A stretch of DNA of 64,000 bases, taken from the NCBI GenBank assembly GCA_028687545.1, contig JAQTZZ010000009.1, positions 1 to 64,000 of the forward strand, read 5' to 3'. Below are positions 1-64,000 of this stretch, in pieces. This DNA is from Candidatus Wallbacteria bacterium (lineage in GTDB: Bacteria; Muiribacteriota; JAQTZZ01). How positions within the stretch are numbered: the stretch's first letter is position 1; the number at the start of each line of letters is the position of its first letter. Both the position numbers and the translations under genes were made by a program. Below the pieces are notes generated by a model, which was not told the DNA's origin, did not search any database, and worked only from the letters and a program-made list of their open reading frames with translations.

Positions 1-119
1 TCACATTCGGACTGAGCTTACTGCGTTAACCAGCACGCGAATATGAGGTTGAAAGTTCACGGAACTCATAAACAGGTTTTGAAAGTTGTTTCCTCTTGAC
101 AGGCAGGTCATCCATATGA

Positions 120-138
120 GGGAGGATAACGTCCTCCC
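120..138. repeat. Short perfect inverted repeat
   Basis: A 7-base perfect stem (GGGAGGA / TCCTCCC) with a 5-base loop lies downstream of asnS. It has no T-run on either side, so it is a weak terminator candidate. Nothing else was recognised in bases 1-203, and no coding frame there is convincing. Confidence 0.4.
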
Positions 139-169
139 TTGGCCTATCTCTTAATAATTCAAATCATGG

Positions 170-189
170 ATTCCAGCTTCCGCTGGAAT
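170..189. repeat. Intergenic hairpin of the ATTCCAGC...GCTGGAAT type
   Basis: This is a perfect 8-base stem with a 4-base loop, ending 15 bases from the asnS stop codon. The flanks (TGG before, GACGG after) resemble palindromic intergenic units that are common in many bacteria. It probably forms the 3' end structure of the leftward asnS transcript. Only this copy was noticed in the window. Confidence 0.45.
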
Positions 190-203
190 GACGGTAAAAA
201 GGA

Positions 204-1499
204 TTATGGCGTCAGGCGATTCAGCATCCTGGCGAAAGGGATTGTTTCCCGCACATGATGCAGCCCGCAGATCCAGGCCACAGTGCGCTCAATGCCCAGG
301 CCGAAGCCGCCATGTGGAACGCTCCCGTATTTCCGCAGGTCAAGATACCATTTGAAATTCTCTTCCTTGAGCCCGTGCTTATGGATGGCAGCAAGCAGTA
401 TTTCCAGGTTTTCCTCTCTGATGCTGCCGCCGATGATCTCTCCGTAACCTTCAGGAGCCAGCAGGTCAGCACAGACCGCATAGCGCTCGTCGGTCGGGTC
501 CTGCTTCATGTAGAAGGCCTTGCACTGCCTGGGATAATGGTGCACGAATACGGGCTTATCGTACAGCTTGGTGAGTATCGTCTCATCGTCGCCGCCCAGA
601 TCGTCGCCCCACTTGATGTCAGACCCATTCTTGTTGAGAATCGCGATCGCTTCCTCGTAATGCAGGCGGTAAAAAGGAGTCTTGATCTTTTTCAGCGGCT
701 CGACGTCGCGCTCCAGTAATTTCATTTCTTTCTCATGCTTGGCCAGCACTCTCTCCACTATGTAAGCGATCAGCTGTTCCTGCAGGGTCAGGTTTCCTTC
801 CAGATCGATGTAAGCGATCTCAGGTTCCACCATCCAGAATTCAGTCAGATGCCTTCTGGTCTTGCTTTTCTCCGCCCTGAAGGTAGGGCCGAAGCAGTAA
901 ACTTTCCCGAAAGCCATGCAGGCGGCTTCCACATAAAGCTGGCCACTCTGCGTCAGATAGGCCTTTTCGTCGAAATAAGTCACTTCGAACAGATTGCTAG
1001 TACCCTCGCAGGCTGAGGGAGTGAAGATCGGAGTATCGATCAGCACAAAATGGCGGTCAGAAAAGAAATCGCGGATTGACTTGATGATCGTGTCGCGCAC
1101 CTTGAGAATCACCCGCTGGCGGGGAGCTCTCATCCAGAGATGGCGCAAATCCATCAGAAAATCCACTCCATGCTCTTTCTTGCCGATCGGATAATTTTCA
1201 GCAGCCTGATAAATCTTATAGGCTTCCACTTCCATTTCATATCCACTGAGGGAACGCTCCTCTATGCGGATTTTTCCGGTGACTTCCAGTGAAGATTCCA
1301 CCGGGAGTTTACCCAGTGCATCGAAATCGGCTTCTCCCAGCCGTTCTTTGGAGACCGACGCCTGGATTACACCAGTGCCGTCGCGGAAAATCACGAAATG
1401 GATTCCACCGGAAGAACGCCGGTTCATCACCCATCCCTTCAGTGTGACAACTTCCCCCACATGTTTTGAGATATCATGAAGATAAATCCACTCAGCCAT
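204..1499 (-). CDS. asnS: Asparaginyl-tRNA synthetase
   Basis: This cytoplasmic class IIb aminoacyl-tRNA synthetase charges tRNA-Asn with asparagine. The N-terminal OB-fold anticodon-binding domain (about residues 15-105) carries a GWV-x-RR motif. The catalytic core shows motif 2 near residue 207 (FRAE..KTRRHLTEF) and motif 3 near residue 397 (GGFGLGIERT). Length of 431 residues is normal for bacterial AsnRS. AsnRS is favoured over AspRS because the protein is short and lacks the GAD insertion domain of bacterial AspRS. The ATG at 1499 is preceded by a strong AGGAGG. The gene is divergent from glmM and appears to be monocistronic. Confidence 0.95.
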   Translation of the reverse strand: MAEWIYLHDISKHVGEVVTLKGWVMNRRSSGGIHFVIFRDGTGVIQASVSKERLGEADFDALGKLPVESSLEVTGKIRIEERSLSGYEMEVEAYKIYQAAENYPIGKKEHGVDFLMDLRHLWMRAPRQRVILKVRDTIIKSIRDFFSDRHFVLIDTPIFTPSACEGTSNLFEVTYFDEKAYLTQSGQLYVEAACMAFGKVYCFGPTFRAEKSKTRRHLTEFWMVEPEIAYIDLEGNLTLQEQLIAYIVERVLAKHEKEMKLLERDVEPLKKIKTPFYRLHYEEAIAILNKNGSDIKWGDDLGGDDETILTKLYDKPVFVHHYPRQCKAFYMKQDPTDERYAVCADLLAPEGYGEIIGGSIREENLEILLAAIHKHGLKEENFKWYLDLRKYGSVPHGGFGLGIERTVAWICGLHHVRETIPFARMLNRLTP

Positions 1500-1601
1500 A
1501 TGTCCTCCTGAATCCGATACTGTTTAGTCCCGACGGACCAGTGTAAGATGTTATTTTAATCCTCTGCTGTTTAAATGACAAATCCTCCCAACCTCGGCAA
1601 A

Positions 1602-1631
1602 TTGCCTTTTCTGTTAATAATAGGTTAAACT
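1602..1631 (+). promoter_or_regulatory. Candidate sigma-70 promoter for the glmM operon
   Basis: TTGCCT, an 18-base spacer and TAAACT lie about 50 bases upstream of the glmM ATG in the divergent asnS-glmM gap. The -10 hexamer is the same as the one proposed for L25. This is motif inspection only. Confidence 0.4.
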
Positions 1632-1679
1632 GAAGAGTGAGCCAGTAGAATATCTGAGCAGAAGTGTCCCGGGGGACTG

Positions 1680-3035
1680 ATGAAAAAATATTTTGGAACA
1701 GACGGAGTGCGCGGACTTGCGAACAAGCACCCGATGACTGCCGAATTCGCCCTTCAGCTTGGGATGGCTTCGGCTTGCGTAATCAAAGGCAAAGTCAGCG
1801 ACAGGAATCCCACCGTACTCCTGGGAAAGGACCCCCGGTTATCAAGCGATTTTCTGGCCGCCGCATTTGCAGCAGGCTGCGCTTCCTGCGGCCTGGAAAT
1901 CCATAAGATCGGTGTGATCACGACTCCCGGGATATCCTATCTTACTCAGTGCCGTGATTTTCTCTTCGGTGCAATGGTCTCTGCTTCGCACAACCCTTAC
2001 CAGGACAATGGCATCAAGCTGTTTTCCTCCCGTGGAATCAAAATCCCTGACGCCTGGGAAGAGGAAATAGAGAGGCAGATTGATGACCACAACTTCAACC
2101 TGGCCGATTCCAAAGGGATCGGAAGGATCAAGACCGACGAAGGGCTCAAACAGGACTATCTTGACATGCTCAAATCACAGCTGGCCTCTTCTGCAAAGTT
2201 AAAGCGTGGCAGAGTTGTGATAGATTGCGCGAACGGCTCCACCTCAGCCATAGCCCGTGATGTGTTTCAGCATCTTTTCGCAGCTGTCTTCATCAACGAC
2301 CATCCTGACGGCATCAACATCAATCAAAACTGCGGCTCCACCAGAATGCAGGTGCTCTGCGACAGAGTCCGCTCTGAGCGGGCTGACTTCGGATTCGCCT
2401 TCGACGGTGACGGAGACCGCGTGCTCTTCTGCGACGAGACCGGGGAAATCCTCGACGGTGACTATGTTTTAGCGATCTGTGCACTGGACATGAAGAAGCG
2501 GGGAACGCTTAAAAACAATCTCCTGATCGGCACTGTGATGACTAATCTGGGCATGATCAAAGCCATGGAAAAACAGGGCATCGAGGTACGCCTGGTGCAG
2601 GTAGGGGATAAATATGTTTATGAAGAAATGGTTAAATCCGCTGCCTCGCTTGGGGGAGAGCAATCAGGGCACATAATCTTCCCTGATCTGATTCAAACCG
2701 GCGACGGTCTGCTTACAGCTCTGAAATTTCTTCAGATAATCGGTGAGTCAGGAATACCGCTTTCAGAACACAGAAAAATTTTCTCTAAATATCCCCAAGC
2801 CCTTTTAAACCTGAGGATCAAAAACCGCAGCGACTATACTGAAAACCGCGAACTGCAGAAAACCCTCACAGACCTTGCAGATCAGCAGGGGCGCGATTCG
2901 CGACTGGTCGTGCGCCCGTCAGGCACTGAACCGCTTCTGCGGATCATGGTTGAGTCAAGGGACAAAAATTCACTCGATTTTTTACTTGAAAAAGCCGAAG
3001 GTATTATTAGGCAACATATTAAAGTTGAGGAGTGA
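1680..3035 (+). CDS. glmM: Phosphoglucosamine mutase
   Basis: GlmM interconverts glucosamine-6-phosphate and glucosamine-1-phosphate, supplying UDP-GlcNAc for peptidoglycan and lipid A. The 451-residue protein shows the catalytic phosphoserine loop SASHNP with Ser103, the metal-binding DGDGDR loop near residue 243, and the C-terminal phosphate-binding RPSGTEP motif. All four alpha-D-phosphohexomutase domains appear present. The ATG follows a GGGGGA ribosome-binding site. Two cyclic-nucleotide-domain genes and the DnaE-like gene follow with gaps of 10, 16 and 5 bases, suggesting one transcript. GlmM is preferred over phosphomannomutase because of its length and loop sequences. Confidence 0.93.
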   Translation: MKKYFGTDGVRGLANKHPMTAEFALQLGMASACVIKGKVSDRNPTVLLGKDPRLSSDFLAAAFAAGCASCGLEIHKIGVITTPGISYLTQCRDFLFGAMVSASHNPYQDNGIKLFSSRGIKIPDAWEEEIERQIDDHNFNLADSKGIGRIKTDEGLKQDYLDMLKSQLASSAKLKRGRVVIDCANGSTSAIARDVFQHLFAAVFINDHPDGININQNCGSTRMQVLCDRVRSERADFGFAFDGDGDRVLFCDETGEILDGDYVLAICALDMKKRGTLKNNLLIGTVMTNLGMIKAMEKQGIEVRLVQVGDKYVYEEMVKSAASLGGEQSGHIIFPDLIQTGDGLLTALKFLQIIGESGIPLSEHRKIFSKYPQALLNLRIKNRSDYTENRELQKTLTDLADQQGRDSRLVVRPSGTEPLLRIMVESRDKNSLDFLLEKAEGIIRQHIKVEE

Positions 3036-3045
3036 AGTATTTTTC

Positions 3046-3528
3046 ATGATTACTACTGATATGTTCCAGATTCTGCGGGACCTGGTTTTTTTCCAGGACT
3101 TTTCCGACAGAGAACTGCAGTCATTTCTTTCCATCTGCACAGATCGTGAATTCAAGCAGGGTGAAATCATATTCCATGAAGGTGTAGGCGGAGACGAATT
3201 TTACATCATTGTGACCGGCGAAGTCGCGATTATGAAAGAAACGGAATCAGGCCAGAAAGAATTGTTGTCAATCCTGGAAACAGGGAGCGTTTTCGGTGAA
3301 ATGAGCATCATTGACAGCTCACCCCGTTCAGCGGGTTCAGAAGTAGCAAGCGACAAAGCCAATCTGCTCGTGATCAAGAGGGCATTTCTGGAAGAACTCG
3401 CGAAAAGCGACCTGGACCTTGCCGTTAAACTGATGCTGACCCTGATCAAATACATCAGTGAGAGGCTCAGACAGACTACTGAGCGTTTCGCGCTCGCCCA
3501 GAAAATGCTCAGACAGATGGAAAACTGA
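3046..3528 (+). CDS. Cyclic nucleotide-binding domain protein 1
   Basis: This 160-residue single-domain protein is built on the CRP/PKA-type cyclic-nucleotide-binding fold and has no DNA-binding helix-turn-helix after it. The beta-barrel motifs run from FKQGEIIFHEG to the phosphate-binding cassette FGEMSIIDSSPRSA, which keeps the Glu and Arg-Ser-Ala expected of a nucleotide-binding pocket. The reading frame stays open upstream into glmM, but the ATG at 3046 is chosen because upstream sequence would overlap glmM in another frame and starts no recognisable domain. It may sense cAMP, cGMP or another ligand; the output partner is unknown. A second related gene follows 16 bases later. Confidence 0.8.
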   Translation: MITTDMFQILRDLVFFQDFSDRELQSFLSICTDREFKQGEIIFHEGVGGDEFYIIVTGEVAIMKETESGQKELLSILETGSVFGEMSIIDSSPRSAGSEVASDKANLLVIKRAFLEELAKSDLDLAVKLMLTLIKYISERLRQTTERFALAQKMLRQMEN

Positions 3529-3544
3529 ATCTGAAGGAGGAAAT

Positions 3545-3988
3545 TTGCGGGACTCCATTTTTGAAGACCTCTCGGAACATGAGCTGGAAGAGATCCTCAA
3601 ATTCACCGAAGAAGTGACTCTGCCGCCTTCATCCGTCATCTTCAAGCAGGATTCGGCTGGTGATTCTCTGTATATTATCAAAAAAGGTACTGCTTCCCTG
3701 GTGAAAAAAAATGAGCTGGGTGAAGAATTCAGCATGGGTACAGCAGAACCAGGAATGTTTCTTGGAGAACTGGCAATCCTGGACGGGGGCAGGCAGCCTT
3801 TCACCGCCACATCCACTACTGAAATCGTTGTCCTGCGCATCACAAGAGACAAACTGGACCTTCTCTATAAAGTGAACAAAAAAATTCTCTGCAAATTTTA
3901 TCTGTCGCTTATCCGTTATGTCAACTTCCGCCTGAGAAAAGCCAATGAAGGTTTTGCCGCTTCCCGCTCCAGCATGCAAAAACTGTAA
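3545..3988 (+). CDS. Cyclic nucleotide-binding domain protein 2 (TTG start)
   Basis: This protein of about 147 residues contains one cyclic-nucleotide-binding domain and looks like a tandem paralogue of the preceding gene. The TTG at 3545 is the preferred start because AAGGAGG ends 4 bases before it. The only upstream ATG in frame lies inside the preceding gene. The phosphate-binding cassette reads LGELAILDGGRQPFTA, a less canonical version in which the Arg-x-Ala spacing differs from the first copy, so ligand binding is uncertain. It ends 5 bases before the DnaE-like gene, consistent with translational coupling. Confidence 0.78.
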   Translation: MRDSIFEDLSEHELEEILKFTEEVTLPPSSVIFKQDSAGDSLYIIKKGTASLVKKNELGEEFSMGTAEPGMFLGELAILDGGRQPFTATSTTEIVVLRITRDKLDLLYKVNKKILCKFYLSLIRYVNFRLRKANEGFAASRSSMQKL

Positions 3989-3993
3989 TAATA

Positions 3994-6837
3994 ATGTTCA
4001 ACAAATCTTATGTCCCGCTGGGAATCAAGACTGATTACAGCATCCGAAAATCCCTGATCAAAAGCGGCGAACTTGCGCTTTATCTCAAAAAACTCGGTTT
4101 CACATCTGCCGGCCTTGTAGACGATAATTTCTCAGGACATCTCAGTTTCTACCAGAGTCTGATGCACGAGGGGATCAAACCTCTGATCGGACTTGAAGTC
4201 CTGCAAAGCAGTAACTTATCCCCGCTCTACCTTTTCGCAGGATCCAACCAGGGGTATCTTGAACTTGTTTCAATCCTGAACCGCTATTTCGATAATTCCA
4301 AAGAAAAGGCAGTGCTGCCCCGGGGTCTGAAACTCACTTCAGAAGTTTCTTTGATTTATCCGCTTAATCAGTCCATGAATCTCACTCCTCCATTAGATGC
4401 AGCAAGGGCTTTCATAGGCGTTGACAGCGGGACAAAACCGGAACTGCTGGAACTTGCTTCCAGACACGGGAAAGTCATCTTTTTTGAAATCATTTCAGTT
4501 TTACTTGAATCGGATCTGAATTTTTTTAATGCCTATAGCGGTGAAACAAATACATATCTGAAAAGCGAATCAGAACTTAAAAATCTTCCTCCGGAAATTC
4601 TTTCTGCTACCCGGGATTTTGCCGATTACTGCTCATTTGACATGCAAAAATACATTTCAGAAGTTTGTTATCAGTTACAACCGGTTCCAGATCAGGAATT
4701 CAGGGACGCTGTAAATCTTGTTTCACTGGATCATGGATTACAGCCCGAAGTCATCACTGCAGAATTGAACTGGCTTTCTTATAACGGCCTGCTTAGAATT
4801 TTCAAGCTTTTCTACCAAATCGCACTTTATTTTACAGATAATAAAATCCTATCCAGTCCACTCTCTGGAAAATTTTCCGGTTTGAAAATCAGTTACGCAC
4901 TTGGTCTGAACCACTTCAATCTCGACTTTCCCATGAGTTTCCCGAGCAATCACGGATTAGATTTTCAGATCAATCTGGCTGCTTCAAAAAAAGAAAGGTT
5001 CCTGGAGTATCTGCGTCGTCTCCTGCCTGAGGATTCACTGGTATATCCCTTGTCATTCACCCATTTTCAGCAATATTCCTCGACCAGGGAAGTCGGGAAA
5101 AATCTTGACGTGCCATACTACATAGCAGACAAAATATCCAGAAAGTCGGATTTCAGCAACTTCAATCTCCCGATCCCCAGAGAAAAGCTGGAAAAATTTC
5201 TGCACTTCCAGGAAATTTTCAAAAAAATGGTTCACTATACTGCTCGCCATTCAAATGCAATCCTTCTGATTCCTGCGGAAAAAAACTGTTTGCTTCCTCT
5301 TCCATCGGACGGAGACAAAAGATACTGCCAGTTCGACAAGGATGTGCTGGATCTTCTAAAACTTCCCAAAATCAGTGTGACCGGGCAGAAGATTCTGGAC
5401 ATCATCCAGGACACACTGGATTTGATCAGAAAAAAAAGGGACCTCATCCTGAAACCGTTTGATTTCAATCCAGCTGACTCTAAAGTCTATCAAACAATGA
5501 TCAAAGAGCCATTCGGCATTTTTTTTCTGGAAACTCCGAGAGCAGCCAAGCTGCTTAAGTTGATTCATCCAGGCTGTTTAGAAGAACTTCTCCTGGTAAT
5601 CGGTTCACTGATTTCAGGAATCGAAATCCGTAAAACATTGACCCGCAAGTGTTTCGGGCAGATCATAGGCCGCTTTCACTTTCAACTTATTTTTGTCGAT
5701 CACCTGCAGGCAATATTCAGAGAGCTTGGGTTTGAAAATGACTCGCTCTATATTCTGGAGCATTTAAAAAAAGGTCAGCTTCCGCCGGAAACCCGAGAAA
5801 AATTCTTAACGGCTCTTCACTCCCGGGTGGGTGATGAGGCTCAGGATTTCTTTGATGACATGTGCTCTGCAGGCCCCAGACTGGTAAGCCTTCATGATAT
5901 CTGCAATCATGCCCTGCTTGCTTATCAGACAGCTTTTCTAAAACATCACTTTTTTCCTGAATTCATGACTTGCCTTCTCTGCAGTGACTGCGGAAATCTG
6001 CAGAGGGTACGCAGATACAGTGAGGTACTGAAAGATAAGGGTTATAAATTCCTCCCGCCTGATACTCAATATTCTGAGAGCAACTTTACCCTGACCAAAA
6101 ACGGGATCAGGATCGGACTTGACAACATCATCAAATCTGAAAATGCTAAATGCCTTTCTTTTGAAGATCTGAGAGATAACCGGAAAGCAATTGAAATGCA
6201 CGTAGATTTATGCTGGGAACTCCAGAAATTCGGATTTTTCCTCTCCAAGCACCCATTGAAAAAAATTTCCGATTGGATCTATTTCTTCCCTCATCTTACA
6301 ATCAGCGAATTTTTAACCGGCAGCCGGCAGAAATTCAGCGGTCCTCTCTGCCTGATCGATCAGTCTGTCAAAATCACTAAAAGCGGCAACAGATATCTGG
6401 AATACATTTTTTCCGACTCAAAAGACGAAATCAGAGCTTCTCAGGTCAATCCCGAACAAATCCTTGAAAGATCCTGCTGTTATTATGTTGAAGGAGAAAA
6501 ATATCTGAAAAACAGTGACCAGATGCTTAATTTAGACCGGGCCGTTCCTTTTCTCGAATTTATTGGCATCACTCCGGTCTGTTTTTTGATTTCACCGGAT
6601 CTTAACGACAATGATCTGTCTAAACTGCTGGAATTCATCAAACTCCATCCTGGGGAACAGGAAAGCCTGCTGATCTATACGGAGCAGAATCAGCAGATCG
6701 TTATGAAAACGGATGCCAAGGTAAAATTACTGCCCAGAGACATTAAGGTTCTAAGGAGAATTATAGGAGTGGAAGCAAGCTACCTGAACCCTGCACTGGG
6801 ATTAGAGTGGATCGTCCCCAGGAACGAATCGCTTTAG
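3994..6837 (+). CDS. DnaE-like protein (DNA polymerase III alpha paralogue), predicted catalytically inactive
   Basis: The 947-residue protein follows the domain order of bacterial DnaE but is shorter than the usual 1100-1200. Residues 1-70 match the PHP start, with the metal-ligand motifs replaced (GIKTDYS for H-x-H-S-x-YS; VDDNFSG for TDHGN). At the palm motif PDxDxDF the sequence is PSNHGLDF (317-324). Gly321 replaces the Asp equivalent to E. coli D401, while Asp323 (D403) stays. At the third catalytic motif (KFDFLGLRT) Ser461 replaces Asp555, with Gly464 aligned to the conserved Gly. Fingers (YQTAFLKHHFFPEFMTCLL), the tip motif LSKHPL and an OB-fold stretch (TKSGNRYLEYIFSD) are recognisable. 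The helix-hairpin-helix/clamp-binding segment is compressed. The likely role is structural or regulatory; it is not the replicative polymerase. Confidence 0.8.
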   Translation: MFNKSYVPLGIKTDYSIRKSLIKSGELALYLKKLGFTSAGLVDDNFSGHLSFYQSLMHEGIKPLIGLEVLQSSNLSPLYLFAGSNQGYLELVSILNRYFDNSKEKAVLPRGLKLTSEVSLIYPLNQSMNLTPPLDAARAFIGVDSGTKPELLELASRHGKVIFFEIISVLLESDLNFFNAYSGETNTYLKSESELKNLPPEILSATRDFADYCSFDMQKYISEVCYQLQPVPDQEFRDAVNLVSLDHGLQPEVITAELNWLSYNGLLRIFKLFYQIALYFTDNKILSSPLSGKFSGLKISYALGLNHFNLDFPMSFPSNHGLDFQINLAASKKERFLEYLRRLLPEDSLVYPLSFTHFQQYSSTREVGKNLDVPYYIADKISRKSDFSNFNLPIPREKLEKFLHFQEIFKKMVHYTARHSNAILLIPAEKNCLLPLPSDGDKRYCQFDKDVLDLLKLPKISVTGQKILDIIQDTLDLIRKKRDLILKPFDFNPADSKVYQTMIKEPFGIFFLETPRAAKLLKLIHPGCLEELLLVIGSLISGIEIRKTLTRKCFGQIIGRFHFQLIFVDHLQAIFRELGFENDSLYILEHLKKGQLPPETREKFLTALHSRVGDEAQDFFDDMCSAGPRLVSLHDICNHALLAYQTAFLKHHFFPEFMTCLLCSDCGNLQRVRRYSEVLKDKGYKFLPPDTQYSESNFTLTKNGIRIGLDNIIKSENAKCLSFEDLRDNRKAIEMHVDLCWELQKFGFFLSKHPLKKISDWIYFFPHLTISEFLTGSRQKFSGPLCLIDQSVKITKSGNRYLEYIFSDSKDEIRASQVNPEQILERSCCYYVEGEKYLKNSDQMLNLDRAVPFLEFIGITPVCFLISPDLNDNDLSKLLEFIKLHPGEQESLLIYTEQNQQIVMKTDAKVKLLPRDIKVLRRIIGVEASYLNPALGLEWIVPRNESL

Positions 6838-7946
6838 CGATTGAATGTAATCAGGCTGAGAACCATTTCTGCGGCAGCAGTCAGCTCGCTGATCTTGATC
6901 TGTTCTTTTTTGGTATGAACGTTTTCCATCCCCACCGCCAGATTGACGGCCTGGACGCCTCTGGAATTGAAAACATTAGTATCTGAGCCTCCGCCAGTGC
7001 TTTCCAGGCTGATTGTTTTGCCGATCTGCTTTAGACAGGCTGTCACTACTTTCACGATTTCATGATTTGGACCCAGTTTAAACGCTCCAAACTCTTTCTT
7101 AACCATGATTTTAACTTTAGCACCTGTGATTCTGGCTGCTTCCTTGATGCTTTTCACCATCTGCTCAGTCTGTTTTCGGAGCTTATCCTCATTCCGGCTC
7201 CTGGCCTCTCCAAAAATAGTGGTTTTTTCCGGCACGATGTTAGTGGCCATCCCGCCTTCAATTTTTCCAATATTGGCGGTTGTTTCTTTATCAATTCGCC
7301 CGAGTTTCATACGGGAGATCGCCTTGGATGCTGCTGCAATGCTGTTGATCCCGTCTTCAGGGTTGACGCCGGCATGAGCAGCTTTTCCGATGAATTCCGC
7401 GTTCACGGAATTCTGCGAAGGTGCGCTCACCACAACCCGACCGACCGCGCCCTCGCTGTCTAGGATGAAAAAATACTCAGCCTTGATCGATTTCAGATTG
7501 AGCTGTTTTGCTCCATACAGACCCTGTTCTTCACCAATCGTCATGATGAAATAAACAGGTCCATGCGAAATTTTTTGCTCTGACAAGATCCGGGCAGCTT
7601 CGATCATGGCCGCAATTCCAGCTTTATCGTCAGCTCCCAGAATTGTATTTCCATCGCTTTTAATCAGACCTTTTTCAATTCTGGGAGAAATGTGTTCCCC
7701 GGGAACAACCGTGTCCATGTGCGCCACTATCGCCACTCCCTTTTTTTTTCGGTCTCCCTTTTTGTAGGCAATCAAATTCCCTGTTTCCCCTCCATAGGGT
7801 TTATGGGCATTATCGAATTTTACCTCAAAACCCAGTTTTCTTAGTTGGGCAGCGGCGAATTCAGCTACTTTTTTTTCCTTCAGGCTCAAGCTGTCGATTT
7901 TCACGAGTTCCATGAAATTCTTCACCAGTCGCTCACGATTTACCAT
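6834..7946 (-). CDS. M20 family metallopeptidase (PepT-like)
   Basis: This 370-residue cytosolic zinc peptidase of the M20 family is closest to the tripeptidase/PepT-like branch. Metal and catalytic motifs are visible in order: HMDTV (His and catalytic Asp), LGADDKAG (bridging Asp), IGEEQGLYG (general-base Glu and ligand), LDSEG, and a late ENVHTKKE His. The lid/dimerisation domain sits between. The gene is last in the leftward lipid A operon and its start overlaps the lpxB end by 14 bases. It overlaps the DnaE-like gene end by 4 bases convergently. No link to lipid A synthesis is obvious. Confidence 0.85.
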   Translation of the reverse strand: MVNRERLVKNFMELVKIDSLSLKEKKVAEFAAAQLRKLGFEVKFDNAHKPYGGETGNLIAYKKGDRKKKGVAIVAHMDTVVPGEHISPRIEKGLIKSDGNTILGADDKAGIAAMIEAARILSEQKISHGPVYFIMTIGEEQGLYGAKQLNLKSIKAEYFFILDSEGAVGRVVVSAPSQNSVNAEFIGKAAHAGVNPEDGINSIAAASKAISRMKLGRIDKETTANIGKIEGGMATNIVPEKTTIFGEARSRNEDKLRKQTEQMVKSIKEAARITGAKVKIMVKKEFGAFKLGPNHEIVKVVTACLKQIGKTISLESTGGGSDTNVFNSRGVQAVNLAVGMENVHTKKEQIKISELTAAAEMVLSLITFNR

Positions 7947-9117
7947 CGTTCCTCCTCAAAAAATCGATGATCAGACGGGCAGCACGCTCAGTTGCACCTG
8001 CTTCTCCCATTTTTTTCAGCACATCCTTCAAATAATTCTTCTGCTGCTCGATCCTTTCCTGATTACGGTAAAAATTTACCACCTCAGAAGCGATTTTCTC
8101 GGGATTGGCGTCTCTCTGCGCGAATTCCGGGATCACCTGCCTGCCCAGAATTAGATTCGGGAGTCCGAAAATTATTGGCAGTTTTCCTGACAGGCGCGCA
8201 ATCAGCTCAGTCAGAAGCGAGATTTTATAGATAATGATCATCGGAATATTCATGCAGGCGGCCTCAAGAGTCGCTGTGCCGGAAGCAATTACGGCGAAAT
8301 CCAGAGTGGAAAACACATTATATGTCGCATCAACTGTAAGCTGTGCTTCGGGAAAGTTCTGCCTGATATAACCCTCAATCTTTTCCTGGTTCATATCTTC
8401 TGAAGTTTTAAAAGTGGCTGAAGTGATGGGAATAATGAACTTTGCGTTCGGGATTGAACTTTTAATCAGCCTGGCCGCCTTCAGAAGTACGGGTAAAAGA
8501 TATTTGACCTCTTTTTCCCTGGATCCAGGCAGCAGCCCGATGGTGAAATTCTCTGGAGTGATCCCGAATTCACGTTTCAGCTGATCCTTAGGCTTAGTAG
8601 ATTTGACGATGTCCAGCAGCGGATGGCCGACATACGAAACGTCAGCTCCAGCCTGCCGGTATAAATCGTAGGTCGTTTCAAAAGTAGTAATGATCAAGTC
8701 GATGGATTCTGCCGCATCCCGGATTTGATCGGGAGTTTTGGCCCACTTGGAAGGCGGAATATAATAAATTGTCTTGACTCCTCGTTTCCGCGCAGCATGC
8801 ACAAGGCGCATGTTGAATCCAGGATAATCGATCAGAAGCAGAAGATCCGGTTTATTCCTGATCAGAAACTGTTTGATTTTCTTATAAACCCTGTAAAGTC
8901 CTGGCAGTTTCTTCAGCGACTCCACCATGCCGATCACTCCCCAGCTGGAGCTGTCAAAGAACAGTTTTCCGGTTTCCTGCTCCATTTTCTGGCTGCCGAT
9001 GCAAACAAAATCAAGGGTCTGGTCAAACTCTTTCAAGGTATGGATCAGAGCGGCACCATACAGGTCACCTGAAATCTCGCCAGCCACGATCATCAGATTT
9101 TTTTTCTTGTCAAGCAT
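7933..9117 (-). CDS. lpxB: Lipid-A-disaccharide synthase
   Basis: LpxB (GT19) condenses UDP-2,3-diacylglucosamine with lipid X to form the lipid A disaccharide at the inner membrane. This 394-residue copy has the canonical N-terminal motif AGEISGDLYGA, the central LLPGSREKEV motif and a C-terminal acceptor region ending in the usual helix-rich tail, at normal family length. The start ATG overlaps the end of the upstream msbA-like gene by 8 bases. A second, divergent LpxB-like gene lies two genes upstream in the same operon, so this copy is the better candidate for the standard enzyme. Confidence 0.92.
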   Translation of the reverse strand: MLDKKKNLMIVAGEISGDLYGAALIHTLKEFDQTLDFVCIGSQKMEQETGKLFFDSSSWGVIGMVESLKKLPGLYRVYKKIKQFLIRNKPDLLLLIDYPGFNMRLVHAARKRGVKTIYYIPPSKWAKTPDQIRDAAESIDLIITTFETTYDLYRQAGADVSYVGHPLLDIVKSTKPKDQLKREFGITPENFTIGLLPGSREKEVKYLLPVLLKAARLIKSSIPNAKFIIPITSATFKTSEDMNQEKIEGYIRQNFPEAQLTVDATYNVFSTLDFAVIASGTATLEAACMNIPMIIIYKISLLTELIARLSGKLPIIFGLPNLILGRQVIPEFAQRDANPEKIASEVVNFYRNQERIEQQKNYLKDVLKKMGEAGATERAARLIIDFLRRNDGKS

Positions 9118-10861
9118 TTCCTATCACCGTTTCCGGGGATGCAAATGCATGCTGCGTCTGATACAGATTGTAGTAAATTCCCTTCTGCTGCATCAGAGTT
9201 GCATGAGAGCCCTCCTCGGCAATTTTCCCTTCATCAATCACTAAGATCCTGTCAGCATTAATCACAGTGGAAAGCCGGTGGGCGATCACAAAAGTGGTCC
9301 GGCCTTTGGTAAGTCTTTCCAGGGCTTCCTGAATCAGCTTCTCAGATTCGCAATCCAGAGAAGAGGTGGCTTCGTCCAGCAGCAGGATTCCAGGGGATTT
9401 CAAGATCAGCCTCGCAATCGCAATCCTCTGCCGTTGTCCGCCGGAGAGGTTAGTCCCTCTCTCGCTGATTTCTGTATAATATCCATTGGGAAGTTGCATG
9501 ATGAAATCATGTGCATTGGCTGCCTTCGCGACTTCGGTCACTTTCTCCATTCCGGACTGGGTTCCCATCAGAATATTCTCTAAAATTGTACCCTTGAAAA
9601 TGAAGGTTTCCTGGGGAACCATCCCGATGATCGAACGCAGGCAGGGGAGAGAAAAACAGCTGATGTCGGTTCCGTCGATCATGATACTTCCCCGGTCGAT
9701 CTTGAAAAATCTCGGAATCAGGTTGATGATGGTGGTCTTGCCCGCACCTGATCGTCCCACCAGGGCGATCACTTCGCCTGGTCTGGCCGTAAAACTGATT
9801 CCTCTAAGGACTTCTTTCCCGGTTTCATATGAAAAAAATACATCCTTGAACTCCAGCCTTCCCTGAATACTGAATTGGTTGATCTCCCCGTCAATCACTT
9901 CACGCTCTGCGATGGCGTCCAGATACTCATAGATCCTCCTGGCTGCTCCATCCGCCTGCTGCAGGTAGTTATTGACAGTTGTCAGCCGTTTCATGGGCGT
10001 GAATAGAATGCCGAGTGCCGCCAGAAATGAAAAAAGATCCCCCTTGGTCATCACGCCATTCAGTACCAGCCATCCCCCATACATCATCACAGAACTGATC
10101 GCCAGAGTGTTGAAGAGCTCCACAACGGGCAGCACCATCGCCACCAGCCTGTTGTTCTTCAGATTGATCACAAACGAGTCATCGTTGATCCTTGAAAAGC
10201 CTTCGACTCTCTCTTTTTCCATCAGAAATGCCTTGATCTCTTTGACTGCAGAGAAGGATTCCTGAAGATGAGCAGTGATGTCTCCGATCTTATCCTGCTG
10301 CTGATAGGAGAGACGACGGATCTTTTTTGAAAACTTTGTGATCACATAGACGATCGGTGGCAGTACAATCAATGAAACCAGGGCCAGCCTGAAATTTACA
10401 TAAAAAATGTAGCCGATCAGAAAGACAATCGTAACACTGTCGCTGACAACGGAAACAAGCGACTGGATGATTCCCTGCAGAAGCAGTGCATCGCTCGTAA
10501 ATCTCGACATTACCTGCCCCAGAGGATGTTTGTAGTAGAATCCAAGTGAATAGTTGATCAACTGCTGAAAAATGTCCTGCCGCAGATCCTTGATCATGCC
10601 GTTACTGACATATGAAGCATAATAAATCTGCCCGAAATAGAAAACACCCTTCACCAGCATGCTGGTGAATATGAAAAGCGCGAAAGGCAGCAGAAACTTG
10701 CGTCCTTTTTCTGAAGCCAGCACGTCGTCCACCAGCAGTTTGAGGAAATATGCCGGGGCGGCGTTACCGGCGGCTACCACCATCGCCATCAGGGAGGAAG
10801 CCACCGCTTTGCCAAGATATGGTCTGCCGTAACGGATCAAACGCCTGACATAGACGCTCAT
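9110..10861 (-). CDS. msbA: MsbA-type lipid A/lipid ABC exporter
   Basis: This 583-residue half-transporter has six membrane segments (about residues 15-310) followed by an ATPase domain. The ATPase carries Walker A GRSGAGKTT, signature LSGGQRQRIAIAR, Walker B ILLLDEATS and the H-loop IAHRLST. Length and order match MsbA/ABCB lipid flippases. Position between two lpxB-like genes supports flipping of lipid A precursor across the inner membrane. The gene shares an ATGA overlap with the upstream lpxB-like gene. The symbol rests on context; other ABCB exporters look alike by sequence. Confidence 0.85.
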   Translation of the reverse strand: MSVYVRRLIRYGRPYLGKAVASSLMAMVVAAGNAAPAYFLKLLVDDVLASEKGRKFLLPFALFIFTSMLVKGVFYFGQIYYASYVSNGMIKDLRQDIFQQLINYSLGFYYKHPLGQVMSRFTSDALLLQGIIQSLVSVVSDSVTIVFLIGYIFYVNFRLALVSLIVLPPIVYVITKFSKKIRRLSYQQQDKIGDITAHLQESFSAVKEIKAFLMEKERVEGFSRINDDSFVINLKNNRLVAMVLPVVELFNTLAISSVMMYGGWLVLNGVMTKGDLFSFLAALGILFTPMKRLTTVNNYLQQADGAARRIYEYLDAIAEREVIDGEINQFSIQGRLEFKDVFFSYETGKEVLRGISFTARPGEVIALVGRSGAGKTTIINLIPRFFKIDRGSIMIDGTDISCFSLPCLRSIIGMVPQETFIFKGTILENILMGTQSGMEKVTEVAKAANAHDFIMQLPNGYYTEISERGTNLSGGQRQRIAIARLILKSPGILLLDEATSSLDCESEKLIQEALERLTKGRTTFVIAHRLSTVINADRILVIDEGKIAEEGSHATLMQQKGIYYNLYQTQHAFASPETVIGNA

Positions 10862-11925
10862 GCCGAAACCTCGTTGATTTTATCGGCAATCCGGCGATAA
10901 ATATCGGGACCCGCAAGACTCTGCCAGAGTTTCCTGCAGTCGCCGCTGATCTCATCTTGTTCAGGCAGTTCCAGTAATGTCTGCCGCAGATAGTCAGGTC
11001 GAAAATCTTCCTGAATCAGTTCAGGATAGATTTCTTTCCCGGCCAGGATATTGGGAAGTGAGTAATGACTGAGAATCACTTTCCGCTTAAAATAAAGATA
11101 ACTCAGCCAGCTGGTCCGATAAACAACCACTGTCGGCACTTCAAAATAGGAAAGTTCAAGCACCACGGTCCCGGAACAGGCAATCGCACGATCCAGGCTG
11201 GACATCCATTCATACTTTTCGGCTGGAGGAATTAAATTGACAGGCAATTTGAATCCGGAAACTATTTTCCGGATGCGATTCTTGAAGGCAGGGGAGTCAT
11301 CGGCTAGAAACATGCAGCATTCCCCGTTGCTGCCTTCAAGTGATTTCAACATTACAGGCAGAGTTCCTTCAATTTCTGCGGGACGGCTGCCTGGAAAGAT
11401 CCCGATTCTACCCCTGACATGTTTTTTCAGTGGAATTTTCTGTAATTCTTCGCTCAGTGGGTGCCCAAAATAAAAAGAATTGACACCAAGATTCAACAGC
11501 TGTTCATGTTCAAATGGGAAAAGTGGAAAAACCAGACTGCATTTTTTCAACCGTTCTGCACGTTCCGGACACCAGGCCCAGAATTTTGGCGGAATAAAAT
11601 AAACTGTGCTCTTTCCTGACTTTGAAGCCTGATCGAGCAGGCGCAGATTTAAACCGGAAAAATCTATCAGCAACAAAATATCCGCCTCATCGATGCCTTT
11701 TTTAAGTCTACTCCAGACATTGAAGAAAAAAGGGATCCTTCCGATCAGGTCTGTCAAGCCCATCATCGAAGCGCGTTCAATCGTGTCCCGGATCTTGGGG
11801 ACCAGGATCTTCATTTCAGGTCCTCCATACCCGGAAAAGCTGAAACCACCCCTGAGAAAAGGAATCAGGCGTGCAGCGTAATAATCCGCTGATTTTTCAA
11901 AAACACTAAACAGGATCTTCCGCAC
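10858..11925 (-). CDS. Second, divergent LpxB-like glycosyltransferase
   Basis: This 355-residue protein is related to LpxB along its length: it keeps IPPKFWAW, the FPGSRPAEIEGTLP motif, the SGTVVLELSYFEVPTVVVYRT acceptor/donor region and the IYPELIQEDF tail. Its N-terminus differs: the AGExSGD motif near the start is replaced by FEKSADYYAARL, and it is about 40 residues shorter than LpxB. It may use another acceptor or donor, act with LpxB, or be non-catalytic. The start overlaps the lpxI end by 20 bases and the stop overlaps msbA by 4. Confidence 0.8.
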   Translation of the reverse strand: MRKILFSVFEKSADYYAARLIPFLRGGFSFSGYGGPEMKILVPKIRDTIERASMMGLTDLIGRIPFFFNVWSRLKKGIDEADILLLIDFSGLNLRLLDQASKSGKSTVYFIPPKFWAWCPERAERLKKCSLVFPLFPFEHEQLLNLGVNSFYFGHPLSEELQKIPLKKHVRGRIGIFPGSRPAEIEGTLPVMLKSLEGSNGECCMFLADDSPAFKNRIRKIVSGFKLPVNLIPPAEKYEWMSSLDRAIACSGTVVLELSYFEVPTVVVYRTSWLSYLYFKRKVILSHYSLPNILAGKEIYPELIQEDFRPDYLRQTLLELPEQDEISGDCRKLWQSLAGPDIYRRIADKINEVSA

Positions 11926-12730
11926 TTTTAAGTCCCATGATTATAATTCGATGCTCTTCAGCAAGCTCTAAAAACTCTTTTTTGTCCAGGATCAAGGTCT
12001 TCCCGGCTTCGACCACCATGGCTTCAGCTCTGGCCTCAATCAATGTCTCAATGGTCTTGATGCCGATCACCGGAATATCAAAGCGCATGTCTTGATTGGG
12101 TCTCGCCACTTTGGCTACAATTATTCCCCCGCGGGCCAGTTCCCCTCCGCGCAGAATCGCGCTGTCCGTACCTTCGATCGCCTCCACGGCCAGCACGGCC
12201 TTTTTCTTGACCACCACCGTCTGTCCGATATCCAGACCCGCGACAAGCTTGGCCATCTTGAATCCGTAACGGATATCTTCCAAGACCCCTTCATCGGGTT
12301 TTTCTCTGGTGAGTACTCCTTCGCCAGCCATCATATCCGGGATCAGTTCCGCGGAATTTCTGACATTGATCCCCTGCCTGGTCAGTTCGGAAACAAATGC
12401 ACCGAGTATCACATCATCATTGCGGTTTTTCAGATTATTCAGAAGTTTTTGAAGCCGTTCGTCCAGCTTGATATCTGTGTACATTATCGTCTTCTTGATC
12501 TTTCCGGCCATGAAGACTTCGGATATTTTCTCTTCCAGAAAGGTGTTGACTATCCTGTCCAGCTCTCCGACGCTAAGCCAGATCAGCTTGTCCGAAACCT
12601 TGGATATGGACTTGTCTGCCTCTTCCTTTATCGCCACCGCCAGCACCTGGTAGCCGTGGTTTCTGGCTGCTTGAGCCAGAATCAGCGGAAACCTGCCGGC
12701 GCCGGCTACCAATCCAATCATTTTTTCCAC
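11906..12730 (-). CDS. lpxI: UDP-2,3-diacylglucosamine pyrophosphatase, LpxI type
   Basis: LpxI (DUF1009) hydrolyses UDP-2,3-diacylglucosamine to lipid X and UMP, the step before LpxB, and replaces LpxH in many lineages. The 274-residue protein starts with the family signature GLVAGAGRFPLILAQAARNHG and has the C-terminal half with DMRFDIPVIGIKTIETL, the conserved Asp-rich catalytic region of this family. The ATG at 12730 is preceded by GGGAGGGAG. It is the first gene of the leftward operon lpxI-lpxB-like-msbA-lpxB-peptidase. The earlier genes lpxA, lpxC, lpxD and fabZ are not in the window. Confidence 0.92.
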   Translation of the reverse strand: MEKMIGLVAGAGRFPLILAQAARNHGYQVLAVAIKEEADKSISKVSDKLIWLSVGELDRIVNTFLEEKISEVFMAGKIKKTIMYTDIKLDERLQKLLNNLKNRNDDVILGAFVSELTRQGINVRNSAELIPDMMAGEGVLTREKPDEGVLEDIRYGFKMAKLVAGLDIGQTVVVKKKAVLAVEAIEGTDSAILRGGELARGGIIVAKVARPNQDMRFDIPVIGIKTIETLIEARAEAMVVEAGKTLILDKKEFLELAEEHRIIIMGLKSAEDPV

Positions 12731-12815
12731 GCTCCCTCCCTCGATTTATCGGTATAGTGTCTGTTTTAAAATGGTCCTGAACTTTGGCTATTCTATTTGA
12801 ACTTTTGAATTTTGT

Positions 12816-12832
12816 CCACAGCCAAGCTGTGG
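12816..12832. repeat. Inverted repeat in the lpxI / SH3-protein divergent gap
   Basis: CCACAGC and GCTGTGG form a 7-base perfect stem with a 3-base loop, upstream of the proposed plus-strand promoter. It could be an operator or a fortuitous hairpin; neither side has a good terminator T-run. Confidence 0.3.
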
Positions 12833-12856
12833 AAAAGAGTTTTAATAGTGCCTCTA

Positions 12857-12885
12857 TTGTCTTTTGAATGCCTTTCCGCTAAAAT
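12857..12885 (+). promoter_or_regulatory. Promoter for the SH3b protein gene
   Basis: TTGTCT, a 17-base spacer and TAAAAT give a good sigma-70 match. The predicted start of transcription (about 12892) falls after the first in-frame ATG at 12886, which supports the second ATG at 12922 as the real start codon. Confidence 0.55.
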
Positions 12886-12921
12886 ATGAAAAAATGTCTT
12901 CAAAATAAAGGAGTTAAAGAT

Positions 12922-14748
12922 ATGCACAGCAAAATTCTGCTTTTTGCACTCTTCTTAACGACTATCCTTCAGGCGAGACTGGAATTCCGTTACAGTTATA
13001 CTGATCAGAACCTTCCCTTTTTAGGAATGGTCAACGCCTCCAATGTCAACATCCGGGAAACTCCTACACTCAAAGGCAATATCCTGAAGAAAGCTTCCAT
13101 CAATGAAGACTATTTTGTCACCAAGATGACCCAGGGCTTTTATCAGGTCAAGCTGCCCCCGCTGCGTGGATTTGTCGCCACCCAGTATATCTCGGAAGAA
13201 CCTCAGGAAGAGGATCTTTTCGTCAAACTGGGCACCATCACCGGTAATAATGTGAACATGCGCAAAGAAGCATCACTCCAGGCAGGGGTAATCAACAAGC
13301 TCAACAAAGGTCAGGAACTGATAATTTACGAACAGGACAAAGATTTCTCCGAGGTTGAACTTCTCGAAGACAGAAGTGCATATATTTTTAAGGAATACAT
13401 TTCTCCCCGCAAGGAAGAACGGTATCTGGTCACAGGAGACAATGTCAACCTCAGAAGCGGGCCAGGGCTCAACTATCCTGTAGTCGGCAAGCTCCAAAGA
13501 GGAGAAAGCGTTCTGCTGCTGAAACAGTCCAACAACTTCGCCCGTGTATTGATAGAAAACGGTAAAAGCGGTTGGGTCTCCACTGATTACATTAAAAAAA
13601 CCGAAAGCGAGGCCGACTCCTCAGGGAGCGACGACCTAAGAAGTCAAATCCTGAAAAACTACAGCGAGGATAACTACCTTGAGGTGATCAACCTCGGCGA
13701 AAAAAAAATCAGTTCATCTCCGATTCTTGACTTAGAAATCTGTTCGGCAGTCATCAACTCCTGTTTCAACCTGCACGATTATGCAAAAGCGGTCTATTAC
13801 CTGAAACTGGTCAAGGCGCAATCACCTGATTTTTTTCTGGAAAACCTCTCCTCCATCGAGGACAGGATCGCAGATCTGCTCGGAAAGTATACGATCGTAG
13901 ATCTCCCACGCGCCAAGAATTTTGCCTCAGGCGACATTCAAACGGATGGAACTGAAGATTATCTGGTACTGCAGGGCGACGAGTCGGGAAATTCGCTTTC
14001 CGTCTATCGCTTTGAAGGGCGCTTCAGTCCCACCCTGAAACCCATTGCCCTTGACCAGAACTTCGATCTTTCATATTTCAAGATTCAGGACATCAACAAC
14101 GACGGCAAGCCTGAACTGCTTCTTTCATCTGAAGGCACATTATCGGCGTATGATCTTGACCCGGACAGGGCCAAACTCGATCTGCTGAAAAAGCTTCCGG
14201 ATGTAGTGGATCTCTGCTTTGAAGGAAAACACTCTCACAATATTTTCGGCATCGTAAAAAAAAACGGTTTGTCGCTGTTCCGCCTGAAACCATCGCAGGA
14301 TTTTTCACCAAAGGACTTTCGGCAGCTTCCTGCCAAGTTTGATTCTCCGCTCATTTTTCCCGCCAGCCTCAACCTTGATCTTCCCCAGTTTCTGGTCGTC
14401 AACAGGACAGCCGGAATTTTTCTTCTCACCTGGGGCAACTCTCTCCAAACAGTCCCTCTCAACCTTCCAGAGCCTCTTGAAAAGCGCCTCATCTGTTTTT
14501 CCACAACCCTGGACTTCGACCAGGACGACTCGACAGACCTCCTGCTGATTTTCGGGGGTACTGGAGCCGAACCTCCGACCTTGAAGATTTTTTCGATCCG
14601 CGACAGTCTGGTCGAACGTTTTTCTATGGACATCTCCGCTACAGCAGCCAGGGGAATGGATCTCGATTTCAATGGCAAGACCGATCTCGTGATTCTAACC
14701 CCGGACGACCAGGCTTACATTCTTTACGATATCAAACAGAGAAAGTAA
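12922..14748 (+). CDS. Secreted protein with three SH3b domains and VCBS/FG-GAP-like repeats
   Basis: The protein is 608 residues from the chosen ATG, which has AAAGGAGTTAAAGAT upstream; a longer in-frame ATG at 12886 lies before the likely transcript start. An N-terminal signal peptide (MHSKILLFALFLTTILQA) is followed by three bacterial SH3 domains (about residues 22-75, 85-140, 150-205), each with the VN-x-R-x-x-x motif. A short helical middle follows. The second half carries calcium-loop-like repeats (DINNDGKPELLL, LDFDQDDSTDLLL, LDFNGKTDLVIL) typical of beta-propeller FG-GAP/VCBS modules. It is probably periplasmic or surface-attached and binds cell-wall ligands; the function is unknown. 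Confidence 0.8.
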   Translation: MHSKILLFALFLTTILQARLEFRYSYTDQNLPFLGMVNASNVNIRETPTLKGNILKKASINEDYFVTKMTQGFYQVKLPPLRGFVATQYISEEPQEEDLFVKLGTITGNNVNMRKEASLQAGVINKLNKGQELIIYEQDKDFSEVELLEDRSAYIFKEYISPRKEERYLVTGDNVNLRSGPGLNYPVVGKLQRGESVLLLKQSNNFARVLIENGKSGWVSTDYIKKTESEADSSGSDDLRSQILKNYSEDNYLEVINLGEKKISSSPILDLEICSAVINSCFNLHDYAKAVYYLKLVKAQSPDFFLENLSSIEDRIADLLGKYTIVDLPRAKNFASGDIQTDGTEDYLVLQGDESGNSLSVYRFEGRFSPTLKPIALDQNFDLSYFKIQDINNDGKPELLLSSEGTLSAYDLDPDRAKLDLLKKLPDVVDLCFEGKHSHNIFGIVKKNGLSLFRLKPSQDFSPKDFRQLPAKFDSPLIFPASLNLDLPQFLVVNRTAGIFLLTWGNSLQTVPLNLPEPLEKRLICFSTTLDFDQDDSTDLLLIFGGTGAEPPTLKIFSIRDSLVERFSMDISATAARGMDLDFNGKTDLVILTPDDQAYILYDIKQRK

Positions 14749-14778
14749 CCCCCGTTTGAATCATTTTCTACCATAATC

Positions 14779-15237
14779 ATGAAAATTCAGATCCTGGCAG
14801 TTGGAAGCGTAAAATCCGGAGAGATCAGATCTCTGATTTTCGAATATCTTAAACGGCTCAAACCATATCAGGATGTCCAGATCACTGAATTGAAAGAGGG
14901 AATTCCAAGAAAGGGAAGTTCGGCTAAAAAAGAGGATGAAGAAAAAATCCTCAGCCATCTGAAAGGCAGACCTGCGCTGATCGCTCTTTCAGAAGAAGGA
15001 AAGGCGGTCGGGAGCCTCGATCTGGCGTTACTTATCAAGAGGCATTCGGAAGCAGGGACAGACATCTGTTTTATTATTGGAGGTACAGAGGGCCTTTCTG
15101 ATACAATCAAAAAGAGTGCCCTTTTCTGCCTGAGCCTTTCAGATCTGACCTTTACCAGGGAAATGGCCAGGCTGATACTGGTAGAGCAACTGTACAGGGC
15201 CGTAAAAATAAACCGCGGGGAGCCATACCATCGCTAA
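14779..15237 (+). CDS. rlmH: 23S rRNA (pseudouridine-1915 N3)-methyltransferase
   Basis: RlmH is a small SPOUT methyltransferase that modifies pseudouridine 1915 in helix 69 of 23S rRNA on the assembled ribosome. The 152-residue length is standard. The SAM-binding trefoil-knot motifs are clear: FIIGGTEGLSD, LSLSDLTFTREMARLILVEQ and the C-terminal GEPYHR, whose penultimate His and terminal basic residue are family hallmarks. The frame of the next gene is open back through the rlmH end, so the two are probably coupled. Confidence 0.95.
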   Translation: MKIQILAVGSVKSGEIRSLIFEYLKRLKPYQDVQITELKEGIPRKGSSAKKEDEEKILSHLKGRPALIALSEEGKAVGSLDLALLIKRHSEAGTDICFIIGGTEGLSDTIKKSALFCLSLSDLTFTREMARLILVEQLYRAVKINRGEPYHR

Positions 15238-15280
15238 ATACAGCGTTGAGATCAGCTACCAGGATTACCGCAGTTCGCTG

Positions 15281-16006
15281 ATGGGATTTCTCAATCACGA
15301 TCCAGAGCTTGAGAAAAACGGACAGCTGTCTTTTTCCACTCTGTCCCTTTTCAGGCTGCTCGAGCTTCTGACACAGGAAGGCAACTCTCTGGACGGGTTG
15401 AAAAATGTAATTTCCAACTGGGTCGACTATCGTTCCAGACTCCATGAACCCGGCGGACAGCGGAAACAACTTGTCTTTTTCCCCGCAGCTTTTATCTCCC
15501 TTTTTCTTTATTATCGTAATTTTCCTCTGCTTCTTTCTACTTTTGGCCGCCTGCTCGATTGTTTCGCAGAGGAAGGAATCAGTGAGGAGGATGTAAGAAA
15601 TTACTATTCTCTCTGCCTGGCCGCCTACAAGACCCGTTCAATCTCCCTGGAATTTGACGAAGAAGCCTTTCTTTTCTATCTTTTGAACAATGAATCGGCA
15701 AATTCAGAAGCTGTTCAGGAAAAAAAAGACCCCTCTTTTATCAGCAGTTACCTGTCAAGCGGAACAACAGCAGAAAAACTTTCCGCATCCCAGCAGACTA
15801 TCCTGAACTTACTCTCTCATTTCAAGCATCAGGCTCAGAATCCTTCGGAACTTCCGGAGCGGTTATGGTCCGGGTTTCTGGAAGGCATCTTTTCCCATCA
15901 GTCGCTTACTGTCAAACCCGAAGCTGAACTCGAGGAATTCATCGTCGAAACAGTCGACAATTTCTGGTGTCTGATCAACGAGGGGGGCAATGATTTATCT
16001 CTTTAA
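15281..16006 (+). CDS. Unknown protein upstream of the TPR/DinG-like gene
   Basis: This 241-residue protein is not recognised. It is predominantly helical and acidic, with hydrophobic blocks around residues 65-100 (FFPAAFISLFLYYRNFPLLL) that could be a buried core rather than a membrane segment. The reading frame is open upstream to inside rlmH (..VEISYQDYRSSL before the ATG), with no good ATG, GTG or TTG and a GGGGAG near 15217. A non-canonical start around 15230 is therefore possible. The last 17 bases overlap the next gene, so the two products are probably made together and may interact. Confidence 0.65.
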   Translation: MGFLNHDPELEKNGQLSFSTLSLFRLLELLTQEGNSLDGLKNVISNWVDYRSRLHEPGGQRKQLVFFPAAFISLFLYYRNFPLLLSTFGRLLDCFAEEGISEEDVRNYYSLCLAAYKTRSISLEFDEEAFLFYLLNNESANSEAVQEKKDPSFISSYLSSGTTAEKLSASQQTILNLLSHFKHQAQNPSELPERLWSGFLEGIFSHQSLTVKPEAELEEFIVETVDNFWCLINEGGNDLSL

Positions 16007-19000
16007 GCTTTTTGACCTGCTCTTCTCGACCAACCTTTATTTTTTCGTCAGAATCGAGGAAATCTCCGATCTTGTATCAGAACACAACTTCGAACTGGCG
16101 GAAAAAATGCTCCTCCAGCTGCAGGAAGACCTTAAGCAGCTTCAGTATCCACAAGATTTTCTGGCTGAACTCTATTTCTATTTATCCGAACTTTATTTCA
16201 AGTGGAACAAGCCTCAGAATTCTCTGGATTATTGTCTTGCCGCTTTGAAGATTTCCGGCAGTGACGAGCATCTTTACAGAATCGGCTGGATCTATCTGAA
16301 CTCTTTCCGCAACACTGAGAAAACCCTTGAATATCTCGAGCGCTGTCTGGAAACAAATCCCCATCATTATCCATCTTTGAAACTGTTAGGCGAAGTTTAT
16401 CATGAGCTTCAGAATCTGGATCAGGCTGAAAAATATCTGCGACTGTCTCTGCCTCTGAAAAAAGAGGCAGGCAGCTATCTCAGGATTGGAGAAATCCTGC
16501 TGGTCAAAGAAAATTACAAGGAAGCCTTCAAGTTTCTGCGCATTTCCCACAAGCTCAAGCCGGACAACCCTGAAGTCAATTACTATATTGGCTGCACTTT
16601 CCTGCGGGCGAACAATCATAACAAAGCTCTGCATTATTTCAGGCAGGCCACTTATTACGACGATCAATACATTCCTGCTTACTTCGAAATTGCCAGGATT
16701 CATCAACTGATTTTCTCCGAGACGGATAAAGCAATCATCGCCTACAACAAAATCCTGGAACTGATGCCTGAGAACGAGGAAGCCCTGTACCAGCTGGCGC
16801 AAATTTTCTGCCGCAGCAAGAAGAACTATCATAAAGCCCTGTTTTTACTTTTCAAGCTGTTGAAAAAAGACCCTTCTCACAGCCAGTCCCTGCTGCTGAT
16901 GTCCGAAATTTACGAACAATGTTACAATTATTCACTCGCCTTGAAATATCTGGGGCAGCTGGAGATCGAATCCGCGGAAATCAAATCCAGGATCGCTGAG
17001 ATCCAATTCCGTCTCTGCAATTGGCAGAGGGCTGAAGAACTCTATATTGAACTCTATCAGAAAGGCTTGATCGAATTTGAGAACAAGATCAAGAAAATCG
17101 TGCTCTTTCCACATACCAGGATCGCCACTTTTCTGGCTTTCAAAAAAGAGCAGGACAGTCTCAATATATACGCAGTAAAACGCAACGGTCCTTTCCAGAT
17201 CGATACGCTCATGCTGAGACTCTTGAAAACCGCTCCCACCGAAGACATTTTCTATACTTTTGAACCCTTCGACTTCAGCCTTGAAGAAGGATTCCTGATT
17301 CTTTCCCGCTGGCTCAGTTCCCCGGTGCTGACCTTTGGCCAGGACTTCTCAGAACTGTCCGACCTTTGCAGGGAAGCCCAGCTTGAACTTCCACTCAAAG
17401 GCAGCCGCCTCGACGATTTCTTGTACTCTATCTATGGAAAAGATGATTTCAAGGAACTGGAAACTGCAGCCCTCAAGAAAAAGGTCAAGACTATGATCGA
17501 TCTTTTCCAGGGCTCACTCAAAAAAATCCGGGATTCACACCTGCTCGTCAGTCTGTTCTCCAAACTGCCTGAACTTTCCCCACTGGCACATCTCCCTCAG
17601 GTCGTTTTCAAGCCCAATTTTCTAGCTGAACTCCTGACACTTCCCGCTGAAGAGACTTCCCGCCCTGTAGAAACCGCACTGATACCTCAAGAACTGACGG
17701 CCTTTCTGAATCAGCCGAATTTTGAAGGATCCTGGCGGGTGCTGGCTGTTCCTCTGGAACAGAATCTTGCTGTTGTTTCCCTGCTCAAGGAACAGGCTGA
17801 ACGGAAAAAAGTAATGTTTGCAGTAATTGCCAAGGACAGGGGTGAATTTCACCAGGCTTATCACCTGCTCAGCCGTGCTTTTACTGCTGAGACCCTTGGT
17901 TTTTCAATCGAGCCGGACAATTTTCTCTGCCTCTCAAGGCTTTCTGAGTTGATCAAGAACAATGCCTATCCGACAGAACTTTTCTATCTCATCTGCTGGT
18001 ATAGAACAGCCGTCCCAAGACTCTTCCCTTTCATTCCAGAGCAGGCTTTCAAGTATTACCCCCAGCTCTCAAGGGTTCTCCTGCTTCTGTCTGCCACTGA
18101 GCGCGACCATGAAAACTGTCAATTTTCCTCGCACTGTGAGTATTACCAGAATCTGCTGGCGCTGAAAAATAAGAAAATCGTACTGTTTTCACTTCAATCC
18201 TATCACCGGGAAATCGTCAAGCCTTCCCTGATACCCGGATGCAGTGCTCTGATTTCCTTCAATTTTGCTGCTTTCCCCAAGATCTCATTTCTCAGGTCAA
18301 GCTTTGCCCTCCTGAAGATGGAAGCCAACCTGCTTTACTGGCATCAGGCTCTATTTGCAAAGGGTGAAGAGGCGATCAAATTCGGAGAGGAAAAAATCCT
18401 CAAAATTAAGGAAAATCTCCTGGAAGTCAAACGGATTCTGAATTCCATCCACAATCACTATTTTCTGCCTGAAGAGTACCTCGATCTGGATTCTCTGAAG
18501 GTCAAATTTCCATTTTTGTATTTTTCTCTCCTGGATGCCCTGCTGCCCCTTCTTTCCTCGCTCAAGGAATTCGGAGAATTCCTTTTCTGCACCCAGATCA
18601 TCCGTGAGCAGGAAGACGAAATCATCAGCCTGATCGATTCTCTCAACGATTTCCTCTATAAAAACGCCTACCGGAGTCTGCGCCTTTCTAAAAATATCGA
18701 AGAAACCGAATTTCTCAACCTGCTGGAAATCAATTATCATCAGATCGGGTCAAGCTTCAACAATTTAATCTTCGTGGAAAATCATCTCACCTGCCAGCAA
18801 CTCAAAGCACTGGAAAAACAGTGTCCGGGTAAAAAACTCTCCATTTACGATGCAGGGGTTCCAAGAGCAGAACTGCCACCAGCCATGGATTGGGAAACCG
18901 TGGAATTTTTCGAACCGGAAATTAAATACCTTTTCCGCAATCGTCTGACGCATTTCTGGGTGGATTTTTATAAATTTCACCTTCAGGCATTGTTTTCAGC

Positions 19001-20714
19001 GGGAACTTCTGTCCCCGGTCTGGACACCCTGAGTTTCATCCTTAAGAAAAAATTGAAGTATCACTATCAGATTTCCAGGGAAAACCTCGATCATGTCGTG
19101 GACAATCTTTTTTACCATACAGACAATCATGGTTTTTATGAATTTCTGTCCCTTGCCCTGTCTGAAACCGAGAAAACCATCCCGCTCACTTTCAAACAAT
19201 ATTCATTTCTGATAGCAACCTCCACCATTATTTCAAGGATCGAAGGAAAACGTGTTTTGATTCTGGCCGACGGTCTGCTTGGGGAAGCGATCCGCAATGT
19301 CCTGAAATGGCTGTATTACGTCGAAGTCGTTTCGTTTTTCCAGGGAACCGGGTACGAGGATTTTCTGAAATCACTTGAATGCATCAAAGACAGCATCCCA
19401 AGAATCATCGTGCTTGATTTTCCTCATTTTTTCGAACCAAAAGTGCGACAGGCACTGGACCGCCTGAAAGTAGACTACCGGTTCTCCCTGACCTATAATT
19501 TGCCTGAATTCAAGTGTTTCCTTCCTCAGGAGGCTGTCGAATTCACCTACGTCAAACTCAACTTTTCACTGCACCAGGAACTATCTCCCCTGTCCGAACT
19601 TAAGGATGGCAACGTACTCGACCTTAAGAATCTGACCATCACCCCTCAACTTCCTCTAGTGGAAAATCTCAGGCTGCTTGGTCTGCCTTTTGACATGAGT
19701 GAACTGGGCTTTTATCTTTCATCAGCGTCTTCCCTGGAAATATGCAGCACACCGGAGGACTGGGAAAACTTCCAGAACGGGGTTGAGTCATTGGATAATA
19801 TGCACTCTATCGATAAAATCAACCAGATGCTGCATGTTTTCCGTGGAAGAAACATGGTCATCAGCAGAAGGCTGCTCTCCAAAATCGTGAAGAACACACC
19901 ATTCTGGCGCGACTGTGAATCATTCATCAATTACCTAATCCAGGAAGGTGTTGTGGGGCAGGTCGTCTATCATCCGCCCTATCAAAAATTCCACTTGAAG
20001 CAGACTCTTAACACGCTTGTGATTGACCTCAACAACCCCTGCCTGGATTTAAAATCAGATGAACTGCTTTCCAACCAGACCATCCTCTTCCAGATCAGGA
20101 GTGGATTCGAACAGTCAAGAAAGAAGTGGCTTGAAGATTTCATGGCCGAAATTAAACTGCTCGAATTTCTGAACAGAGACCATGAACTGGCCTTCAAAAG
20201 GAAAAAATGCTATCAGCTTTCCTCCCTCCAGGCTGAGCTTTCGCTGCCGGCAGATCTGATCGAAAAAGTACTCCTCTGCCTGACGTCACTGGGATTTTTG
20301 TCTTATGCCCGGAAAAGCGAGGAAATCATGCTGGAAATCACAGCCAATATCTCACTGGTTATCAAATTCTGGCTCACTCAGAAAGAAATTAAAACTTTGC
20401 TGCTCGACAAATTCGTCAAAAGCCACGAAAACGACGACAGCCTGGACCTGCTGACTTTCTTCCGCTTCCTGCATCAGAAATTCGGAATCTCTGAACTGAT
20501 TCTTGAGGAATCGGTACTGGATCTGCAATGTCTGGAACTGGTGGAAGCTTCATTCGAGCAACCCTTCCTGGCTGACGGCTATACCCTGGAAATCCTAAAG
20601 GATCATCTCACGGTTCAGTCCCTGGAAAACATTCATCAGCAGCGCGTTAAACTTTGCAAGCTCCTGAAAAACAAGCTCAAGGAAGGGAAAAACAAGATTA
20701 CATTTACACCATGA
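15990..20714 (+). CDS. Giant TPR protein fused to a degenerate DinG-like exonuclease-helicase
   Basis: The 1574-residue protein opens with about ten TPR units (residues 20-360). Residues 370-515 align by eye to a DEDDh exonuclease (IYAVKRNGPFQIDT like IGAVKV; VLTFGQDFSEL like LVAHNAAFDL; TAALKKKVKTMIDLF like HRALADARATAELF), but all acidic ligands are lost (Ser454, Thr492 and others). Residues 560-790 follow DinG helicase. The P-loop position reads AVPLEQNLA, NFLCL keeps Cys647, and CQFSSHCEYY keeps Cys710 and Cys716 of the iron-sulphur motif. The DEAH box position reads ISFNFAAF. Residues near 1085-1175 resemble helicase domain 2 (KRVLILADGLLGEAI); the C-terminus looks winged-helix-like. It is predicted to be a non-catalytic scaffold; the assignment is inferred from motif order. 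Confidence 0.65.
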   Translation: MIYLFKLFDLLFSTNLYFFVRIEEISDLVSEHNFELAEKMLLQLQEDLKQLQYPQDFLAELYFYLSELYFKWNKPQNSLDYCLAALKISGSDEHLYRIGWIYLNSFRNTEKTLEYLERCLETNPHHYPSLKLLGEVYHELQNLDQAEKYLRLSLPLKKEAGSYLRIGEILLVKENYKEAFKFLRISHKLKPDNPEVNYYIGCTFLRANNHNKALHYFRQATYYDDQYIPAYFEIARIHQLIFSETDKAIIAYNKILELMPENEEALYQLAQIFCRSKKNYHKALFLLFKLLKKDPSHSQSLLLMSEIYEQCYNYSLALKYLGQLEIESAEIKSRIAEIQFRLCNWQRAEELYIELYQKGLIEFENKIKKIVLFPHTRIATFLAFKKEQDSLNIYAVKRNGPFQIDTLMLRLLKTAPTEDIFYTFEPFDFSLEEGFLILSRWLSSPVLTFGQDFSELSDLCREAQLELPLKGSRLDDFLYSIYGKDDFKELETAALKKKVKTMIDLFQGSLKKIRDSHLLVSLFSKLPELSPLAHLPQVVFKPNFLAELLTLPAEETSRPVETALIPQELTAFLNQPNFEGSWRVLAVPLEQNLAVVSLLKEQAERKKVMFAVIAKDRGEFHQAYHLLSRAFTAETLGFSIEPDNFLCLSRLSELIKNNAYPTELFYLICWYRTAVPRLFPFIPEQAFKYYPQLSRVLLLLSATERDHENCQFSSHCEYYQNLLALKNKKIVLFSLQSYHREIVKPSLIPGCSALISFNFAAFPKISFLRSSFALLKMEANLLYWHQALFAKGEEAIKFGEEKILKIKENLLEVKRILNSIHNHYFLPEEYLDLDSLKVKFPFLYFSLLDALLPLLSSLKEFGEFLFCTQIIREQEDEIISLIDSLNDFLYKNAYRSLRLSKNIEETEFLNLLEINYHQIGSSFNNLIFVENHLTCQQLKALEKQCPGKKLSIYDAGVPRAELPPAMDWETVEFFEPEIKYLFRNRLTHFWVDFYKFHLQALFSAGTSVPGLDTLSFILKKKLKYHYQISRENLDHVVDNLFYHTDNHGFYEFLSLALSETEKTIPLTFKQYSFLIATSTIISRIEGKRVLILADGLLGEAIRNVLKWLYYVEVVSFFQGTGYEDFLKSLECIKDSIPRIIVLDFPHFFEPKVRQALDRLKVDYRFSLTYNLPEFKCFLPQEAVEFTYVKLNFSLHQELSPLSELKDGNVLDLKNLTITPQLPLVENLRLLGLPFDMSELGFYLSSASSLEICSTPEDWENFQNGVESLDNMHSIDKINQMLHVFRGRNMVISRRLLSKIVKNTPFWRDCESFINYLIQEGVVGQVVYHPPYQKFHLKQTLNTLVIDLNNPCLDLKSDELLSNQTILFQIRSGFEQSRKKWLEDFMAEIKLLEFLNRDHELAFKRKKCYQLSSLQAELSLPADLIEKVLLCLTSLGFLSYARKSEEIMLEITANISLVIKFWLTQKEIKTLLLDKFVKSHENDDSLDLLTFFRFLHQKFGISELILEESVLDLQCLELVEASFEQPFLADGYTLEILKDHLTVQSLENIHQQRVKLCKLLKNKLKEGKNKITFTP

Positions 20715-21886
20715 AATACCTGGATTATCAGTTCGACAGAATACAATTCAATGGCCTTGATCTGTCTTCCCGGCTGGCAGGGATTCCAACCCCATCTTTT
20801 CTATATTTCCCCGAGAGATTCAAGGACAACCTGAGGCAGATCGACCAAAATCTGTCGAAATTAAAGATCCAGGCCTTTTATGCTTACAAAGCAAATTATT
20901 ACCAAAGTCTGATTCCTGAAATTATCAGAACCGGAAGCGGTGTTGAAGTGATGAGCGGCCAGGAACTGAACTCTGTCCTTAAACTGGGTTTCAATGCCTC
21001 TCGAATCATTTTCAACGGTGTCGGGCGAAGCAGTTCCGCCTTGGAACAGGCGATCAGACTGGGTGTAGACGCCATTGTCGCCGACAATCCAGCCGAGCTT
21101 GACCTGATCGCTGGAATCAGCAAAAAACTTTCCCGGGAAACATCCGTTTTCTTTCGTTTCTATCCTTTCTGGGAAAGCAAAATCATTCCCAGAAGCTTTA
21201 TTCCAAAATTTTACAAGCTTGGAATCCAGGACCAGGACGAACTTGCAGCGATGCTTAGCATAATCGGAAAAAATCCTCTGCTGAAGTTGAGAGGCCTGAG
21301 TTTTCACATCGCGGTAAAGGCTCTGACTTCCAGTCTGCATTATGAATCACTGATTCTGATTTATCAGACGTTCCTGGAATTGAAGAAACAGCAGCCCTTT
21401 CTTGACACCATTTCCATCGGCGGCGGTTTCGAATCCAGATACCTGCTGGAGCGTCAGGGGATGGACATAACCACGCTTCTGAAACCGGTCTCTGAGTTTA
21501 TCAGAGGCAAATCTGAAATCAGACGTCTGATCATCGAACCAGGCCGATATCTTGTCAATGATTGCTTCCTTGGACTGGCTTCTGTCCTGAATGTGAAAAA
21601 AAACTTCCCCGGCATCTGGTATCTGCTGGATCTGGGGACTAACGTGCTTGTCCCCCGCCCCAATGCCTATTTCGAGATCTACCCGCTCCGCTGGAAAAAA
21701 GGCCCGCTTTATACCTCATCTTTCGGAGACGGACTCTGCTCGTCCAACAGTGTCATCGCCAGAAATCTATATCTTCCAGAACTTCAGTCCGGTGATCAAG
21801 TGCTGATCGCCAATTGCGGTGCCTATACCATGAATCAGGGCTCCAATTTCGGCTATCCTTTGCCTGAGATCCAGGAAATATGCTGA
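20711..21886 (+). CDS. Group IV PLP-dependent decarboxylase (DAP/ornithine/arginine decarboxylase family)
   Basis: This 391-residue fold-type III decarboxylase resembles LysA and related amino-acid decarboxylases. Lys60 in FYAYKANYY is the PLP Schiff-base lysine. The phosphate-binding IEPGRYLV and GGGF motifs are present, and Cys343 in FGDGLCSSNS aligns with the catalytic Cys of the opposite subunit. ANCGAYTMNQGSNFGY matches the C-terminal barrel. Two deviations stand out: SFHIAVKAL replaces the usual HIGSQ loop and CSSNS replaces CESxD, so the substrate may not be diaminopimelate. The ATG at 20711 is used; upstream sequence overlaps the preceding gene by 4 bases only from this start. Confidence 0.82.
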   Translation: MKYLDYQFDRIQFNGLDLSSRLAGIPTPSFLYFPERFKDNLRQIDQNLSKLKIQAFYAYKANYYQSLIPEIIRTGSGVEVMSGQELNSVLKLGFNASRIIFNGVGRSSSALEQAIRLGVDAIVADNPAELDLIAGISKKLSRETSVFFRFYPFWESKIIPRSFIPKFYKLGIQDQDELAAMLSIIGKNPLLKLRGLSFHIAVKALTSSLHYESLILIYQTFLELKKQQPFLDTISIGGGFESRYLLERQGMDITTLLKPVSEFIRGKSEIRRLIIEPGRYLVNDCFLGLASVLNVKKNFPGIWYLLDLGTNVLVPRPNAYFEIYPLRWKKGPLYTSSFGDGLCSSNSVIARNLYLPELQSGDQVLIANCGAYTMNQGSNFGYPLPEIQEIC

Positions 21887-21905
21887 AATAAAGGACGGCT
21901 CAAGC

Positions 21906-22736
21906 ATGAAGTTTAAAATTATTGTTGTTTCGCTCTGCTCGCTTCTGATTATTCTGTGGCTTTCCAGAACCAGTGAATACTGGAATAAAATACAAGTATC
22001 CAGTGCAGGAATGCAGTTGGATAAGTCCCGGTTTTCTGAAACTGCTGAATCGAAAATCATTGATCTGGGAAACGGAATCAAGATTGAATTCATCCGGATA
22101 CCTTCCGGTGAATTCGTGATGGGCAGCCGGACTTCAGGTACAGATGAGTCTCCTGAACGCAGGATCCGGATTTCCCGCGGATTCTATCTGGGAAAATTAG
22201 AAGTGACACAAGAGCAGTGGTGCTCCGTGATGAGCGTTAACCTCAGCAGTTCCAGAGGCGACAAAAAGCCTGCTGAAAACCTGTCTTTCGAAGCCTGCCA
22301 GGAATTCATCAGGATTCTGAACCTGCGCAACTTAGGAGTTTTCCGGTTGCCCAGCGAGGCGGAATGGGAATATGCCTGCCGTGCTGGAACCTCGACAGAA
22401 TATTATTGGGGAGACACTCTGGAAGAAGAGTACCTCTGGAGTTCAGAAAACAGCCAGAGCCAGTCCCATCAGACAGGGCTGAAAAAACCGAACCGGATCG
22501 GCCTCTATGACATGAGCGGTAATGTCTGGGAATGGTGCCAGGACTGGTACGCGCCATATCCCGGTGCAGCAGAAACCGATCCCAAAGGCCCTCACAGCGG
22601 TTCTTACCGGGTTCTGCGCGGAGGTTCCTATAGTGATGCCGGCACCTGCTGCCGCGCTGCTTTCCGGAATGGCTATGCTCCGACTGACTGGTTTCCAAAT
22701 ACAGGGATGAGATTGTGTCTCTGCGATGAACTATAA
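21906..22736 (+). CDS. Formylglycine-generating enzyme/sulfatase-modifying factor (SUMF1) domain protein
   Basis: The 276-residue protein has an N-terminal signal anchor (KFKIIVVSLCSLLIILWL) and one FGE-sulfatase domain. The domain motifs are IPSGEFVMGS, LEVTQEQW, RLPSEAEWEYACRAGT, GLYDMSGNVWEWCQDW, VLRGGSY and CRAAFRN. Such domains occur in true formylglycine-generating enzymes and far more often in proteins of other function (for example C-type-lectin-like folds and NirV-like proteins). No sulfatase gene is near, so formylglycine generation should not be assumed. It sits between the decarboxylase and the SGNH-TPR gene with short spacers (19 and 11 bases), suggesting co-transcription. Confidence 0.85.
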   Translation: MKFKIIVVSLCSLLIILWLSRTSEYWNKIQVSSAGMQLDKSRFSETAESKIIDLGNGIKIEFIRIPSGEFVMGSRTSGTDESPERRIRISRGFYLGKLEVTQEQWCSVMSVNLSSSRGDKKPAENLSFEACQEFIRILNLRNLGVFRLPSEAEWEYACRAGTSTEYYWGDTLEEEYLWSSENSQSQSHQTGLKKPNRIGLYDMSGNVWEWCQDWYAPYPGAAETDPKGPHSGSYRVLRGGSYSDAGTCCRAAFRNGYAPTDWFPNTGMRLCLCDEL

Positions 22737-22747
22737 CTGGAGGTAAT

Positions 22748-24520
22748 CTGCGCCAGAAACTTGTTACGTCTTTGCTGGGGTTTCTCTGTGGACTGCTGAT
22801 CCTTGAATTTTTTTTCCAGGCTGCCGGCCTGGTTGTGATTTTCCAAAGACCCTCAACAGGTAGCTCAGGCACTTCCGAACTACAGATTCTGTGCCTCGGG
22901 GATTCTTACACTTACGGACTGGGCGTCAAGAAAGGGGAAGATTACCCATCTCTGCTTCAGGAGTATCTCAGGGAAAAAGATCGGACAGCAAAATATCGGG
23001 TGATCAACGGAGGGCTTGGCGGCATCAATTCCAGAGTCCTCTTGAACAACCTGCCGAAAAACCTGGTTCTGTATAAGCCGGATATAGTTGCGGTGCAAGT
23101 GGGCGGGCAAAATAGAATGAATTTCACCGGATATAGTCCCAGAGACAATCGACTGAACAGCTTTCTGCTGTTTGTGACAAGGTATTCCAGAGTGTTGCGG
23201 CTTTGCAGAATGCTGGGACATAACATCGCTGATTCGGGAATAGACTTGAAACTGGCGATCTGGCGCGGACTGGAGGAAGGAATCCATTTCGCAGTCCGAC
23301 TTAAAACTGTTCGTCCGGAAGATTTCAAAACCGATCCGCAGAAAATCAGCTGCTCCATCGACTATTTCAGACTGACTGGAGAAGTGTGGAACCTGATCAG
23401 GAAAAAGGATCTGAACGGAGCCGGAACATATCTGAAATCAAAAGCACTGACAGAAATGGAAACATATGCGCAGGGCCTTTTATACCTGGTATCTGGGAAT
23501 TTCACCCAGGCCGATCTGGTTTTCAAGGAGGGTCTCAGAAAATTTCCGGGAAGCTGTTCTCTAGCTGTAGGACAGGGATTTGCGGCCATGGAGGCAGTCC
23601 ACCTCTATAAAGCTTTTAATTACTTCATGAACGGTCTGTCTCTTGATCCGAACGATACTGGAGCCATGTTTGGACTGGGATTCACCTATTTCCTCACCGG
23701 GAACCAGGAACTGGCTGAGCTGTGGATCAGGAAGTCGCTGGAGCTGGATCCGGCTAACTCCTGGAAGGACTACTTTCTGGGTAACCTGTATCTGTTGAAA
23801 AAGGATTCGGTTCAAGCCGAAAAATGCTTCAGAGACGGGATCACTGCCAGGCCTGAAATGCCTGAGAATTATACCTCTCTCGCTGAAATCTGCCAGCAGA
23901 CCGGAAGGCTTTCAGAAGCAGGTCTGTATTATGAGAAAGCCCTGGAACTCGGCATCTTTTTCCGCAGCGAGGGGAGTGAAGTGAATTACAGGCTTTCACG
24001 GATCAGGATGGAGCAGGATCCGCTGAAAAACAAGGAAGAAGGAAAGAAGCTCCTGCTGCGGGCAATCCAGCTTGACCCAAGCAACAACCGGGCTCTTTTC
24101 GATCTGGGCTGGTTTTATGCGGGAATCAAGGATTACAAACAGGCACTTGCCTATTTCGAACAGGGAAAGAATTATGAAGCTGCAGCCTGGACACGGAAGA
24201 TCCTGTCCAACCGTTTCAACAGCGAAATCGCTGCCGACTGGCTGGCCGGAGATCTGAGGGATATAGTGCGGATCTGCAGCAGGGCCGGGATCAAACTTTA
24301 TTTTGTGAATTATCCTGAGATGGATGTTCTGCCGATGAAGAAAGTCTCCGAAGAGCAGGGAATTTCCATGATCGATCTGACTTACGAATTCGGAAAGCTA
24401 TGGCAGAAGGGAGAACCCCGGGAGAACTACTTTCTGGCTGACCGGCATTGCAATGCGCTCGGAAACCGGGAAACTGCGCGTCTGATCGGTGAACGGATCC
24501 TGACTGATCTCAAAAAATAA
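22748..24520 (+). CDS. SGNH/GDSL hydrolase-like membrane-anchored protein with inserted TPR repeats
   Basis: An N-terminal hydrophobic anchor is followed by SGNH blocks: I (ILCLGDSYTYGLG), II (INGGLGGINSR) and III-like (VAVQVGGQNRMNF, where GxND becomes GGQN). A TPR region of about 300 residues follows (LDPNDTGAMFGLGFTYFLTG, LDPANSWKDYFLGNLYL and others). The catalytic Asp-His block ADRHCNALGN comes only at the C-terminus, so the hydrolase appears split by the TPR insert. The start is uncertain. CTG at 22748 has GGAGG 4 bases upstream and restores the full signal anchor, while TTG at 22772 gives 582 residues but lies 28 bases from the ribosome-binding site. Possible O-acyl esterase; substrate unknown. 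Confidence 0.75.
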   Translation: MRQKLVTSLLGFLCGLLILEFFFQAAGLVVIFQRPSTGSSGTSELQILCLGDSYTYGLGVKKGEDYPSLLQEYLREKDRTAKYRVINGGLGGINSRVLLNNLPKNLVLYKPDIVAVQVGGQNRMNFTGYSPRDNRLNSFLLFVTRYSRVLRLCRMLGHNIADSGIDLKLAIWRGLEEGIHFAVRLKTVRPEDFKTDPQKISCSIDYFRLTGEVWNLIRKKDLNGAGTYLKSKALTEMETYAQGLLYLVSGNFTQADLVFKEGLRKFPGSCSLAVGQGFAAMEAVHLYKAFNYFMNGLSLDPNDTGAMFGLGFTYFLTGNQELAELWIRKSLELDPANSWKDYFLGNLYLLKKDSVQAEKCFRDGITARPEMPENYTSLAEICQQTGRLSEAGLYYEKALELGIFFRSEGSEVNYRLSRIRMEQDPLKNKEEGKKLLLRAIQLDPSNNRALFDLGWFYAGIKDYKQALAYFEQGKNYEAAAWTRKILSNRFNSEIAADWLAGDLRDIVRICSRAGIKLYFVNYPEMDVLPMKKVSEEQGISMIDLTYEFGKLWQKGEPRENYFLADRHCNALGNRETARLIGERILTDLKK

Positions 24521-24547
24521 TTTTACAAACGCGGAAAAGCTTCGTTT

Positions 24548-24578
24548 TAATAAAAAATCCCCCTTGAACAGGGGGATT
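24548..24578 (-). terminator. Rho-independent terminator of tRNA-Gly
   Basis: Reading leftward, AATCCCCC and GGGGGATT form a perfect 8-base stem with a 7-base loop, followed by a T-rich run. It starts 9 bases past the encoded CCA end of the tRNA. Confidence 0.85.
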
Positions 24579-24586
24579 GGAGTGTC

Positions 24587-24662
24587 TGGAGCGGGAAACG
24601 GGGTTCGAACCCGCGACCCTCAGCTTGGGAAGCTGATGCTCTACCAACTGAGCTATTCCCGC
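24587..24662 (-). tRNA. tRNA-Gly, anticodon CCC
   Basis: This is a complete 76-base tRNA with an encoded CCA end. The acceptor stem GCGGGAA/TTCCCGC is perfectly paired. The D-arm is GCTC-AGTTGGTA-GAGC. The anticodon stem TCAGC/GCTGA encloses the loop TTCCCAA, giving anticodon CCC for GGG codons. The T-arm holds GGTTCGAAC with a 5-base stem and the discriminator base is T. A strong terminator follows, and a promoter match lies 211 bases upstream. Confidence 0.97.
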
Positions 24663-24756
24663 CTTCCCAGGATGCCTGCACTTCGCATTACTTCGTCGGT
24701 TCAGTCGGTCTCTTGTCGCCGTATGTCATTATACGGCTCTGGCGCGACCTCCCTCA

Positions 24757-24780
24757 CCTCCTCGTACTGCTCGTGCATTC
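24757..24780. repeat. 24-bp direct repeat, copy 1
   Basis: A 24-base sequence (minus-strand core GCACGAGCAGTACGAGGAGG) is repeated exactly at 24845-24868, 88 bases away, within the tRNA-Gly leader. Confidence 0.8.
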
Positions 24781-24844
24781 CTCCTGGCTACCTTACCTCT
24801 TCGTTCTGCGAACGAAATCGAGTTGGCATTAAAAGAAGCTTTCG

Positions 24845-24868
24845 CCTCCTCGTACTGCTCGTGCATTC
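24845..24868. repeat. 24-bp direct repeat, copy 2
   Basis: This is an exact second copy of the repeat at 24757-24780. It lies a few bases downstream of the predicted minus-strand transcription start. Confidence 0.8.
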
Positions 24869-24879
24869 AACTTGGACTA

Positions 24880-24908
24880 ATAATACCGATAGTGAAAATT
24901 GATGTCAA
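24880..24908 (-). promoter_or_regulatory. Consensus sigma-70 promoter reading toward tRNA-Gly
   Basis: On the minus strand TTGACA, a 17-base spacer and TATTAT form a near-perfect promoter. The only gene downstream in that direction is tRNA-Gly. The predicted start near 24873 gives a leader of about 210 bases. Confidence 0.65.
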
Positions 24909-24971
24909 ATAATTCAGGAAGAACTGAAATCGTTGAACTTTACAGTTTCTTGGAATTTCAAGGAATCTGCG

Positions 24972-25325
24972 TCAGGAGTTGCCGAGCGCCACGCTTTTTT
25001 TGCTGAAAATCTTGTTGATGACCTGATATTTGTCCAGAATTTTCCTCAGGTCAGGCGTTTTCTCCAGAGTCTCCACTCCCAGCAACAGCGACTGCATCTC
25101 ATCCTTTGAATCAGGAAAGATCTGATCCAGGTTGATCAGGCAGTAATTCCATTCGCTTTTTTCCTTGAGCGAAATCTCAAGTTTCCCGGGCAGCCTCTGG
25201 CTGTAGAAAACGTAGAAATTCGAGTAAAAATACCCGGCCGCAATAGCCACTGCAAACAGGAAGAAAATGGTTTTCCAGCTTCCTGAAGAGTCGTGTGTCT
25301 TAGGTTTTACCCTTGATGATGCCAT
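24972..25325 (-). CDS. Small single-pass membrane protein after the Ig-repeat genes
   Basis: This 117-residue protein has a basic N-terminus, one membrane segment (about residues 19-40, TIFFLFAVAIAAGYFYSNFYVF) and a helical C-terminal domain (LLGVETLEKTPDLRKILDKY). The start is ATG at 25325, preceded by GAGGAT. It overlaps the end of the 761-residue Ig-repeat gene by 26 bases and is last in that operon. It is not recognised as a known family; it may be an accessory factor for the Ig-repeat proteins. Confidence 0.7.
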   Translation of the reverse strand: MASSRVKPKTHDSSGSWKTIFFLFAVAIAAGYFYSNFYVFYSQRLPGKLEISLKEKSEWNYCLINLDQIFPDSKDEMQSLLLGVETLEKTPDLRKILDKYQVINKIFSKKSVALGNS

Positions 25326-27585
25326 TGTCCATATCCTCCCTCATTCTGTCTACAGGTATGCCCTTCGCTTTCAGCTCTGATTCGAATTTTTTAACATTGC
25401 AGCCCATGGTTGTAAGCTCCCTGTCGAATTCGATCACAGCCTGCTCAAGCAGCAGCAGCTTGGCGATCCCCTTTTTGCTGTTGTACAGGTATGCATGATC
25501 GGTTTCATTGTACTGTGTAATGACTTTATTGATGATCATGGTCAGTTCGTATCGCGAAGGCTTGAGAAAATCGTCCCTGGCTTTGATCTCATAATCAGGA
25601 ACAAAGATCTTCTGCAGGCGTTCCACCAGATATCTTGCCCATTCATCCCTGGTGAAATTCTGCCTCACAGTATCATTGGTGTAGAAATCTGTATCCTCAA
25701 GATCTCTGGGGGGTTTTGGCTCATCCTTGGGTACTATCACTTGCGGACTATCGCGTTTCAGGCTGATTTCGATATCCGAATCCAGAGAATCCCCTGTGAT
25801 GAACTTGAGCCTTGTTTCCTGAAGCGGGTTTCCGGATTTATCATGGATTCCGGATTTCAGGATCACCTTGACTTCTTTCTGGGGAAGGAAAGTGGACTTA
25901 GGAGTCAGGGTCAGTTTTTTGAACTCATAATCATAGATGATGGAGAATTCAAAAACGTCCTTATCCTGGGAAATACCGATGTTTTCAGGAGTCAGTGATT
26001 TCTCGTCGAGTTCCTTGTTGAAGATGAAACAGATCCTGCTGTCCAGTGCCACTCCCTTGAAATTGTCCTGTGGAAAAACATCCAGTATTCTTACTGGTTC
26101 AGTATCCCTGGGCTGCTCCTTCTCAATGATTTCTTCGGCAGGCGCAATCAGAGGGACGCCAGTAATATCTGAAATCACTGAATCCAGTTTTTTATCGTCT
26201 TCCATCATCGGATTCCTGACCAGGTCCTGGGCTGTTTCTTCATTGATTTTTACCGTCACAAAGCCGCTGTTGAATCCATTGGCCAGATGATTCCCGGCCA
26301 GGTCGGCGATATCAGCTTTTACGGTAAGCCTGTAATGCGTGTTGGAATGCAGCCGGTCGAGCGGTTTGAAAGAAACCACTTTCATTGACTCATCCATGCT
26401 GATTTCACCGGTGACGATCTGTTCGCCGTCTGTCAGTCCAATCCCCTGTCTGATTGTGGAAACAGCCACCGGCTCAGTAAATGTGAGCGTAATCACTGCT
26501 CCCAGCGGAACATCGGAAGCTTCGTCCTTGGGAAGGTATTCCACAACTTCGGGGGGGACCGTGTCCGGGAGCTGCCCTGTGGAAAAATGAATCTTCAGGG
26601 GTTTCATGACATTACCGGACAGGTCTTTGAAATTTTTGAGATTCAGAAAATAATCCGTGCCCTCTTTCAACGGATGTTCCGGAATGCCTCTGATTTCCGC
26701 TATCACAGGATTGTAGGACAATTTGCAGCCGATCACTTCATCGCTGTTCTCGATGATGATATTTTCAGCCATCAATGAATCTTCACTGACTATTTCAGAT
26801 ACCTTCAGGAGCACTTCCATAGTGGTCGGAAGATTGGTTTCTTCATTTCTGGGAAGCGTAGCAAGCATTTCCGGAGGCTTCTTGTCGGGTTCTATTTCCG
26901 TAGTGAATTCCAGGCTGCAGTCCTGGGTCAAATGATTACCCGATAAATCTGTGACAGATTTACGAATTTCCAGGTGGTAGGTAGTTTCATATTCCAGCCT
27001 TCCTAAAACTTTGATCGACAGAAGACACTGCTTGGGAAAATAGTCGTATTTCAATTTCACGGGTTTCTTACCGCCAAGCAGCTTCACAGATGAAGCCAGT
27101 GATTCCGGCCGCAGGGGTTTGGAAAAAGTGACTTTCAGCTCTGTATTGGCGCTTACACTCTTGGCCCCCTGTTCAGGACTGCAACTCATGATCTGGGGGA
27201 TGACCAGGTCTTTCTTCTTTCCTGTATCAAAAGGCAGGATAAAATCCAGGGTAAGCCTCTCCCCATCCGCTGAGGTAACGCCGGAAAACACTTTGAATAT
27301 GTATTCCTCTCCCTTTTCCAGCCCTCCGTTGGGGCGGAACATCAGCCGTTTCAATTCCGGAATGTAGCTGGCTTTCCCAGGCAGTTCATAAGCAGAGTTG
27401 GAGAGAGAGACCGTGAATTCATTCACGCTGATCGGATCAAGATCCTGATTGAACTCCACATAGATCTGGCTGTCCATCGGGATGTCAGACTGGCCTTTCT
27501 TGGGAACTGAGTTTACGATCTGAAGTTCAGCTGAAGCCGCAAAACCCAGTAAAAGCAGTAAAATAAGAGCTATCCTATTCCACAT
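25300..27585 (-). CDS. Secreted protein with five SbsA-type Ig-like domains and a helical C-terminal domain
   Basis: The start at 27585 (MWNRIALILLLLLGFAASA, signal peptide) is chosen because AAGGTGG lies 6 bases upstream; an earlier ATG at 27612 would put nine polar residues in front. The protein is 761 residues. Five bacterial Ig-like domains (Big_5/SbsA type) are marked by repeated openings such as PEVVEYLPKDEASDVPL and endings such as DLSGN. The C-terminal 130 residues differ. They are helical and contain PSRYELTMIINKVI, which resembles the TRYE-type helix of S-layer-homology domains, so wall attachment is conceivable. It overlaps the upstream gene by 11 bases. Confidence 0.82.
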   Translation of the reverse strand: MWNRIALILLLLLGFAASAELQIVNSVPKKGQSDIPMDSQIYVEFNQDLDPISVNEFTVSLSNSAYELPGKASYIPELKRLMFRPNGGLEKGEEYIFKVFSGVTSADGERLTLDFILPFDTGKKKDLVIPQIMSCSPEQGAKSVSANTELKVTFSKPLRPESLASSVKLLGGKKPVKLKYDYFPKQCLLSIKVLGRLEYETTYHLEIRKSVTDLSGNHLTQDCSLEFTTEIEPDKKPPEMLATLPRNEETNLPTTMEVLLKVSEIVSEDSLMAENIIIENSDEVIGCKLSYNPVIAEIRGIPEHPLKEGTDYFLNLKNFKDLSGNVMKPLKIHFSTGQLPDTVPPEVVEYLPKDEASDVPLGAVITLTFTEPVAVSTIRQGIGLTDGEQIVTGEISMDESMKVVSFKPLDRLHSNTHYRLTVKADIADLAGNHLANGFNSGFVTVKINEETAQDLVRNPMMEDDKKLDSVISDITGVPLIAPAEEIIEKEQPRDTEPVRILDVFPQDNFKGVALDSRICFIFNKELDEKSLTPENIGISQDKDVFEFSIIYDYEFKKLTLTPKSTFLPQKEVKVILKSGIHDKSGNPLQETRLKFITGDSLDSDIEISLKRDSPQVIVPKDEPKPPRDLEDTDFYTNDTVRQNFTRDEWARYLVERLQKIFVPDYEIKARDDFLKPSRYELTMIINKVITQYNETDHAYLYNSKKGIAKLLLLEQAVIEFDRELTTMGCNVKKFESELKAKGIPVDRMREDMDNGIIKGKT

Positions 27586-30112
27586 CAAATTCCACCTTGT
27601 ATTCGTGTTCAAGCTTTCTGCCCAGTTTGTCCTGGATTCCAGGATTAATCACAAGTGTAAAATGCTTTCCTGACTCCAGTTTATTATTCGGATAAAAATA
27701 GGCTTTCCTTACAGACGGCTGATACTCGATCCGGCCTGACACTGATTTTCCCTGGTCATTCAATAGTTTCACTGTGAAAACATTCAGCGAAACCGGATTG
27801 ATGTCATTGGAAAAATCAATGTAGATGGACTCATCAGGTTTCACCTTTCCGCCTGTGAGGGGATAAATGTTGAAAATCGTCAGCTTGCTGTCCCGCTCAG
27901 CAATTTCAAAATTACAGTCATTCTGAATCACAGCCTGATTTCCTGCTTCATCGCAGACTGGAAAATTGCATTTCAGTAAATACTTCCCGCAGGGGAGATC
28001 GGATTGCAGCTTGTAGATCAAACGATTGGACTGATTAGAGTACTCCAGTCTGCCGGGAATATAATCTCCGGCTTCGTTTTTCAGGTTGAAATTGAAAGGC
28101 GTGATTTGTTCAGTGCGTACCCGCTCTGAAAATGTAAACGAGATCACCGGCTTCGCCTGGCGGATCACTGAGCCATCGGCTGGACTTATAGCGAGGAGGG
28201 CCGGCGCAGTCTTGTCCGGAGGGTCTCCGACCAGGAATCTCGTCTTGACCGGTTCGGCCAGCTCATTTCCCGCCTTATCCCGCACAGCTGTGGTAAGGGC
28301 GAAAACATACCATTCCCCGGAGGTCAACTCTCGGACAGGCTTGAAGTAAATTTCATTCTTTTCGCTGCTGTATGAAATATTCCCCGGCAGATTGAATTTT
28401 CCGTCATTTAGAATCACGGTAAATGAATTCAATGTTTTCTGATCCAGCGGCTCATTGAATGAAGCGCTGAGAACCGGCTTGCTCCCAACCCTGATCTGTC
28501 CGTTTGGGGGGTAAATGTTCAGAATGGACGGAGGGGTTACATCAGGCGGAACCTGCGTCATGAAGGCGTAGCGATAGATACTGGCGAGTTGATTGCCTAC
28601 CCTGTCCCGAACTCCGCTCATGATCACCACCCAGTATTCCTGGCTGTATTCAAGTGGTTCGTCAGGAGTAAACTTTACATCCCAATCGGTTTCGTCATAC
28701 AGGATCTTGGCTGAAACCGGTTCTTCCTTCAAAAGCAGCAGAAAGTTGAAGCCATTGACTGTTTCGGGGTTGAGCGGCTTGTTGAAGCGGAAATGAAGGG
28801 AGCTGTCGACAGGAACGCCTACCGCCCTGGGTGTGGGGTATGATCCCAGCAGTCTCGGCACAGAATAAGCATCGGCTGGCACTACTTTGTTCCTGGACTT
28901 CTCGGCCTTTTCTTCTTCGATTCTGTCAATTGCCTGAAATTCCTGATTGGCATTTACTTCATGAGTTTCTCTGATCACAGGTGCACTCACGAGCTTCAAA
29001 GCAGGAGCTGTCGTAAATGAGAAAGAAAAATCCTGATTCAGGTTGTTCTGACTCTCGCTTTTCAGATTCCGTTTGACCTTGATCAGAATTTCGGAATTCA
29101 GAGGCAGTGTGTTCTCAGCCTGGATGATCAGGCACTTTTTATCTTCTGTCAGAAAATTCTTGGCCCAGATTGGCTTTTCCCCGCTCTTTATCTGCACTGA
29201 GAGCCTGTTGACGGTTTCCGGATTCAACGCTTCGTTGAAAAATATGCTGATCTTGCTGGCTGGATCTATCTCTTTGTCGCCATCGATTGGATATGTTCTG
29301 GTAACTGTAAGCGGACTCTCCACTCCCCGTTCAACAGTCCTGAAGACTGTGACCAGCCCTTTTTCCAGCCCTTCTTTATCCGAACTGGTGATCAGGTTGG
29401 AAATATTGATCATGTAGCTGGTGCTGGGAATAAGCGGCTTCTGGGGAAAAACACTTACCACTCTGTTGCGGTCTGACAGTTCCAGCCGGCTGTCAACCAC
29501 TTCTCCGCTTCCTCTGAGAATCACGGTATACTTATTGACGCTTTCGGAGGCCACAGGCTTATTGAAGCGGATGCTGGCCACCTGGGTGACGCTGATCTCG
29601 TCGCTGCCGTCCCCTGGAGTCACTTCCAGGACTGAAAATGCTTCATAAGTGGATCCTGCAACTGTCTCCGCCGTTTCAACCTGGATTTCTGCGGTAACTT
29701 TTGCTGCGAGGTCTGAGATCATTTTCCCGTAATCCAGGTCCCGTCCGATTGCAAAATACCAGGAATAATCATTTCCCAGCTTTTTACCCATGCAGTCCCG
29801 GATCTCCCCGGAAATTGTTACCCTGTAATTCTGCCCTGGAGACAGTTTGAAATCCGGAATAAACCTGATCTTACGCTCAGCCTTGACATATTCGACCTTG
29901 CCGCGCAGGTCAGCTGACCCGTCGTTCACAGTTACAGTAAACAGGTTCACATCTCCACCCCGAAGATCACGGTCGAGCACAGCATAAATTTCCGCTGCCT
30001 CAATAATGATCGCGCGACTGTCGGGAAACACCTTCAGAATACCGCTCGCATTCTCTGCACAGGCGGCTGCAGAGACCATCAGCATCAAGAAAAACAATTT
30101 CATTTGTTTCAT
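27575..30112 (-). CDS. Secreted protein with seven SbsA-type Ig-like domains
   Basis: The 845-residue protein begins with a signal peptide (MKQMKLFFLMLMVSAAACA, possibly a lipoprotein-like Cys near residue 18). It then has seven Ig-like domains of roughly 100 residues, each with a YP-x-x-G opening, an F-x-x-P/E-LD-x-x-x-V-N core and a D-x-x-GN close. A lysine/glutamate-rich linker near residues 385-415 interrupts the series between the third and fourth domains. It is the middle gene of three homologous genes, with the start one base after the previous stop. It is probably an adhesin, stalk or surface-layer component. Confidence 0.85.
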   Translation of the reverse strand: MKQMKLFFLMLMVSAAACAENASGILKVFPDSRAIIIEAAEIYAVLDRDLRGGDVNLFTVTVNDGSADLRGKVEYVKAERKIRFIPDFKLSPGQNYRVTISGEIRDCMGKKLGNDYSWYFAIGRDLDYGKMISDLAAKVTAEIQVETAETVAGSTYEAFSVLEVTPGDGSDEISVTQVASIRFNKPVASESVNKYTVILRGSGEVVDSRLELSDRNRVVSVFPQKPLIPSTSYMINISNLITSSDKEGLEKGLVTVFRTVERGVESPLTVTRTYPIDGDKEIDPASKISIFFNEALNPETVNRLSVQIKSGEKPIWAKNFLTEDKKCLIIQAENTLPLNSEILIKVKRNLKSESQNNLNQDFSFSFTTAPALKLVSAPVIRETHEVNANQEFQAIDRIEEEKAEKSRNKVVPADAYSVPRLLGSYPTPRAVGVPVDSSLHFRFNKPLNPETVNGFNFLLLLKEEPVSAKILYDETDWDVKFTPDEPLEYSQEYWVVIMSGVRDRVGNQLASIYRYAFMTQVPPDVTPPSILNIYPPNGQIRVGSKPVLSASFNEPLDQKTLNSFTVILNDGKFNLPGNISYSSEKNEIYFKPVRELTSGEWYVFALTTAVRDKAGNELAEPVKTRFLVGDPPDKTAPALLAISPADGSVIRQAKPVISFTFSERVRTEQITPFNFNLKNEAGDYIPGRLEYSNQSNRLIYKLQSDLPCGKYLLKCNFPVCDEAGNQAVIQNDCNFEIAERDSKLTIFNIYPLTGGKVKPDESIYIDFSNDINPVSLNVFTVKLLNDQGKSVSGRIEYQPSVRKAYFYPNNKLESGKHFTLVINPGIQDKLGRKLEHEYKVEFDVE

Positions 30113-30113
30113 C

Positions 30114-33100
30114 CTATTTATAATCCGCCACTGTGAAATTCCAGGTCACGGTATCATCCAGAGGCACTCCGTTGACACCCCGGATGCCCTTGGTAAGGAC
30201 TGCCTGATACTGCCGGCCCTTCGCAAGCCCCGAGTCAGGGTAAAACTCGGCTCTGTTCAGGGCTTTATTGTATATTATTTTTCCGGTGATGTTGCGCGAA
30301 TTGTCCCGTACGATGAATGTGTATTTATTCAGTGTGGTCGGATCAATTCCAGTGGAAAAAGCCGCACAGATCACAGCTTTCTCAGAGATGTTCTGAGCAT
30401 CGTTTTCAGGGCTCAGAATCACAGTCTTGGGTGCAGCGATATCAGTCGGATGTCCAACATAGAATAAGAAGGTCTTGGGGTTGGCAAGGCCATTCCCTGC
30501 GAGATCAGTGATCCCATCCGTGACTGTGACTGAATATTTCTCGCCGGTTTTGAGTTCGTTTTTCAGATTCGCCACCACGGCCCTCTCCATTGAAGAATAA
30601 CTGAGCTGGACAGGAATCAGCTGATCCCTGTTTTTCACAATCACCGTATATCCGTTGATCGAGTCCTCTTTCAACTGTTCGGAGAAGAAAAGTTTGATTT
30701 CAGGATGTACCTTGTTGTCAATGGAATTAGGGAGAGGAGTGTAATTGACGAGCGTGGGAGGCTCGGTGTCGGGAGGCATGATAGTTGTGAATTCTACAAT
30801 GTATGTTCTGACAAGAGGATTTCCAGCCAGATCCCGGATGGCATCCGTCAGCAGGAAATGGTAAGTCCGGTTGTACTCCAGTTTGTTCACAGGCGCATAC
30901 TCCAGTAGATGTCTTTTCTGGTTGTATTTCGTGTTCCCCGGGATATAATCGCTCCCATCGGTCAGGGTGACCGAATTCGAAGTCACACTGCATGTATCAA
31001 TGTCTTCAGAGAAGAAGATCGAGATTACCGGCGTGATCGAAACCTGCAGGTCTCCAGGATCAGGACTGGATTTCACTACTTCCGGTTTAACGGTATCAGG
31101 TTTCGGAGCAGTTCTGAACTTTAACACCTGGTTTTTAGCGATCGAATTTCCAGCCTGATCGCGGATACCGGTTGTAGCATAAACGTAATAGTCACATGCA
31201 AAATCAAGAGTCTTGACAGGCGTCAGCGTCACTTTGGCAAATTCGGATTCATAAGCAAGGCTTGTTTCCAGCTCCGCTTCCCCTTTTTTCAGAATCAGGT
31301 TGGTCTTATTGACACTCTTGTCTTCCAGTCTTTCGCTGAAAACAATGGCAATCTTGCAGTCAACAGAAGCTTCAGTCGTTCCATCAGCCGGGTCGCAGTA
31401 CTTCACCACTGGAGGAATTCTGTCAGGAGCGTGGACTGTCCTGAAATTAATGATCCTGGTGGATGCCAGACAATTACCAGCCAGATCTTCAATGGTGCGG
31501 GACAGGGCAAGTCGGTACTGCCGGTAATACTCGAGTTTTTCCTTACTGCTGCAGGTTAAAAAATTCCCCAGCTTGTTGTATTTGAGATTCAGAGGAAACT
31601 TCTGCCCGGTCTCATCGTCGATCAGAGTTACTGTAAAGTCATTCAAAGTCTTCTCATTAACGGCTTCAGAAAACTCAACCTTGAAACCGGCCGACAGATC
31701 TACATCCTGTGCTTTGTCCTCAGGGGTGCAGCGGACGATTTCCGGTCTGACTGCATCCGGAGCTTTTTCCGAGGTGAATCTAAGTTTGTATTGTGTGCCA
31801 AGTTTATTCCCGATCCTGTCGGAGATATCCGGACTCAGATTAAGGGTGTATTTGTGCTCAGGGGGGAGGGGTTTGTCAGGCACGAATTCCAGGGAATTTT
31901 CCTCCCGCAAATAGCGGACCGCTCCGTTTACCTTGGCTGCACTGTTCTGGTCTTCAAGGACAACGGTATATTCATTCACTGTGTGATCATCAAGAGCTTC
32001 GGAGAATACCACTTTGCATGCTGCATCGCATTTCACGCCTTCTTCCTGGTCGCCTGGAGCGGTCTTGAGAATTTCAGGCGGATCAAGATCAGGTTGAGCC
32101 TCTATTTTAAAAGGAATCAGCTTTTCAGCTGACATCCGGTTACCTGCAAGATCACTGACTGTGGAACCGATAGTGACCTGATAGTTCTGGTTGTAATCAA
32201 GGTTCTCGGCGGGCGTAAGAAGCAGCTTGCTGATCAGCGGATTATAATCCAACTTGACCGGGATTTGATGATTCCCGGCATTGATTCTGACGCTTTCCTT
32301 GGTCAGTGTTTCGGCTTTCACTGGTTCGGAAAAAACGACGGTGATCAGAGAATTCACCTTCACATTCACAGCACCGGCCAGTGGCGAACTGTACAGGACT
32401 CTGGGTGGTGTGTCGTCCGGTGCGCCTTCGGTCTGGAAATTCAATGTGACTGGTTTCGGCAGATGATTCTGGCAGCAGTCGGAAACTGCTTCTACCGCAG
32501 TCAGCGAATAATGTGTTCCATAATTCAGGAGCGTGCGCGGTTTGAATGAAACCTCATTTTTTTGCCTGTCATAATCCACGTCGCCCAGAATCGTTTCCCC
32601 ATCCCGATAGAGCAGGATGCTGTAAATGTTCACTGATTCATTTAGCAGGGGTTCGTCGAAACGCATTGTCATCACAGAGGAAACCTGCACATCTTTTGCC
32701 CCTTCCTTGGGAACGCATTCCACCAGTCTGGGCGGGTTTTTGTCTGGTCTGTCCATGGTCCGTACTTTGAAGACAATGTTTTCCAGCGGATGATTTCCGG
32801 TCTCATCGCTGATGTCGTCGCGGAACACGATCAGTTCATAGTCTTTTTCAAACAAAAGGTCGTTCAAAGGCTTGTAGTAAAGCACCAGCGGAACCTTCAA
32901 GGATACTTCTCCAGTGATTTTTCTTCCTCCTGCATCGCGCAAAACGATCGTCGAATTCGTGATCAGTCCTGTCTTCAGTGGTTCTGAGAACTCAAGCTGA
33001 AAAAAGACGTCCACCGGACTCTTTTCGCCGAAATTTTTCTTTGAAACAAAGGGCGGAGCAGTATCCGGAGGTGAGGCGGTGCGGAAGGAAAAACTGTGAT

Positions 33101-34448
33101 CGATCATGCGGTTGCCTTCCAGATCCGATACATTTCGGCTGACCTTGATCAGAATTTCGGAAGTGTAGGGAAGGGCTTCCGCTGGAATGATCTGGACCAG
33201 TTTATCCTTCAAAATAAAATTTAACTTGGTTTTGATGATGTTCGAAGATTTCTTTTCAATCATGGTAAAATTAAGGCCGCAGACTGAATCTGCTTTCAGG
33301 GTTTCGCTGAACCAGATTTTCACCTGGCAATCCACAGGAATATTAGCGCTTCCCTCCTGAGGGTCTGTTCTAACTATGTCCGGTGGTGTAGTGTCGCGCT
33401 CAGGAATTACTTCAAATGATATTGAGTAATCGCTGATGGCGTTTCCGGACAGGTCACGGATCTTCTTTAAGCACAAAAGATACTTTCCTGGTTCAAGTGC
33501 CTTTTCCGGTTTAAGTTCAAGAGAACGCAGTCTGTTGTCATAGACAGCCTGCACAGGGACAATGTCTTTCCCGCTCTTGAGCTCTATGTTTTTTGGGCTA
33601 AGCGCATCCGGATCCAGTTCTTCAGAAAACCTGAGGGCGATCCGTGCATACTGGGAAACGCCTTCGGCTTTGTCTGCAGGAGACACATAAGTCACAACCG
33701 GGGGAACAGTGTCGATGATTCGAAATTTGAACTTGTTGGGATTGGAAAGCAGATTATCCTGTAAATCCCTGATTCCTTCACGGATTTCCAGCTGATATTC
33801 TCTCCCTTCTTCCAGTTTCTCCGGCTTGAAATAGAGTTTCTTCACATTTGGCAGATACCGGAATGCACCAGAAACGGGTTTCAGGTCTTCTGTGGCAAAA
33901 AGCAGCACAGTGAATTTATTCAGGCTTGAGGGCAGCATTTCTTTATTGAAAGTAAATACGATTTCTCCGTTCAGGGGAAAATCACGTCCATTTGGAAGCG
34001 GTGAGGTCATGATGATTTTGGGCTTGATCCCCTTATCCAGTTCACGGCTGTTTTCCTGCTTTACTTCAGACAGGGTCTTGAAACAGATCCGGTAATTTTC
34101 TTTGAGTGGATAACCCAGCTGATTTTTCAGAAGATATCCGGCGACGACCAGCGTGTATGAAGTGTTCCAGTCCAGCACTTCATCAGGCTTGATCAGAGCG
34201 CATTTGCGCTCATCATCGTATATCACTGATGTTTTCAAATCAGTTCCATATTGATCGCTGAGAGTGAAAGCGGCAGACACCATTGTCACATCGTTCATGT
34301 GCTGATTAAAATAAATTTTCAGAAGCCCGTCGATCGCGACATCTTTAGCCCCATCTTCGGGCATGGTGTTGAAAATCTCAGGATACACCGCAGCAGCAGA
34401 TGCGGCGCTCTGCATGACAAGCAATAAAATCAGCAAAAATAGACGCAT
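30114..34448 (-). CDS. Secreted protein with thirteen SbsA-type Ig-like domains
   Basis: The 1444-residue protein begins with a signal peptide (MRLFLLILLLVMQSAASAAA). Thirteen Ig-like domains can be counted from the linker motif D-x-x-PP followed by P-x-x-G/D-A-x-x-V; eleven linkers carry that motif and two N-terminal domains carry variants. Each ends with I-x-DLAGN or similar, the Big_5 hallmark. No anchoring or catalytic domain is seen at the C-terminus, which ends in the last Ig fold. The start has AGAAAGG upstream. It is the first gene of the Ig-repeat operon and ends next to the second. It is probably a long extracellular filament or adhesin. Confidence 0.87.
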   Translation of the reverse strand: MRLFLLILLLVMQSAASAAAVYPEIFNTMPEDGAKDVAIDGLLKIYFNQHMNDVTMVSAAFTLSDQYGTDLKTSVIYDDERKCALIKPDEVLDWNTSYTLVVAGYLLKNQLGYPLKENYRICFKTLSEVKQENSRELDKGIKPKIIMTSPLPNGRDFPLNGEIVFTFNKEMLPSSLNKFTVLLFATEDLKPVSGAFRYLPNVKKLYFKPEKLEEGREYQLEIREGIRDLQDNLLSNPNKFKFRIIDTVPPVVTYVSPADKAEGVSQYARIALRFSEELDPDALSPKNIELKSGKDIVPVQAVYDNRLRSLELKPEKALEPGKYLLCLKKIRDLSGNAISDYSISFEVIPERDTTPPDIVRTDPQEGSANIPVDCQVKIWFSETLKADSVCGLNFTMIEKKSSNIIKTKLNFILKDKLVQIIPAEALPYTSEILIKVSRNVSDLEGNRMIDHSFSFRTASPPDTAPPFVSKKNFGEKSPVDVFFQLEFSEPLKTGLITNSTIVLRDAGGRKITGEVSLKVPLVLYYKPLNDLLFEKDYELIVFRDDISDETGNHPLENIVFKVRTMDRPDKNPPRLVECVPKEGAKDVQVSSVMTMRFDEPLLNESVNIYSILLYRDGETILGDVDYDRQKNEVSFKPRTLLNYGTHYSLTAVEAVSDCCQNHLPKPVTLNFQTEGAPDDTPPRVLYSSPLAGAVNVKVNSLITVVFSEPVKAETLTKESVRINAGNHQIPVKLDYNPLISKLLLTPAENLDYNQNYQVTIGSTVSDLAGNRMSAEKLIPFKIEAQPDLDPPEILKTAPGDQEEGVKCDAACKVVFSEALDDHTVNEYTVVLEDQNSAAKVNGAVRYLREENSLEFVPDKPLPPEHKYTLNLSPDISDRIGNKLGTQYKLRFTSEKAPDAVRPEIVRCTPEDKAQDVDLSAGFKVEFSEAVNEKTLNDFTVTLIDDETGQKFPLNLKYNKLGNFLTCSSKEKLEYYRQYRLALSRTIEDLAGNCLASTRIINFRTVHAPDRIPPVVKYCDPADGTTEASVDCKIAIVFSERLEDKSVNKTNLILKKGEAELETSLAYESEFAKVTLTPVKTLDFACDYYVYATTGIRDQAGNSIAKNQVLKFRTAPKPDTVKPEVVKSSPDPGDLQVSITPVISIFFSEDIDTCSVTSNSVTLTDGSDYIPGNTKYNQKRHLLEYAPVNKLEYNRTYHFLLTDAIRDLAGNPLVRTYIVEFTTIMPPDTEPPTLVNYTPLPNSIDNKVHPEIKLFFSEQLKEDSINGYTVIVKNRDQLIPVQLSYSSMERAVVANLKNELKTGEKYSVTVTDGITDLAGNGLANPKTFLFYVGHPTDIAAPKTVILSPENDAQNISEKAVICAAFSTGIDPTTLNKYTFIVRDNSRNITGKIIYNKALNRAEFYPDSGLAKGRQYQAVLTKGIRGVNGVPLDDTVTWNFTVADYK

Positions 34449-34480
34449 AAGTTACCTTTCTGTTGTAAGAAACTTCGGAT

Positions 34481-34508
34481 TAAAAAGGGATTTTCTTAGG
34501 AAAAATCC
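34481..34508 (-). terminator. Terminator between the hydroxyacid dehydrogenase and the Ig-repeat operon
   Basis: Reading leftward, GGATTTT and AAAATCC form a 7-base stem with a 7-base loop, followed by CTTTTT. It lies about 30 bases past the dehydrogenase stop and separates it from the Ig-repeat operon. Confidence 0.6.
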
Positions 34509-34539
34509 GACCGGTTGACCAGTTTTTTGAAAGTTTGAT

Positions 34540-35490
34540 TCAGATTACGCGATTTACAGCAGGTTTTCCCGACAACACTCTCACAACTTCCCCGGCTGCC
34601 ATGGCTGCCATTTTATCCCTGGTGGCAAGCGATGCGCTGCCGATGTGTGGCGTAAGTATCGTATTCTGTAATGCACAAAGTCTAGGATTGATCTCTGGTT
34701 CGTTCTGAAATACATCCAGAGCCGCACCAGAGATTTTTTGCCGCTCAAGCAGGCTGATCAGAAATTCTTCGTCCAGTATCTCCCCGCGGGCTATATTGAT
34801 CAGAAATGCTTCGGGTTTCATCTCCGAGAGCAGGCTCCTGTTGATGATACCCCTGGTTTCCTGGTTCAGAGGGAGGGAGAGAAGGATGAAGTCAGCTTTT
34901 GACATGAGCTTCCTGATTTCAATAAATTCTGCGGGAAAATCGAGAGTCTTGGCTGATCTTCCGGCATAGATGATCTTCATCCCGAATCCTAACCCTCTCC
35001 TAGCCATGGCCTGGCCGATCCTTCCCATTCCTATGATTCCGAGAGTTTTTCCATAAACATCGCAGCCGAGCAGAAGTTTGGCCTGCCAGCCTTTGAATCT
35101 ACCTTCCCGCACCATTTTGTCCCCTTCTGCGATTTTTCTGGCTACGGCAATCATAGCACCGAAGGCTAGATCGGCTGTGGTTTCAGTCAGCACTCCCGGG
35201 GTATTAGTGACAATCACCTGATTTTTCCTGGCTGCTTCCAGGTCAATATTGTTATATCCCACTGCGTAGTTGGCGATTATTTTGAGCTTTTTTCCGGCTG
35301 CAATCACACAGGCATCGATTTTATGAGCAAGCAATGGGATCAGGGCATCTGCGTCCTCAACTGCCTGCAGAAGTTCATTTCCAGAAATGTATCCGGTTCC
35401 CCGGTAGACAGCGAATTCGAACCCAGCCTGCTCCAGGATTCGATATGCTGTTTCTGGAAGATCCGCGGCAATGAAAACTTTCTGCTTCAT
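34540..35490 (-). CDS. D-isomer-specific 2-hydroxyacid dehydrogenase (glyoxylate/hydroxypyruvate reductase type)
   Basis: This 316-residue NAD(P)-dependent enzyme reduces a 2-oxo acid such as glyoxylate or hydroxypyruvate. The Rossmann motif is GMGRIGQAMARR. The catalytic triad is visible as Arg in INIARGEI, Glu in VFQNEPEINP and His in TPHIGSA. NTPGVLTETTADLAFG matches the GyaR/GhrB branch rather than SerA, which would have an ACT domain. It is the third gene of a leftward group behind prmA and an unknown gene, with a 37-base gap from prmA. Confidence 0.88.
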   Translation of the reverse strand: MKQKVFIAADLPETAYRILEQAGFEFAVYRGTGYISGNELLQAVEDADALIPLLAHKIDACVIAAGKKLKIIANYAVGYNNIDLEAARKNQVIVTNTPGVLTETTADLAFGAMIAVARKIAEGDKMVREGRFKGWQAKLLLGCDVYGKTLGIIGMGRIGQAMARRGLGFGMKIIYAGRSAKTLDFPAEFIEIRKLMSKADFILLSLPLNQETRGIINRSLLSEMKPEAFLINIARGEILDEEFLISLLERQKISGAALDVFQNEPEINPRLCALQNTILTPHIGSASLATRDKMAAMAAGEVVRVLSGKPAVNRVI

Positions 35491-35527
35491 GTTGACAGGA
35501 TAACACTACCGGATAGCAACGGAAAAT

Positions 35528-36364
35528 TTAAATTTTAGTAGCTATCAGTGCCGCCCAATCGCCTCTTTTAAATTCCTTCAGATTGAAAAAGGGGAATTCA
35601 CCCCTGAATCTTGGCACCTGATCCACTGTAATCCCGGAAAAAAAGACAGTTGTTCCTCTGGTCACGGCCTGACGGAAATGTTCCTTTAATCTGATCAGTT
35701 CTTCAGTGATGATGTTCGCAAAAATAAAGTCGAATTGTACACCTGCAAATTCGGAAAAAAGCCTGGAGCTGGCTTCAATTTTTCCACTCAATCCGTTTAA
35801 CTCCAGATTTTCCTCGGTATTGGCCACTGCCAGAGGATCAATGTCCAGGCAGACCACTCTGGACGCTCCTTTTAACAGAGAGGCTATCCCCAGGATGCCT
35901 GTTCCGCAGCCTACATCGAGCACCTTTTTCTCTCTGAAATCAAACTCTGAAATCAGTTCGAGAACCAGGGCAGTCGTCTCATGATGTCCGGTACCAAAAG
36001 CCTGGGCAGGTCTGATCCTGATCAGTTTAAGCTTGGAAGTGCTTGGTTCAAGATGTTCCGGCAAAATCAGGAATTCTCCAATTTCAAGAGCCTGAAAATC
36101 ACCATGCAGCTTCGCACTCCATGAATCTTCAATGAAATCAGTCCTCAGACTGAACGAGACTCCCGGGAGTTGCGCAGAAATCGAGCTGGACAGATCAGCT
36201 GGTTCGTATCCGGCCGGTAGGAATACAGATACTTTCACTTTCCCCTGGCAGTATTCCACCATGGAGTTTTCCAGTCCGCATTCCCACAAAGCTGCAATCG
36301 CAAGTTCTTCGGATTTTTCTGGAAGTTCAATCGTGAATTTAAGGAATTTAAGAGGAGGAATCAA
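35528..36364 (-). CDS. prmA: Ribosomal protein L11 methyltransferase
   Basis: PrmA trimethylates ribosomal protein L11. The 278-residue protein has an N-terminal substrate-recognition domain and a C-terminal Rossmann methyltransferase with motif I LDVGCGTGILGIASLL, the acidic LDIDPLAV loop and the PrmA-type FANIITEEL post-motif. Length is close to the usual 290. GTGHHETT before the SAM site is a strong PrmA signature. A 21-base gap separates it from the upstream unknown gene. Confidence 0.9.
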   Translation of the reverse strand: MIPPLKFLKFTIELPEKSEELAIAALWECGLENSMVEYCQGKVKVSVFLPAGYEPADLSSSISAQLPGVSFSLRTDFIEDSWSAKLHGDFQALEIGEFLILPEHLEPSTSKLKLIRIRPAQAFGTGHHETTALVLELISEFDFREKKVLDVGCGTGILGIASLLKGASRVVCLDIDPLAVANTEENLELNGLSGKIEASSRLFSEFAGVQFDFIFANIITEELIRLKEHFRQAVTRGTTVFFSGITVDQVPRFRGEFPFFNLKEFKRGDWAALIATKI

Positions 36365-36385
36365 AAATCTCCTTCCTGTAAATTG

Positions 36386-37033
36386 TTATTGCTGTCCGGT
36401 AAAAACCGTGATCAGAGTCTGGAGTCCATTGAGAGTCCGCCTCAGATAATCAGGACAGAATTTTTCTTCTTCAAATGGCTGGTCCACAAAACTCAAGGCG
36501 CTGTCTTTGAATTGAAGCCGGCTGAAGCCATCGAGCCGCTTAAGAGCAGAAACTGTCACCGGATTCTGGAAAGCGGTAATCACAGCTTCTGGTTTGTCGG
36601 ATCTGATTCGATAACTGTTGTCAATCTCCGGAATCCCGACAGGAATATCCTGCTGAAGTCCCAGTTTCTGGGAAATCTGATCCATGAAGTTCCTGACCCC
36701 GGGAATAATCAGCAGCACAATCGGAGTCAGATTAAGCTTGCAATAAATTCTTAAAAATGGTGCTAAAGTTGATTCTTTTTTCTGAGGTTTCCCACTCAGA
36801 TCGAATTCCTGAAACAAAGAAAAATCTATTTCCATTGGAATCCCGTTCATCTGACCTACAAAATGAGGAAAATCAATCCTCTCAGGCAGTTTATTCTGAG
36901 GATCCGGCGGATTGATCTTTCCGGGGAAAAGCTTTCCCCTGAATTCAAGTTCGAGGCCAGCAAGCGTTTGAGTGATGCTTTTCAGGAAATCATCCGGGTC
37001 CAATCTGAGTTCCATCAGGGAGAAAACCCCCAT
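36386..37033 (-). CDS. Unknown 215-residue protein upstream of prmA
   Basis: No family is recognised. The protein has a moderately hydrophobic stretch in the middle (YCKLNLTPIVLLIIPGVRNFM), mixed alpha/beta character and a C-terminus rich in aromatic residues. The ATG at 37033 is used; another at 37015 (MELRLDPDD) is equally possible, as a GGGGG stretch lies upstream of it. It is divergent from rlmN (81 bases between starts) and leads the leftward group with prmA and the dehydrogenase. Confidence 0.6.
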   Translation of the reverse strand: MGVFSLMELRLDPDDFLKSITQTLAGLELEFRGKLFPGKINPPDPQNKLPERIDFPHFVGQMNGIPMEIDFSLFQEFDLSGKPQKKESTLAPFLRIYCKLNLTPIVLLIIPGVRNFMDQISQKLGLQQDIPVGIPEIDNSYRIRSDKPEAVITAFQNPVTVSALKRLDGFSRLQFKDSALSFVDQPFEEEKFCPDYLRRTLNGLQTLITVFTGQQ

Positions 37034-37098
37034 TTTTCTAGTAGTTGCTGCATAGTACCCCTATCCAGCCATCCCTGTCAAGCGAAAAGACCGGAATG

Positions 37099-37107
37099 TG
37101 ATATACT
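37099..37107 (+). promoter_or_regulatory. Extended -10 promoter for a leaderless rlmN transcript
   Basis: TGATATACT (TG-n-TATAAT-type extended -10) ends 7 bases before the rlmN ATG, so transcription would start at or next to the start codon. No ribosome-binding site exists upstream of that ATG. Confidence 0.5.
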
Positions 37108-37114
37108 GTTCGCC

Positions 37115-38155
37115 ATGAAAAGCGTCTATGATCTGGAATTTGATGAGCTCTGCTCCTTGATCTGCTCAATGGGCGAAAAAAAATTCCGGGCTCACCAGGT
37201 CTCTTTCTGGCTGTATCAGAAAAAAATCGGAGATTTCAGCCTGATGACTGACCTTCCAGAGCAGTTCCGACTGAACCTCAGCTCAGTTCTGACCGGTCAT
37301 GGCATGAAAATTACATTAACTTCAGAAAGCCCTGACGGCACAGTCAAATTTCTGATCAGTCTGAGCGACGGTGAAACAGTGGAAACAGTGATCATACCGG
37401 ATAAAAACAGACTTACATTATGCGTTTCGTCTCAGGTAGGCTGCCCAGTCGGATGCGCTTTCTGCGCCACCGCTAAAATCGGCTTCATCAGACAGCTCGC
37501 TGCGCACGAAATTATTGGACAATATCTTCTGGCCGAAGAATTCAGCCGGACACGCGGACTGCAGATCACCAACGTTGTTCTGATGGGTATGGGTGAAGCC
37601 CTGTTGAACTATGACAATGTGCTCAAAGCCTTGCGGATATTCTCAAATCCCAGGATGCTCTCTTTTTCCAGACGTAGAATTACAGTCTCCACAGCGGGAT
37701 TTCTACCTGGCCTCTCTCGATTCGCAGATACTCCGTTTCTGGGAAGCCTGGCCATTTCTCTGGGCGGAGCCTTCCAGCGGCAGCGGGAGCAGCTGATCCC
37801 TTTTGGACGGGAATTCACTCTGAAAAAGCTGTTAAATTTCTGCCATGAGCACAGGCTCGCTCCCAGGCAGCGTTATACTTTCGCCTATGTTCTGATCGCT
37901 GGCGTGAATGACTCGGATCAGGATGCAGCCGAACTTGCCGTAATTCTTAAAGACATTCCATGTAAAATCAACCTCATCCCATACAATGAAACTCCTCTGG
38001 TCAGAGAATTCCATTCACCTGAGCCGGCCCGGGTAGAATCCTTCGGTAAAATTCTCCTTGATAATCACTATACAGTGCTGGTGAGGAAAAGCAGGGGGCG
38101 GGACATTTCCGCTGCCTGCGGCCTCCTAAGGGCCGGGTATGAAAACAAAACCTAA
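37115..38155 (+). CDS. rlmN: Dual-specificity 23S rRNA/tRNA adenine-C2 methyltransferase
   Basis: RlmN is a radical SAM enzyme that methylates A2503 of 23S rRNA and A37 of certain tRNAs. The 346-residue protein has the N-terminal helical domain (FRAHQVSFWLYQKK). The CxxxCxxC motif is in GCPVGCAFCATAKIGF, and the MGMGEALLNYDNV and ISLGG motifs follow. The C-terminal resolving Cys lies in SRGRDISAACG. The frame is open further upstream, but the ATG at 37115 starts the conserved N-terminus and follows an extended -10 directly. Its end overlaps the histidine kinase start by 17 bases. Confidence 0.93.
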   Translation: MKSVYDLEFDELCSLICSMGEKKFRAHQVSFWLYQKKIGDFSLMTDLPEQFRLNLSSVLTGHGMKITLTSESPDGTVKFLISLSDGETVETVIIPDKNRLTLCVSSQVGCPVGCAFCATAKIGFIRQLAAHEIIGQYLLAEEFSRTRGLQITNVVLMGMGEALLNYDNVLKALRIFSNPRMLSFSRRRITVSTAGFLPGLSRFADTPFLGSLAISLGGAFQRQREQLIPFGREFTLKKLLNFCHEHRLAPRQRYTFAYVLIAGVNDSDQDAAELAVILKDIPCKINLIPYNETPLVREFHSPEPARVESFGKILLDNHYTVLVRKSRGRDISAACGLLRAGYENKT

Positions 38156-39386
38156 ACAAAATCTGATCTTTTTTCTGATCAGTCTGGGCCTTTTCCTTAA
38201 CCTGGTCGGAATTTTATCCTCTCTCGACGATCAACATCAGACCATTTTCCAGATCGATGAACTAATCAACAAAACCAAGCTTCTAAAGTGCAAAGCCTTA
38301 TTTCTGAACCTCAACCGGATCCGTGATGAATTCCTTCTCAGCAGCGGTAAAGCCAGATTTCTGGTCAAGGAGCATGAGTTTGTCCAGGAACTGACCTATT
38401 TTCTGGGGCAGCTGGAAACCCTGAAATTCCGGAACACGGAAAATACTAAACTGCTCTTAAAAATTCCTGAACTTTATAATGAGTATGAAAAACAGTACCT
38501 GCTGGCCGCCTCGTCTCTGGCCGGCTCCGATTTTTCTCTGTTCTCGGAGCGCCTGCAGAGCCTGATCCTTTCCACCAACAATCTGTTGAACATGTTCGAT
38601 CATCTGCAGGACTTATCTGAATCTCCCAGAGAACTGGAAAAAAAGATTCCCTGGATCTATTTCAACTTCTGCGGCATCCTGTTGCTTTTCATAGCCCTCC
38701 TCTGGGACAGGATCAGCAGAAACATCGCTCTGACCGAACCTGCCGGCTTCAATCTGGCTGCCTTGTCGTCCTTCATGGGTGGTCTGGCTCATGAGATCAA
38801 GAATCCACTGGCTGGAATCCAGGCTAATCTGGAACTTCTTTCCCTGGATAAAAAAAGCGAGGAACTTTCACTCGCCATCAAGGAATGCCGCAGACTTTAC
38901 AGGCTTCTGGACGGATACCTGGACTTCCTGAGGCCGGGCAAATGGAATCCTGTAGCTGTGAATTTTCAGCAGATGTCTTTGGAAGTGGAAGCTTTGCAGA
39001 AAAAAGAGATTTCTGCAAAAAAGCTCACAATTACCAGTCATTTTACAAAAACAGAATGTGAACTGGATCAGGATCGTTTTAAACAGATCTTTCTGAACCT
39101 GATGCAGAACGCGATCAAAGCCTCCCCAGAAAATTCAAGCATAGAACTCCGCTCGTTCCTGCGGGACAAGTCCCTGATATTTCAGGTCTGCGACCAGGGA
39201 CCTGGCGTGCCGGCTGAAGTAGGGAACAAGATTTTCTATCCATTTTACTCTGTGAATAAAGGCGGCTCAGGCCTCGGGCTGTTCATCTGCGTCAATATCC
39301 TTTCAGGGATAGACGGTGAAATCCGCTATTTCAGGGAAAAAAATCGGACTGTGTTCGAAGTAAAAATCCCCAGTCCAGGTCAATAA
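38139..39386 (+). CDS. Membrane sensor histidine kinase
   Basis: The 415-residue kinase has an N-terminal membrane segment (residues 9-28), a periplasmic helical sensor region of about 140 residues, a second membrane segment (about 170-190) and no clear HAMP or PAS domain. The HisKA motif is GGLAHEIKNPLAGIQ, with the phospho-accepting His. The HATPase_c domain shows the N box (LNLMQNAIKA), G1 (VCDQGPGVP) and G2 (GGSGLGLFIC). This is the NtrB/ZraS-like class that usually pairs with NtrC-type regulators. One such regulator lies 0.8 kb downstream, beyond a gene on the opposite strand. Confidence 0.88.
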   Translation: MKTKPKQNLIFFLISLGLFLNLVGILSSLDDQHQTIFQIDELINKTKLLKCKALFLNLNRIRDEFLLSSGKARFLVKEHEFVQELTYFLGQLETLKFRNTENTKLLLKIPELYNEYEKQYLLAASSLAGSDFSLFSERLQSLILSTNNLLNMFDHLQDLSESPRELEKKIPWIYFNFCGILLLFIALLWDRISRNIALTEPAGFNLAALSSFMGGLAHEIKNPLAGIQANLELLSLDKKSEELSLAIKECRRLYRLLDGYLDFLRPGKWNPVAVNFQQMSLEVEALQKKEISAKKLTITSHFTKTECELDQDRFKQIFLNLMQNAIKASPENSSIELRSFLRDKSLIFQVCDQGPGVPAEVGNKIFYPFYSVNKGGSGLGLFICVNILSGIDGEIRYFREKNRTVFEVKIPSPGQ

Positions 39387-39395
39387 TTCAGGCTG

Positions 39396-40052
39396 TTATG
39401 GTAATGGATTCCACTCGAAGCTGGTGCGGATCACCACATCCCCCTCGTCGCTGTGGCCAAACTGCCGTCTGAGCGTAATTTCCAGGTTGCCGTCAGGCAG
39501 GGGCTTGACAATGATCCGGAAGATCTTCAGGTCGCTGTTTTTAAACACTTCCCTGGCTATGTCGGAGTCGATGCGGTATTCGATTCTGGAAAAGGCAGGC
39601 ATCAGGGGAGAATCTTTCTGAATGTAGTAGTCATTTCGCGATGCGCCGAGCGGCCGTCTGCACTCGTCAATTCCTGGAGAAAGTTCAGCCTCAGGTTTAC
39701 CGTCCAGATTTCCATCTACCTGCAGCCTGTAAGGCTTGCCGCAGGTCATGATGCTGTCCTTGATCTGCTCGTATGGTTTAAGATAATCTAAATTGTGTTT
39801 CAGGATCGCGGCATTCTTGTCAGATTCCAATTTTTTTAGATAAACCTGCCTTTCAGGGTCGCAGATTTCAGGAACAGTGAGACGCTCAATCCTGAGCAGG
39901 GGATTTGTGCTTACCAGATTGAATTGCAGGACAAGAGAATCCGAGGATTCAACCAGGCTGATCCAGTTCTTCAGAAGCTGCTTCGCGGCTTCATTCCCTG
40001 CCTGTATTCCTGAAAAAGCGGTGATCAGGAATAAAATTACCAGCCTGCCCAT
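39396..40052 (-). CDS. Secreted protein of unknown function
   Basis: The start at 40052 is preferred because GGGAGAGG lies just upstream; the ATG 12 bases earlier would place that site inside the gene. The protein is 218 residues. A signal peptide (MGRLVILFLITAFSGIQA) is followed by a mostly beta/mixed domain with no recognised family. The mid-region mentions a possible calcium-loop-like DGNLDGKPEAEL. It lies between, and opposite to, the kinase and regulator genes, with its own extended -10 promoter. Confidence 0.65.
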   Translation of the reverse strand: MGRLVILFLITAFSGIQAGNEAAKQLLKNWISLVESSDSLVLQFNLVSTNPLLRIERLTVPEICDPERQVYLKKLESDKNAAILKHNLDYLKPYEQIKDSIMTCGKPYRLQVDGNLDGKPEAELSPGIDECRRPLGASRNDYYIQKDSPLMPAFSRIEYRIDSDIAREVFKNSDLKIFRIIVKPLPDGNLEITLRRQFGHSDEGDVVIRTSFEWNPLP

Positions 40053-40080
40053 TTCCTCTCCCATTAACTTTAATCATTCC

Positions 40081-40089
40081 ATTATAGCA
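40081..40089 (-). promoter_or_regulatory. Extended -10 promoter for the secreted protein gene
   Basis: On the minus strand TGCTATAAT is a perfect extended -10 (TG-n-TATAAT). Transcription would begin near 40074, 22 bases before the chosen ATG. Confidence 0.5.
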
Positions 40090-40109
40090 TCAGGTCCAAT
40101 AAAAGAGTT

Positions 40110-40138
40110 TTGTACTTTTCCCCGGGAAAGTTTAAAAT
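40110..40138 (+). promoter_or_regulatory. Promoter for the NtrC-type regulator, with palindromic spacer
   Basis: TTGTAC, a 17-base spacer and TAAAAT lie 26 bases before the regulator ATG. The spacer contains the odd-length palindrome TTCCCCGGGAA at 40118-40128, an attractive operator position between the -35 and -10. It could mediate autoregulation; this is inference. Confidence 0.5.
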
Positions 40139-40164
40139 TGAATTTTAAATTCCTGGGGGGCCTT

Positions 40165-41505
40165 ATGCACCGTGTCTGGGTTGTCGAAGATGAGGACAGT
40201 CTGAGAAAAGCTGAAGAAAAATTTCTGAATCGCCAGGGATACCTTGTGAGCGCCTTCGCTGAAGGCGAAAGCATGCTGGAAGCGCTGAAAAACGAGCAGC
40301 CGCAAGTTGTTTTTCTTGATCTGAAACTTCCTGGCATCAGTGGAGAAGAACTGCTTCCCAAAATCAAGGAAGTAAATCCTGAAATCCGCGTAATCATTGT
40401 CAGCGCTTATTCAGAGGTTGAAAATGTTGTCAAGGTGATCCGGAAAGGCGCTTTCGATTTCATCAAGAAGCCCTTCAATATCGAAGAATTCGGTCATACT
40501 CTGGAAAAAGCACTGGAAAACCTTACTCTCAACGATGAGATCTCATATCTGAAATCCCGTGAAGCGCCCTCGATCCTTGCCTGTCCCTCCCCTGCCATGC
40601 GCGGCGTGGAAGAACTGGTGGAAAAGATCACCGCAACGCCAGGAACCACTACTGTCCTGATCCACGGGGAGTCTGGAACCGGAAAAGAAGTCGTCGCAAG
40701 GATGATCTATACCGCCACGAAATGCTCGGGCAAGTTCGTGGAGCTGAACTGCAGCTCAATTCCAGAGCCTCTGCTGGAATCAGAACTTTTCGGCCATGTA
40801 AAGGGTGCCTTTACCGATGCGTATCAGGAAAAAAAGGGGCTGTTTGAACTTGCAGATAACGGTACTCTTTTTCTTGACGAAATCGGGGACATGCCTCCAA
40901 AACTTCAATCCAAGCTTCTGAAAGTGCTGGAATCCAAGGAAGTCAAACGGGTGGGAGGGCTCAACTCAGTCCAGGTCAATGTGCGCATCATTGCTGCCAC
41001 AAATAAAGATCTGGAAACTGAAGTCAGTTCCGGAAATTTCCGGGCCGATCTTTTCTACCGGCTGAATGTCTTCCCAATCATAGTCCCCCCCCTGCGCGAC
41101 AGACGCGAAGACATACTTCCTCTGGCAGGTTATTTTATCGAGCGTTTCAACCGCGAATTCAGAAAAAAAATCCAGGGACTCTCCAAAAATTCCAGTGCAG
41201 ATTTTCTCTCTTACTCCTGGCCGGGTAACGTGCGTGAACTCAAAAATATAATTGAGAGGGCCATGATCATGGAAAACGGGGAGGAGCTTTCACCCATGCT
41301 TTCTGGTAGAAAACAGGATTCAGGCACGATAATAGATATCTCTGGAGAAGGAATCGATCTGGAAACCACCCTTTCCTCCATTGAAAAGCAGTATATACAG
41401 AAAGCTCTGGAAGCAGCCGGCTGGAATCAATCACGGGCTGCCCAGCTTCTAAAAATCCCCAGGGAAATCCTCAGATATAGAATGAAAAAATATGAACTTT
41501 CTTAA
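40165..41505 (+). CDS. NtrC-family two-component response regulator
   Basis: The 446-residue regulator starts at the ATG at 40165, preceded by a run of G; the frame is open upstream but that sequence is not conserved-looking. The receiver domain (1-120) has Asp52 in VVFLDLKLPG and Lys in FDFIKKPF. The AAA+ domain has Walker A GESGTGKE, Walker B LFLDEIGDM and arginine-finger region. A Fis-type helix-turn-helix ends the protein (NQSRAAQLLKIPREILRYRM). The sigma-54 contact loop reads GAFTDA instead of GAFTGA, so sigma-54 activation should be tested rather than assumed. The likely partner is the kinase at 38139. Confidence 0.9.
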   Translation: MHRVWVVEDEDSLRKAEEKFLNRQGYLVSAFAEGESMLEALKNEQPQVVFLDLKLPGISGEELLPKIKEVNPEIRVIIVSAYSEVENVVKVIRKGAFDFIKKPFNIEEFGHTLEKALENLTLNDEISYLKSREAPSILACPSPAMRGVEELVEKITATPGTTTVLIHGESGTGKEVVARMIYTATKCSGKFVELNCSSIPEPLLESELFGHVKGAFTDAYQEKKGLFELADNGTLFLDEIGDMPPKLQSKLLKVLESKEVKRVGGLNSVQVNVRIIAATNKDLETEVSSGNFRADLFYRLNVFPIIVPPLRDRREDILPLAGYFIERFNREFRKKIQGLSKNSSADFLSYSWPGNVRELKNIIERAMIMENGEELSPMLSGRKQDSGTIIDISGEGIDLETTLSSIEKQYIQKALEAAGWNQSRAAQLLKIPREILRYRMKKYELS

Positions 41506-41525
41506 ATCATCTTCCGGAGGTAGTC

Positions 41526-42485
41526 ATGAGATTTTGTGTTTTCCTGCTTGCCTTGTCCCTCTCTTTTTCCCTTCCTGCTGCAGGGAAAAAAGATGCTTTA
41601 GCCGGTGAACTGACAATTTTCCATGCCGGCAGCCTGTCAGTCCCCTTCAAGGAGATTTCCGATGCTTTCATTAAAATTCACCCGGGTCTGAAAATCAACC
41701 TGGAATCAGCAGGCAGCAGGCAGTGCGCCCGCAAGATCACTGAACTTAACAAACCCTGCGATGTTATGGCCTCATCGGACTTCACAGTGATCGATTCACT
41801 TCTGATCCCGGATTACGCAGAATGGAACATCAAGTTCGCTGCCAACGAGATGGCGATCGTCTATCATCAGAATTCCCGCATGTCCCAGGTGATCAATGAG
41901 CAGAACTGGTACAGGTTCCTGCAGATGAAGACAGTGGCTTTCGGCAGGGCTGACCCTGACAGCGATCCCTGCGGTTACAGGTCAGTGATCGTAATGAAGC
42001 TTGCGGAACTGTATTATAAAACCCCCGGCCTCACTGAAAGCCTTTTGAAAAAAGATATCCGCTATATACGACCAAAGGAAGTGGATCTGCTCTCTCTTCT
42101 TGAAGCCAATGAAATTGATTACATCTTCCTTTATAAATCTGTAGCCCTCCAGCACAAACTGAAATATATCTCCCTGCCTGACGAGATCAATCTCAAGAGT
42201 CCTAAGTTCATCGATCTGTATGCTTCGGTCAGCACGGAGATTTCCGGGACCGAACCAGGCAGTAAAACACTGCAGAAAGGTGATGTGATGACTTACGGGG
42301 TTACGATCCCGAAAAACGCTCCCAATCCGGTTGCCGCCCTTGCCTTCGTCGACTTCCTACTGGGAAAGAAGGGGATGGCAATCATGGAAAAGAACGGCCA
42401 GCCAGGGACAGTGCCTTCTGTCAGTGAAACTTATACTTTGCTGCCGGAAAGTCTGAAAAAATACGCCCTGCCAGTTACTAAATAA
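41526..42485 (+). CDS. wtpA: WtpA-type tungstate/molybdate-binding ABC substrate protein
   Basis: The 319-residue periplasmic binding protein has a signal peptide (CVFLLALSLSFSLPAAG) and the WtpA/ModA signatures LTIFHAGSLSVPF, ESAGSRQCARKI, CDVMASSDF, FGRADPDSDPCGYRS and YGVTIPKNAPNP. The WtpA-like archaeal-type subgroup is favoured over ModA by the DPCGYRS and EIDYIFLYKSVA motifs. The usual permease and ATPase genes are absent here. The gene begins 20 bases after the NtrC-type regulator and has CTTCCGGAGG upstream, so it may be co-transcribed with it. Confidence 0.88.
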   Translation: MRFCVFLLALSLSFSLPAAGKKDALAGELTIFHAGSLSVPFKEISDAFIKIHPGLKINLESAGSRQCARKITELNKPCDVMASSDFTVIDSLLIPDYAEWNIKFAANEMAIVYHQNSRMSQVINEQNWYRFLQMKTVAFGRADPDSDPCGYRSVIVMKLAELYYKTPGLTESLLKKDIRYIRPKEVDLLSLLEANEIDYIFLYKSVALQHKLKYISLPDEINLKSPKFIDLYASVSTEISGTEPGSKTLQKGDVMTYGVTIPKNAPNPVAALAFVDFLLGKKGMAIMEKNGQPGTVPSVSETYTLLPESLKKYALPVTK

Positions 42486-42515
42486 CTCTATGTGCAATTT
42501 TTTCTCGATAAATGC

Positions 42516-42544
42516 TTGACTTGTTGCCATAATGCGTTTAAACT
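42516..42544 (+). promoter_or_regulatory. Promoter for the L25 gene
   Basis: TTGACT, an exact 17-base spacer and TAAACT lie about 50 bases upstream of the L25 ATG. AAAGGAGAA then serves as ribosome-binding site. Confidence 0.6.
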
Positions 42545-42596
42545 TGTTTTTCCAAGTGAAAGATGGATAAAATTCTATCTATAAAAGGAGAATCTT

Positions 42597-43265
42597 ATGG
42601 AACAACTTAAATGCCAGCACCGGGACCAGACCGGAAAAAATGCCAACACGCGCTTGCGTTCCGCAGGGTTTCTGCCAGCTATCATCTATGGAAAGCTTAA
42701 TGAAAACATCCCTGTGAAGCTCAAGCTGTCCGATTACCTCAAATTCAAGAATCTGACTCACAACAAGAAAATCATCGAACTTGCCTATCTTGGACCTGAC
42801 GGCAAGGAAGAAACCAAAACAGTTATCATCAAGGATTATGACATCGACCCGATCAAGAAAAGCCTGATTCATTTCGACTTTTATGAATTCGACCCCAAGG
42901 AATTGCTGCGTTTCAACATTCCCATCCGTTACATTGGAATGCCGATCGGCGTCAAACAGGGCGGGATACTGCAGAAAGAATTCGATCAGATCGAAATCGA
43001 ATGCTATCCGAGGGATGCAGTGGATTTTATCGAACTCGATGTCACCAACCTCAATTTTCATGATTCAATCAGGATCAAAGATCTGGCGATCAGCGACAAA
43101 ATCAAGATCCTGGAAGACCTGGACGCCATGGTCGCAACTGTCGCCGCACCTGTGGAAGAGAAAACACCAGAGCCGGTTGAAGGCGAGATAGTTGAAGAGG
43201 CAAAAGAACCTGAAGTGATCAAGAAAGGCAAGGAAAAGACAGAAGAAGAAGAAGAAAAAGCATAA
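42597..43265 (+). CDS. rplY: 50S ribosomal protein L25, CTC type
   Basis: This 222-residue protein binds 5S rRNA through its N-terminal L25 domain (residues 1-95, with NTRLRSAGFLPAIIYG). A C-terminal TL5/CTC beta domain follows (about 100-190, VKQGGILQKEFDQIEIECYP). It ends in an acidic, lysine/glutamate-rich tail that is low-complexity and common in CTC proteins. CTC-type L25 is usual outside gammaproteobacteria. The gene has its own promoter and terminator, so it is probably monocistronic. The peptidyl-tRNA hydrolase gene that often follows is absent. Confidence 0.92.
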   Translation: MEQLKCQHRDQTGKNANTRLRSAGFLPAIIYGKLNENIPVKLKLSDYLKFKNLTHNKKIIELAYLGPDGKEETKTVIIKDYDIDPIKKSLIHFDFYEFDPKELLRFNIPIRYIGMPIGVKQGGILQKEFDQIEIECYPRDAVDFIELDVTNLNFHDSIRIKDLAISDKIKILEDLDAMVATVAAPVEEKTPEPVEGEIVEEAKEPEVIKKGKEKTEEEEEKA

Positions 43266-43285
43266 TCCGATTCCAGATAAAAAGA

Positions 43286-43328
43286 GGCTGCCTTCAGATA
43301 CCAACACACTGGATGCAGCCCTTTTTTT
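43286..43328 (+). terminator. Terminator of the L25 gene
   Basis: GGCTGC and GCAGCC form the base of a stem extended by TTCAG/CTGGA, followed by a run of seven T. It lies about 20 bases past the L25 stop. Confidence 0.75.
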
Positions 43329-43381
43329 GATACCTTGTTACGAGATTTTTTTAACCATTGAAATTTTACTGAGGATTTGGC

Positions 43382-44377
43382 ATGGACGAAGAAAAACTGC
43401 TGCAGTATAAGATGATGTTCCTCGATCCTGACGAGAGCGATGAATTCAAGAAAGTGATGGAAGAGGAAGAAGGGGAAAAGGGCGGCAAGAAGAAAGTCGA
43501 AGTCCCTGATTATACTAAAAAATATCTGGGGAACGAAAGCGAGTATGCGGTCTGCCTGATCAAGGAAATCCGGACCATCTTTTTCGCTCCATTAGACACT
43601 AACCCTGATCAGGATCAGATCAGACTCATGGATCACTGGGTCATTAATACTGAACGTGGTAAAGAATTCGTCTCTGTCCTGAAATTTTTCAAACATAAAC
43701 TCTGTGATGAAGACGTGCAGTACTTCGCTCGATTCGTGAAACTGGCAAGGGATGCTGACTTCTCCCAGGAAGACCGCAACCGAGACCGCGAAGCAAAGGC
43801 CATGGACATCTGCAAGAAAAAGATCGAAAAACTCAATCTGGTGATGAAGCTGGTAAAGGTCCATTACCTTTTTGACGGCAGCCGCATCATGTTCTATTTC
43901 ACTGCTCCAAGTAAAGTCGATTTCCGCGAACTTGTGAAGCAGCTAGCCTCTGTATTCAGGACTAGAATCGAACTTAGGCAGATCGGTGTAAGAGATGAAA
44001 CCAAGCTGATCGGCGGTATAGGTCCCTGCGGCATGCATATCTGCTGCAACTGCTATCTGACGAATTTCAAATCCGTTTCCATTAAAATGGCCAAAGATCA
44101 GAACCTGGTTCTAAACCCCGGTAAAATTTCCGGGATCTGTGGACGGCTTCTCTGCTGTCTGAATTATGAGAATGAAACCTATCTCTGTGAGCGGAAATGC
44201 CTGCCTGAAATAAATGAGGCAGTGCTTTATGAAGGAAAAAAAGCCAGAGTCCTCTCGCTGGATATTTTGAAGCATAGAATCAAAATCATGCTGGAAGACG
44301 AGTCCATCAAGGAAGTGGACGCAGCTGACCTCAAGCAAGTCAAGAAAGAGCATGAAAACAAACCAGAAAATCGCTAA
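43382..44377 (+). CDS. PSP1/RicT (YaaT)-family protein
   Basis: The 331-residue protein has the PSP1 C-terminal domain (residues 70-280). The cysteine clusters CGMHICCNCYL and CGRLLCCLNYE mark RicT, a component of the Ric complex that coordinates iron-sulphur clusters and affects RNase Y activity in Firmicutes. The first 40 residues are an acidic extension (EEEEGEKGGKKKVE) not typical of RicT. Its end overlaps the ECF transporter gene by 26 bases. Function outside Firmicutes is unclear; partners RicA and RicF are not in the window. Confidence 0.85.
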   Translation: MDEEKLLQYKMMFLDPDESDEFKKVMEEEEGEKGGKKKVEVPDYTKKYLGNESEYAVCLIKEIRTIFFAPLDTNPDQDQIRLMDHWVINTERGKEFVSVLKFFKHKLCDEDVQYFARFVKLARDADFSQEDRNRDREAKAMDICKKKIEKLNLVMKLVKVHYLFDGSRIMFYFTAPSKVDFRELVKQLASVFRTRIELRQIGVRDETKLIGGIGPCGMHICCNCYLTNFKSVSIKMAKDQNLVLNPGKISGICGRLLCCLNYENETYLCERKCLPEINEAVLYEGKKARVLSLDILKHRIKIMLEDESIKEVDAADLKQVKKEHENKPENR

Positions 44378-44897
44378 ACTGGGCTTGCTATCAGCAGCCT
44401 CCTTCCTCCTGATGCTGATAGAGATACCACTAATCCCTTCCTTTACTTTTCTGAAATTCGATCCGAGCGATGTGATTCCTCTGATGACCGGACTTTACAG
44501 CGGAGCCGGGAGTTGCTTTCTGATCCTTGTCATCAGAAATCTCTGCCACGTTCTTCTTAAGCCTTCTCCATATCCTCTTTTCGGGGAATTCATGAGCTTA
44601 CTGGCAAGTCTATCCTTTGTTCTGCCCACAGTGATTATTTACGGTAAAATACACACCAAGCCAGGTGCTGCAATCGGAATCATACTATCGATTGGCAGCC
44701 TCACAGCGGTAATGTATCTGGCAAACCTCACCCTGGCCCCCCTGGTGCTTGGGTTTCTCAAAGATCCCGTTGTCTTGAATCACTACCTTTGCTCTGCCGT
44801 GATCCCCTTCAACCTTGCAAAGGGAGTCATTAACGGTTTATTGACCTATTTTTCCTACAAAAAATTCAGCGCGGTCTTTCTGGCAGGCCTGAGATGA
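44352..44897 (+). CDS. ECF transporter S component, RibU-like
   Basis: The 181-residue membrane protein has six predicted helices and the ECF S-component pattern. The motifs FLKFDPSDVIPLMTGLYSG and LGLLSAASFLLMLIEIPLIP are close to the riboflavin-binding RibU proteins. It would work with a shared EcfA-A'-T module encoded elsewhere. The start ATG lies inside the RicT-like gene, and the stop overlaps the folC start by 4 bases. No FMN riboswitch is possible upstream because the gene is internal to the operon. Substrate riboflavin is inferred. Confidence 0.8.
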   Translation: MKTNQKIAKLGLLSAASFLLMLIEIPLIPSFTFLKFDPSDVIPLMTGLYSGAGSCFLILVIRNLCHVLLKPSPYPLFGEFMSLLASLSFVLPTVIIYGKIHTKPGAAIGIILSIGSLTAVMYLANLTLAPLVLGFLKDPVVLNHYLCSAVIPFNLAKGVINGLLTYFSYKKFSAVFLAGLR

Positions 44898-46285
44898 AAA
44901 TACTGTTTCAGAAACCACTGTCTGGACCATCAAAGCATAGCTCATCCGAGAGCAGTGCTGTTTACCGCTTTACTTATCAGGAAGCCCTGCGTGAACTGGA
45001 CAACATCATCAATACAGGCGTCAAATATGAACTGGCCAAGATCAAGCGACTTTCAGAAATTCTGGGAAATCCGCAAAAAAAATACCGCATCGTCCATATC
45101 ACAGGTACAAAGGGCAAAGGTTCCACTGGAGCGATCCTGAGTGGAGTTCTGACCGGAAAGATCAAGACCGGTTTTTTTTCATCCCCGCATCTGGTGAGTT
45201 TCTGTGAACGGATCAGGATCAATAATCAGCAGATCAGCGAAAACAAATTTGCAGAGAATTTCAGTGAAATCTGGCCCGCTATACTGCAGGTTGAAACTGA
45301 ACTCGGCGCTAAACCAAGTTTTTTTGAGATCTTCACGGCCCTTGCCTATTACATCTTCAGAAAGGAGCATGTCGAACTGGCGATTGTCGAAGTAGGACTC
45401 GGCGGTCGTCTGGACGCGACAAACGTTGCTGACGGTGATATTTGCGTGCTTACCAGGATCCATTACGACCATATCCGGATCCTGGGCAACACTCTAGCCC
45501 AGATTGCAGCCGAAAAAGCAGGTATCATCAAAGAAAACAGCCTGGTCGTTAATGTCAACCGGGGAGCTGAAACCCTTCCGGTAATCCGGAAGAAAGTGAC
45601 AGAAAGCCCTGGCGCCAGTCTTTTTTATGCTCCCTCACATTACAGAATTGCCGTGCAAAAATCGGATCTCTCCGGCCTCCATCTTGATGTTTTCAAAGGG
45701 AATAAACTTTTGTACCGCAATCTTTTTTTTCCCTTACCCGGAGCACATCAGCTGGAAAATCTCAAAGCCGCGCTGCTCACCCTTGAACTGCTCTCGAAAA
45801 TCGGATTTCCTGTAAATGTATCCACTCGCGACTTTTCCCTGATCAGCTGGCCCGGCCGGCTTCAGGTATACAGTCATAATCCACTGGTGATTTTAGACGG
45901 AGCGCATAACCAGATCAGCGGAAAGAAACTGTCTGAATTTCTGGAACAGGAATTTTGCGGCAGGAAAATTCTTTTTCTGCTTGGGATTCTCGAAGACAAG
46001 GAATACGGTAAATTCATCCGCATCCTAGCTCCCCGTATGAAGAAAGTGGTTCTGACAGAAGTTGAAAGTCCGCGCACTCTCAAGTTGAAGAGTCTGTTCG
46101 CTGAGCTGACTAAATATCTGCCTGAAAACAGGATCTGTGTGTCCAGAAAAAATGAAAATGCCTTGAAAAAAGCCCTGAAAATTGCTCGAAGGGAAAACCT
46201 GCCGCTGATTATCACGGGCTCACTTTATCTTCTTGGCAGTTGTCTCAAGGCTTTGGACAAGATTAGAGTGAATGAAAAAAACTAG
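44894..46285 (+). CDS. folC: Folylpolyglutamate synthase / dihydrofolate synthase
   Basis: FolC adds glutamate to folates (and to dihydropteroate in bifunctional forms). The 463-residue protein has the P-loop ITGTKGKGSTGAIL, the FFSSPHLVSFCERIRIN segment, VEVGLGGRLDATN and the IHYDHIRILG metal/ATP site. The C-terminal ligase domain carries VILDGAHN. About 30 N-terminal residues precede the conserved start (YRFTYQEALREL), slightly longer than usual. It shares an ATGA overlap with the transporter gene and converges on the STAS gene with a 4-base overlap. Confidence 0.92.
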   Translation: MKILFQKPLSGPSKHSSSESSAVYRFTYQEALRELDNIINTGVKYELAKIKRLSEILGNPQKKYRIVHITGTKGKGSTGAILSGVLTGKIKTGFFSSPHLVSFCERIRINNQQISENKFAENFSEIWPAILQVETELGAKPSFFEIFTALAYYIFRKEHVELAIVEVGLGGRLDATNVADGDICVLTRIHYDHIRILGNTLAQIAAEKAGIIKENSLVVNVNRGAETLPVIRKKVTESPGASLFYAPSHYRIAVQKSDLSGLHLDVFKGNKLLYRNLFFPLPGAHQLENLKAALLTLELLSKIGFPVNVSTRDFSLISWPGRLQVYSHNPLVILDGAHNQISGKKLSEFLEQEFCGRKILFLLGILEDKEYGKFIRILAPRMKKVVLTEVESPRTLKLKSLFAELTKYLPENRICVSRKNENALKKALKIARRENLPLIITGSLYLLGSCLKALDKIRVNEKN

Positions 46286-46749
46286 CCCCCGAAGCTGTGA
46301 ACCGCCTTTTCCTCGTCATCATATATTGTGATCAGATCCTGCAGGTGCACCATTTTCAAGACTTTCTGAGCCCTCCCGTTCTGGGGAGCGATCAGCTTGA
46401 TTTCCTCATCCGTAAGAGTCGTGAACAGGAGTCTGGTATTCACTCCTTTGGAAAGTTCAGTAATCTTGATTTCAGCCTTGGTCTGATACTGCTTGACCAT
46501 TTTGAGAATGTTAAGCAGGGTGGAAACTCCCATACTGTCGATCATCCCTACTTCAGACAGATTAAGCACAATATTCCCAAGTCCATTCAGGATCAGATCT
46601 GTGATTTTGTCCTCAAGTTCCCGGCAGTTTGCTGCGGTAAAATTGCCTTTCACACTTACTATAGTTACAACTATTTCACGATTAAGCGATCCTTCATCAG
46701 AATATTGTTTTCTAACTCCTGCATTCTTTCTTTTAATTGTAATCTCCAT
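46282..46749 (-). CDS. STAS-domain anti-sigma factor antagonist
   Basis: This 155-residue protein of the SpoIIAA/RsbV family has its phospho-accepting serine within VGMIDSMGVSTLLN, the conserved STAS signature. In partner switching it would be phosphorylated by an RsbW-like kinase and dephosphorylated by a SpoIIE-type phosphatase. Both activities appear to be present on the neighbouring 676-residue protein. The first 30 residues (MEITIKRKNAGVRKQ) form a short extension before the domain. The start shares one base with the stop of that gene, suggesting translational coupling. Confidence 0.87.
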   Translation of the reverse strand: MEITIKRKNAGVRKQYSDEGSLNREIVVTIVSVKGNFTAANCRELEDKITDLILNGLGNIVLNLSEVGMIDSMGVSTLLNILKMVKQYQTKAEIKITELSKGVNTRLLFTTLTDEEIKLIAPQNGRAQKVLKMVHLQDLITIYDDEEKAVHSFGG

Positions 46750-48779
46750 CAGTCCCCTCCGTAATTTTTATAAAAATAAAAACTGGTGTCTTCCTCGTCA
46801 CACTTGAAAAACATCTCGTTGGTAAGCTTGGACACCAGCGGGAGTCCTCTTTTTCCAATCGTCTGGCTGTCCATCAGCGTCCGAAGATTTAAAGCCGGGA
46901 TAGGTCTCATCTGATCTTTTTTGTTTTTAACCACTGCTTTAAGTTTGTTGTTCAGGATCTGAAGTTTGAGTTCCACCGGAAAACCTTTCTTTCCATATTT
47001 CAATCCATTGGTCAGGGCTTCATAAAGGCAGATCACAACTTCATCCAGAAATTCACCGTTGACTCCGTTCGATGTAAGGAACGTTTCTGCGGAACGCACG
47101 AAATCATCCAAAGTCTTCAAATCACAAGGCATTTCCGCAACATAGGTCAGTTCCGGTGCCAGGGTTAGATACAGAAATGTAAGGTCATCGGACAGATCGG
47201 CTTCTCCCTGAAATTCAGCCAGATTGCGGATCAGCTTCTTTTTGAGCAGATTCGCGGGTGTCTTTTCCAGTATGAACTTCTGCAGTTTTTCTGTTTCATA
47301 AAATTCTCCGCTTGAATTTTTCATTTCAGGAATTCCGTCCGTGTAGATGAATACAAGGTCCTGCTCTTCCAGCACCTGTTTTCCTTCGGTGTAACTGCTA
47401 TCATTATTTACACCTAGTGGCATTCCCTGTGTAGGTAGTTCCAGCAGCTCTTTTCCCCTGACAATGTACCCGCTTTCGTGCCCGGCAGAAGAATAAGTCA
47501 GTTCCCTCTTCTTGTGGTCATAAATACCGATGAACAATGTAATGAACATTTTCTGGAACAGCCCTTTGATTTCCTGATACAGGATCCTGTTTGCAGTACA
47601 CAGAACCTGAGAAGGGCTCCTGGCTTCTGATAGTACAGCACGGAAAATTCCTTTTCCCATTGTGGACAAAAGGGCGGAGGGAATCCCTTTGCCCGAGACA
47701 TCTCCTACCAGAAACGCAAGCCTTCCACCGTCCAATTCCATCAAATCATAAAAATCGCCTCCGGTTTCCCTGGCAAATTCGCAATGAGCATCAAAATACA
47801 TCCCGTCAACCTCAGGTAATTCCGCAGGAAGACAGGAATATTGGATCTCCTGTGCAAGATGCAGCTGTTCGCTGATCACTTTGTTTTCCGCAAGCTCGTT
47901 GTAAAGCCTTTCTTTATCCAGGATGATCGCGAGATGTTCGGCTATGGCCTGCAGAAAGTAAAGATCTTTCACCTTGAACGGCGGCTGCTCAGATTCGGTT
48001 TCCAGATAAATCAGGCCAAGTCTCCGGTTCCCTGAAACAAGCGGTACGCAGATCACTGAATGGATTTGATACTGGATGACGCTTTTGGCCATCTCAAGCC
48101 CGGTATCTGCAGCAGCGTTGGCAGTGAAAAAGCCTTCTCCACTTTGCAGCACTTTATTTACAATGGTTTTACTGAGATGATATTCTCCTTCGTCAAAGTA
48201 GTCTTCCACTTCCTTGATCGAAACGGGTTTGTATTTTCCCTCCTTATTCAGAAGCATGATAAACCCGCGCTTCACTCCGAAAAAAGAGCTTATCTTGTCC
48301 ATGATATGGTTGAATATCTGCTGGGATTGTTCCTCGCTGTTGATCTGCCTGGCAATGTCGTAAAGAGTAGAGATCTCGCTGATTACTTTTTCCAGGGCTT
48401 TCTTGAACTCCGCTGGAAAATCTGGGAACTGCTCCAGATAACTCTCAATGATCATCCTGGTTGTTTTCAGTTCCTTTGCAAACGAAAGTGGAATTTCTGA
48501 AACAACGAACTCTAATTCACCTATGCTGACAGGACTCAGATCTCTAATCCGGGTTTTCTCTAAAACCTCTTTCTTTTCTAAAAACGTACCCAGCGTCGAC
48601 CCTGTGTCCTCTATAAAAAATTGCCCTGATTCAAACACAATCCTGCAGTGATGTCTTGAAATTCCTCTGAGCTTCAAGACCAGGTCACAATCAGGATTCT
48701 TCCCCAGTACCACGATGTCTTTTTGGGGCCGTGCGATTTCCCTGACAGGCTTTCCATTGATCGATTCGTAGAAGTACAT
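46749..48779 (-). CDS. FHA-GAF-SpoIIE phosphatase with C-terminal RsbW-type ATPase
   Basis: The 676-residue cytosolic signalling protein has four modules. An FHA domain (1-95) carries VLGKNPDCDLVL, GISRHHC and the DTGSTLGT loop. A GAF domain spans about 150-300. A SpoIIE-type PP2C phosphatase (about 315-535) carries GGDFYDLMEL and VGDVSGKGIPSALL metal-binding Asp motifs. An HATPase_c/RsbW-like kinase domain (550-676) has the N box EALTNGLKYG. Combining phosphatase and anti-sigma-kinase-like domain in one chain would give a self-contained switch acting on the STAS protein encoded next. The start overlaps the upstream stop by one base. Confidence 0.88.
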   Translation of the reverse strand: MYFYESINGKPVREIARPQKDIVVLGKNPDCDLVLKLRGISRHHCRIVFESGQFFIEDTGSTLGTFLEKKEVLEKTRIRDLSPVSIGELEFVVSEIPLSFAKELKTTRMIIESYLEQFPDFPAEFKKALEKVISEISTLYDIARQINSEEQSQQIFNHIMDKISSFFGVKRGFIMLLNKEGKYKPVSIKEVEDYFDEGEYHLSKTIVNKVLQSGEGFFTANAAADTGLEMAKSVIQYQIHSVICVPLVSGNRRLGLIYLETESEQPPFKVKDLYFLQAIAEHLAIILDKERLYNELAENKVISEQLHLAQEIQYSCLPAELPEVDGMYFDAHCEFARETGGDFYDLMELDGGRLAFLVGDVSGKGIPSALLSTMGKGIFRAVLSEARSPSQVLCTANRILYQEIKGLFQKMFITLFIGIYDHKKRELTYSSAGHESGYIVRGKELLELPTQGMPLGVNNDSSYTEGKQVLEEQDLVFIYTDGIPEMKNSSGEFYETEKLQKFILEKTPANLLKKKLIRNLAEFQGEADLSDDLTFLYLTLAPELTYVAEMPCDLKTLDDFVRSAETFLTSNGVNGEFLDEVVICLYEALTNGLKYGKKGFPVELKLQILNNKLKAVVKNKKDQMRPIPALNLRTLMDSQTIGKRGLPLVSKLTNEMFFKCDEEDTSFYFYKNYGGD

Positions 48780-50983
48780 TATTCCACCCCGTAGATTGGC
48801 AGGTAATCAGAAAAATCTGGTTCGGCCATCCTGTTCCGGTCTAAAACTGTTTTAAAGATCTCTCTGAGCTTTTCAGAGAGTTCTTCGTCCCCGGCTTTGT
48901 GAGTCTTTCCGGTCAATCCCAAAAGCGCCTGCATATGATAAGGGTCACTTTTCAATGCTGTAAAATATCTTGATCTGGCACGCTCATTCTGCCCCAGCTG
49001 CTGATAAAGTCTCCCCAGGTTGCAGCACACATCAGGGTTTGAACTTGTTCTGAAAGCCAGATCCAGTATCTGCTCGGCTTCACTCAACTGTCCGGCTTTG
49101 GCATGACAGATTCCAAGATTGTTCATGGCTACCAGCTTCCAGTCGGAAATTTCATGTTCCATAATCCGCTTAAAACATGAGATCGCAGGTTCAAGTTTCC
49201 CCATTTTATAATATAGAATACCCAGGAGGTTATTCAATTCAGGGTTTGCTGGATCCTTGCGGCATAATTTATCTGTTTCCAGAATCAGATCTTCAATCTC
49301 CTCTGTGCCAGCTTCCACTCTGACTGAAAGCATTTTAATCCCGACCTCCGGGTCATCCGGTTTTATTTTCAAAGCTCTGTCCAGGCTGCAAAGACATGCC
49401 GCTAAATTACCAGCCCTGTGGAAAATAGCTCCCTGTTGAAGATATCCGCCAAATTTTACTGAAGGCTCGGTGGAAACTCCAAGCAGCCTGTCCACTTCCT
49501 GACAGGCTTGTTCATCCGCACGGAACCAGGAAGAAATCCTGGCCATTAGCAGATGCAATTCAGGAGATTCTCCACGTGTAATTCCCTGTCTGCACATGTA
49601 ATATGCACCCCCGTAATCTCCAGACGACAGGTATGCCTCTGCCAGTTTGGCGTAAACCCTCCCTCTTGAATAACCTTGGGACAGAAGTTGTTGCAGAATC
49701 TTCCGGGCTTTCTCGGGACTCCCGATCTTCAGATAGCAGTCAGCAAGCATGAAATAGGCTTCTGTGGGTCTGCTGTCGAAATCGATCAGATCTCTGAAAA
49801 CCCCAATCGCTCCCTGATAATCTCCCTTCTTGATCAGAAAAACGGCGTATCTGGATGGGTTGTTTTTCCGCTCCAAATCACTCTTGGCTGAGATTTCCAG
49901 GTCTAAGTCATTCAGAGCCATCTGACAAAGTGGTTCTGCGGGAACAGTCAATGTTTCCCGGTAACTTGCTGCAGCTTCGAGCCCTTTTTCCATCAGCAAT
50001 TTATTTGCTTCCAGAATCTCCCGTAAACTTCCTTTGGGGAAATTTTTCTGATAATCAATGATCAGGCTGAGCATCTTCTCCAGATTCCCGTTTTTAAAAT
50101 AAACCCTGCACAGCCCGTGAAAGGCTTCCTCCCGCGGAAAGTCTTTGATTGATTCCAGGTAATATGCCTCCGCGTTATCGAGGCTGCCCAAGCGATAGTA
50201 ACAGAAAGCCAGTTTTAATTTAAGTTCTCTGTCAACAGGAGTCAGTCTTAACAGTTGATCCAAGTATTCGATTGCCAGAGAATAGTTTTCATGGCCTAGG
50301 GCTTCAGCGATAGTTCTGTGCAGCTGATTCACAGCTACCTTGTTGATGTCCTCGCCTTTTTTCCCTCTGTCCGGTATTTGCCGATACAGCCATCCGAAGG
50401 CAAAGTACAAAAAAATTAATCCCAGAATGGTTGCTGTATATTTGCTCACTTTTGATCCGAAAACAATATATTTAGCAGGGGCACTGCTCAGTTTTCTGCG
50501 GGATTCCAGAATCAGTCTGCGGGACTCCCTGGATGTTTCCGAACTCGCTTCAGTCAGTAGTTCGTAAGTCAGAGAATCGTCAATTTGCTCACTGACATGA
50601 AGCCCACTTTTTAATTCGGACAAGTTCGGAGAAACCAGCATTTTTTTCAATTCTTCACGAATCGGCCCTGTTCCGTATTTCCACAGGATCTTAATAATGT
50701 TTCCTTTGATTCTAGGATCGGATTCGCGTTCCAGATATCCCAGTAAAAACGGTGCAAGCTCTGGATCATTAAAATATCCTAAACCTTCCACCGCGTTGGC
50801 TCTGACCCTTTTATCACCATGGTTCAGATAGGTTTTTAAAATAATTGCTGCTCTGTTTACCCCTGTATACGCGATCTTTTTCAACAGAGTCGCGATTTCA
50901 ACCGGATTTTCTGTCGCCATCAACTGCCCTTCAAGTTCTGGCAGGGAATCAGTCTCAACTGATCTAAACTGTTTCATACTCAA
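48779..50983 (-). CDS. HEAT-repeat and TPR membrane protein
   Basis: The 734-residue protein begins with HEAT-like repeats (about 1-150; KRVRANAVEGLGYFNDPELAPFLLGYL). One membrane segment follows (about 180-205, YTATILGLIFLYFAFGWLYRQ). The large C-terminal region (220-700) holds about 12 TPR units (PEARK-type pairs such as PSVKFGGYLQQGAIFHRAG). The HEAT part would face the cytosol, next to the FHA phosphatase; the TPR part probably faces the periplasm, although topology is inferred. It may be a scaffold transmitting a signal to the switch proteins. It overlaps the transglutaminase-like gene by 4 bases. Confidence 0.8.
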   Translation of the reverse strand: MSMKQFRSVETDSLPELEGQLMATENPVEIATLLKKIAYTGVNRAAIILKTYLNHGDKRVRANAVEGLGYFNDPELAPFLLGYLERESDPRIKGNIIKILWKYGTGPIREELKKMLVSPNLSELKSGLHVSEQIDDSLTYELLTEASSETSRESRRLILESRRKLSSAPAKYIVFGSKVSKYTATILGLIFLYFAFGWLYRQIPDRGKKGEDINKVAVNQLHRTIAEALGHENYSLAIEYLDQLLRLTPVDRELKLKLAFCYYRLGSLDNAEAYYLESIKDFPREEAFHGLCRVYFKNGNLEKMLSLIIDYQKNFPKGSLREILEANKLLMEKGLEAAASYRETLTVPAEPLCQMALNDLDLEISAKSDLERKNNPSRYAVFLIKKGDYQGAIGVFRDLIDFDSRPTEAYFMLADCYLKIGSPEKARKILQQLLSQGYSRGRVYAKLAEAYLSSGDYGGAYYMCRQGITRGESPELHLLMARISSWFRADEQACQEVDRLLGVSTEPSVKFGGYLQQGAIFHRAGNLAACLCSLDRALKIKPDDPEVGIKMLSVRVEAGTEEIEDLILETDKLCRKDPANPELNNLLGILYYKMGKLEPAISCFKRIMEHEISDWKLVAMNNLGICHAKAGQLSEAEQILDLAFRTSSNPDVCCNLGRLYQQLGQNERARSRYFTALKSDPYHMQALLGLTGKTHKAGDEELSEKLREIFKTVLDRNRMAEPDFSDYLPIYGVE

Positions 50984-52758
50984 CTCTTGATTTCCTCAAA
51001 ACTTTTCAGGATATCCATGAAATATCGTTCCCCGTCAACTGAATCTTCTGTATCCAATCTGATTTTGTATAGGTTATCCTTTCCAAGCCGCAGCGCTTCA
51101 AACACTTTTTTTCTTTCCGTAGGCCTGCCGATCAGATAATTCATCACTATGAAATTCGGAAGATGTGCTGGAATAGCAGAACTGCCAAACTGAAAATCTC
51201 GCGATTCTTTTTCCAATACTTTCACGTGGTGCGCAAGTGCTTCCTGCAGATTGGAGCAGTATCCGACAGGTTCGGTGCTGACCCGGATTTCTACAGGACT
51301 TTTTTCTGTGCCGAGTATTTGAAGCCTTATTTCATTGAACTCTCCGTATTGATCTGTGAATTCAGAATTGCTGAGTGAAAAAGTGAAATTCAAACGTTCT
51401 GAGATAAAACTGTCCCCGATCCGCTGATGGATCGGTTCGTTATCCAAAGGGTGGATCAGTTTGCCGGACCTTGAGTACTGTGTGATCCTGGCTGACTGCT
51501 TGATCCAGTTCAATGTTGAGAGATCTGAGATTAATCCGGACTTGCCTGTCAGATCTCCTTCCCAGATCGGAAAATACAGTGCTTCCTGTAATCCGGAATA
51601 GTTCAGATCCAGCACATCTTTTCCCAGATGAAGTCTACCCCAGAAATCCTGGCGGAAAAACCCCTGAGTATATATAAATCCAACGCAATCCTGGGCTTCC
51701 ATGCCAACTGCCCTGAGAAGAGCGTTGAACAGCAGTGCAACTTCCAGTCGAGTGCCAGTGCCGGATTTGATTACATCAGCCGGGAATCTGAATTGCACCC
51801 CTGTTTCCAGTTCTACTTTCAGTCTTCTGCAAAACTCGGAAATCCGGGCAATTATTAATTCGGGGTTTTCTTCTCCCTTCACGATCTGCCCGGCCAGTAC
51901 AGAAATTTCGTCCGTACTAATGGTGTGACTGATCTTTTTGGGCAGTCTGCCGGTATGATTCAAAGCACTAAGATAAGTCCGCTGGTTTTTAATTTCTGTA
52001 AGAGTTCCATTTACAAGCAGCGGCGCAATGGCCTCGATAAGTCCAACTTCAATTTCACAATCTGTGATCGCTGAGCAATCCAGTGAACAGACTGGTTGAA
52101 CCCATAACGGTGCAATCGGTTCGCTGCTCTCATCCATCCTTCGGATTATCAGCTGAAGATCAGAGTCAAGCAGAGTCAACAGTTCCCGGCTGGAGTTAAA
52201 AAAAAGATTCTGCTCTCTTCCACAATAATTAACCGCAAATTCTTCCAAAGCTCCCTGCTTAAATCTGTCTCCAAGTTTTCTGGAAGTCATCCTGGAAACT
52301 CTGCAGGTCTCTTCGTCAAAGACATCAAACTCGCTGACTTCATAATCAGTAATTTTATTTTCACGGTAAAGTTCGGGCAGCGTAAATTTCAGATAAAAAT
52401 TTTCAGGAACTCCTGATCTTCTGAATTCTGTTCCATCCAAGAAAAAAACAGCCGCTCCAGCCTGGAATTTAATCTCAAGATTTTCAATCAATTCTCCATT
52501 GATTTTTGATTTTTTTAGAATTGCGACAGGATTCAGGTTGGAATCTGTGTACTCATAGTATGTATCTTCGTGAATTGATTCCTCCTCTCCCTTTTTTTCG
52601 CTGAATGTCAGAATAAAAAGACGGCAAGTCCTGCTCTCATATCTCTCTTCGCGGAAATCCCTGGTCAGATCCAGAATTTTGATTCCGTTTCTGTAATAGG
52701 AAAATTTTTCTGCATGAAGGGTAAAGGCGAAAAACAAAAACAATAGAAAAGTTCTCAA
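50980..52758 (-). CDS. Transglutaminase-like secreted protein, catalytic Cys apparently lost
   Basis: The 592-residue protein has a signal peptide (MRTFLLFLFFAFTLHA), a beta-rich N-terminal half and a transglutaminase-core-like segment around residues 330-395. At the catalytic site, GTGTRLEVALLFNALLRAVG matches the family pattern GxCxDxAxLxxALLRALG, but Thr stands where Cys is expected. The following His-Trp motif reads QDFWGRLHLGKDVLDL, with the Asp kept and the His missing. This suggests a non-catalytic binding domain. It is the first gene of the partner-switch operon, and its periplasmic location makes it a possible sensor. Confidence 0.7.
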   Translation of the reverse strand: MRTFLLFLFFAFTLHAEKFSYYRNGIKILDLTRDFREERYESRTCRLFILTFSEKKGEEESIHEDTYYEYTDSNLNPVAILKKSKINGELIENLEIKFQAGAAVFFLDGTEFRRSGVPENFYLKFTLPELYRENKITDYEVSEFDVFDEETCRVSRMTSRKLGDRFKQGALEEFAVNYCGREQNLFFNSSRELLTLLDSDLQLIIRRMDESSEPIAPLWVQPVCSLDCSAITDCEIEVGLIEAIAPLLVNGTLTEIKNQRTYLSALNHTGRLPKKISHTISTDEISVLAGQIVKGEENPELIIARISEFCRRLKVELETGVQFRFPADVIKSGTGTRLEVALLFNALLRAVGMEAQDCVGFIYTQGFFRQDFWGRLHLGKDVLDLNYSGLQEALYFPIWEGDLTGKSGLISDLSTLNWIKQSARITQYSRSGKLIHPLDNEPIHQRIGDSFISERLNFTFSLSNSEFTDQYGEFNEIRLQILGTEKSPVEIRVSTEPVGYCSNLQEALAHHVKVLEKESRDFQFGSSAIPAHLPNFIVMNYLIGRPTERKKVFEALRLGKDNLYKIRLDTEDSVDGERYFMDILKSFEEIKS

Positions 52759-52825
52759 TTTTCCCTCTTCAACCTGTATTTTACATAATAGCAGGGCAGC
52801 GTGTCTACTCTCAGAATTTTGTTTA

Positions 52826-52834
52826 TGGTATAAT
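52826..52834 (+). promoter_or_regulatory. Extended -10 promoter for a leaderless NUDIX transcript
   Basis: TGGTATAAT is a perfect extended -10 ending 6 bases before the NUDIX ATG at 52841. The predicted start of transcription coincides with the start codon, and there is no ribosome-binding site. Confidence 0.55.
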
Positions 52835-52840
52835 TTCCGA

Positions 52841-53320
52841 ATGATCTATCAGAATCCCTCGCTGACAGTTGACGGTTTGATTTACGATTCCAGGCGGCTG
52901 TTGCTGATTAAAAGGAAAAACGAACCGTTTGCAGACTGCTGGGCCCTTCCTGGAGGATTCGTTGATTACGGTGAAACAGTGGAGCATGCCCTGCGCAGGG
53001 AAATGCTCGAAGAAACGTCTCTCAGGGTCAGCAATATATATCTGTTTGGGGTTTTTTCAGACCCGGATCGTGACCCCCGCAGCCATACTGCCAGTATTAT
53101 CTATCTGATCCCGACCGATTCCCTTGCTCAAGCTAAGCCTGCAGATGACGCGAAGGAAACCTCTCTTTTTCCTTTCAAAGAACTGCCAGATCTGAAACTG
53201 GCCTTTGATCACAATAAAATAATCAGTGAGTTTGTAAAATTTTTATCTGATCCAGCGCTTTATCTAGCAGATAGACTACCATGTCCAGACGGTACCCGGC
53301 TTCGGAACGGATGTCTGTAA
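52841..53320 (+). CDS. NUDIX hydrolase
   Basis: The 159-residue protein has the NUDIX box GFVDYGETVEHALRREMLEETSL (GX5EX7REUXEEXGU, with Ser in place of the final hydrophobic/Gly region) and the upstream LPGG motif. It cleaves a nucleoside diphosphate linked to another group; ADP-ribose pyrophosphatase is a likely type but not proven. The C-terminal 30 residues (RLPCPDGTRLRNGCL) overlap the convergent dehydrogenase subunit gene by 98 bases. The gene appears to be transcribed without a leader. Confidence 0.85.
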   Translation: MIYQNPSLTVDGLIYDSRRLLLIKRKNEPFADCWALPGGFVDYGETVEHALRREMLEETSLRVSNIYLFGVFSDPDRDPRSHTASIIYLIPTDSLAQAKPADDAKETSLFPFKELPDLKLAFDHNKIISEFVKFLSDPALYLADRLPCPDGTRLRNGCL

Positions 53321-54059
53321 TCGGTTCACAATCTGTCCGGATGATTTCTGCCGCCTGAGCACGCTCAGCTTGTCCGACAGTTGCACAGTTGTTGAGATAG
53401 TCCATTGTTTTCCTGGCCAGGACAGGAGTCTTGTAAACAGCACCGAGCGCGATCCTGAACAAAGTGTCATGCCGTACCGCCAGAGACACTTTGGCGATTG
53501 CCAGAGCTTTTCTCTGCCCCATTTTCAGAAACACTCCTGCACCGTTTGCAGCTGGAATGATTATCTTTTCTATATATTCGCCTCTCTGCAGTATGTTCAG
53601 ACCCGGACCAGTAAAGAAAGCATTGAGTTCAATTTCACGCTTCCCGGCAATTCCATCTATGGAAAGCCTGGCTTCATTAACAAGGAGTGCTGGAATCGTA
53701 TCCCCGGCCGGTGATGAATTGGCTACATTTCCAGCGAGTGTACCCTGATTCCTGATCTGAGGAGAACCTACAGCTAGACAGGCAGAAGCCAGTTCGGGAT
53801 GATCCCTGCCGATCCGCAGGTCTCGCGCAACTTCTGAAAGCGTAACTGCACCACCGATCCGGAGCACAGATTCTTCTGAATCAATTCCCTGCAGAAATTC
53901 AAGATCATGAATATCGATCAGCGAAGAATCGAAAAATTTTCCCTCTTTCAGCTTCACCAGGATATCTGTTCCGCCATTGACAATCTGATAAGGGTCCAGC
54001 GTTTCCATCAGATGCAGAAGTTCTTTTCTGTCCCGTGGTTTGTAGATTCGATTTTTCAA
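53223..54059 (-). CDS. FAD-binding subunit of a molybdopterin-type dehydrogenase (XdhB/CoxM family)
   Basis: The 278-residue medium subunit binds FAD and passes electrons between the iron-sulphur subunit and an acceptor. FAD motifs are QIVNGGTDILVKLKEG and RNQGTLAGNVANSSPAGDTIPALL. The C-terminal CO-dehydrogenase flavoprotein domain follows (RIALGAVYKTPVLA). It shares an ATGA overlap with the 2Fe-2S subunit gene upstream. The large molybdopterin subunit normally found next to these two genes is absent. The 3' end overlaps the convergent NUDIX gene. Confidence 0.88.
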   Translation of the reverse strand: MKNRIYKPRDRKELLHLMETLDPYQIVNGGTDILVKLKEGKFFDSSLIDIHDLEFLQGIDSEESVLRIGGAVTLSEVARDLRIGRDHPELASACLAVGSPQIRNQGTLAGNVANSSPAGDTIPALLVNEARLSIDGIAGKREIELNAFFTGPGLNILQRGEYIEKIIIPAANGAGVFLKMGQRKALAIAKVSLAVRHDTLFRIALGAVYKTPVLARKTMDYLNNCATVGQAERAQAAEIIRTDCEPITDIRSEAGYRLDMVVYLLDKALDQIKILQTH

Positions 54060-54526
54060 TGCTCGTCTCCAATTTCCAGAGCTGCACGGATCACTGCTTT
54101 GACTATTTTATCGTATCCTGTGCAGCGGCAGAGGTTTCCGGACAGGGCTGTCTTTATTTCCTGCTCTGTAGGATTCTTTTTTTCCATTAAAAGGGCATAG
54201 GCTGAGATCAGCATTCCTGGTGTGCAGAAGCCACATTGTACAGCTCCTTCACTTATGAAAGCCCTCTGCAGCGGATGTAACACTCCGTTTTTTTCCAGTC
54301 CCTCCACAGTGATGATTTCCTTTCCCTGAGCCTGTGTCGCAGGCACCAGACATGAATTTACCGCTCTTCCATCCAGGAGAACAGTACAGGCCCCGCATTC
54401 ACCCTTGCCGCAGCCTTCTTTTGTGCCGACCAGGTTCAGTTTATCACGCAGAAGTTCAAGCAGGGTGGTACACTCGTCCCCTGCCAGTTTATATGACTTG
54501 CCATTGACTTTAAAACCGATTTTCAT
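54056..54526 (-). CDS. 2Fe-2S subunit of a molybdopterin-type dehydrogenase (XdhC/CoxS family)
   Basis: The 156-residue small subunit carries two [2Fe-2S] clusters. The plant-type ferredoxin domain has GCGKGECGACTVLLDG plus a later Cys, and the second domain has QCGFCTPGML and NLCRCTGY. All eight expected cysteines are visible. The start follows AAGGAGG, and a good promoter lies upstream. It is the first gene of a two-gene unit with the FAD subunit. Confidence 0.92.
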   Translation of the reverse strand: MKIGFKVNGKSYKLAGDECTTLLELLRDKLNLVGTKEGCGKGECGACTVLLDGRAVNSCLVPATQAQGKEIITVEGLEKNGVLHPLQRAFISEGAVQCGFCTPGMLISAYALLMEKKNPTEQEIKTALSGNLCRCTGYDKIVKAVIRAALEIGDEH

Positions 54527-54548
54527 CAGATTTTTCCTCCTTGGTTTA

Positions 54549-54577
54549 ATAATATCGCTAGGCTGCTTTTAAATCAA
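54549..54577 (-). promoter_or_regulatory. Promoter for the dehydrogenase subunit genes
   Basis: On the minus strand TTGATT, a 17-base spacer and TATTAT lie about 25 bases upstream of the 2Fe-2S subunit start, next to its AAGGAGG ribosome-binding site. Confidence 0.6.
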
Positions 54578-54621
54578 TTCAACTCTAATCCAGGCTGCGC
54601 CTAAATCCGATAGTTCCATAG

Positions 54622-57363
54622 ATGGCTAAACTGCTTTTTTTCTTTTTCTGCTTTTGCTATAGTCTCTCGGCTTATCCGATCAACCACCCTGACGAGAAAA
54701 CCCAGTGCATTGAAAGCGAACATTTTAAGATTTTCTTTGGATCCGGAAAAATGAGGTTGGGAAATTATATCTGTAATCTGGCTGAAAACGCCTATCTGCG
54801 GGAAAAGGGTGTTTTTGGCATCGACCTCCCTGGAAAAACCCCAGTGGTGATTCAGAGCAATGATGAATTTTCCTATGGTGATGCAGACCCTTTCACCGAT
54901 AAAATAGTGCTCAACGAATACTTCGGCGTCAATGAAGATTCCACGCTGCTCCCGCCTTATCAGGAACTGGTCGCTCACGAACTGGCACATATTTTTACCT
55001 TCAAGTACCTGTCAGGAAACATTAATCTTTACAAGAGAATGCTGTCTCTCGGCTTGATGCCTCTGTGGCTGATCGAAGGCCTGGCCCAGTATGTCGGGGA
55101 ATCATGGAATTCATGTCAGGATTCTTATATGCGTTCCGTCTCCCTGGACAACAAATTCATGTCTCTGAGTGATCTGAATTCATTCTATTATTATGATCTT
55201 GAAAAAAGACATTGCGGCTATCTGGAAAGTTTTGCACTCGTCAAATTCATCTTTGAGCAGCTGATTCCGGATCAAGGCATTGCAGCTTTTCTCAAAGCCT
55301 ATTCCAGAAATCCCTTCAGGCTGGAACAGGTCTTTAAATCTCTGACTGGAAAGGATGTATCGGCTGTGTATCAGGAATATCTCAGATTTTATCAGAAGAA
55401 GTACGAAAAGGACGCGGTTTACTCTCCCTCTCAATCCCGTTCGATCAAATCTTTCTCGTTCCCGGCTAAATACCAGCGTTACCCGCGTTTCTCTCCTGAT
55501 GGAAAAACCCTGGCTCTGATCGCTGATCAGAAAAGGGAACTTCATCAACAGAACGACCTTTATTTCTGTGATCTTCTAACAAGTAAATACCGCAAAGTGC
55601 TTACAAACATAGACCCTTTTTATGACTTCTCTCCTGACGGGGAAACAATCGTTTACTCACATCTTTATTTTTCCGAGAAAGCCAGGCGCTATCTTTATGA
55701 TGTCTTTCAGCTTGATATCAGTTCAGGAAAAAAAAGACGCCTCACCACTGATTTTTCCGCACGTTTTCCCTGCTATCTCTCTAATTGCTCAGTGGCCTTC
55801 ATTCGATACAATCCGTTCGGAAACGGGGTTTACCAGCTGAATCTGAACAGCGGGGAGTGTAAAATGCTGTTTCCTGAGAATACCGGCTATTACTTCTATG
55901 CGCTGCGGGCCAGGGAGGGAAAACTCCTGGCCAGCGCCTTTGATGGTCATTCCCGCCAGGTGGTGCTTCTGGATCAGAAAGGAGGACTCTCCCCGCTGAC
56001 TAATTTTCCAGACGACAACCGGATTCCGGTTGCTACTGAGAACGGTCTTTTCTTCCTCCATCGCACAGCAGGTGAGAAAAGCGTAATTTACGAGCTGGCT
56101 GAATCGCCTGTAACCGATAAGGAAACCACTGGTGTCTATTTTTCCCAAGGCGTGCTGTATCAAGTCGGAGATTTTTCAAGGGATATCCTGGATTTCGATC
56201 TGTCTGGCAACCTGCTCGCCGTGGCAACATACGAAAAATCATCTTATACCATCCGGGTCTGTGACACTTCCAATCTTTTTAAAAAGCAGATCGTCGCTCC
56301 TGTCTGCGGTACCACGGCAGTAGATCTTCGTGGCCTTGATTATCCAGTAAGAGGTTATGACAAAAAACTGAATCTGTCTGCTTTCACACCATGGGGTGAA
56401 TATGATGATGAAGGCAGAGTAGGTCTGCTGACTTCAATGTCCGATTTCATCGGGTACAACAATTTCCTTGGTAAATTCTTCTACAATCTTGAAACAAAAC
56501 GCTTTGGAGAAAAAATCGATTTCATTTCCCGGGATTATGCCTTCACCACCAATTTCTCTTATGAAAACAATGTCTACCAAAGCCATTACGGGGACAGCGA
56601 ATATATTAAACGCAATGAAACACTTGATCTGCAGTTTGATTATCCCTTCAATCCCAAAGAAGTTGTGTTCTGGGGACTGGAAAACAAGAAGATCAGCTCC
56701 GTTGAACTGGATCCTCCTATTCTGCCGCCTCCGTTTCAAGGCAACATCAACCTGTTAAAGATCGGGTACAAGTTTTTTAAGCTCAGATCTTCCCCTGACT
56801 GGGACATCAATCCCCGGGATGGACGTTCTCTGCGTTTTGATTTCCGCAAAGCCGATCGATTGCTGGGTTCTGAAGTTGTTTACAACGAATATCGCGCTCA
56901 GTGGGAAGAATACCTGACCCTGCATCACAATCCCCAGTCTCTGTTCCTGCGCTCGGCATACGGGATCAAGGACAAAATCAGCACCCTCAATTCTCCCATT
57001 CTGTATGGAATCGGCGGGCTTGATACAGTGCGTGGTTTCGAGACAGATTACAAATTTGGAACCAGATATCTACTGCTCACAGGTGAATTCCGTTTTCCGC
57101 TTTACGCTCGAATAGTCCGTCCTAAAATTGGATATTTGTATCTGAATAAACTGTTCGGGGTTCTTTTCTATGATTCCGGCAACTGCTGGTATAGCGGCAG
57201 GCCTGACTGGTCTGACTTCCTCTCAAGCTGCGGAGCGGAATTCCGGCTGAAAAGTCTGGTCGTCGGAAAACTTCCGGTCATCACCAGGCTCGGATATGCT
57301 GTTCAGGAACGCAACGGATCAGGAAACAGCACATTCCTCAAGTTCGAGCTGCCGCTGTTTTGA
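54622..57363 (+). CDS. Secreted zinc peptidase with WD40-like (PD40) repeats and an outer-membrane barrel
   Basis: The 913-residue protein begins with a signal peptide (MAKLLFFFFCFCYSLSAYP). The N-terminal domain has the gluzincin motif VAHELAHIF (residues 115-123) and a downstream Glu in LIEGLAQYVGE, as in M1/M61-like peptidases. A central region of PD40/TolB-like beta-propeller repeats follows (RFSPDGKTLALIADQ, DFSPDGETIVYS). The C-terminal 300 residues resemble an Omp85-type surface antigen barrel (GGLDTVRGFETDYKFGTRYLLLTGEFRFPL) and end in a terminal Phe. It is probably an outer-membrane protein with a periplasmic peptidase. No clear ribosome-binding site precedes the ATG. Confidence 0.82.
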   Translation: MAKLLFFFFCFCYSLSAYPINHPDEKTQCIESEHFKIFFGSGKMRLGNYICNLAENAYLREKGVFGIDLPGKTPVVIQSNDEFSYGDADPFTDKIVLNEYFGVNEDSTLLPPYQELVAHELAHIFTFKYLSGNINLYKRMLSLGLMPLWLIEGLAQYVGESWNSCQDSYMRSVSLDNKFMSLSDLNSFYYYDLEKRHCGYLESFALVKFIFEQLIPDQGIAAFLKAYSRNPFRLEQVFKSLTGKDVSAVYQEYLRFYQKKYEKDAVYSPSQSRSIKSFSFPAKYQRYPRFSPDGKTLALIADQKRELHQQNDLYFCDLLTSKYRKVLTNIDPFYDFSPDGETIVYSHLYFSEKARRYLYDVFQLDISSGKKRRLTTDFSARFPCYLSNCSVAFIRYNPFGNGVYQLNLNSGECKMLFPENTGYYFYALRAREGKLLASAFDGHSRQVVLLDQKGGLSPLTNFPDDNRIPVATENGLFFLHRTAGEKSVIYELAESPVTDKETTGVYFSQGVLYQVGDFSRDILDFDLSGNLLAVATYEKSSYTIRVCDTSNLFKKQIVAPVCGTTAVDLRGLDYPVRGYDKKLNLSAFTPWGEYDDEGRVGLLTSMSDFIGYNNFLGKFFYNLETKRFGEKIDFISRDYAFTTNFSYENNVYQSHYGDSEYIKRNETLDLQFDYPFNPKEVVFWGLENKKISSVELDPPILPPPFQGNINLLKIGYKFFKLRSSPDWDINPRDGRSLRFDFRKADRLLGSEVVYNEYRAQWEEYLTLHHNPQSLFLRSAYGIKDKISTLNSPILYGIGGLDTVRGFETDYKFGTRYLLLTGEFRFPLYARIVRPKIGYLYLNKLFGVLFYDSGNCWYSGRPDWSDFLSSCGAEFRLKSLVVGKLPVITRLGYAVQERNGSGNSTFLKFELPLF

Positions 57364-57397
57364 AAGGCTCTTTCATTAACTGCAAACGACTCTCCAA

Positions 57398-57478
57398 GAA
57401 GTTAGTAGGTTTGCATGTTTATATGTTGGTATGGTTTTATGCTTTTTCCATCTCCCAACATACTAACTTACCGACTTC
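57398..57478. repeat. Imperfect inverted repeat between convergent genes
   Basis: The left arm (57398-57429, GAAGTTAGTAGGTTTGCATG...) and right arm (57455-57478, ending ACTTACCGACTTC) are imperfect reverse complements around a T-rich centre. The element sits between two convergent genes and could act as a bidirectional terminator or be a remnant of a small mobile repeat. No target-site duplication was established. Confidence 0.5.
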
Positions 57479-57520
57479 TCTCGATGAACAATGCTTTAAA
57501 TGCAGCAATTACTAAAACTG

Positions 57521-58234
57521 CTATCTCCTGCGCCCCATGATCCGCAAAAGATGGAGAAAGATATTGATGAAATCCAGATAAAGCGCCAGGGCTCCGAGGA
57601 TAGAGAGCTTATTACTCAGTTCAGGATCTGCTCCTGCCCACTGTTTGAATTTCTGCACATCCCAGGCAGTCAGACCGCAGAAAATCACGACTCCCGCGTA
57701 TGAGATAATCCAGTAAAGACCTTCGCTCTGCAGAAACAGGTTGACAAGCGATGCGACGATCAAACCGATCAAACCCATGAACATCATGCTTCCCATTCCA
57801 GTCAGATCTGCCTTGGTGAGATGTCCATAAACTGCCATTGCGCCGAACATGGCCGCAGTGACAAAAAAAGTGGCTGCAATCGAACCGGCTGTATAAATGT
57901 AGAAAATCGGAGCAAGCGTGATGCCGTTGAGCGCGGAATATACCAGAAACAGAGCTGCTGCAGTACTATAGCTCAGCCTGGTGACAGCACCGGAAATCGC
58001 GAACACGATTCCCAGTTCTGCGATCATCAGGATCCAGACGAAATTCGAGAGCACCATTGTCTTCATCAGTTCCGGATTCGCTGCGACAAAGAACGAGACC
58101 AGGGCAGTAATCAGAAGGCCCAGAGACATCCAGTCATAAATTTTAGCCATAATTGACTGAATCCCCTGCCCTCGGGTTTCGTCGATTACTTGATATTCCG
58201 GAACATATGCAGATCCATATTTTCTGAATTCCAT
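57521..58234 (-). CDS. Bax inhibitor-1 family membrane protein (YccA/YbhL type)
   Basis: The 237-residue protein has about seven hydrophobic segments and the BI-1/TMBIM pattern, including MSLGLLITALVSFFVAANPE, AIYSALNGITLAPIFYIYT-type segments and the C-terminal DVQKFKQWAGADPELSNKLSILGALALYLDFINIFLHLLRI. The C-terminal Asp pair and short basic tail match proton-sensing calcium-leak members. The function in bacteria is unclear; YccA interacts with FtsH and Sec. It has AGGAGG before the start and appears monocistronic. Confidence 0.9.
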   Translation of the reverse strand: MEFRKYGSAYVPEYQVIDETRGQGIQSIMAKIYDWMSLGLLITALVSFFVAANPELMKTMVLSNFVWILMIAELGIVFAISGAVTRLSYSTAAALFLVYSALNGITLAPIFYIYTAGSIAATFFVTAAMFGAMAVYGHLTKADLTGMGSMMFMGLIGLIVASLVNLFLQSEGLYWIISYAGVVIFCGLTAWDVQKFKQWAGADPELSNKLSILGALALYLDFINIFLHLLRIMGRRR

Positions 58235-58308
58235 CGATTCCTCCTGTTGTTTTATATTTAAAAGCCCTTTACAAGTTCCTTCTAATTATATCTCCATGGA
58301 ATTCTATG

Positions 58309-59355
58309 TCAAATCCCGATCTCTATCCTGCGGCTATCGCCGAAAAAACGGAAAATCACTTCATGGCAGGAAGTTATGAAAAGTTGTGAACCGGAAAATT
58401 GCGCTTTAAGAATGCCGGCTTTTTCTTCATCCAGGGATTCCAGAAATTCATCGATCAACAGGATCGGGTTTGTGCCAAGCTCTTTTTTAATATATTCGGC
58501 CTGCGCCAGTTTCAGCCAGAAAACAGCCAGCTTCGTTTCTCCGGATGAAGCAAAAAATCTCGTGTCACGCCCCTCATATATCAGACGGAAATCATCCAGT
58601 TGAGGCCCGATCAGAATCTTCTTTTTTTCACGCTCTTCCCTCTCCTTCTGCCGCCAGCAGTTTTCAAACCCGTCTGCAATCTGTTTCTGATCCACACTCT
58701 GCGGCTGTCCGGCTGTAGTTGCATACCCAAGCAGCAGCGGATAGCCTCTTTTACGCAGAATCCGATTCAGTTCATTAAGATAAGAAATGCGTTTTCTTAC
58801 GATTGACGAACCAAGCCGCATCCATTCCGCCAGATAAATTCCGTCGTCTTTCTGCTGATACATAAGAAAACGCCTTGTTCTGCATACTTTATCATAATCG
58901 ATCAGCATCTTCTCATACTCGGAATCTACTTCCTTCAGACTGCGGTCAAAAAAAAATCTCCGCAGCTTGGGCTCATTCCTGAATACTGCTTTGTCTTCCG
59001 GTAGAATCGTCAGTAACGGATACTTCCGCTGAAAATCGGATTTGATCACCCGTTTTCCGTTCCTGAAAAAGTTTTTTTCCCCTTTTTTCAGGTGCATTCC
59101 GATTTCTTCTGAAAATCCTTCCGGATTTGTAAATTCAAGCATTGTCTGGGAAGATCCGGCTCCGTTCTTTATCAAGGGCTGACTGTACTGATAAAAACTT
59201 CTTCCCTTGTAGATCGTTGCATAGACTGATTCCAGCAGATTTGTTTTACCTACACCATTAGGTCCGAATATCACATTTGTATTTTCAGAAATCTCGAACT
59301 CAGCCTTGTCGAAATTTCTGAAGCTTGTCAGCCTGATCCTGCGGAGAGCAGCCAT
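58309..59355 (-). CDS. recF: DNA replication and repair protein RecF
   Basis: RecF is an SMC-like ATPase that helps load RecA at single-strand gaps. The protein is 348 residues from the ATG at 59355, chosen over the GTG 9 bases upstream because AAAAGGTG is placed correctly for it. Walker A is NVIFGPNGVGKTNLLES, the signature-like region SSGETKLAVFWLKLA follows, and Walker B is PILLIDEFLESLD. The length is normal. It lies directly after dnaA with a 107-base gap carrying DnaA boxes, with no dnaN between. Confidence 0.93.
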   Translation of the reverse strand: MAALRRIRLTSFRNFDKAEFEISENTNVIFGPNGVGKTNLLESVYATIYKGRSFYQYSQPLIKNGAGSSQTMLEFTNPEGFSEEIGMHLKKGEKNFFRNGKRVIKSDFQRKYPLLTILPEDKAVFRNEPKLRRFFFDRSLKEVDSEYEKMLIDYDKVCRTRRFLMYQQKDDGIYLAEWMRLGSSIVRKRISYLNELNRILRKRGYPLLLGYATTAGQPQSVDQKQIADGFENCWRQKEREEREKKKILIGPQLDDFRLIYEGRDTRFFASSGETKLAVFWLKLAQAEYIKKELGTNPILLIDEFLESLDEEKAGILKAQFSGSQLFITSCHEVIFRFFGDSRRIEIGI

Positions 59356-59435
59356 TGAGAGCACCTTTTAGATAATCATTATTAGATTACAGACAAACAC
59401 TTTTTCATACATAGGTATTTTCAGACTTATTCACA

Positions 59436-59456
59436 TTTTCCACAGAGTTATCCACA
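59436..59456 (-). promoter_or_regulatory. Pair of DnaA boxes between dnaA and recF
   Basis: TTTTCCACA (59436-59444) and a perfect TTATCCACA (59448-59456) lie 15-36 bases past the dnaA stop. They could help control recF expression or titrate DnaA. Confidence 0.6.
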
Positions 59457-59471
59457 GCCGCCTTCTGAAAA

Positions 59472-60803
59472 TCACCCGTTGAACTGTTTAATGATGTTTT
59501 CCAGCTCCTTCTTGAACTCCAGGTCTGTTTTCAGCATTTCAGAAATCTTACTGCAGGCATGCATTACAGTGGTATGATCTCTTCCCCCGAATGATTTGCC
59601 AATTGCAGGCAGAGATTCATTGGTGAATTCTCGTGACAGGTACATGGCAATCTGTCGTGGAAACGAGATGTTCTGACTGCGGTTTTTTTCCTTCATGCCC
59701 GTCAGTTTGACACCAAAATAACTGGCAACTGCTCTCTGGATCTCCTCGATGCTGATCCTTTTCTGATTGGTAGTCACCATATCGCGCAGCACTTCATCCA
59801 TCAGCTTGGTGGTGATCTTTATATTATTCATCGAAGCATAGGCGCAGACTCGGATAAAGGCTCCCTCGAGTTTCCGGATATTGGAAACAATTTTCTTGGC
59901 GAGGTGCACAACACATTCATCTTCTATCACTACACCTTTTTTCTCAGCCTCTCTCCTCAGAATGGCCTCTCTTAACTCCAGATCAGGCGTCTGGATATCA
60001 GCGATCAGGCCGGATTCGAATCTTGAAATCAGCCTCTCTTCAAGATTGCCAAGCTGGATCGGAGGGCGGTCTGAAGAAACGACGATCTGCTTTCCATGTT
60101 CGAAAAGATCATTGAAAGTATGAAAAAATTCTTCGATCGTCCCTTCCTTTTTTTCCAGGAATTGAATGTCATCAATCAACAGCAGATCGATCTGCCTGAA
60201 TTTGTTTTTGAACTCATACTGTTTCTTTTCCATGAGCGACCTGATGAACTCATTGGTGAATTGTTCCGAAGAAACATAGACAATCCTGGGTTGAGGAGTT
60301 TTTTTTATCACTTCGCTCGCGATGGCTTTCATCAGATGTGTTTTACCCAGTCCGGCCCCTCCGTATAGAAAAAGAGGATTATAGGTTTTTCCTGGATTTT
60401 TAGCTACTGCAACGCAGGCTGCATCGGCAAATTCATTGCTCTTACCAGTCACAAAATTTTCGAATGTGTATTTCTGGCTAAAAGTACTGTCTTCTGAAGG
60501 TTTAAAATCAGGGACATTTTTTTCTTCTTCTTTAATTGTTTCGTCTATTTCTTCGTCATACTCTTCATTTACCCTGAAATCCAGATTATCGACATTAGCC
60601 CATTCAGGAATATCCCTGATGTAATCCAGAATCAGATCCTGATGCTTCTCCCTGATCCGCTTCAGGACAACATCATTAAACACACCGATCAAAATGGTGT
60701 TTCCCTTTTTTTCCAGGAACTTCATGTTGCGCAGGTAGCCTTCAAATGCAGCTGCACTTGTTATGTTTTTCAACTTTTCCAGTACCTGATCCCAGTTATT
60801 CAT
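59472..60803 (-). CDS. dnaA: Chromosomal replication initiator protein DnaA
   Basis: The 443-residue initiator has domain I (1-80), a short linker, the AAA+ domain and domain IV. Walker A is LYGGAGLGKTHLMKA (canonical GGVGLGKTHL with Val to Ala), Walker B is LLIDDIQFL and the sensor/arginine-finger region follows. The DNA-binding signature is GGRDHTTVMHACSKI. The start ATG at 60803 has GGGGG upstream. The predicted promoter overlaps a DnaA box, a standard autoregulation layout. oriC lies upstream, and recF follows rather than dnaN. Confidence 0.96.
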   Translation of the reverse strand: MNNWDQVLEKLKNITSAAAFEGYLRNMKFLEKKGNTILIGVFNDVVLKRIREKHQDLILDYIRDIPEWANVDNLDFRVNEEYDEEIDETIKEEEKNVPDFKPSEDSTFSQKYTFENFVTGKSNEFADAACVAVAKNPGKTYNPLFLYGGAGLGKTHLMKAIASEVIKKTPQPRIVYVSSEQFTNEFIRSLMEKKQYEFKNKFRQIDLLLIDDIQFLEKKEGTIEEFFHTFNDLFEHGKQIVVSSDRPPIQLGNLEERLISRFESGLIADIQTPDLELREAILRREAEKKGVVIEDECVVHLAKKIVSNIRKLEGAFIRVCAYASMNNIKITTKLMDEVLRDMVTTNQKRISIEEIQRAVASYFGVKLTGMKEKNRSQNISFPRQIAMYLSREFTNESLPAIGKSFGGRDHTTVMHACSKISEMLKTDLEFKKELENIIKQFNG

Positions 60804-60820
60804 ATAGCCCCCGCAGAAAA

Positions 60821-60849
60821 TAAATAGTTTCCCACAAAATTATCCACAA
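60821..60849 (-). promoter_or_regulatory. dnaA promoter overlapping a DnaA box
   Basis: On the minus strand TTGTGG, a 17-base spacer and TATTTA lie just upstream of dnaA. The -35 sits on the DnaA box at 60840-60848, so DnaA binding would block the promoter. Confidence 0.5.
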
Positions 60850-61149
60850 GTTGATTCTCCTAACGATTTTAACAGAAGAGCTTCTTTTTTCAAAGCAAGT
60901 TGTCCACACAATCCACAGGTTTATCCACAAGCTGTTTGGTCTGGATTCTCCCCTTAGCTCTAATAGTTTTGACTGATTCGAACTGCTGGTTGTGGATAGA
61001 GGAGGATAAAGGTCTGTGGAAAAGACATTGTTTGTCATTCTATGCACCTGGCTCCACCAGTTATCCACAAGAAATCAACTTGTGCTTGTGCTCTGTATTG
61101 CATTCACCTGCAGTCTTAAAAGACAGGTTATCAACAGTTCCAACAACCC

Positions 61150-61164
61150 TTATTACTATTACTT
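61150..61164 (+). other. DnaA-trio-like element in oriC
   Basis: The top strand reads TTA TTA CTA TTA CTT, so the bottom strand is five consecutive trinucleotides matching the published 3'-[G/A]A[T/A]-5' pattern on which DnaA forms a filament during unwinding. It lies 13 bases past the DnaA box at 61128-61136, with an intervening GC-richer stretch. That is the layout expected of a basal unwinding system. Confidence 0.6.
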
Positions 61165-61318
61165 CCTGTTAATTCCTGTATTTTATCCTTTTTCTTTCCG
61201 CTGTCCAGACTTTCCTTGACGACCTGTAACCTTGTGGGATAATATTTAAATGAAGGAAGCTCGTGCAGAATTTTCAAACAAATGAGAATTTTATCCACTT
61301 CCTGACCCTGGAGGAAAA

Positions 61319-62296
61319 GTGACTGCTGCGTTATTAACACTTGGAGTGCTGGGACTGCTGTTTGGCTTACTGCTTTCGCTTGCTTCTATTGCTTTCCATC
61401 AAAAAAAAAGTGACAGACAGGAAGCAATACTTAACTTACTTCCTGGATCCAATTGCGGGGGATGCGGTTTTGCGGGCTGTTCCGGTTATGCAGAAGCCTT
61501 GTCAATCAATGCAGCATCAGCAGGGTTATGTCTTCCAGGAGGAGAAAAGACGATTTCTCGGATTCAGTCTCTACTTGGACTTACAGGTGGAAAAGCTGCT
61601 GCCAGGAAGGCTTATGTATTCTGCTATGGGAGTAATGAATCTGCGAAAAAAGAATGTATCTATTCAGGAATTCCAGATTGCATGGCAGCAGACCTGATCT
61701 CTGGCGGAGAAAAAAGCTGTCAATCTGGCTGTCTTGGTTATGGGAACTGTGCCAAGGTCTGCCGATTCTCAGCAATTACGGTTTCCAGTGAAGGGCTGGC
61801 TGAGGTGAATCCTGAAAAATGCACTGGTTGTGGGAAATGTCTTCCAGTCTGTCCCAGACAATTGATTAAAATGGTTCCTGCTGGGAAAAAGGTATTTGTA
61901 GGCTGCAATTCACATGAAAAAGGAGCACAGGTAAAAAAAGTCTGCGATATAGGGTGCATAGGATGCAAAGTCTGTGAGAAAGTGTGCAAAGTACAGGCGA
62001 TTAAAGTCTTTGATAATCTGGCTGTAATTGATTATGAAAAATGTACGGAATGCATGCTCTGCTGCGAAAAATGTCCGGTCGGAATGATCAAGGGAATTCC
62101 TAAAGTCAGGTCACAGGCCATTATCGGCAACGACTGTGTTGGTTGCGGATTGTGCATAGTTGAATGTCCGGTTAAAGCCTTGTCAGGGGAGAAGAAACGC
62201 AAACCGGCAGTAGACCCGACCCTCTGTACAGGATGTGGAATCTGTGTAGTCAAATGCCCTAAACAGGCCATTTCATTAAAGAGACAAGATGCCTAA
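61319..62296 (+). CDS. RnfB-like polyferredoxin
   Basis: The 325-residue protein starts at a GTG with TGGAGGAAAA upstream. The N-terminus is a membrane anchor (ALLTLGVLGLLFGLLLSLASIAF). A 4Fe-4S Fes domain follows with CGGCGFAGCSGYAEAL, as in RnfB. Four to five CxxCxxCxxxCP-type clusters occupy residues 150-320 (CTGCGKCLPVCP, CIGCKVCEKVCK, CTECMLCCEKCP, CVGCGLCIVECP, CTGCGICVVKCP). RnfB normally belongs to the Na+-pumping ferredoxin:NAD+ complex, but no rnfC, D, G, E or A gene is next to it. It overlaps the radical SAM gene by 8 bases. Confidence 0.85.
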   Translation: MTAALLTLGVLGLLFGLLLSLASIAFHQKKSDRQEAILNLLPGSNCGGCGFAGCSGYAEALSINAASAGLCLPGGEKTISRIQSLLGLTGGKAAARKAYVFCYGSNESAKKECIYSGIPDCMAADLISGGEKSCQSGCLGYGNCAKVCRFSAITVSSEGLAEVNPEKCTGCGKCLPVCPRQLIKMVPAGKKVFVGCNSHEKGAQVKKVCDIGCIGCKVCEKVCKVQAIKVFDNLAVIDYEKCTECMLCCEKCPVGMIKGIPKVRSQAIIGNDCVGCGLCIVECPVKALSGEKKRKPAVDPTLCTGCGICVVKCPKQAISLKRQDA

Positions 62297-63269
62297 GGAA
62301 GCTCTACATTATCGGCGTGGAGATGTGATCTGCCTTCTCTGCCCGCATGAATGCAGGTTGAAAAACGGACAGACCGGTAATTGCAAGGCAAGGACTGCCA
62401 TCGACGGCAGACTATACTCTGATAATTACGGAAGTGTGACCGGAATCGGCATGGATCCGGTGGAAAAAAAACCGCTTTATCATTTTTATCCGGGATCCGA
62501 AATTCTTTCAATCGGCACTTTTGGCTGCAACCTTCATTGTTTTTTCTGTCAAAATTATTCTATTTCTCAAGCGGTAGCGCAAGCAAAGGAAATACAGCCT
62601 GAGGATCTTGCTGATCTATTGAGGGAATATGGCGGGATTGGAGTGGCATATACTTATTCGGAACCGCTGATCTGGTATGAATTTGTATCGGATTGCTGCA
62701 GGATAGTCAGGAAAAACGGCAAGAAAAACGTACTGGTAACGAACGGATTTATCAAGCCAGAACCTCTTGCCGAGCTGCTGCCGTCTATTGACGCAATGAA
62801 TATTGACTTGAAAGCGTTCAGTGATGAATTCTATCGGAAGCACTGCGGCGGACAACTGGCGCCTGTGCTGGAAACCATTCGAATTTCAGCCAAGTCCTGT
62901 CATGTGGAGTTGACCAATCTGGTGGTCACGGACTTGAACGACAATGAAGAAGAATTCATGGAACTGGTTGAATTTGTGGCAGAGATTGACAGAGAGATTC
63001 CGCTGCACATTTCACGTTATCATCCCTCATATAACTGCTTGAATCCAGCAACCAGTCAGGTGACGCTGCAGCGGTTTTATCAGATTGCCAAAGAAAAACT
63101 TCAATTCGTTTATCTTGGCAATCTGATGGATAAGGAAGCCTCTTCCACTTTCTGTCCTGGCTGTGGTAAGATGGTTGTTGAAAGATTAGGCTATAATGTC
63201 AGAAACCGGTTGAAAGGGAGAAACTGCCCTTTCTGTGGAACCGGGGTCAAAGGAGAGTATTTTGGCTAA
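62289..63269 (+). CDS. amrS: AmmeMemoRadiSam system radical SAM protein AmrS
   Basis: The 326-residue protein resembles pyruvate-formate-lyase-activating enzymes and is typical of AmrS. Motifs are the N-terminal CLLCPHECRLKNGQTGNC, GSVTGIGMDPVEKKPLYHFYPG and the radical SAM cluster CNLHCFFCQNYSISQ (CxxxCxxC). The C-terminal knot has CPGCGKMVV and NCPFCG. Partner proteins AmmeMemoRadiSam A and B are not nearby. The gene starts within the rnfB-like gene and ends inside the start of the next gene, so all three are likely co-transcribed. Confidence 0.88.
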   Translation: MPKEALHYRRGDVICLLCPHECRLKNGQTGNCKARTAIDGRLYSDNYGSVTGIGMDPVEKKPLYHFYPGSEILSIGTFGCNLHCFFCQNYSISQAVAQAKEIQPEDLADLLREYGGIGVAYTYSEPLIWYEFVSDCCRIVRKNGKKNVLVTNGFIKPEPLAELLPSIDAMNIDLKAFSDEFYRKHCGGQLAPVLETIRISAKSCHVELTNLVVTDLNDNEEEFMELVEFVAEIDREIPLHISRYHPSYNCLNPATSQVTLQRFYQIAKEKLQFVYLGNLMDKEASSTFCPGCGKMVVERLGYNVRNRLKGRNCPFCGTGVKGEYFG

Positions 63270-64000
63270 CTCCTCCTTCGAATGGGAAGGCCACAGCAGG
63301 AAACCCAAGACTACCGACAGGATGATTGTTTATATCATCTGGTTTGTTACACTCGCCCTGATCGTGAGCGTGGGAGTGCTGATCAACAAAAAAATCGAAA
63401 AGAATGAGCAGGCAAAGCAGATACTGTTTTCGGCTCATTACAGGGAAGAAACTGTTAAAACACCCGAAAAAAAACAGGACAGACCGGATCTGAAAACCCC
63501 TGAAAAGACGGTTGCTGAGAAAACCGAAGACTTCGGGGATTTAAAAAAGCCCTATTCTCTAAGAATCCTGGAAAGCTTTGACAGCTTCCGCCATGCAAAT
63601 CAGAGAGCGCTGGAGTTTGAATCAAAAAACTTCATTGTGCAGATAGTGCCCGATGAATCAAAGTATTTCCTGGAACTGGAATCATTCAAAGAAGAAAAGG
63701 ATGTGCTGGCTTTGAAGGAAACGCTGCAGACTGGTAATATACAGAGTAAAATTGTTTCAAGGAGCACGAATGGATTGAATCCCCAGCGTGACCTGGAGGA
63801 TGAAATTATAAAGCTCAAGGAAAACTTGAAAACAGAAAAAACTGCGGAAGTTGCTGCACAGGCTGATGTCAAAACCACAGAAGAGTTGAAAACCACAAAG
63901 GAAGTGGTTTTGGCGGGTGAATCTTCCAGGCCAGGAAAAACTTCCGAAGCGGTTGTAGGGAAGCCAGCCAGAGAAATGACAGCCGAAAAGAAAGAAACTG
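63262..64000 (+). CDS. Membrane-anchored SPOR-like protein, cut by the window end
   Basis: The frame starts at TTG 63262 with AGGAGAG upstream, overlaps the end of amrS by 8 bases, and remains open to base 64000 (246 codons). It has an N-terminal cytosolic stub, one membrane segment (about residues 21-40, MIVYIIWFVTLALIVSVGVL) and a lysine/glutamate-rich linker. A module around residues 95-165 (SLRILESFDSFRHANQ, YFLELESFKEEKDVLALKE) has the spacing of SPOR peptidoglycan-binding repeats. A second low-complexity linker continues past the edge. An ATG at 63322 would omit the stub. It is probably a cell-wall/division protein. Confidence 0.65.
   Translation, partial: MANSSFEWEGHSRKPKTTDRMIVYIIWFVTLALIVSVGVLINKKIEKNEQAKQILFSAHYREETVKTPEKKQDRPDLKTPEKTVAEKTEDFGDLKKPYSLRILESFDSFRHANQRALEFESKNFIVQIVPDESKYFLELESFKEEKDVLALKETLQTGNIQSKIVSRSTNGLNPQRDLEDEIIKLKENLKTEKTAEVAAQADVKTTEELKTTKEVVLAGESSRPGKTSEAVVGKPAREMTAEKKET

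Follow-up and report, generated by a model that had tools for sequence, protein, structure and literature searches.

A Conserved Operon in Candidatus Wallbacteria Encodes a Large TPR Protein

The window analyzed here, 64,000 nucleotides of a Candidatus Wallbacteria contig (JAQTZZ010000009.1, positions 1 to 64,000), contains a gene of 1574 codons in a single uninterrupted open frame, preceded by rlmH and a gene for a 241-aa protein and followed by a decarboxylase gene. The features of the locus, in window coordinates, are:

14779..15237, +, rlmH, upstream member of the conserved gene order
15281..16006, +, gene for the 241-aa putative partner protein, of no known family (17-base overlap with the start of the TPR gene)
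15990..20714, +, TPR/pseudo-DinG protein gene, 1574 aa (open reading frame; start codon and operon position kept in a sister genus, L002)
16122..17129, +, TPR array of about 9-10 repeats, residues ~45-380 (Pfam and PDB matches; 52% identity in the relative)
17082..17684, +, segment formerly called a dead DEDDh exonuclease, residues 365-565 (unassigned; no profile support)
17736..17789, +, candidate position of the lost Walker A, residues 583-600, RVLAVPLEQNLAVVSLLK (placed by eye and spacing, weak statistics)
17880..18257, +, DinG-like motor domain 1 / iron-sulfur segment, residues 631-756 (hhalign and Smith-Waterman, above all decoys)
17928..17930, +, Cys647, cluster Cys 1 (EPDNFLC, opposite NYLC of DinG)
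18117..18119, +, Cys710, cluster Cys 3 (preceded by TERDHENC; the second cluster position is not cysteine)
18135..18137, +, Cys716, cluster Cys 4 (6 from Cys710, spacing as in DinG)
18243..18278, +, position of the lost DEAH box, residues 752-763, SALISFNFAAFP vs LIIDEAHNL (follows the hhalign alignment)
18282..19769, +, candidate region for the arch and motor domain 2, residues 765-1260 (anchored alignment)
19752..20711, +, C-terminal region, residues ~1255-1574 (one or more winged helices predicted from AlphaFold and Foldseek, most clearly at ~1405-1450)
20711..21886, +, PLP-dependent decarboxylase of the DAP/ornithine type (overlapping the TPR gene at ATGA)

Among the genomes searched, one relative with the same gene order was recovered, from another Candidatus Wallbacteria genus of the same family (STB_16). 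The gene for its copy of the 241-aa protein (49% identity) overlaps the TPR gene by 17 bases there too, and the position and 4-base overlap of the downstream decarboxylase are repeated as well (L022). The search for homologues in related genomes that the initial annotation had proposed thus yielded a sister-genus relative, but one whose assembly is interrupted after residue 379 and continues from about residue 1343, limiting the comparison to the two ends of the protein; over the C-terminus (residues 1343-1569) the identity is 35%. The missing middle (residues 380-1342) was searched for in the sister genome and not found. No relative of the non-TPR part turned up in 38 further genomes of the phylum, nor, apart from the sister genome, in 382 drawn from across Bacteria; two matches at E values of 0.04-0.05 were at chance level. 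A scan of genome contigs returned the sister genome alone, and a scan of viral sequences returned none.

Between the query and the sister-genus relative, third codon positions had changed most (0.64 vs 0.35 and 0.27). Together with the kept frame, start codon and operon order, this is as expected of a selected coding gene; the open frame is real and seems to be under selection. The neighboring genes (rlmH, the decarboxylase and lipid A genes) point to no firm pathway, and no tie of the operon to DNA repair was found. The 241-aa protein was found only in the two genomes that carry the TPR gene, both of family f1. Further upstream (window 7933-11925, −), an MsbA-type transporter gene lies between two LpxB-like genes, the second of which matched LpxB below the cut-off.

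A TPR Array Precedes a Region Lacking Helicase Motifs

The initial annotation described about ten TPRs followed by a helicase-like segment with neither P-loop nor DEAH box. The repeats were readily confirmed by a match to Pfam TPR_19 (E=2.4e-16) and by the alignment of a designed 8-repeat TPR from the PDB with residues 59-335 (1e-17), and they have the tandem 34-residue form of TPR proteins. The motif losses were confirmed too, as Walker A/P-loop (GxGxGKS/T), DExH/DEAH box and motif VI (QxxGRxxR) are all absent from the whole 1574-aa protein. In the hhalign alignment described below, the DEAH position is occupied by FNFA. The candidate Walker A place, chosen by eye and spacing, lies 64 residues ahead of Cys647, compared with about 62 between Walker A and the first cluster cysteine in ExoDinG. 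Because the defining helicase motifs are missing, the protein is not to be filed as a DinG helicase, and, its ATP-using motifs having been lost, it probably acts as a scaffold for binding and not as an enzyme.

An Iron-Sulfur Segment Resembling DinG

Searches of Pfam, NCBIfam and PDB sequences with the whole protein and with pieces of it returned TPRs as the sole matches and no DinG. We compared the central region with profiles of 42 canonical DinG and ExoDinG proteins, built with and without three helicase-dead ExoDinG sequences from the same phylum (family f4, see below). Query residues 600-760 matched the 42 canonical proteins by hhalign with E=3.6e-4 and a score of 34.7, while the best of 400 decoys of equal length reached 28.3; adding the three helicase-dead rows improved the match to E=6.3e-5. 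The aligned part, residues 631-756, corresponds to the stretch from just before the first cluster cysteine to just before the DEAH box, that is, to the iron-sulfur insert in motor domain 1 by which DinG/XPD proteins are recognized (E=3.6e-4 to 6e-5). Three of the four cluster cysteines are kept, with Cys647, Cys710 and Cys716 in register with positions 1, 3 and 4 and cysteine 2 replaced, which bears out the earlier observation that these residues sit in DinG-like motifs.

A separate home-made profile alignment ranked the iron-sulfur place above 604 decoy windows. In Smith-Waterman comparisons of residues 561-775, the three f4 ExoDinGs came out on top (scores 82, 80 and 61), above the best decoy (55) and the best canonical DinG (50). 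About 4% of shuffles reproduce the cysteine spacing on its own by chance, and the case for DinG is therefore carried by the flanking sequence. Significant similarity to DinG covers only about 125 of the 1574 residues.

Beyond this segment, a DinG profile anchored at the fourth cysteine and running to the end of DinG matched query residues 716-1260 with Z 3.6, exceeded by 0 of 300 shuffles and placed first against 113 decoys; motor domain 2 alone gave a weak signal (Z about 1.7-2.1). The helicase-like segment of the initial annotation thus holds for the iron-sulfur part of motor domain 1 and is weakly supported for motor domain 2. An hhalign match that placed motor domain 2 at residues 1066-1162 (E=0.001) was gone once the template had been rebuilt without empty and odd rows. 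AlphaFold, run without homologues on residues 360-935, gave a poor model (pLDDT 36).

Residues 361-565 Show No DEDDh Signal

The segment between the TPRs and the DinG-like region had been read as a DEDDh exonuclease with its acidic ligands replaced. Three DEDDh profiles, one built from 26 exonucleases and two from ExoDinG sequences including the f4 proteins, matched residues 361-565 no better than shuffles (Z 0.1-0.4), and at best this segment ranked 67 of 586 and 75 of 600 among decoys. The acidic motifs (DxE, HNxxFD, HRxxxDA) are absent. The best local match of the 26-exonuclease profile was misplaced, falling at residues ~990-1075. With scores at shuffle and decoy level, the DEDDh assignment was not upheld; it had been stated that profile searches finding neither DinG nor DEDDh would refute the reading, and of the two a DinG match was found and a DEDDh match was not. 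From its position and neighbors, a worn-out exonuclease at residues 361-565 is conceivable.

A Predicted Winged Helix at the C-Terminus

An AlphaFold model of residues 1045-1574, built from two sequences and mostly of low confidence, reached pLDDT 70-90 around residues 1405-1450. Foldseek searches with this model returned mostly winged-helix proteins (best E 0.004), suggesting that the C-terminus probably holds a winged helix. A sub-threshold Pfam match of the relative's C-terminus to a methyltransferase dimerization domain (E 0.003) is consistent with this prediction. The middle and C-terminal regions are not basic overall, which does not speak for nucleic-acid binding.

Helicase-Dead ExoDinG Proteins in the Same Phylum

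Three genomes of f4, a different family of the phylum, encode an ExoDinG of 943-970 aa directly behind a normal DinG gene (L088:3602-6499, L087:3564-6395, L083). These proteins retain the DEDDh motifs and all four cluster cysteines, while VEIAHKMNRID stands in place of Walker A and DQAH in place of the DEAH box. The tandem of a normal DinG and a helicase-dead ExoDinG with intact nuclease motifs (L088:1296-6499, L087:1728-6395, L083) is possibly a split helicase-nuclease pair.

The f4 proteins are the best match to the query's iron-sulfur segment, and Walker A and DEAH are lost in both. They differ from the query in keeping the exonuclease motifs and four cysteines, in lacking TPRs and a C-terminal extension, and in following an intact DinG gene. 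In the simplest history, an ExoDinG paralogue would have lost its helicase function within the phylum, and in the query's own family (f1) a helicase-dead ExoDinG may then have decayed further and gained the TPRs and the C-terminal extension.

Comparison With Described DinG-Like Proteins

Ten DinG-like subgroups were set out in a 2025 review (PMC11981726). ExoDinG proteins (S. aureus DinG, TIGR01407 type) have in common with the query the motor domain 1 iron-sulfur segment, its cysteines spaced in register, and order and size are comparable between this segment and the far end of the weakly supported motor domain 2. Unlike them, the query lacks Walker A, DEAH, motif VI, a detectable DEDDh domain and one cluster cysteine; it carries TPRs ahead of the DinG-like part and is extended at the C-terminus by a region with a predicted winged helix. 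The S. aureus protein, earlier without observed helicase activity, is now reported to unwind DNA (PMC12345164). The Caulobacter-type pExoDinG, with a dead exonuclease, is a described case of a DinG-like protein with a degenerate exonuclease-like domain. It differs in keeping its helicase/ATPase site and four cysteines, with no TPR reported (PMC11981726); the group is defined by an exonuclease-like fold with two acidic residues and an intact helicase core, and the helicase motifs are absent from the query. The short cyanobacterial sDinG has, like the query, lost its ATP-binding residues, but it has neither an FeS domain nor TPRs (PMC11981726), whereas an FeS-type segment is present here.

TPRs, a lost ATP site and an FeS-type segment occur together in none of these described kinds. 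TPRs were not found in the text of the review, and a literature search for TPR together with DinG found no such protein, in agreement with the initial annotation, which knew of no family with this architecture.

Interpretation

We consider it reasonably probable that the protein is a catalytically dead derivative of a DinG-type iron-sulfur helicase, probably of an ExoDinG paralogue, with TPRs in front and at least one winged helix behind, and that it serves as a binding scaffold; "DinG-derived" is the most that can be said of it. Of the large pseudoenzyme scaffold suggested at the outset, the TPR array, the loss of ATPase motifs and the DinG-like stretch around the cysteines held up, and the dead exonuclease part found no support. 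In such a scaffold the TPRs would hold a partner, the likeliest candidate being the co-translated 241-aa protein, whose gene overlaps from upstream. As their anatomy suggests, the winged helices and the body derived from a helicase could bind nucleic acid or another protein without ATP-driven unwinding, and a cluster or a structural metal may be coordinated by the three cysteines.

A different origin of the central region, as a lineage-specific helical or mixed domain whose cysteines and short motif resemble DinG by chance or convergence, would explain why no family library recognizes it, and is in keeping with the weak evidence outside residues 631-756 and with how often the cysteine spacing arises in shuffles. 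However, the region scores above every decoy and shuffle in several set-ups, and its best matches are specifically helicase-dead DinGs from the same phylum, so that this origin seems rather unlikely. Gene decay, in which a functionless gene is on its way to loss, could account for the lost catalytic motifs and the low C-terminal identity, but it fits poorly with a frame of this length still open, gene overlaps shared by two genera and change concentrated at third codon positions, and we regard it as very improbable.

Within a DinG-derived scaffold, a [4Fe-4S] or other cluster might be kept, making the protein a redox-sensing scaffold. Asp706 and His707 adjoin the lost cysteine position, three of four cysteines are in register, and descriptions exist of DinG-like proteins in which H, S or D takes the place of one of the four cysteines and which may still hold a cluster (PMC11981726). 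However, the stretch with these cysteines falls in the gap of the ortholog assembly, and we treat a kept cluster as doubtful. We are similarly hesitant about residues 365-560 being a dead DEDDh exonuclease and the whole a doubly dead ExoDinG with TPRs, an unlikely but conceivable arrangement. In the nearest relatives, the f4 ExoDinGs, a DEDDh domain occupies the corresponding place, the poor AlphaFold model opens with three strands and a helix, and MAFFT sets the query's first strands on the f4 exonuclease strands with the DFETTG loop deleted, in an alignment that scores as chance. This must be set against scores near those of shuffles, a mid-table rank among decoys, and a length of about 220 residues ahead of the Walker A position, compared with about 286 in ExoDinG. 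The full combination, a TPR-fused ExoDinG with both exonuclease and helicase dead, a surviving iron-sulfur cluster in a structural or redox role, and a scaffold function with the co-translated 241-aa protein, appears quite unlikely.

If the doubly dead reading were true, the phylum would hold a decay series from active DinG through helicase-dead ExoDinG (f4) to doubly dead TPR-ExoDinG (f1). To our knowledge, dead helicases of the XPD/DinG group have barely been studied. A lineage in which intact and half-dead forms stand beside apparently fully dead ones would show the passage of a repair helicase to a scaffold, and whether the iron-sulfur module has a job apart from unwinding.

Other Observations in the Window

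A DnaE-like protein of 947 aa is encoded at 3994-6837 (+), in which the catalytic aspartates are lost: PDIDIDF is replaced by NHGLDFQIN, KxDxLG by KISVTG, and the PGRGSA loop by PLSGKFS. The copy in the sister genome (L164; 35% identity) has lost its catalytic aspartates too, so that the dead state of DnaE is conserved within the family. An intact-looking PolC is also present (G000:C7). This nearby dead DnaE suggests that repurposing of replication enzymes in this Wallbacteria family went beyond a single case. Elsewhere (25300-34448, −), three large proteins are encoded in a row; two are composed for the most part of bacterial Ig-like (Big_5) domains and also contain CopC-like stretches, and the third has a CopC-like match.

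Follow-up and report, generated by a model that had tools for sequence, protein, structure and literature searches.

A fused partner-switch operon of Candidatus Wallbacteria with a likely pseudokinase and a putative relay across the membrane

Partner switches in which phosphatase and kinase domains share a single chain have been described in several bacteria. Rv1364c of Mycobacterium tuberculosis has a PAS domain as its input and carries its STAS domain fused in the same chain. Its RsbU and RsbW domains also lie in that chain (PDB 3ke6), and PMC7693655 cites a work whose title concerns loss of kinase activity in Rv1364c. In the HsbR-HsbA system of Pseudomonas aeruginosa and the CrsR-CrsA system of Shewanella, a PP2C phosphatase domain and an RsbW-like domain are combined in one chain that acts on a STAS antagonist; HsbR, a fused kinase-phosphatase, acts on FlgM/FliA and RpoS, which are encoded elsewhere (PMC6482189). 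In Vibrio fischeri, the STAS protein SypA is controlled by SypE, which unites a serine kinase domain and a PP2C domain in one protein (PMC3610818). Here we describe an operon with the HsbR/SypE-type arrangement, PP2C and RsbW-like domains in one chain beside a STAS gene, in a Candidatus Wallbacteria bacterium, a member of a candidate phylum in which few signalling systems have been characterised. It lies in a window of 64,000 nucleotides, the whole stretch of DNA that was analysed (assembly GCA_028687545.1, contig JAQTZZ010000009.1, positions 1 to 64,000).

Four open reading frames on the minus strand occupy positions 46282-52758. In the order of transcription, they encode a transglutaminase-like protein (50980..52758), a HEAT-TPR protein (48779..50983), a phosphatase-kinase protein of 676 residues (46749..48779) and a STAS protein (46282..46749), with overlaps of 4, 1 and 1 bases. 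The 4-base overlap between the first two genes depends on a TTG start, which is also found in the sister genome described below. The upstream boundary is set by a divergent Nudix gene at 52841 (+), and the downstream one by convergent folC (+), which ends at 46285 and shares 4 bases with the end of the STAS gene. Pfam matches identify a STAS domain (1.3e-13) in the last product, FHA, GAF, SpoIIE and HATPase_c_2 domains, each above its cut-off, in the 676-residue protein, and HEAT_2 together with many TPR matches in the product of the second gene. A first, sequence-only reading of this DNA had proposed a single operon of four genes overlapping by 1-4 bases, with this domain content and with no sigma factor gene; the coordinates, the Pfam matches and the occurrence of the same four-gene unit in a sister genus all agree with it, and no sigma factor gene was found in the operon or among its neighbours, in the source genome or in the sister. 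Promoter and terminator scans of the operon gave chance-level results only, and no RNA family was found within it.

Two other groups of genes in the window deserve mention. The region 25300-34448 (-) encodes three large proteins, 770, 845 and 1444 residues long, which consist mostly of repeated Big_5 bacterial Ig-like domains, and similar-looking giants (568+ and 1451 residues) are encoded a few kilobases from the operon on the sister contig (L045, 2-6057). A 913-residue protein with peptidase-MA-like, PD40 and Omp85-type matches is encoded at 54622-57363 (+); its protease-like, propeller and barrel parts make an unusual combination.

The identical gene order is found in Candidatus Wallbacteria STB_16 (hereafter the sister), the nearest of the genomes available for comparison, which belongs to the same family and another genus. 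There the operon lies on a contig of 21,836 bases, and the two loci have convergent folC, ECF transporter, PSP1 and L25 genes as common neighbours. Identity between the two genomes is 61% for the STAS protein, 58% for the phosphatase protein, 31% for the HEAT-TPR protein and 24% for the transglutaminase-like protein. By domain, it amounts to 50% for FHA, 63% for GAF, 57% for SpoIIE, 54% for HATPase, 51% for HEAT and 61% for STAS, and in the predicted periplasmic parts to 27% for TPR and 13-32% for the transglutaminase-like segments. Among the 40 genomes of the phylum that were searched, only the source genome and the sister encode orthologous phosphatase, HEAT-TPR and STAS proteins. When 114 relatives were searched with the transglutaminase-like protein, the sister alone gave a match over most of its length, and matches elsewhere were confined to the core. 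When named genomes were searched, the sister was the sole match to the phosphatase protein, and the transglutaminase-like protein had no match. A literature search for a system joining transglutaminase, STAS, SpoIIE and TPR found no such operon described. Since the whole unit is kept in a sister genus, chance is untenable as an explanation of the operon, and we conclude that it is genuine but narrow in distribution.

The input end of the phosphatase protein comprises an FHA domain (residues 23-87) and a GAF domain (152-288). The phosphothreonine-binding loops of FHA domains have conserved Arg, Ser, His and Asn residues. Ser41 and His44 are kept here, the Arg position is Lys27 in the source genome, and the Asn position is Leu in both orthologues; judged by these positions, the FHA domain is partly degenerate. 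The SpoIIE/PP2C domain that follows (350-539; Pfam 4.8e-44) aligns to solved phosphatases. Its metal-site aspartates D342, D345, D360, D481 and D532 (motifs GGDFYD, GDVSGKG, YTDG and SDD) are invariant between the source genome and the sister, and by its residues the metal-dependent phosphatase site is intact. The same holds, as far as alignment can tell, for the candidate phosphoacceptor site of the STAS protein: Ser72 (DSMG) aligns with Ser58 of SpoIIAA (DSSG in 1th8, DASG in 1tid) and is a serine in the sister. The STAS protein also has a 24-residue insertion before its C-terminal helix, which is common to the sister and absent from the 13 other STAS domains of the source genome, and a Thr where most of those 13 domains carry the Asp of the GxxD motif. 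In SypA, the equivalent Asp residues have been placed at the kinase interface (PMC10120452).

The C-terminal domain of the phosphatase protein (553-662) had been taken for an RsbW-like kinase that acts, together with the phosphatase in the same chain, on the neighbouring STAS protein. It matches HATPase_c_2 with 38.3 bits (cut-off 27.4). Compared by sequence with solved structures, this domain alone gave no match; its AlphaFold model, of modest confidence overall (pLDDT 61) and lowest in the G1-G2 region, has SpoIIAB/RsbW structures as its best matches (1l0o, 1til, 6m36; E ~1e-6), and on the strength of this model the domain has an RsbW/SpoIIAB-type fold. The N-box, EALTN, is kept with Glu587 and Asn591, as is the final glycine of G2. 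The G1 box reads VKNKKD in the source genome and VRNTKD in the sister, with Asn619 in place of the G1 Asp, and the G2 box reads GKRGL where GGxGL is usual, a glycine having been lost in both orthologues. The G1 Asp is retained in 25 of the 27 distinct relatives from the phylum that could be aligned (two duplicated loci were removed by hand), the exceptions being small stand-alone HATPase_c_2-like proteins, L065 (1453-1890) and L091 (G002:C11:21441-21755). This residue has been described as absolutely conserved in HATPase-domain proteins and as contacting ATP (PMC9137472). Of the RsbW proteins of M. smegmatis, RsbW2, whose N, G1 and G2 motifs are conserved, acts as a kinase, and RsbW1 and RsbW3 do not (PMC7693655).

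Based on the two losses, the conservation among relatives, the role ascribed to the G1 Asp and the precedents in M. smegmatis, we consider the C-terminal domain to be most likely a pseudokinase or a docking module for the STAS protein. Weak or atypical use of ATP may still occur, because the domain retains Glu587, Asn591 and the final glycine of G2. The altered G1-G2 stretch is itself conserved between the source genome and the sister (IPALNL, GKRGLPL), which argues for a kept function and against decay. Of the proposal that one chain holds both activities, the intact SpoIIE site and the RsbW/SpoIIAB fold still stand, but the kinase half is weakened: key ATP-binding residues are gone (Asn619, GKRG), a loss of the kind that the sequence-only reading had itself named as counting against it, though the Glu and Asn of the N-box remain. 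A full bifunctional switch, in which an active HATPase kinase and the SpoIIE phosphatase oppose each other on one STAS protein in the manner of HsbR-HsbA and SypE-SypA, would fit the kept N-box residues and the fold, and it has parallels both in the known fused kinase-phosphatases HsbR (PMC6482189) and SypE (PMC3610818) and in phylum relatives of the same architecture, which keep G1. We nevertheless think it unlikely, given that the absolutely conserved, ATP-contacting Asp (PMC9137472) and the G2 glycine are lost in both members and that the STAS partner is without the usual GxxD Asp; the sequence argues against kinase activity of the HsbR/SypE kind.

We also considered whether the HATPase domain is a pseudogene remnant, and rejected this, as its identity to the sister (54%) is in line with that of the remainder of the protein. 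The same contig carries a second partner switch (L054, 11142-14851; G000:C9 ~75.1-78.9 kb), in which a GAF-SpoIIE-HATPase gene with intact G1 and G2 is followed by a STAS gene and then by ABC transporter permease and ATPase genes. A paralogue with G1 retained lies at C9:77142-77546 of the source genome.

The missing sigma factor gene had suggested that the output of the switch may be non-transcriptional; this is weak evidence, since HsbR acts on factors encoded elsewhere. The operon itself contains no such gene, and a resident sigma factor was rejected on that ground. In a search of the source genome with the SigBFG model, no SigB/F-class sigma factor reached the cut-off (best match 131 bits, cut-off 234), and FliA/WhiG and RpoD/RpoS-like factors account better for the matches below it; the genome encodes two FliA/WhiG, two RpoD-like and one divergent RpoD/RpoS-like sigma factor. 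In two other families of the phylum (L068 and L069), a gene for an FHA-GAF-GAF-SpoIIE-HATPase protein with intact G1 is directly followed by one for a STAS domain fused to a metallo-beta-lactamase (MBL)-fold domain (L068, 6907-8196; L069, 6973-8262), and in L069 a Ser/Thr kinase gene comes next. By analogy, these pairs point to enzyme-type outputs in the lineage. The output might instead be a FliA/WhiG- or RpoS-like sigma factor whose gene lies elsewhere; the RsbW-like domain would hold it as an anti-sigma factor without kinase activity, and the unphosphorylated STAS protein would release it. Such an output could draw on the sigma factors of the source genome, and both kinase-less anti-sigma factors (PMC7693655) and control of RpoS by HsbR (PMC6482189) are on record; however, with no SigB/F-class factor above the cut-off, no sigma factor gene within or next to the operon of the source genome or the sister, and MBL-fused STAS domains adjoining the related phosphatases of the phylum, we regard it as rather improbable.

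The first gene of the operon encodes a protein with a signal-peptide-like N-terminus, an N-terminal region and a transglutaminase-like core (~286-400), predicted to be exported or periplasmic. The core scores just under the Pfam cut-off of 23 bits for Transglut_core in the source genome (22.2 bits) and well above it in the sister (38.5 bits). We aligned both proteins with relatives in which the Cys, His and Asp motifs (GDC, HAW, DP) are retained. In the source genome, Cys is replaced by R337 and His by D371, and Asp is kept as D384; in the sister, Cys and Asp are kept and His is replaced by Ala. Loss of the His is thus common to both orthologues and loss of the Cys particular to the source genome, and on this alignment an ordinary Cys-His-Asp triad is excluded in both proteins. 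The sequence-only reading, in which the protein appeared to lack its Cys and His, is supported here. The AlphaFold model of the protein was unusable (pLDDT 31), and a profile search of solved structures gave one insignificant match only.

The HEAT-TPR protein consists of a HEAT part (1-140), a lone hydrophobic segment (~182-200) and a TPR part (216-734). The mean hydropathy of the segment is 1.54, and 2.15 in the sister, and the break in conservation between the HEAT and TPR parts (51% vs 27%) falls around it. Hydropathy and conservation fit a topology in which the HEAT half would be cytosolic and the TPR half periplasmic, adjoining the exported transglutaminase-like protein. The flanking charges do not decide the orientation; we place the HEAT half inside because a 180-residue N-terminal domain is not readily exported without a signal. 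The hydrophobic segment and the domain-wise identity to the sister thus make the suggested role of this protein as a transmembrane link likely. That the two proteins share a transcription unit with the switch and yet do unrelated envelope work would accord with the much faster evolution of the exported parts and with triad-bearing transglutaminase-like relatives elsewhere that have no adjacent STAS or full SpoIIE gene (BLAST), but we find it quite improbable, as gene order and tight overlaps are kept between genera and the HEAT part, with 51% identity to the sister, resembles the switch proteins in this respect.

We propose that the operon is a lineage-specific transmembrane signalling unit derived from a partner switch, in which a membrane sensor relay tunes the SpoIIE phosphatase on the STAS switch and the former kinase domain serves as a docking module; taken as a whole, we give this explanation about an even chance. 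The exported, catalytically dead transglutaminase-like protein would bind a ligand or a feature of the envelope and contact the periplasmic TPR arm, and the cytosolic HEAT part would hand the resulting state to the FHA-GAF-SpoIIE protein. The phosphatase, to judge from the operon and the family, would dephosphorylate Ser72 of the neighbouring STAS protein, which another kinase of the cell would have phosphorylated; the RsbW-like domain would most likely dock or hold the STAS protein and not phosphorylate it. The STAS protein, with its conserved insertion, would then bind a target encoded elsewhere. More tentatively, it is possible, if somewhat doubtful, that the switch consists almost wholly of scaffolds, with a dead transglutaminase sensing the outside, a pseudokinase docking the STAS protein inside and the phosphatase as the only working enzyme, which would give envelope-to-cytosol partner switching with neither a resident kinase nor a resident sigma factor. 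If the proposed relay is correct, a HEAT-TPR protein would carry the input of this partner switch across the membrane, and the kinase of the switch would have turned pseudokinase. It would show the reuse of catalytic domains as sensors and docks.

Several features set this operon apart from the systems it most resembles. HsbR and CrsR have a receiver domain as input and a working kinase, whereas the Wallbacteria protein has FHA-GAF input and has lost its G1 box; as described, HsbR-HsbA and CrsR-CrsA are also without HEAT-TPR and transglutaminase-like genes, both of which are present here. In SypE, the kinase domain is N-terminal, functional and in need of its N-box Asn, the receiver domain is central and the operon is a different one, whereas the HATPase domain of the Wallbacteria protein is C-terminal. 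Rv1364c, unlike the Wallbacteria protein, is not known to have a HEAT-TPR or transglutaminase-like partner. Within the phylum, the L068/L069 pair has the same phosphatase-kinase architecture with a neighbouring STAS domain, but differs in its second GAF domain, its intact G1 and its MBL-fused STAS, and no HEAT-TPR or transglutaminase-like gene was detected with it. Overall, the operon appears to be a variant of the fused partner-switch kind, one in which apparently intact phosphatase and STAS sites go together with a probable pseudokinase and with a relay predicted to span the membrane.
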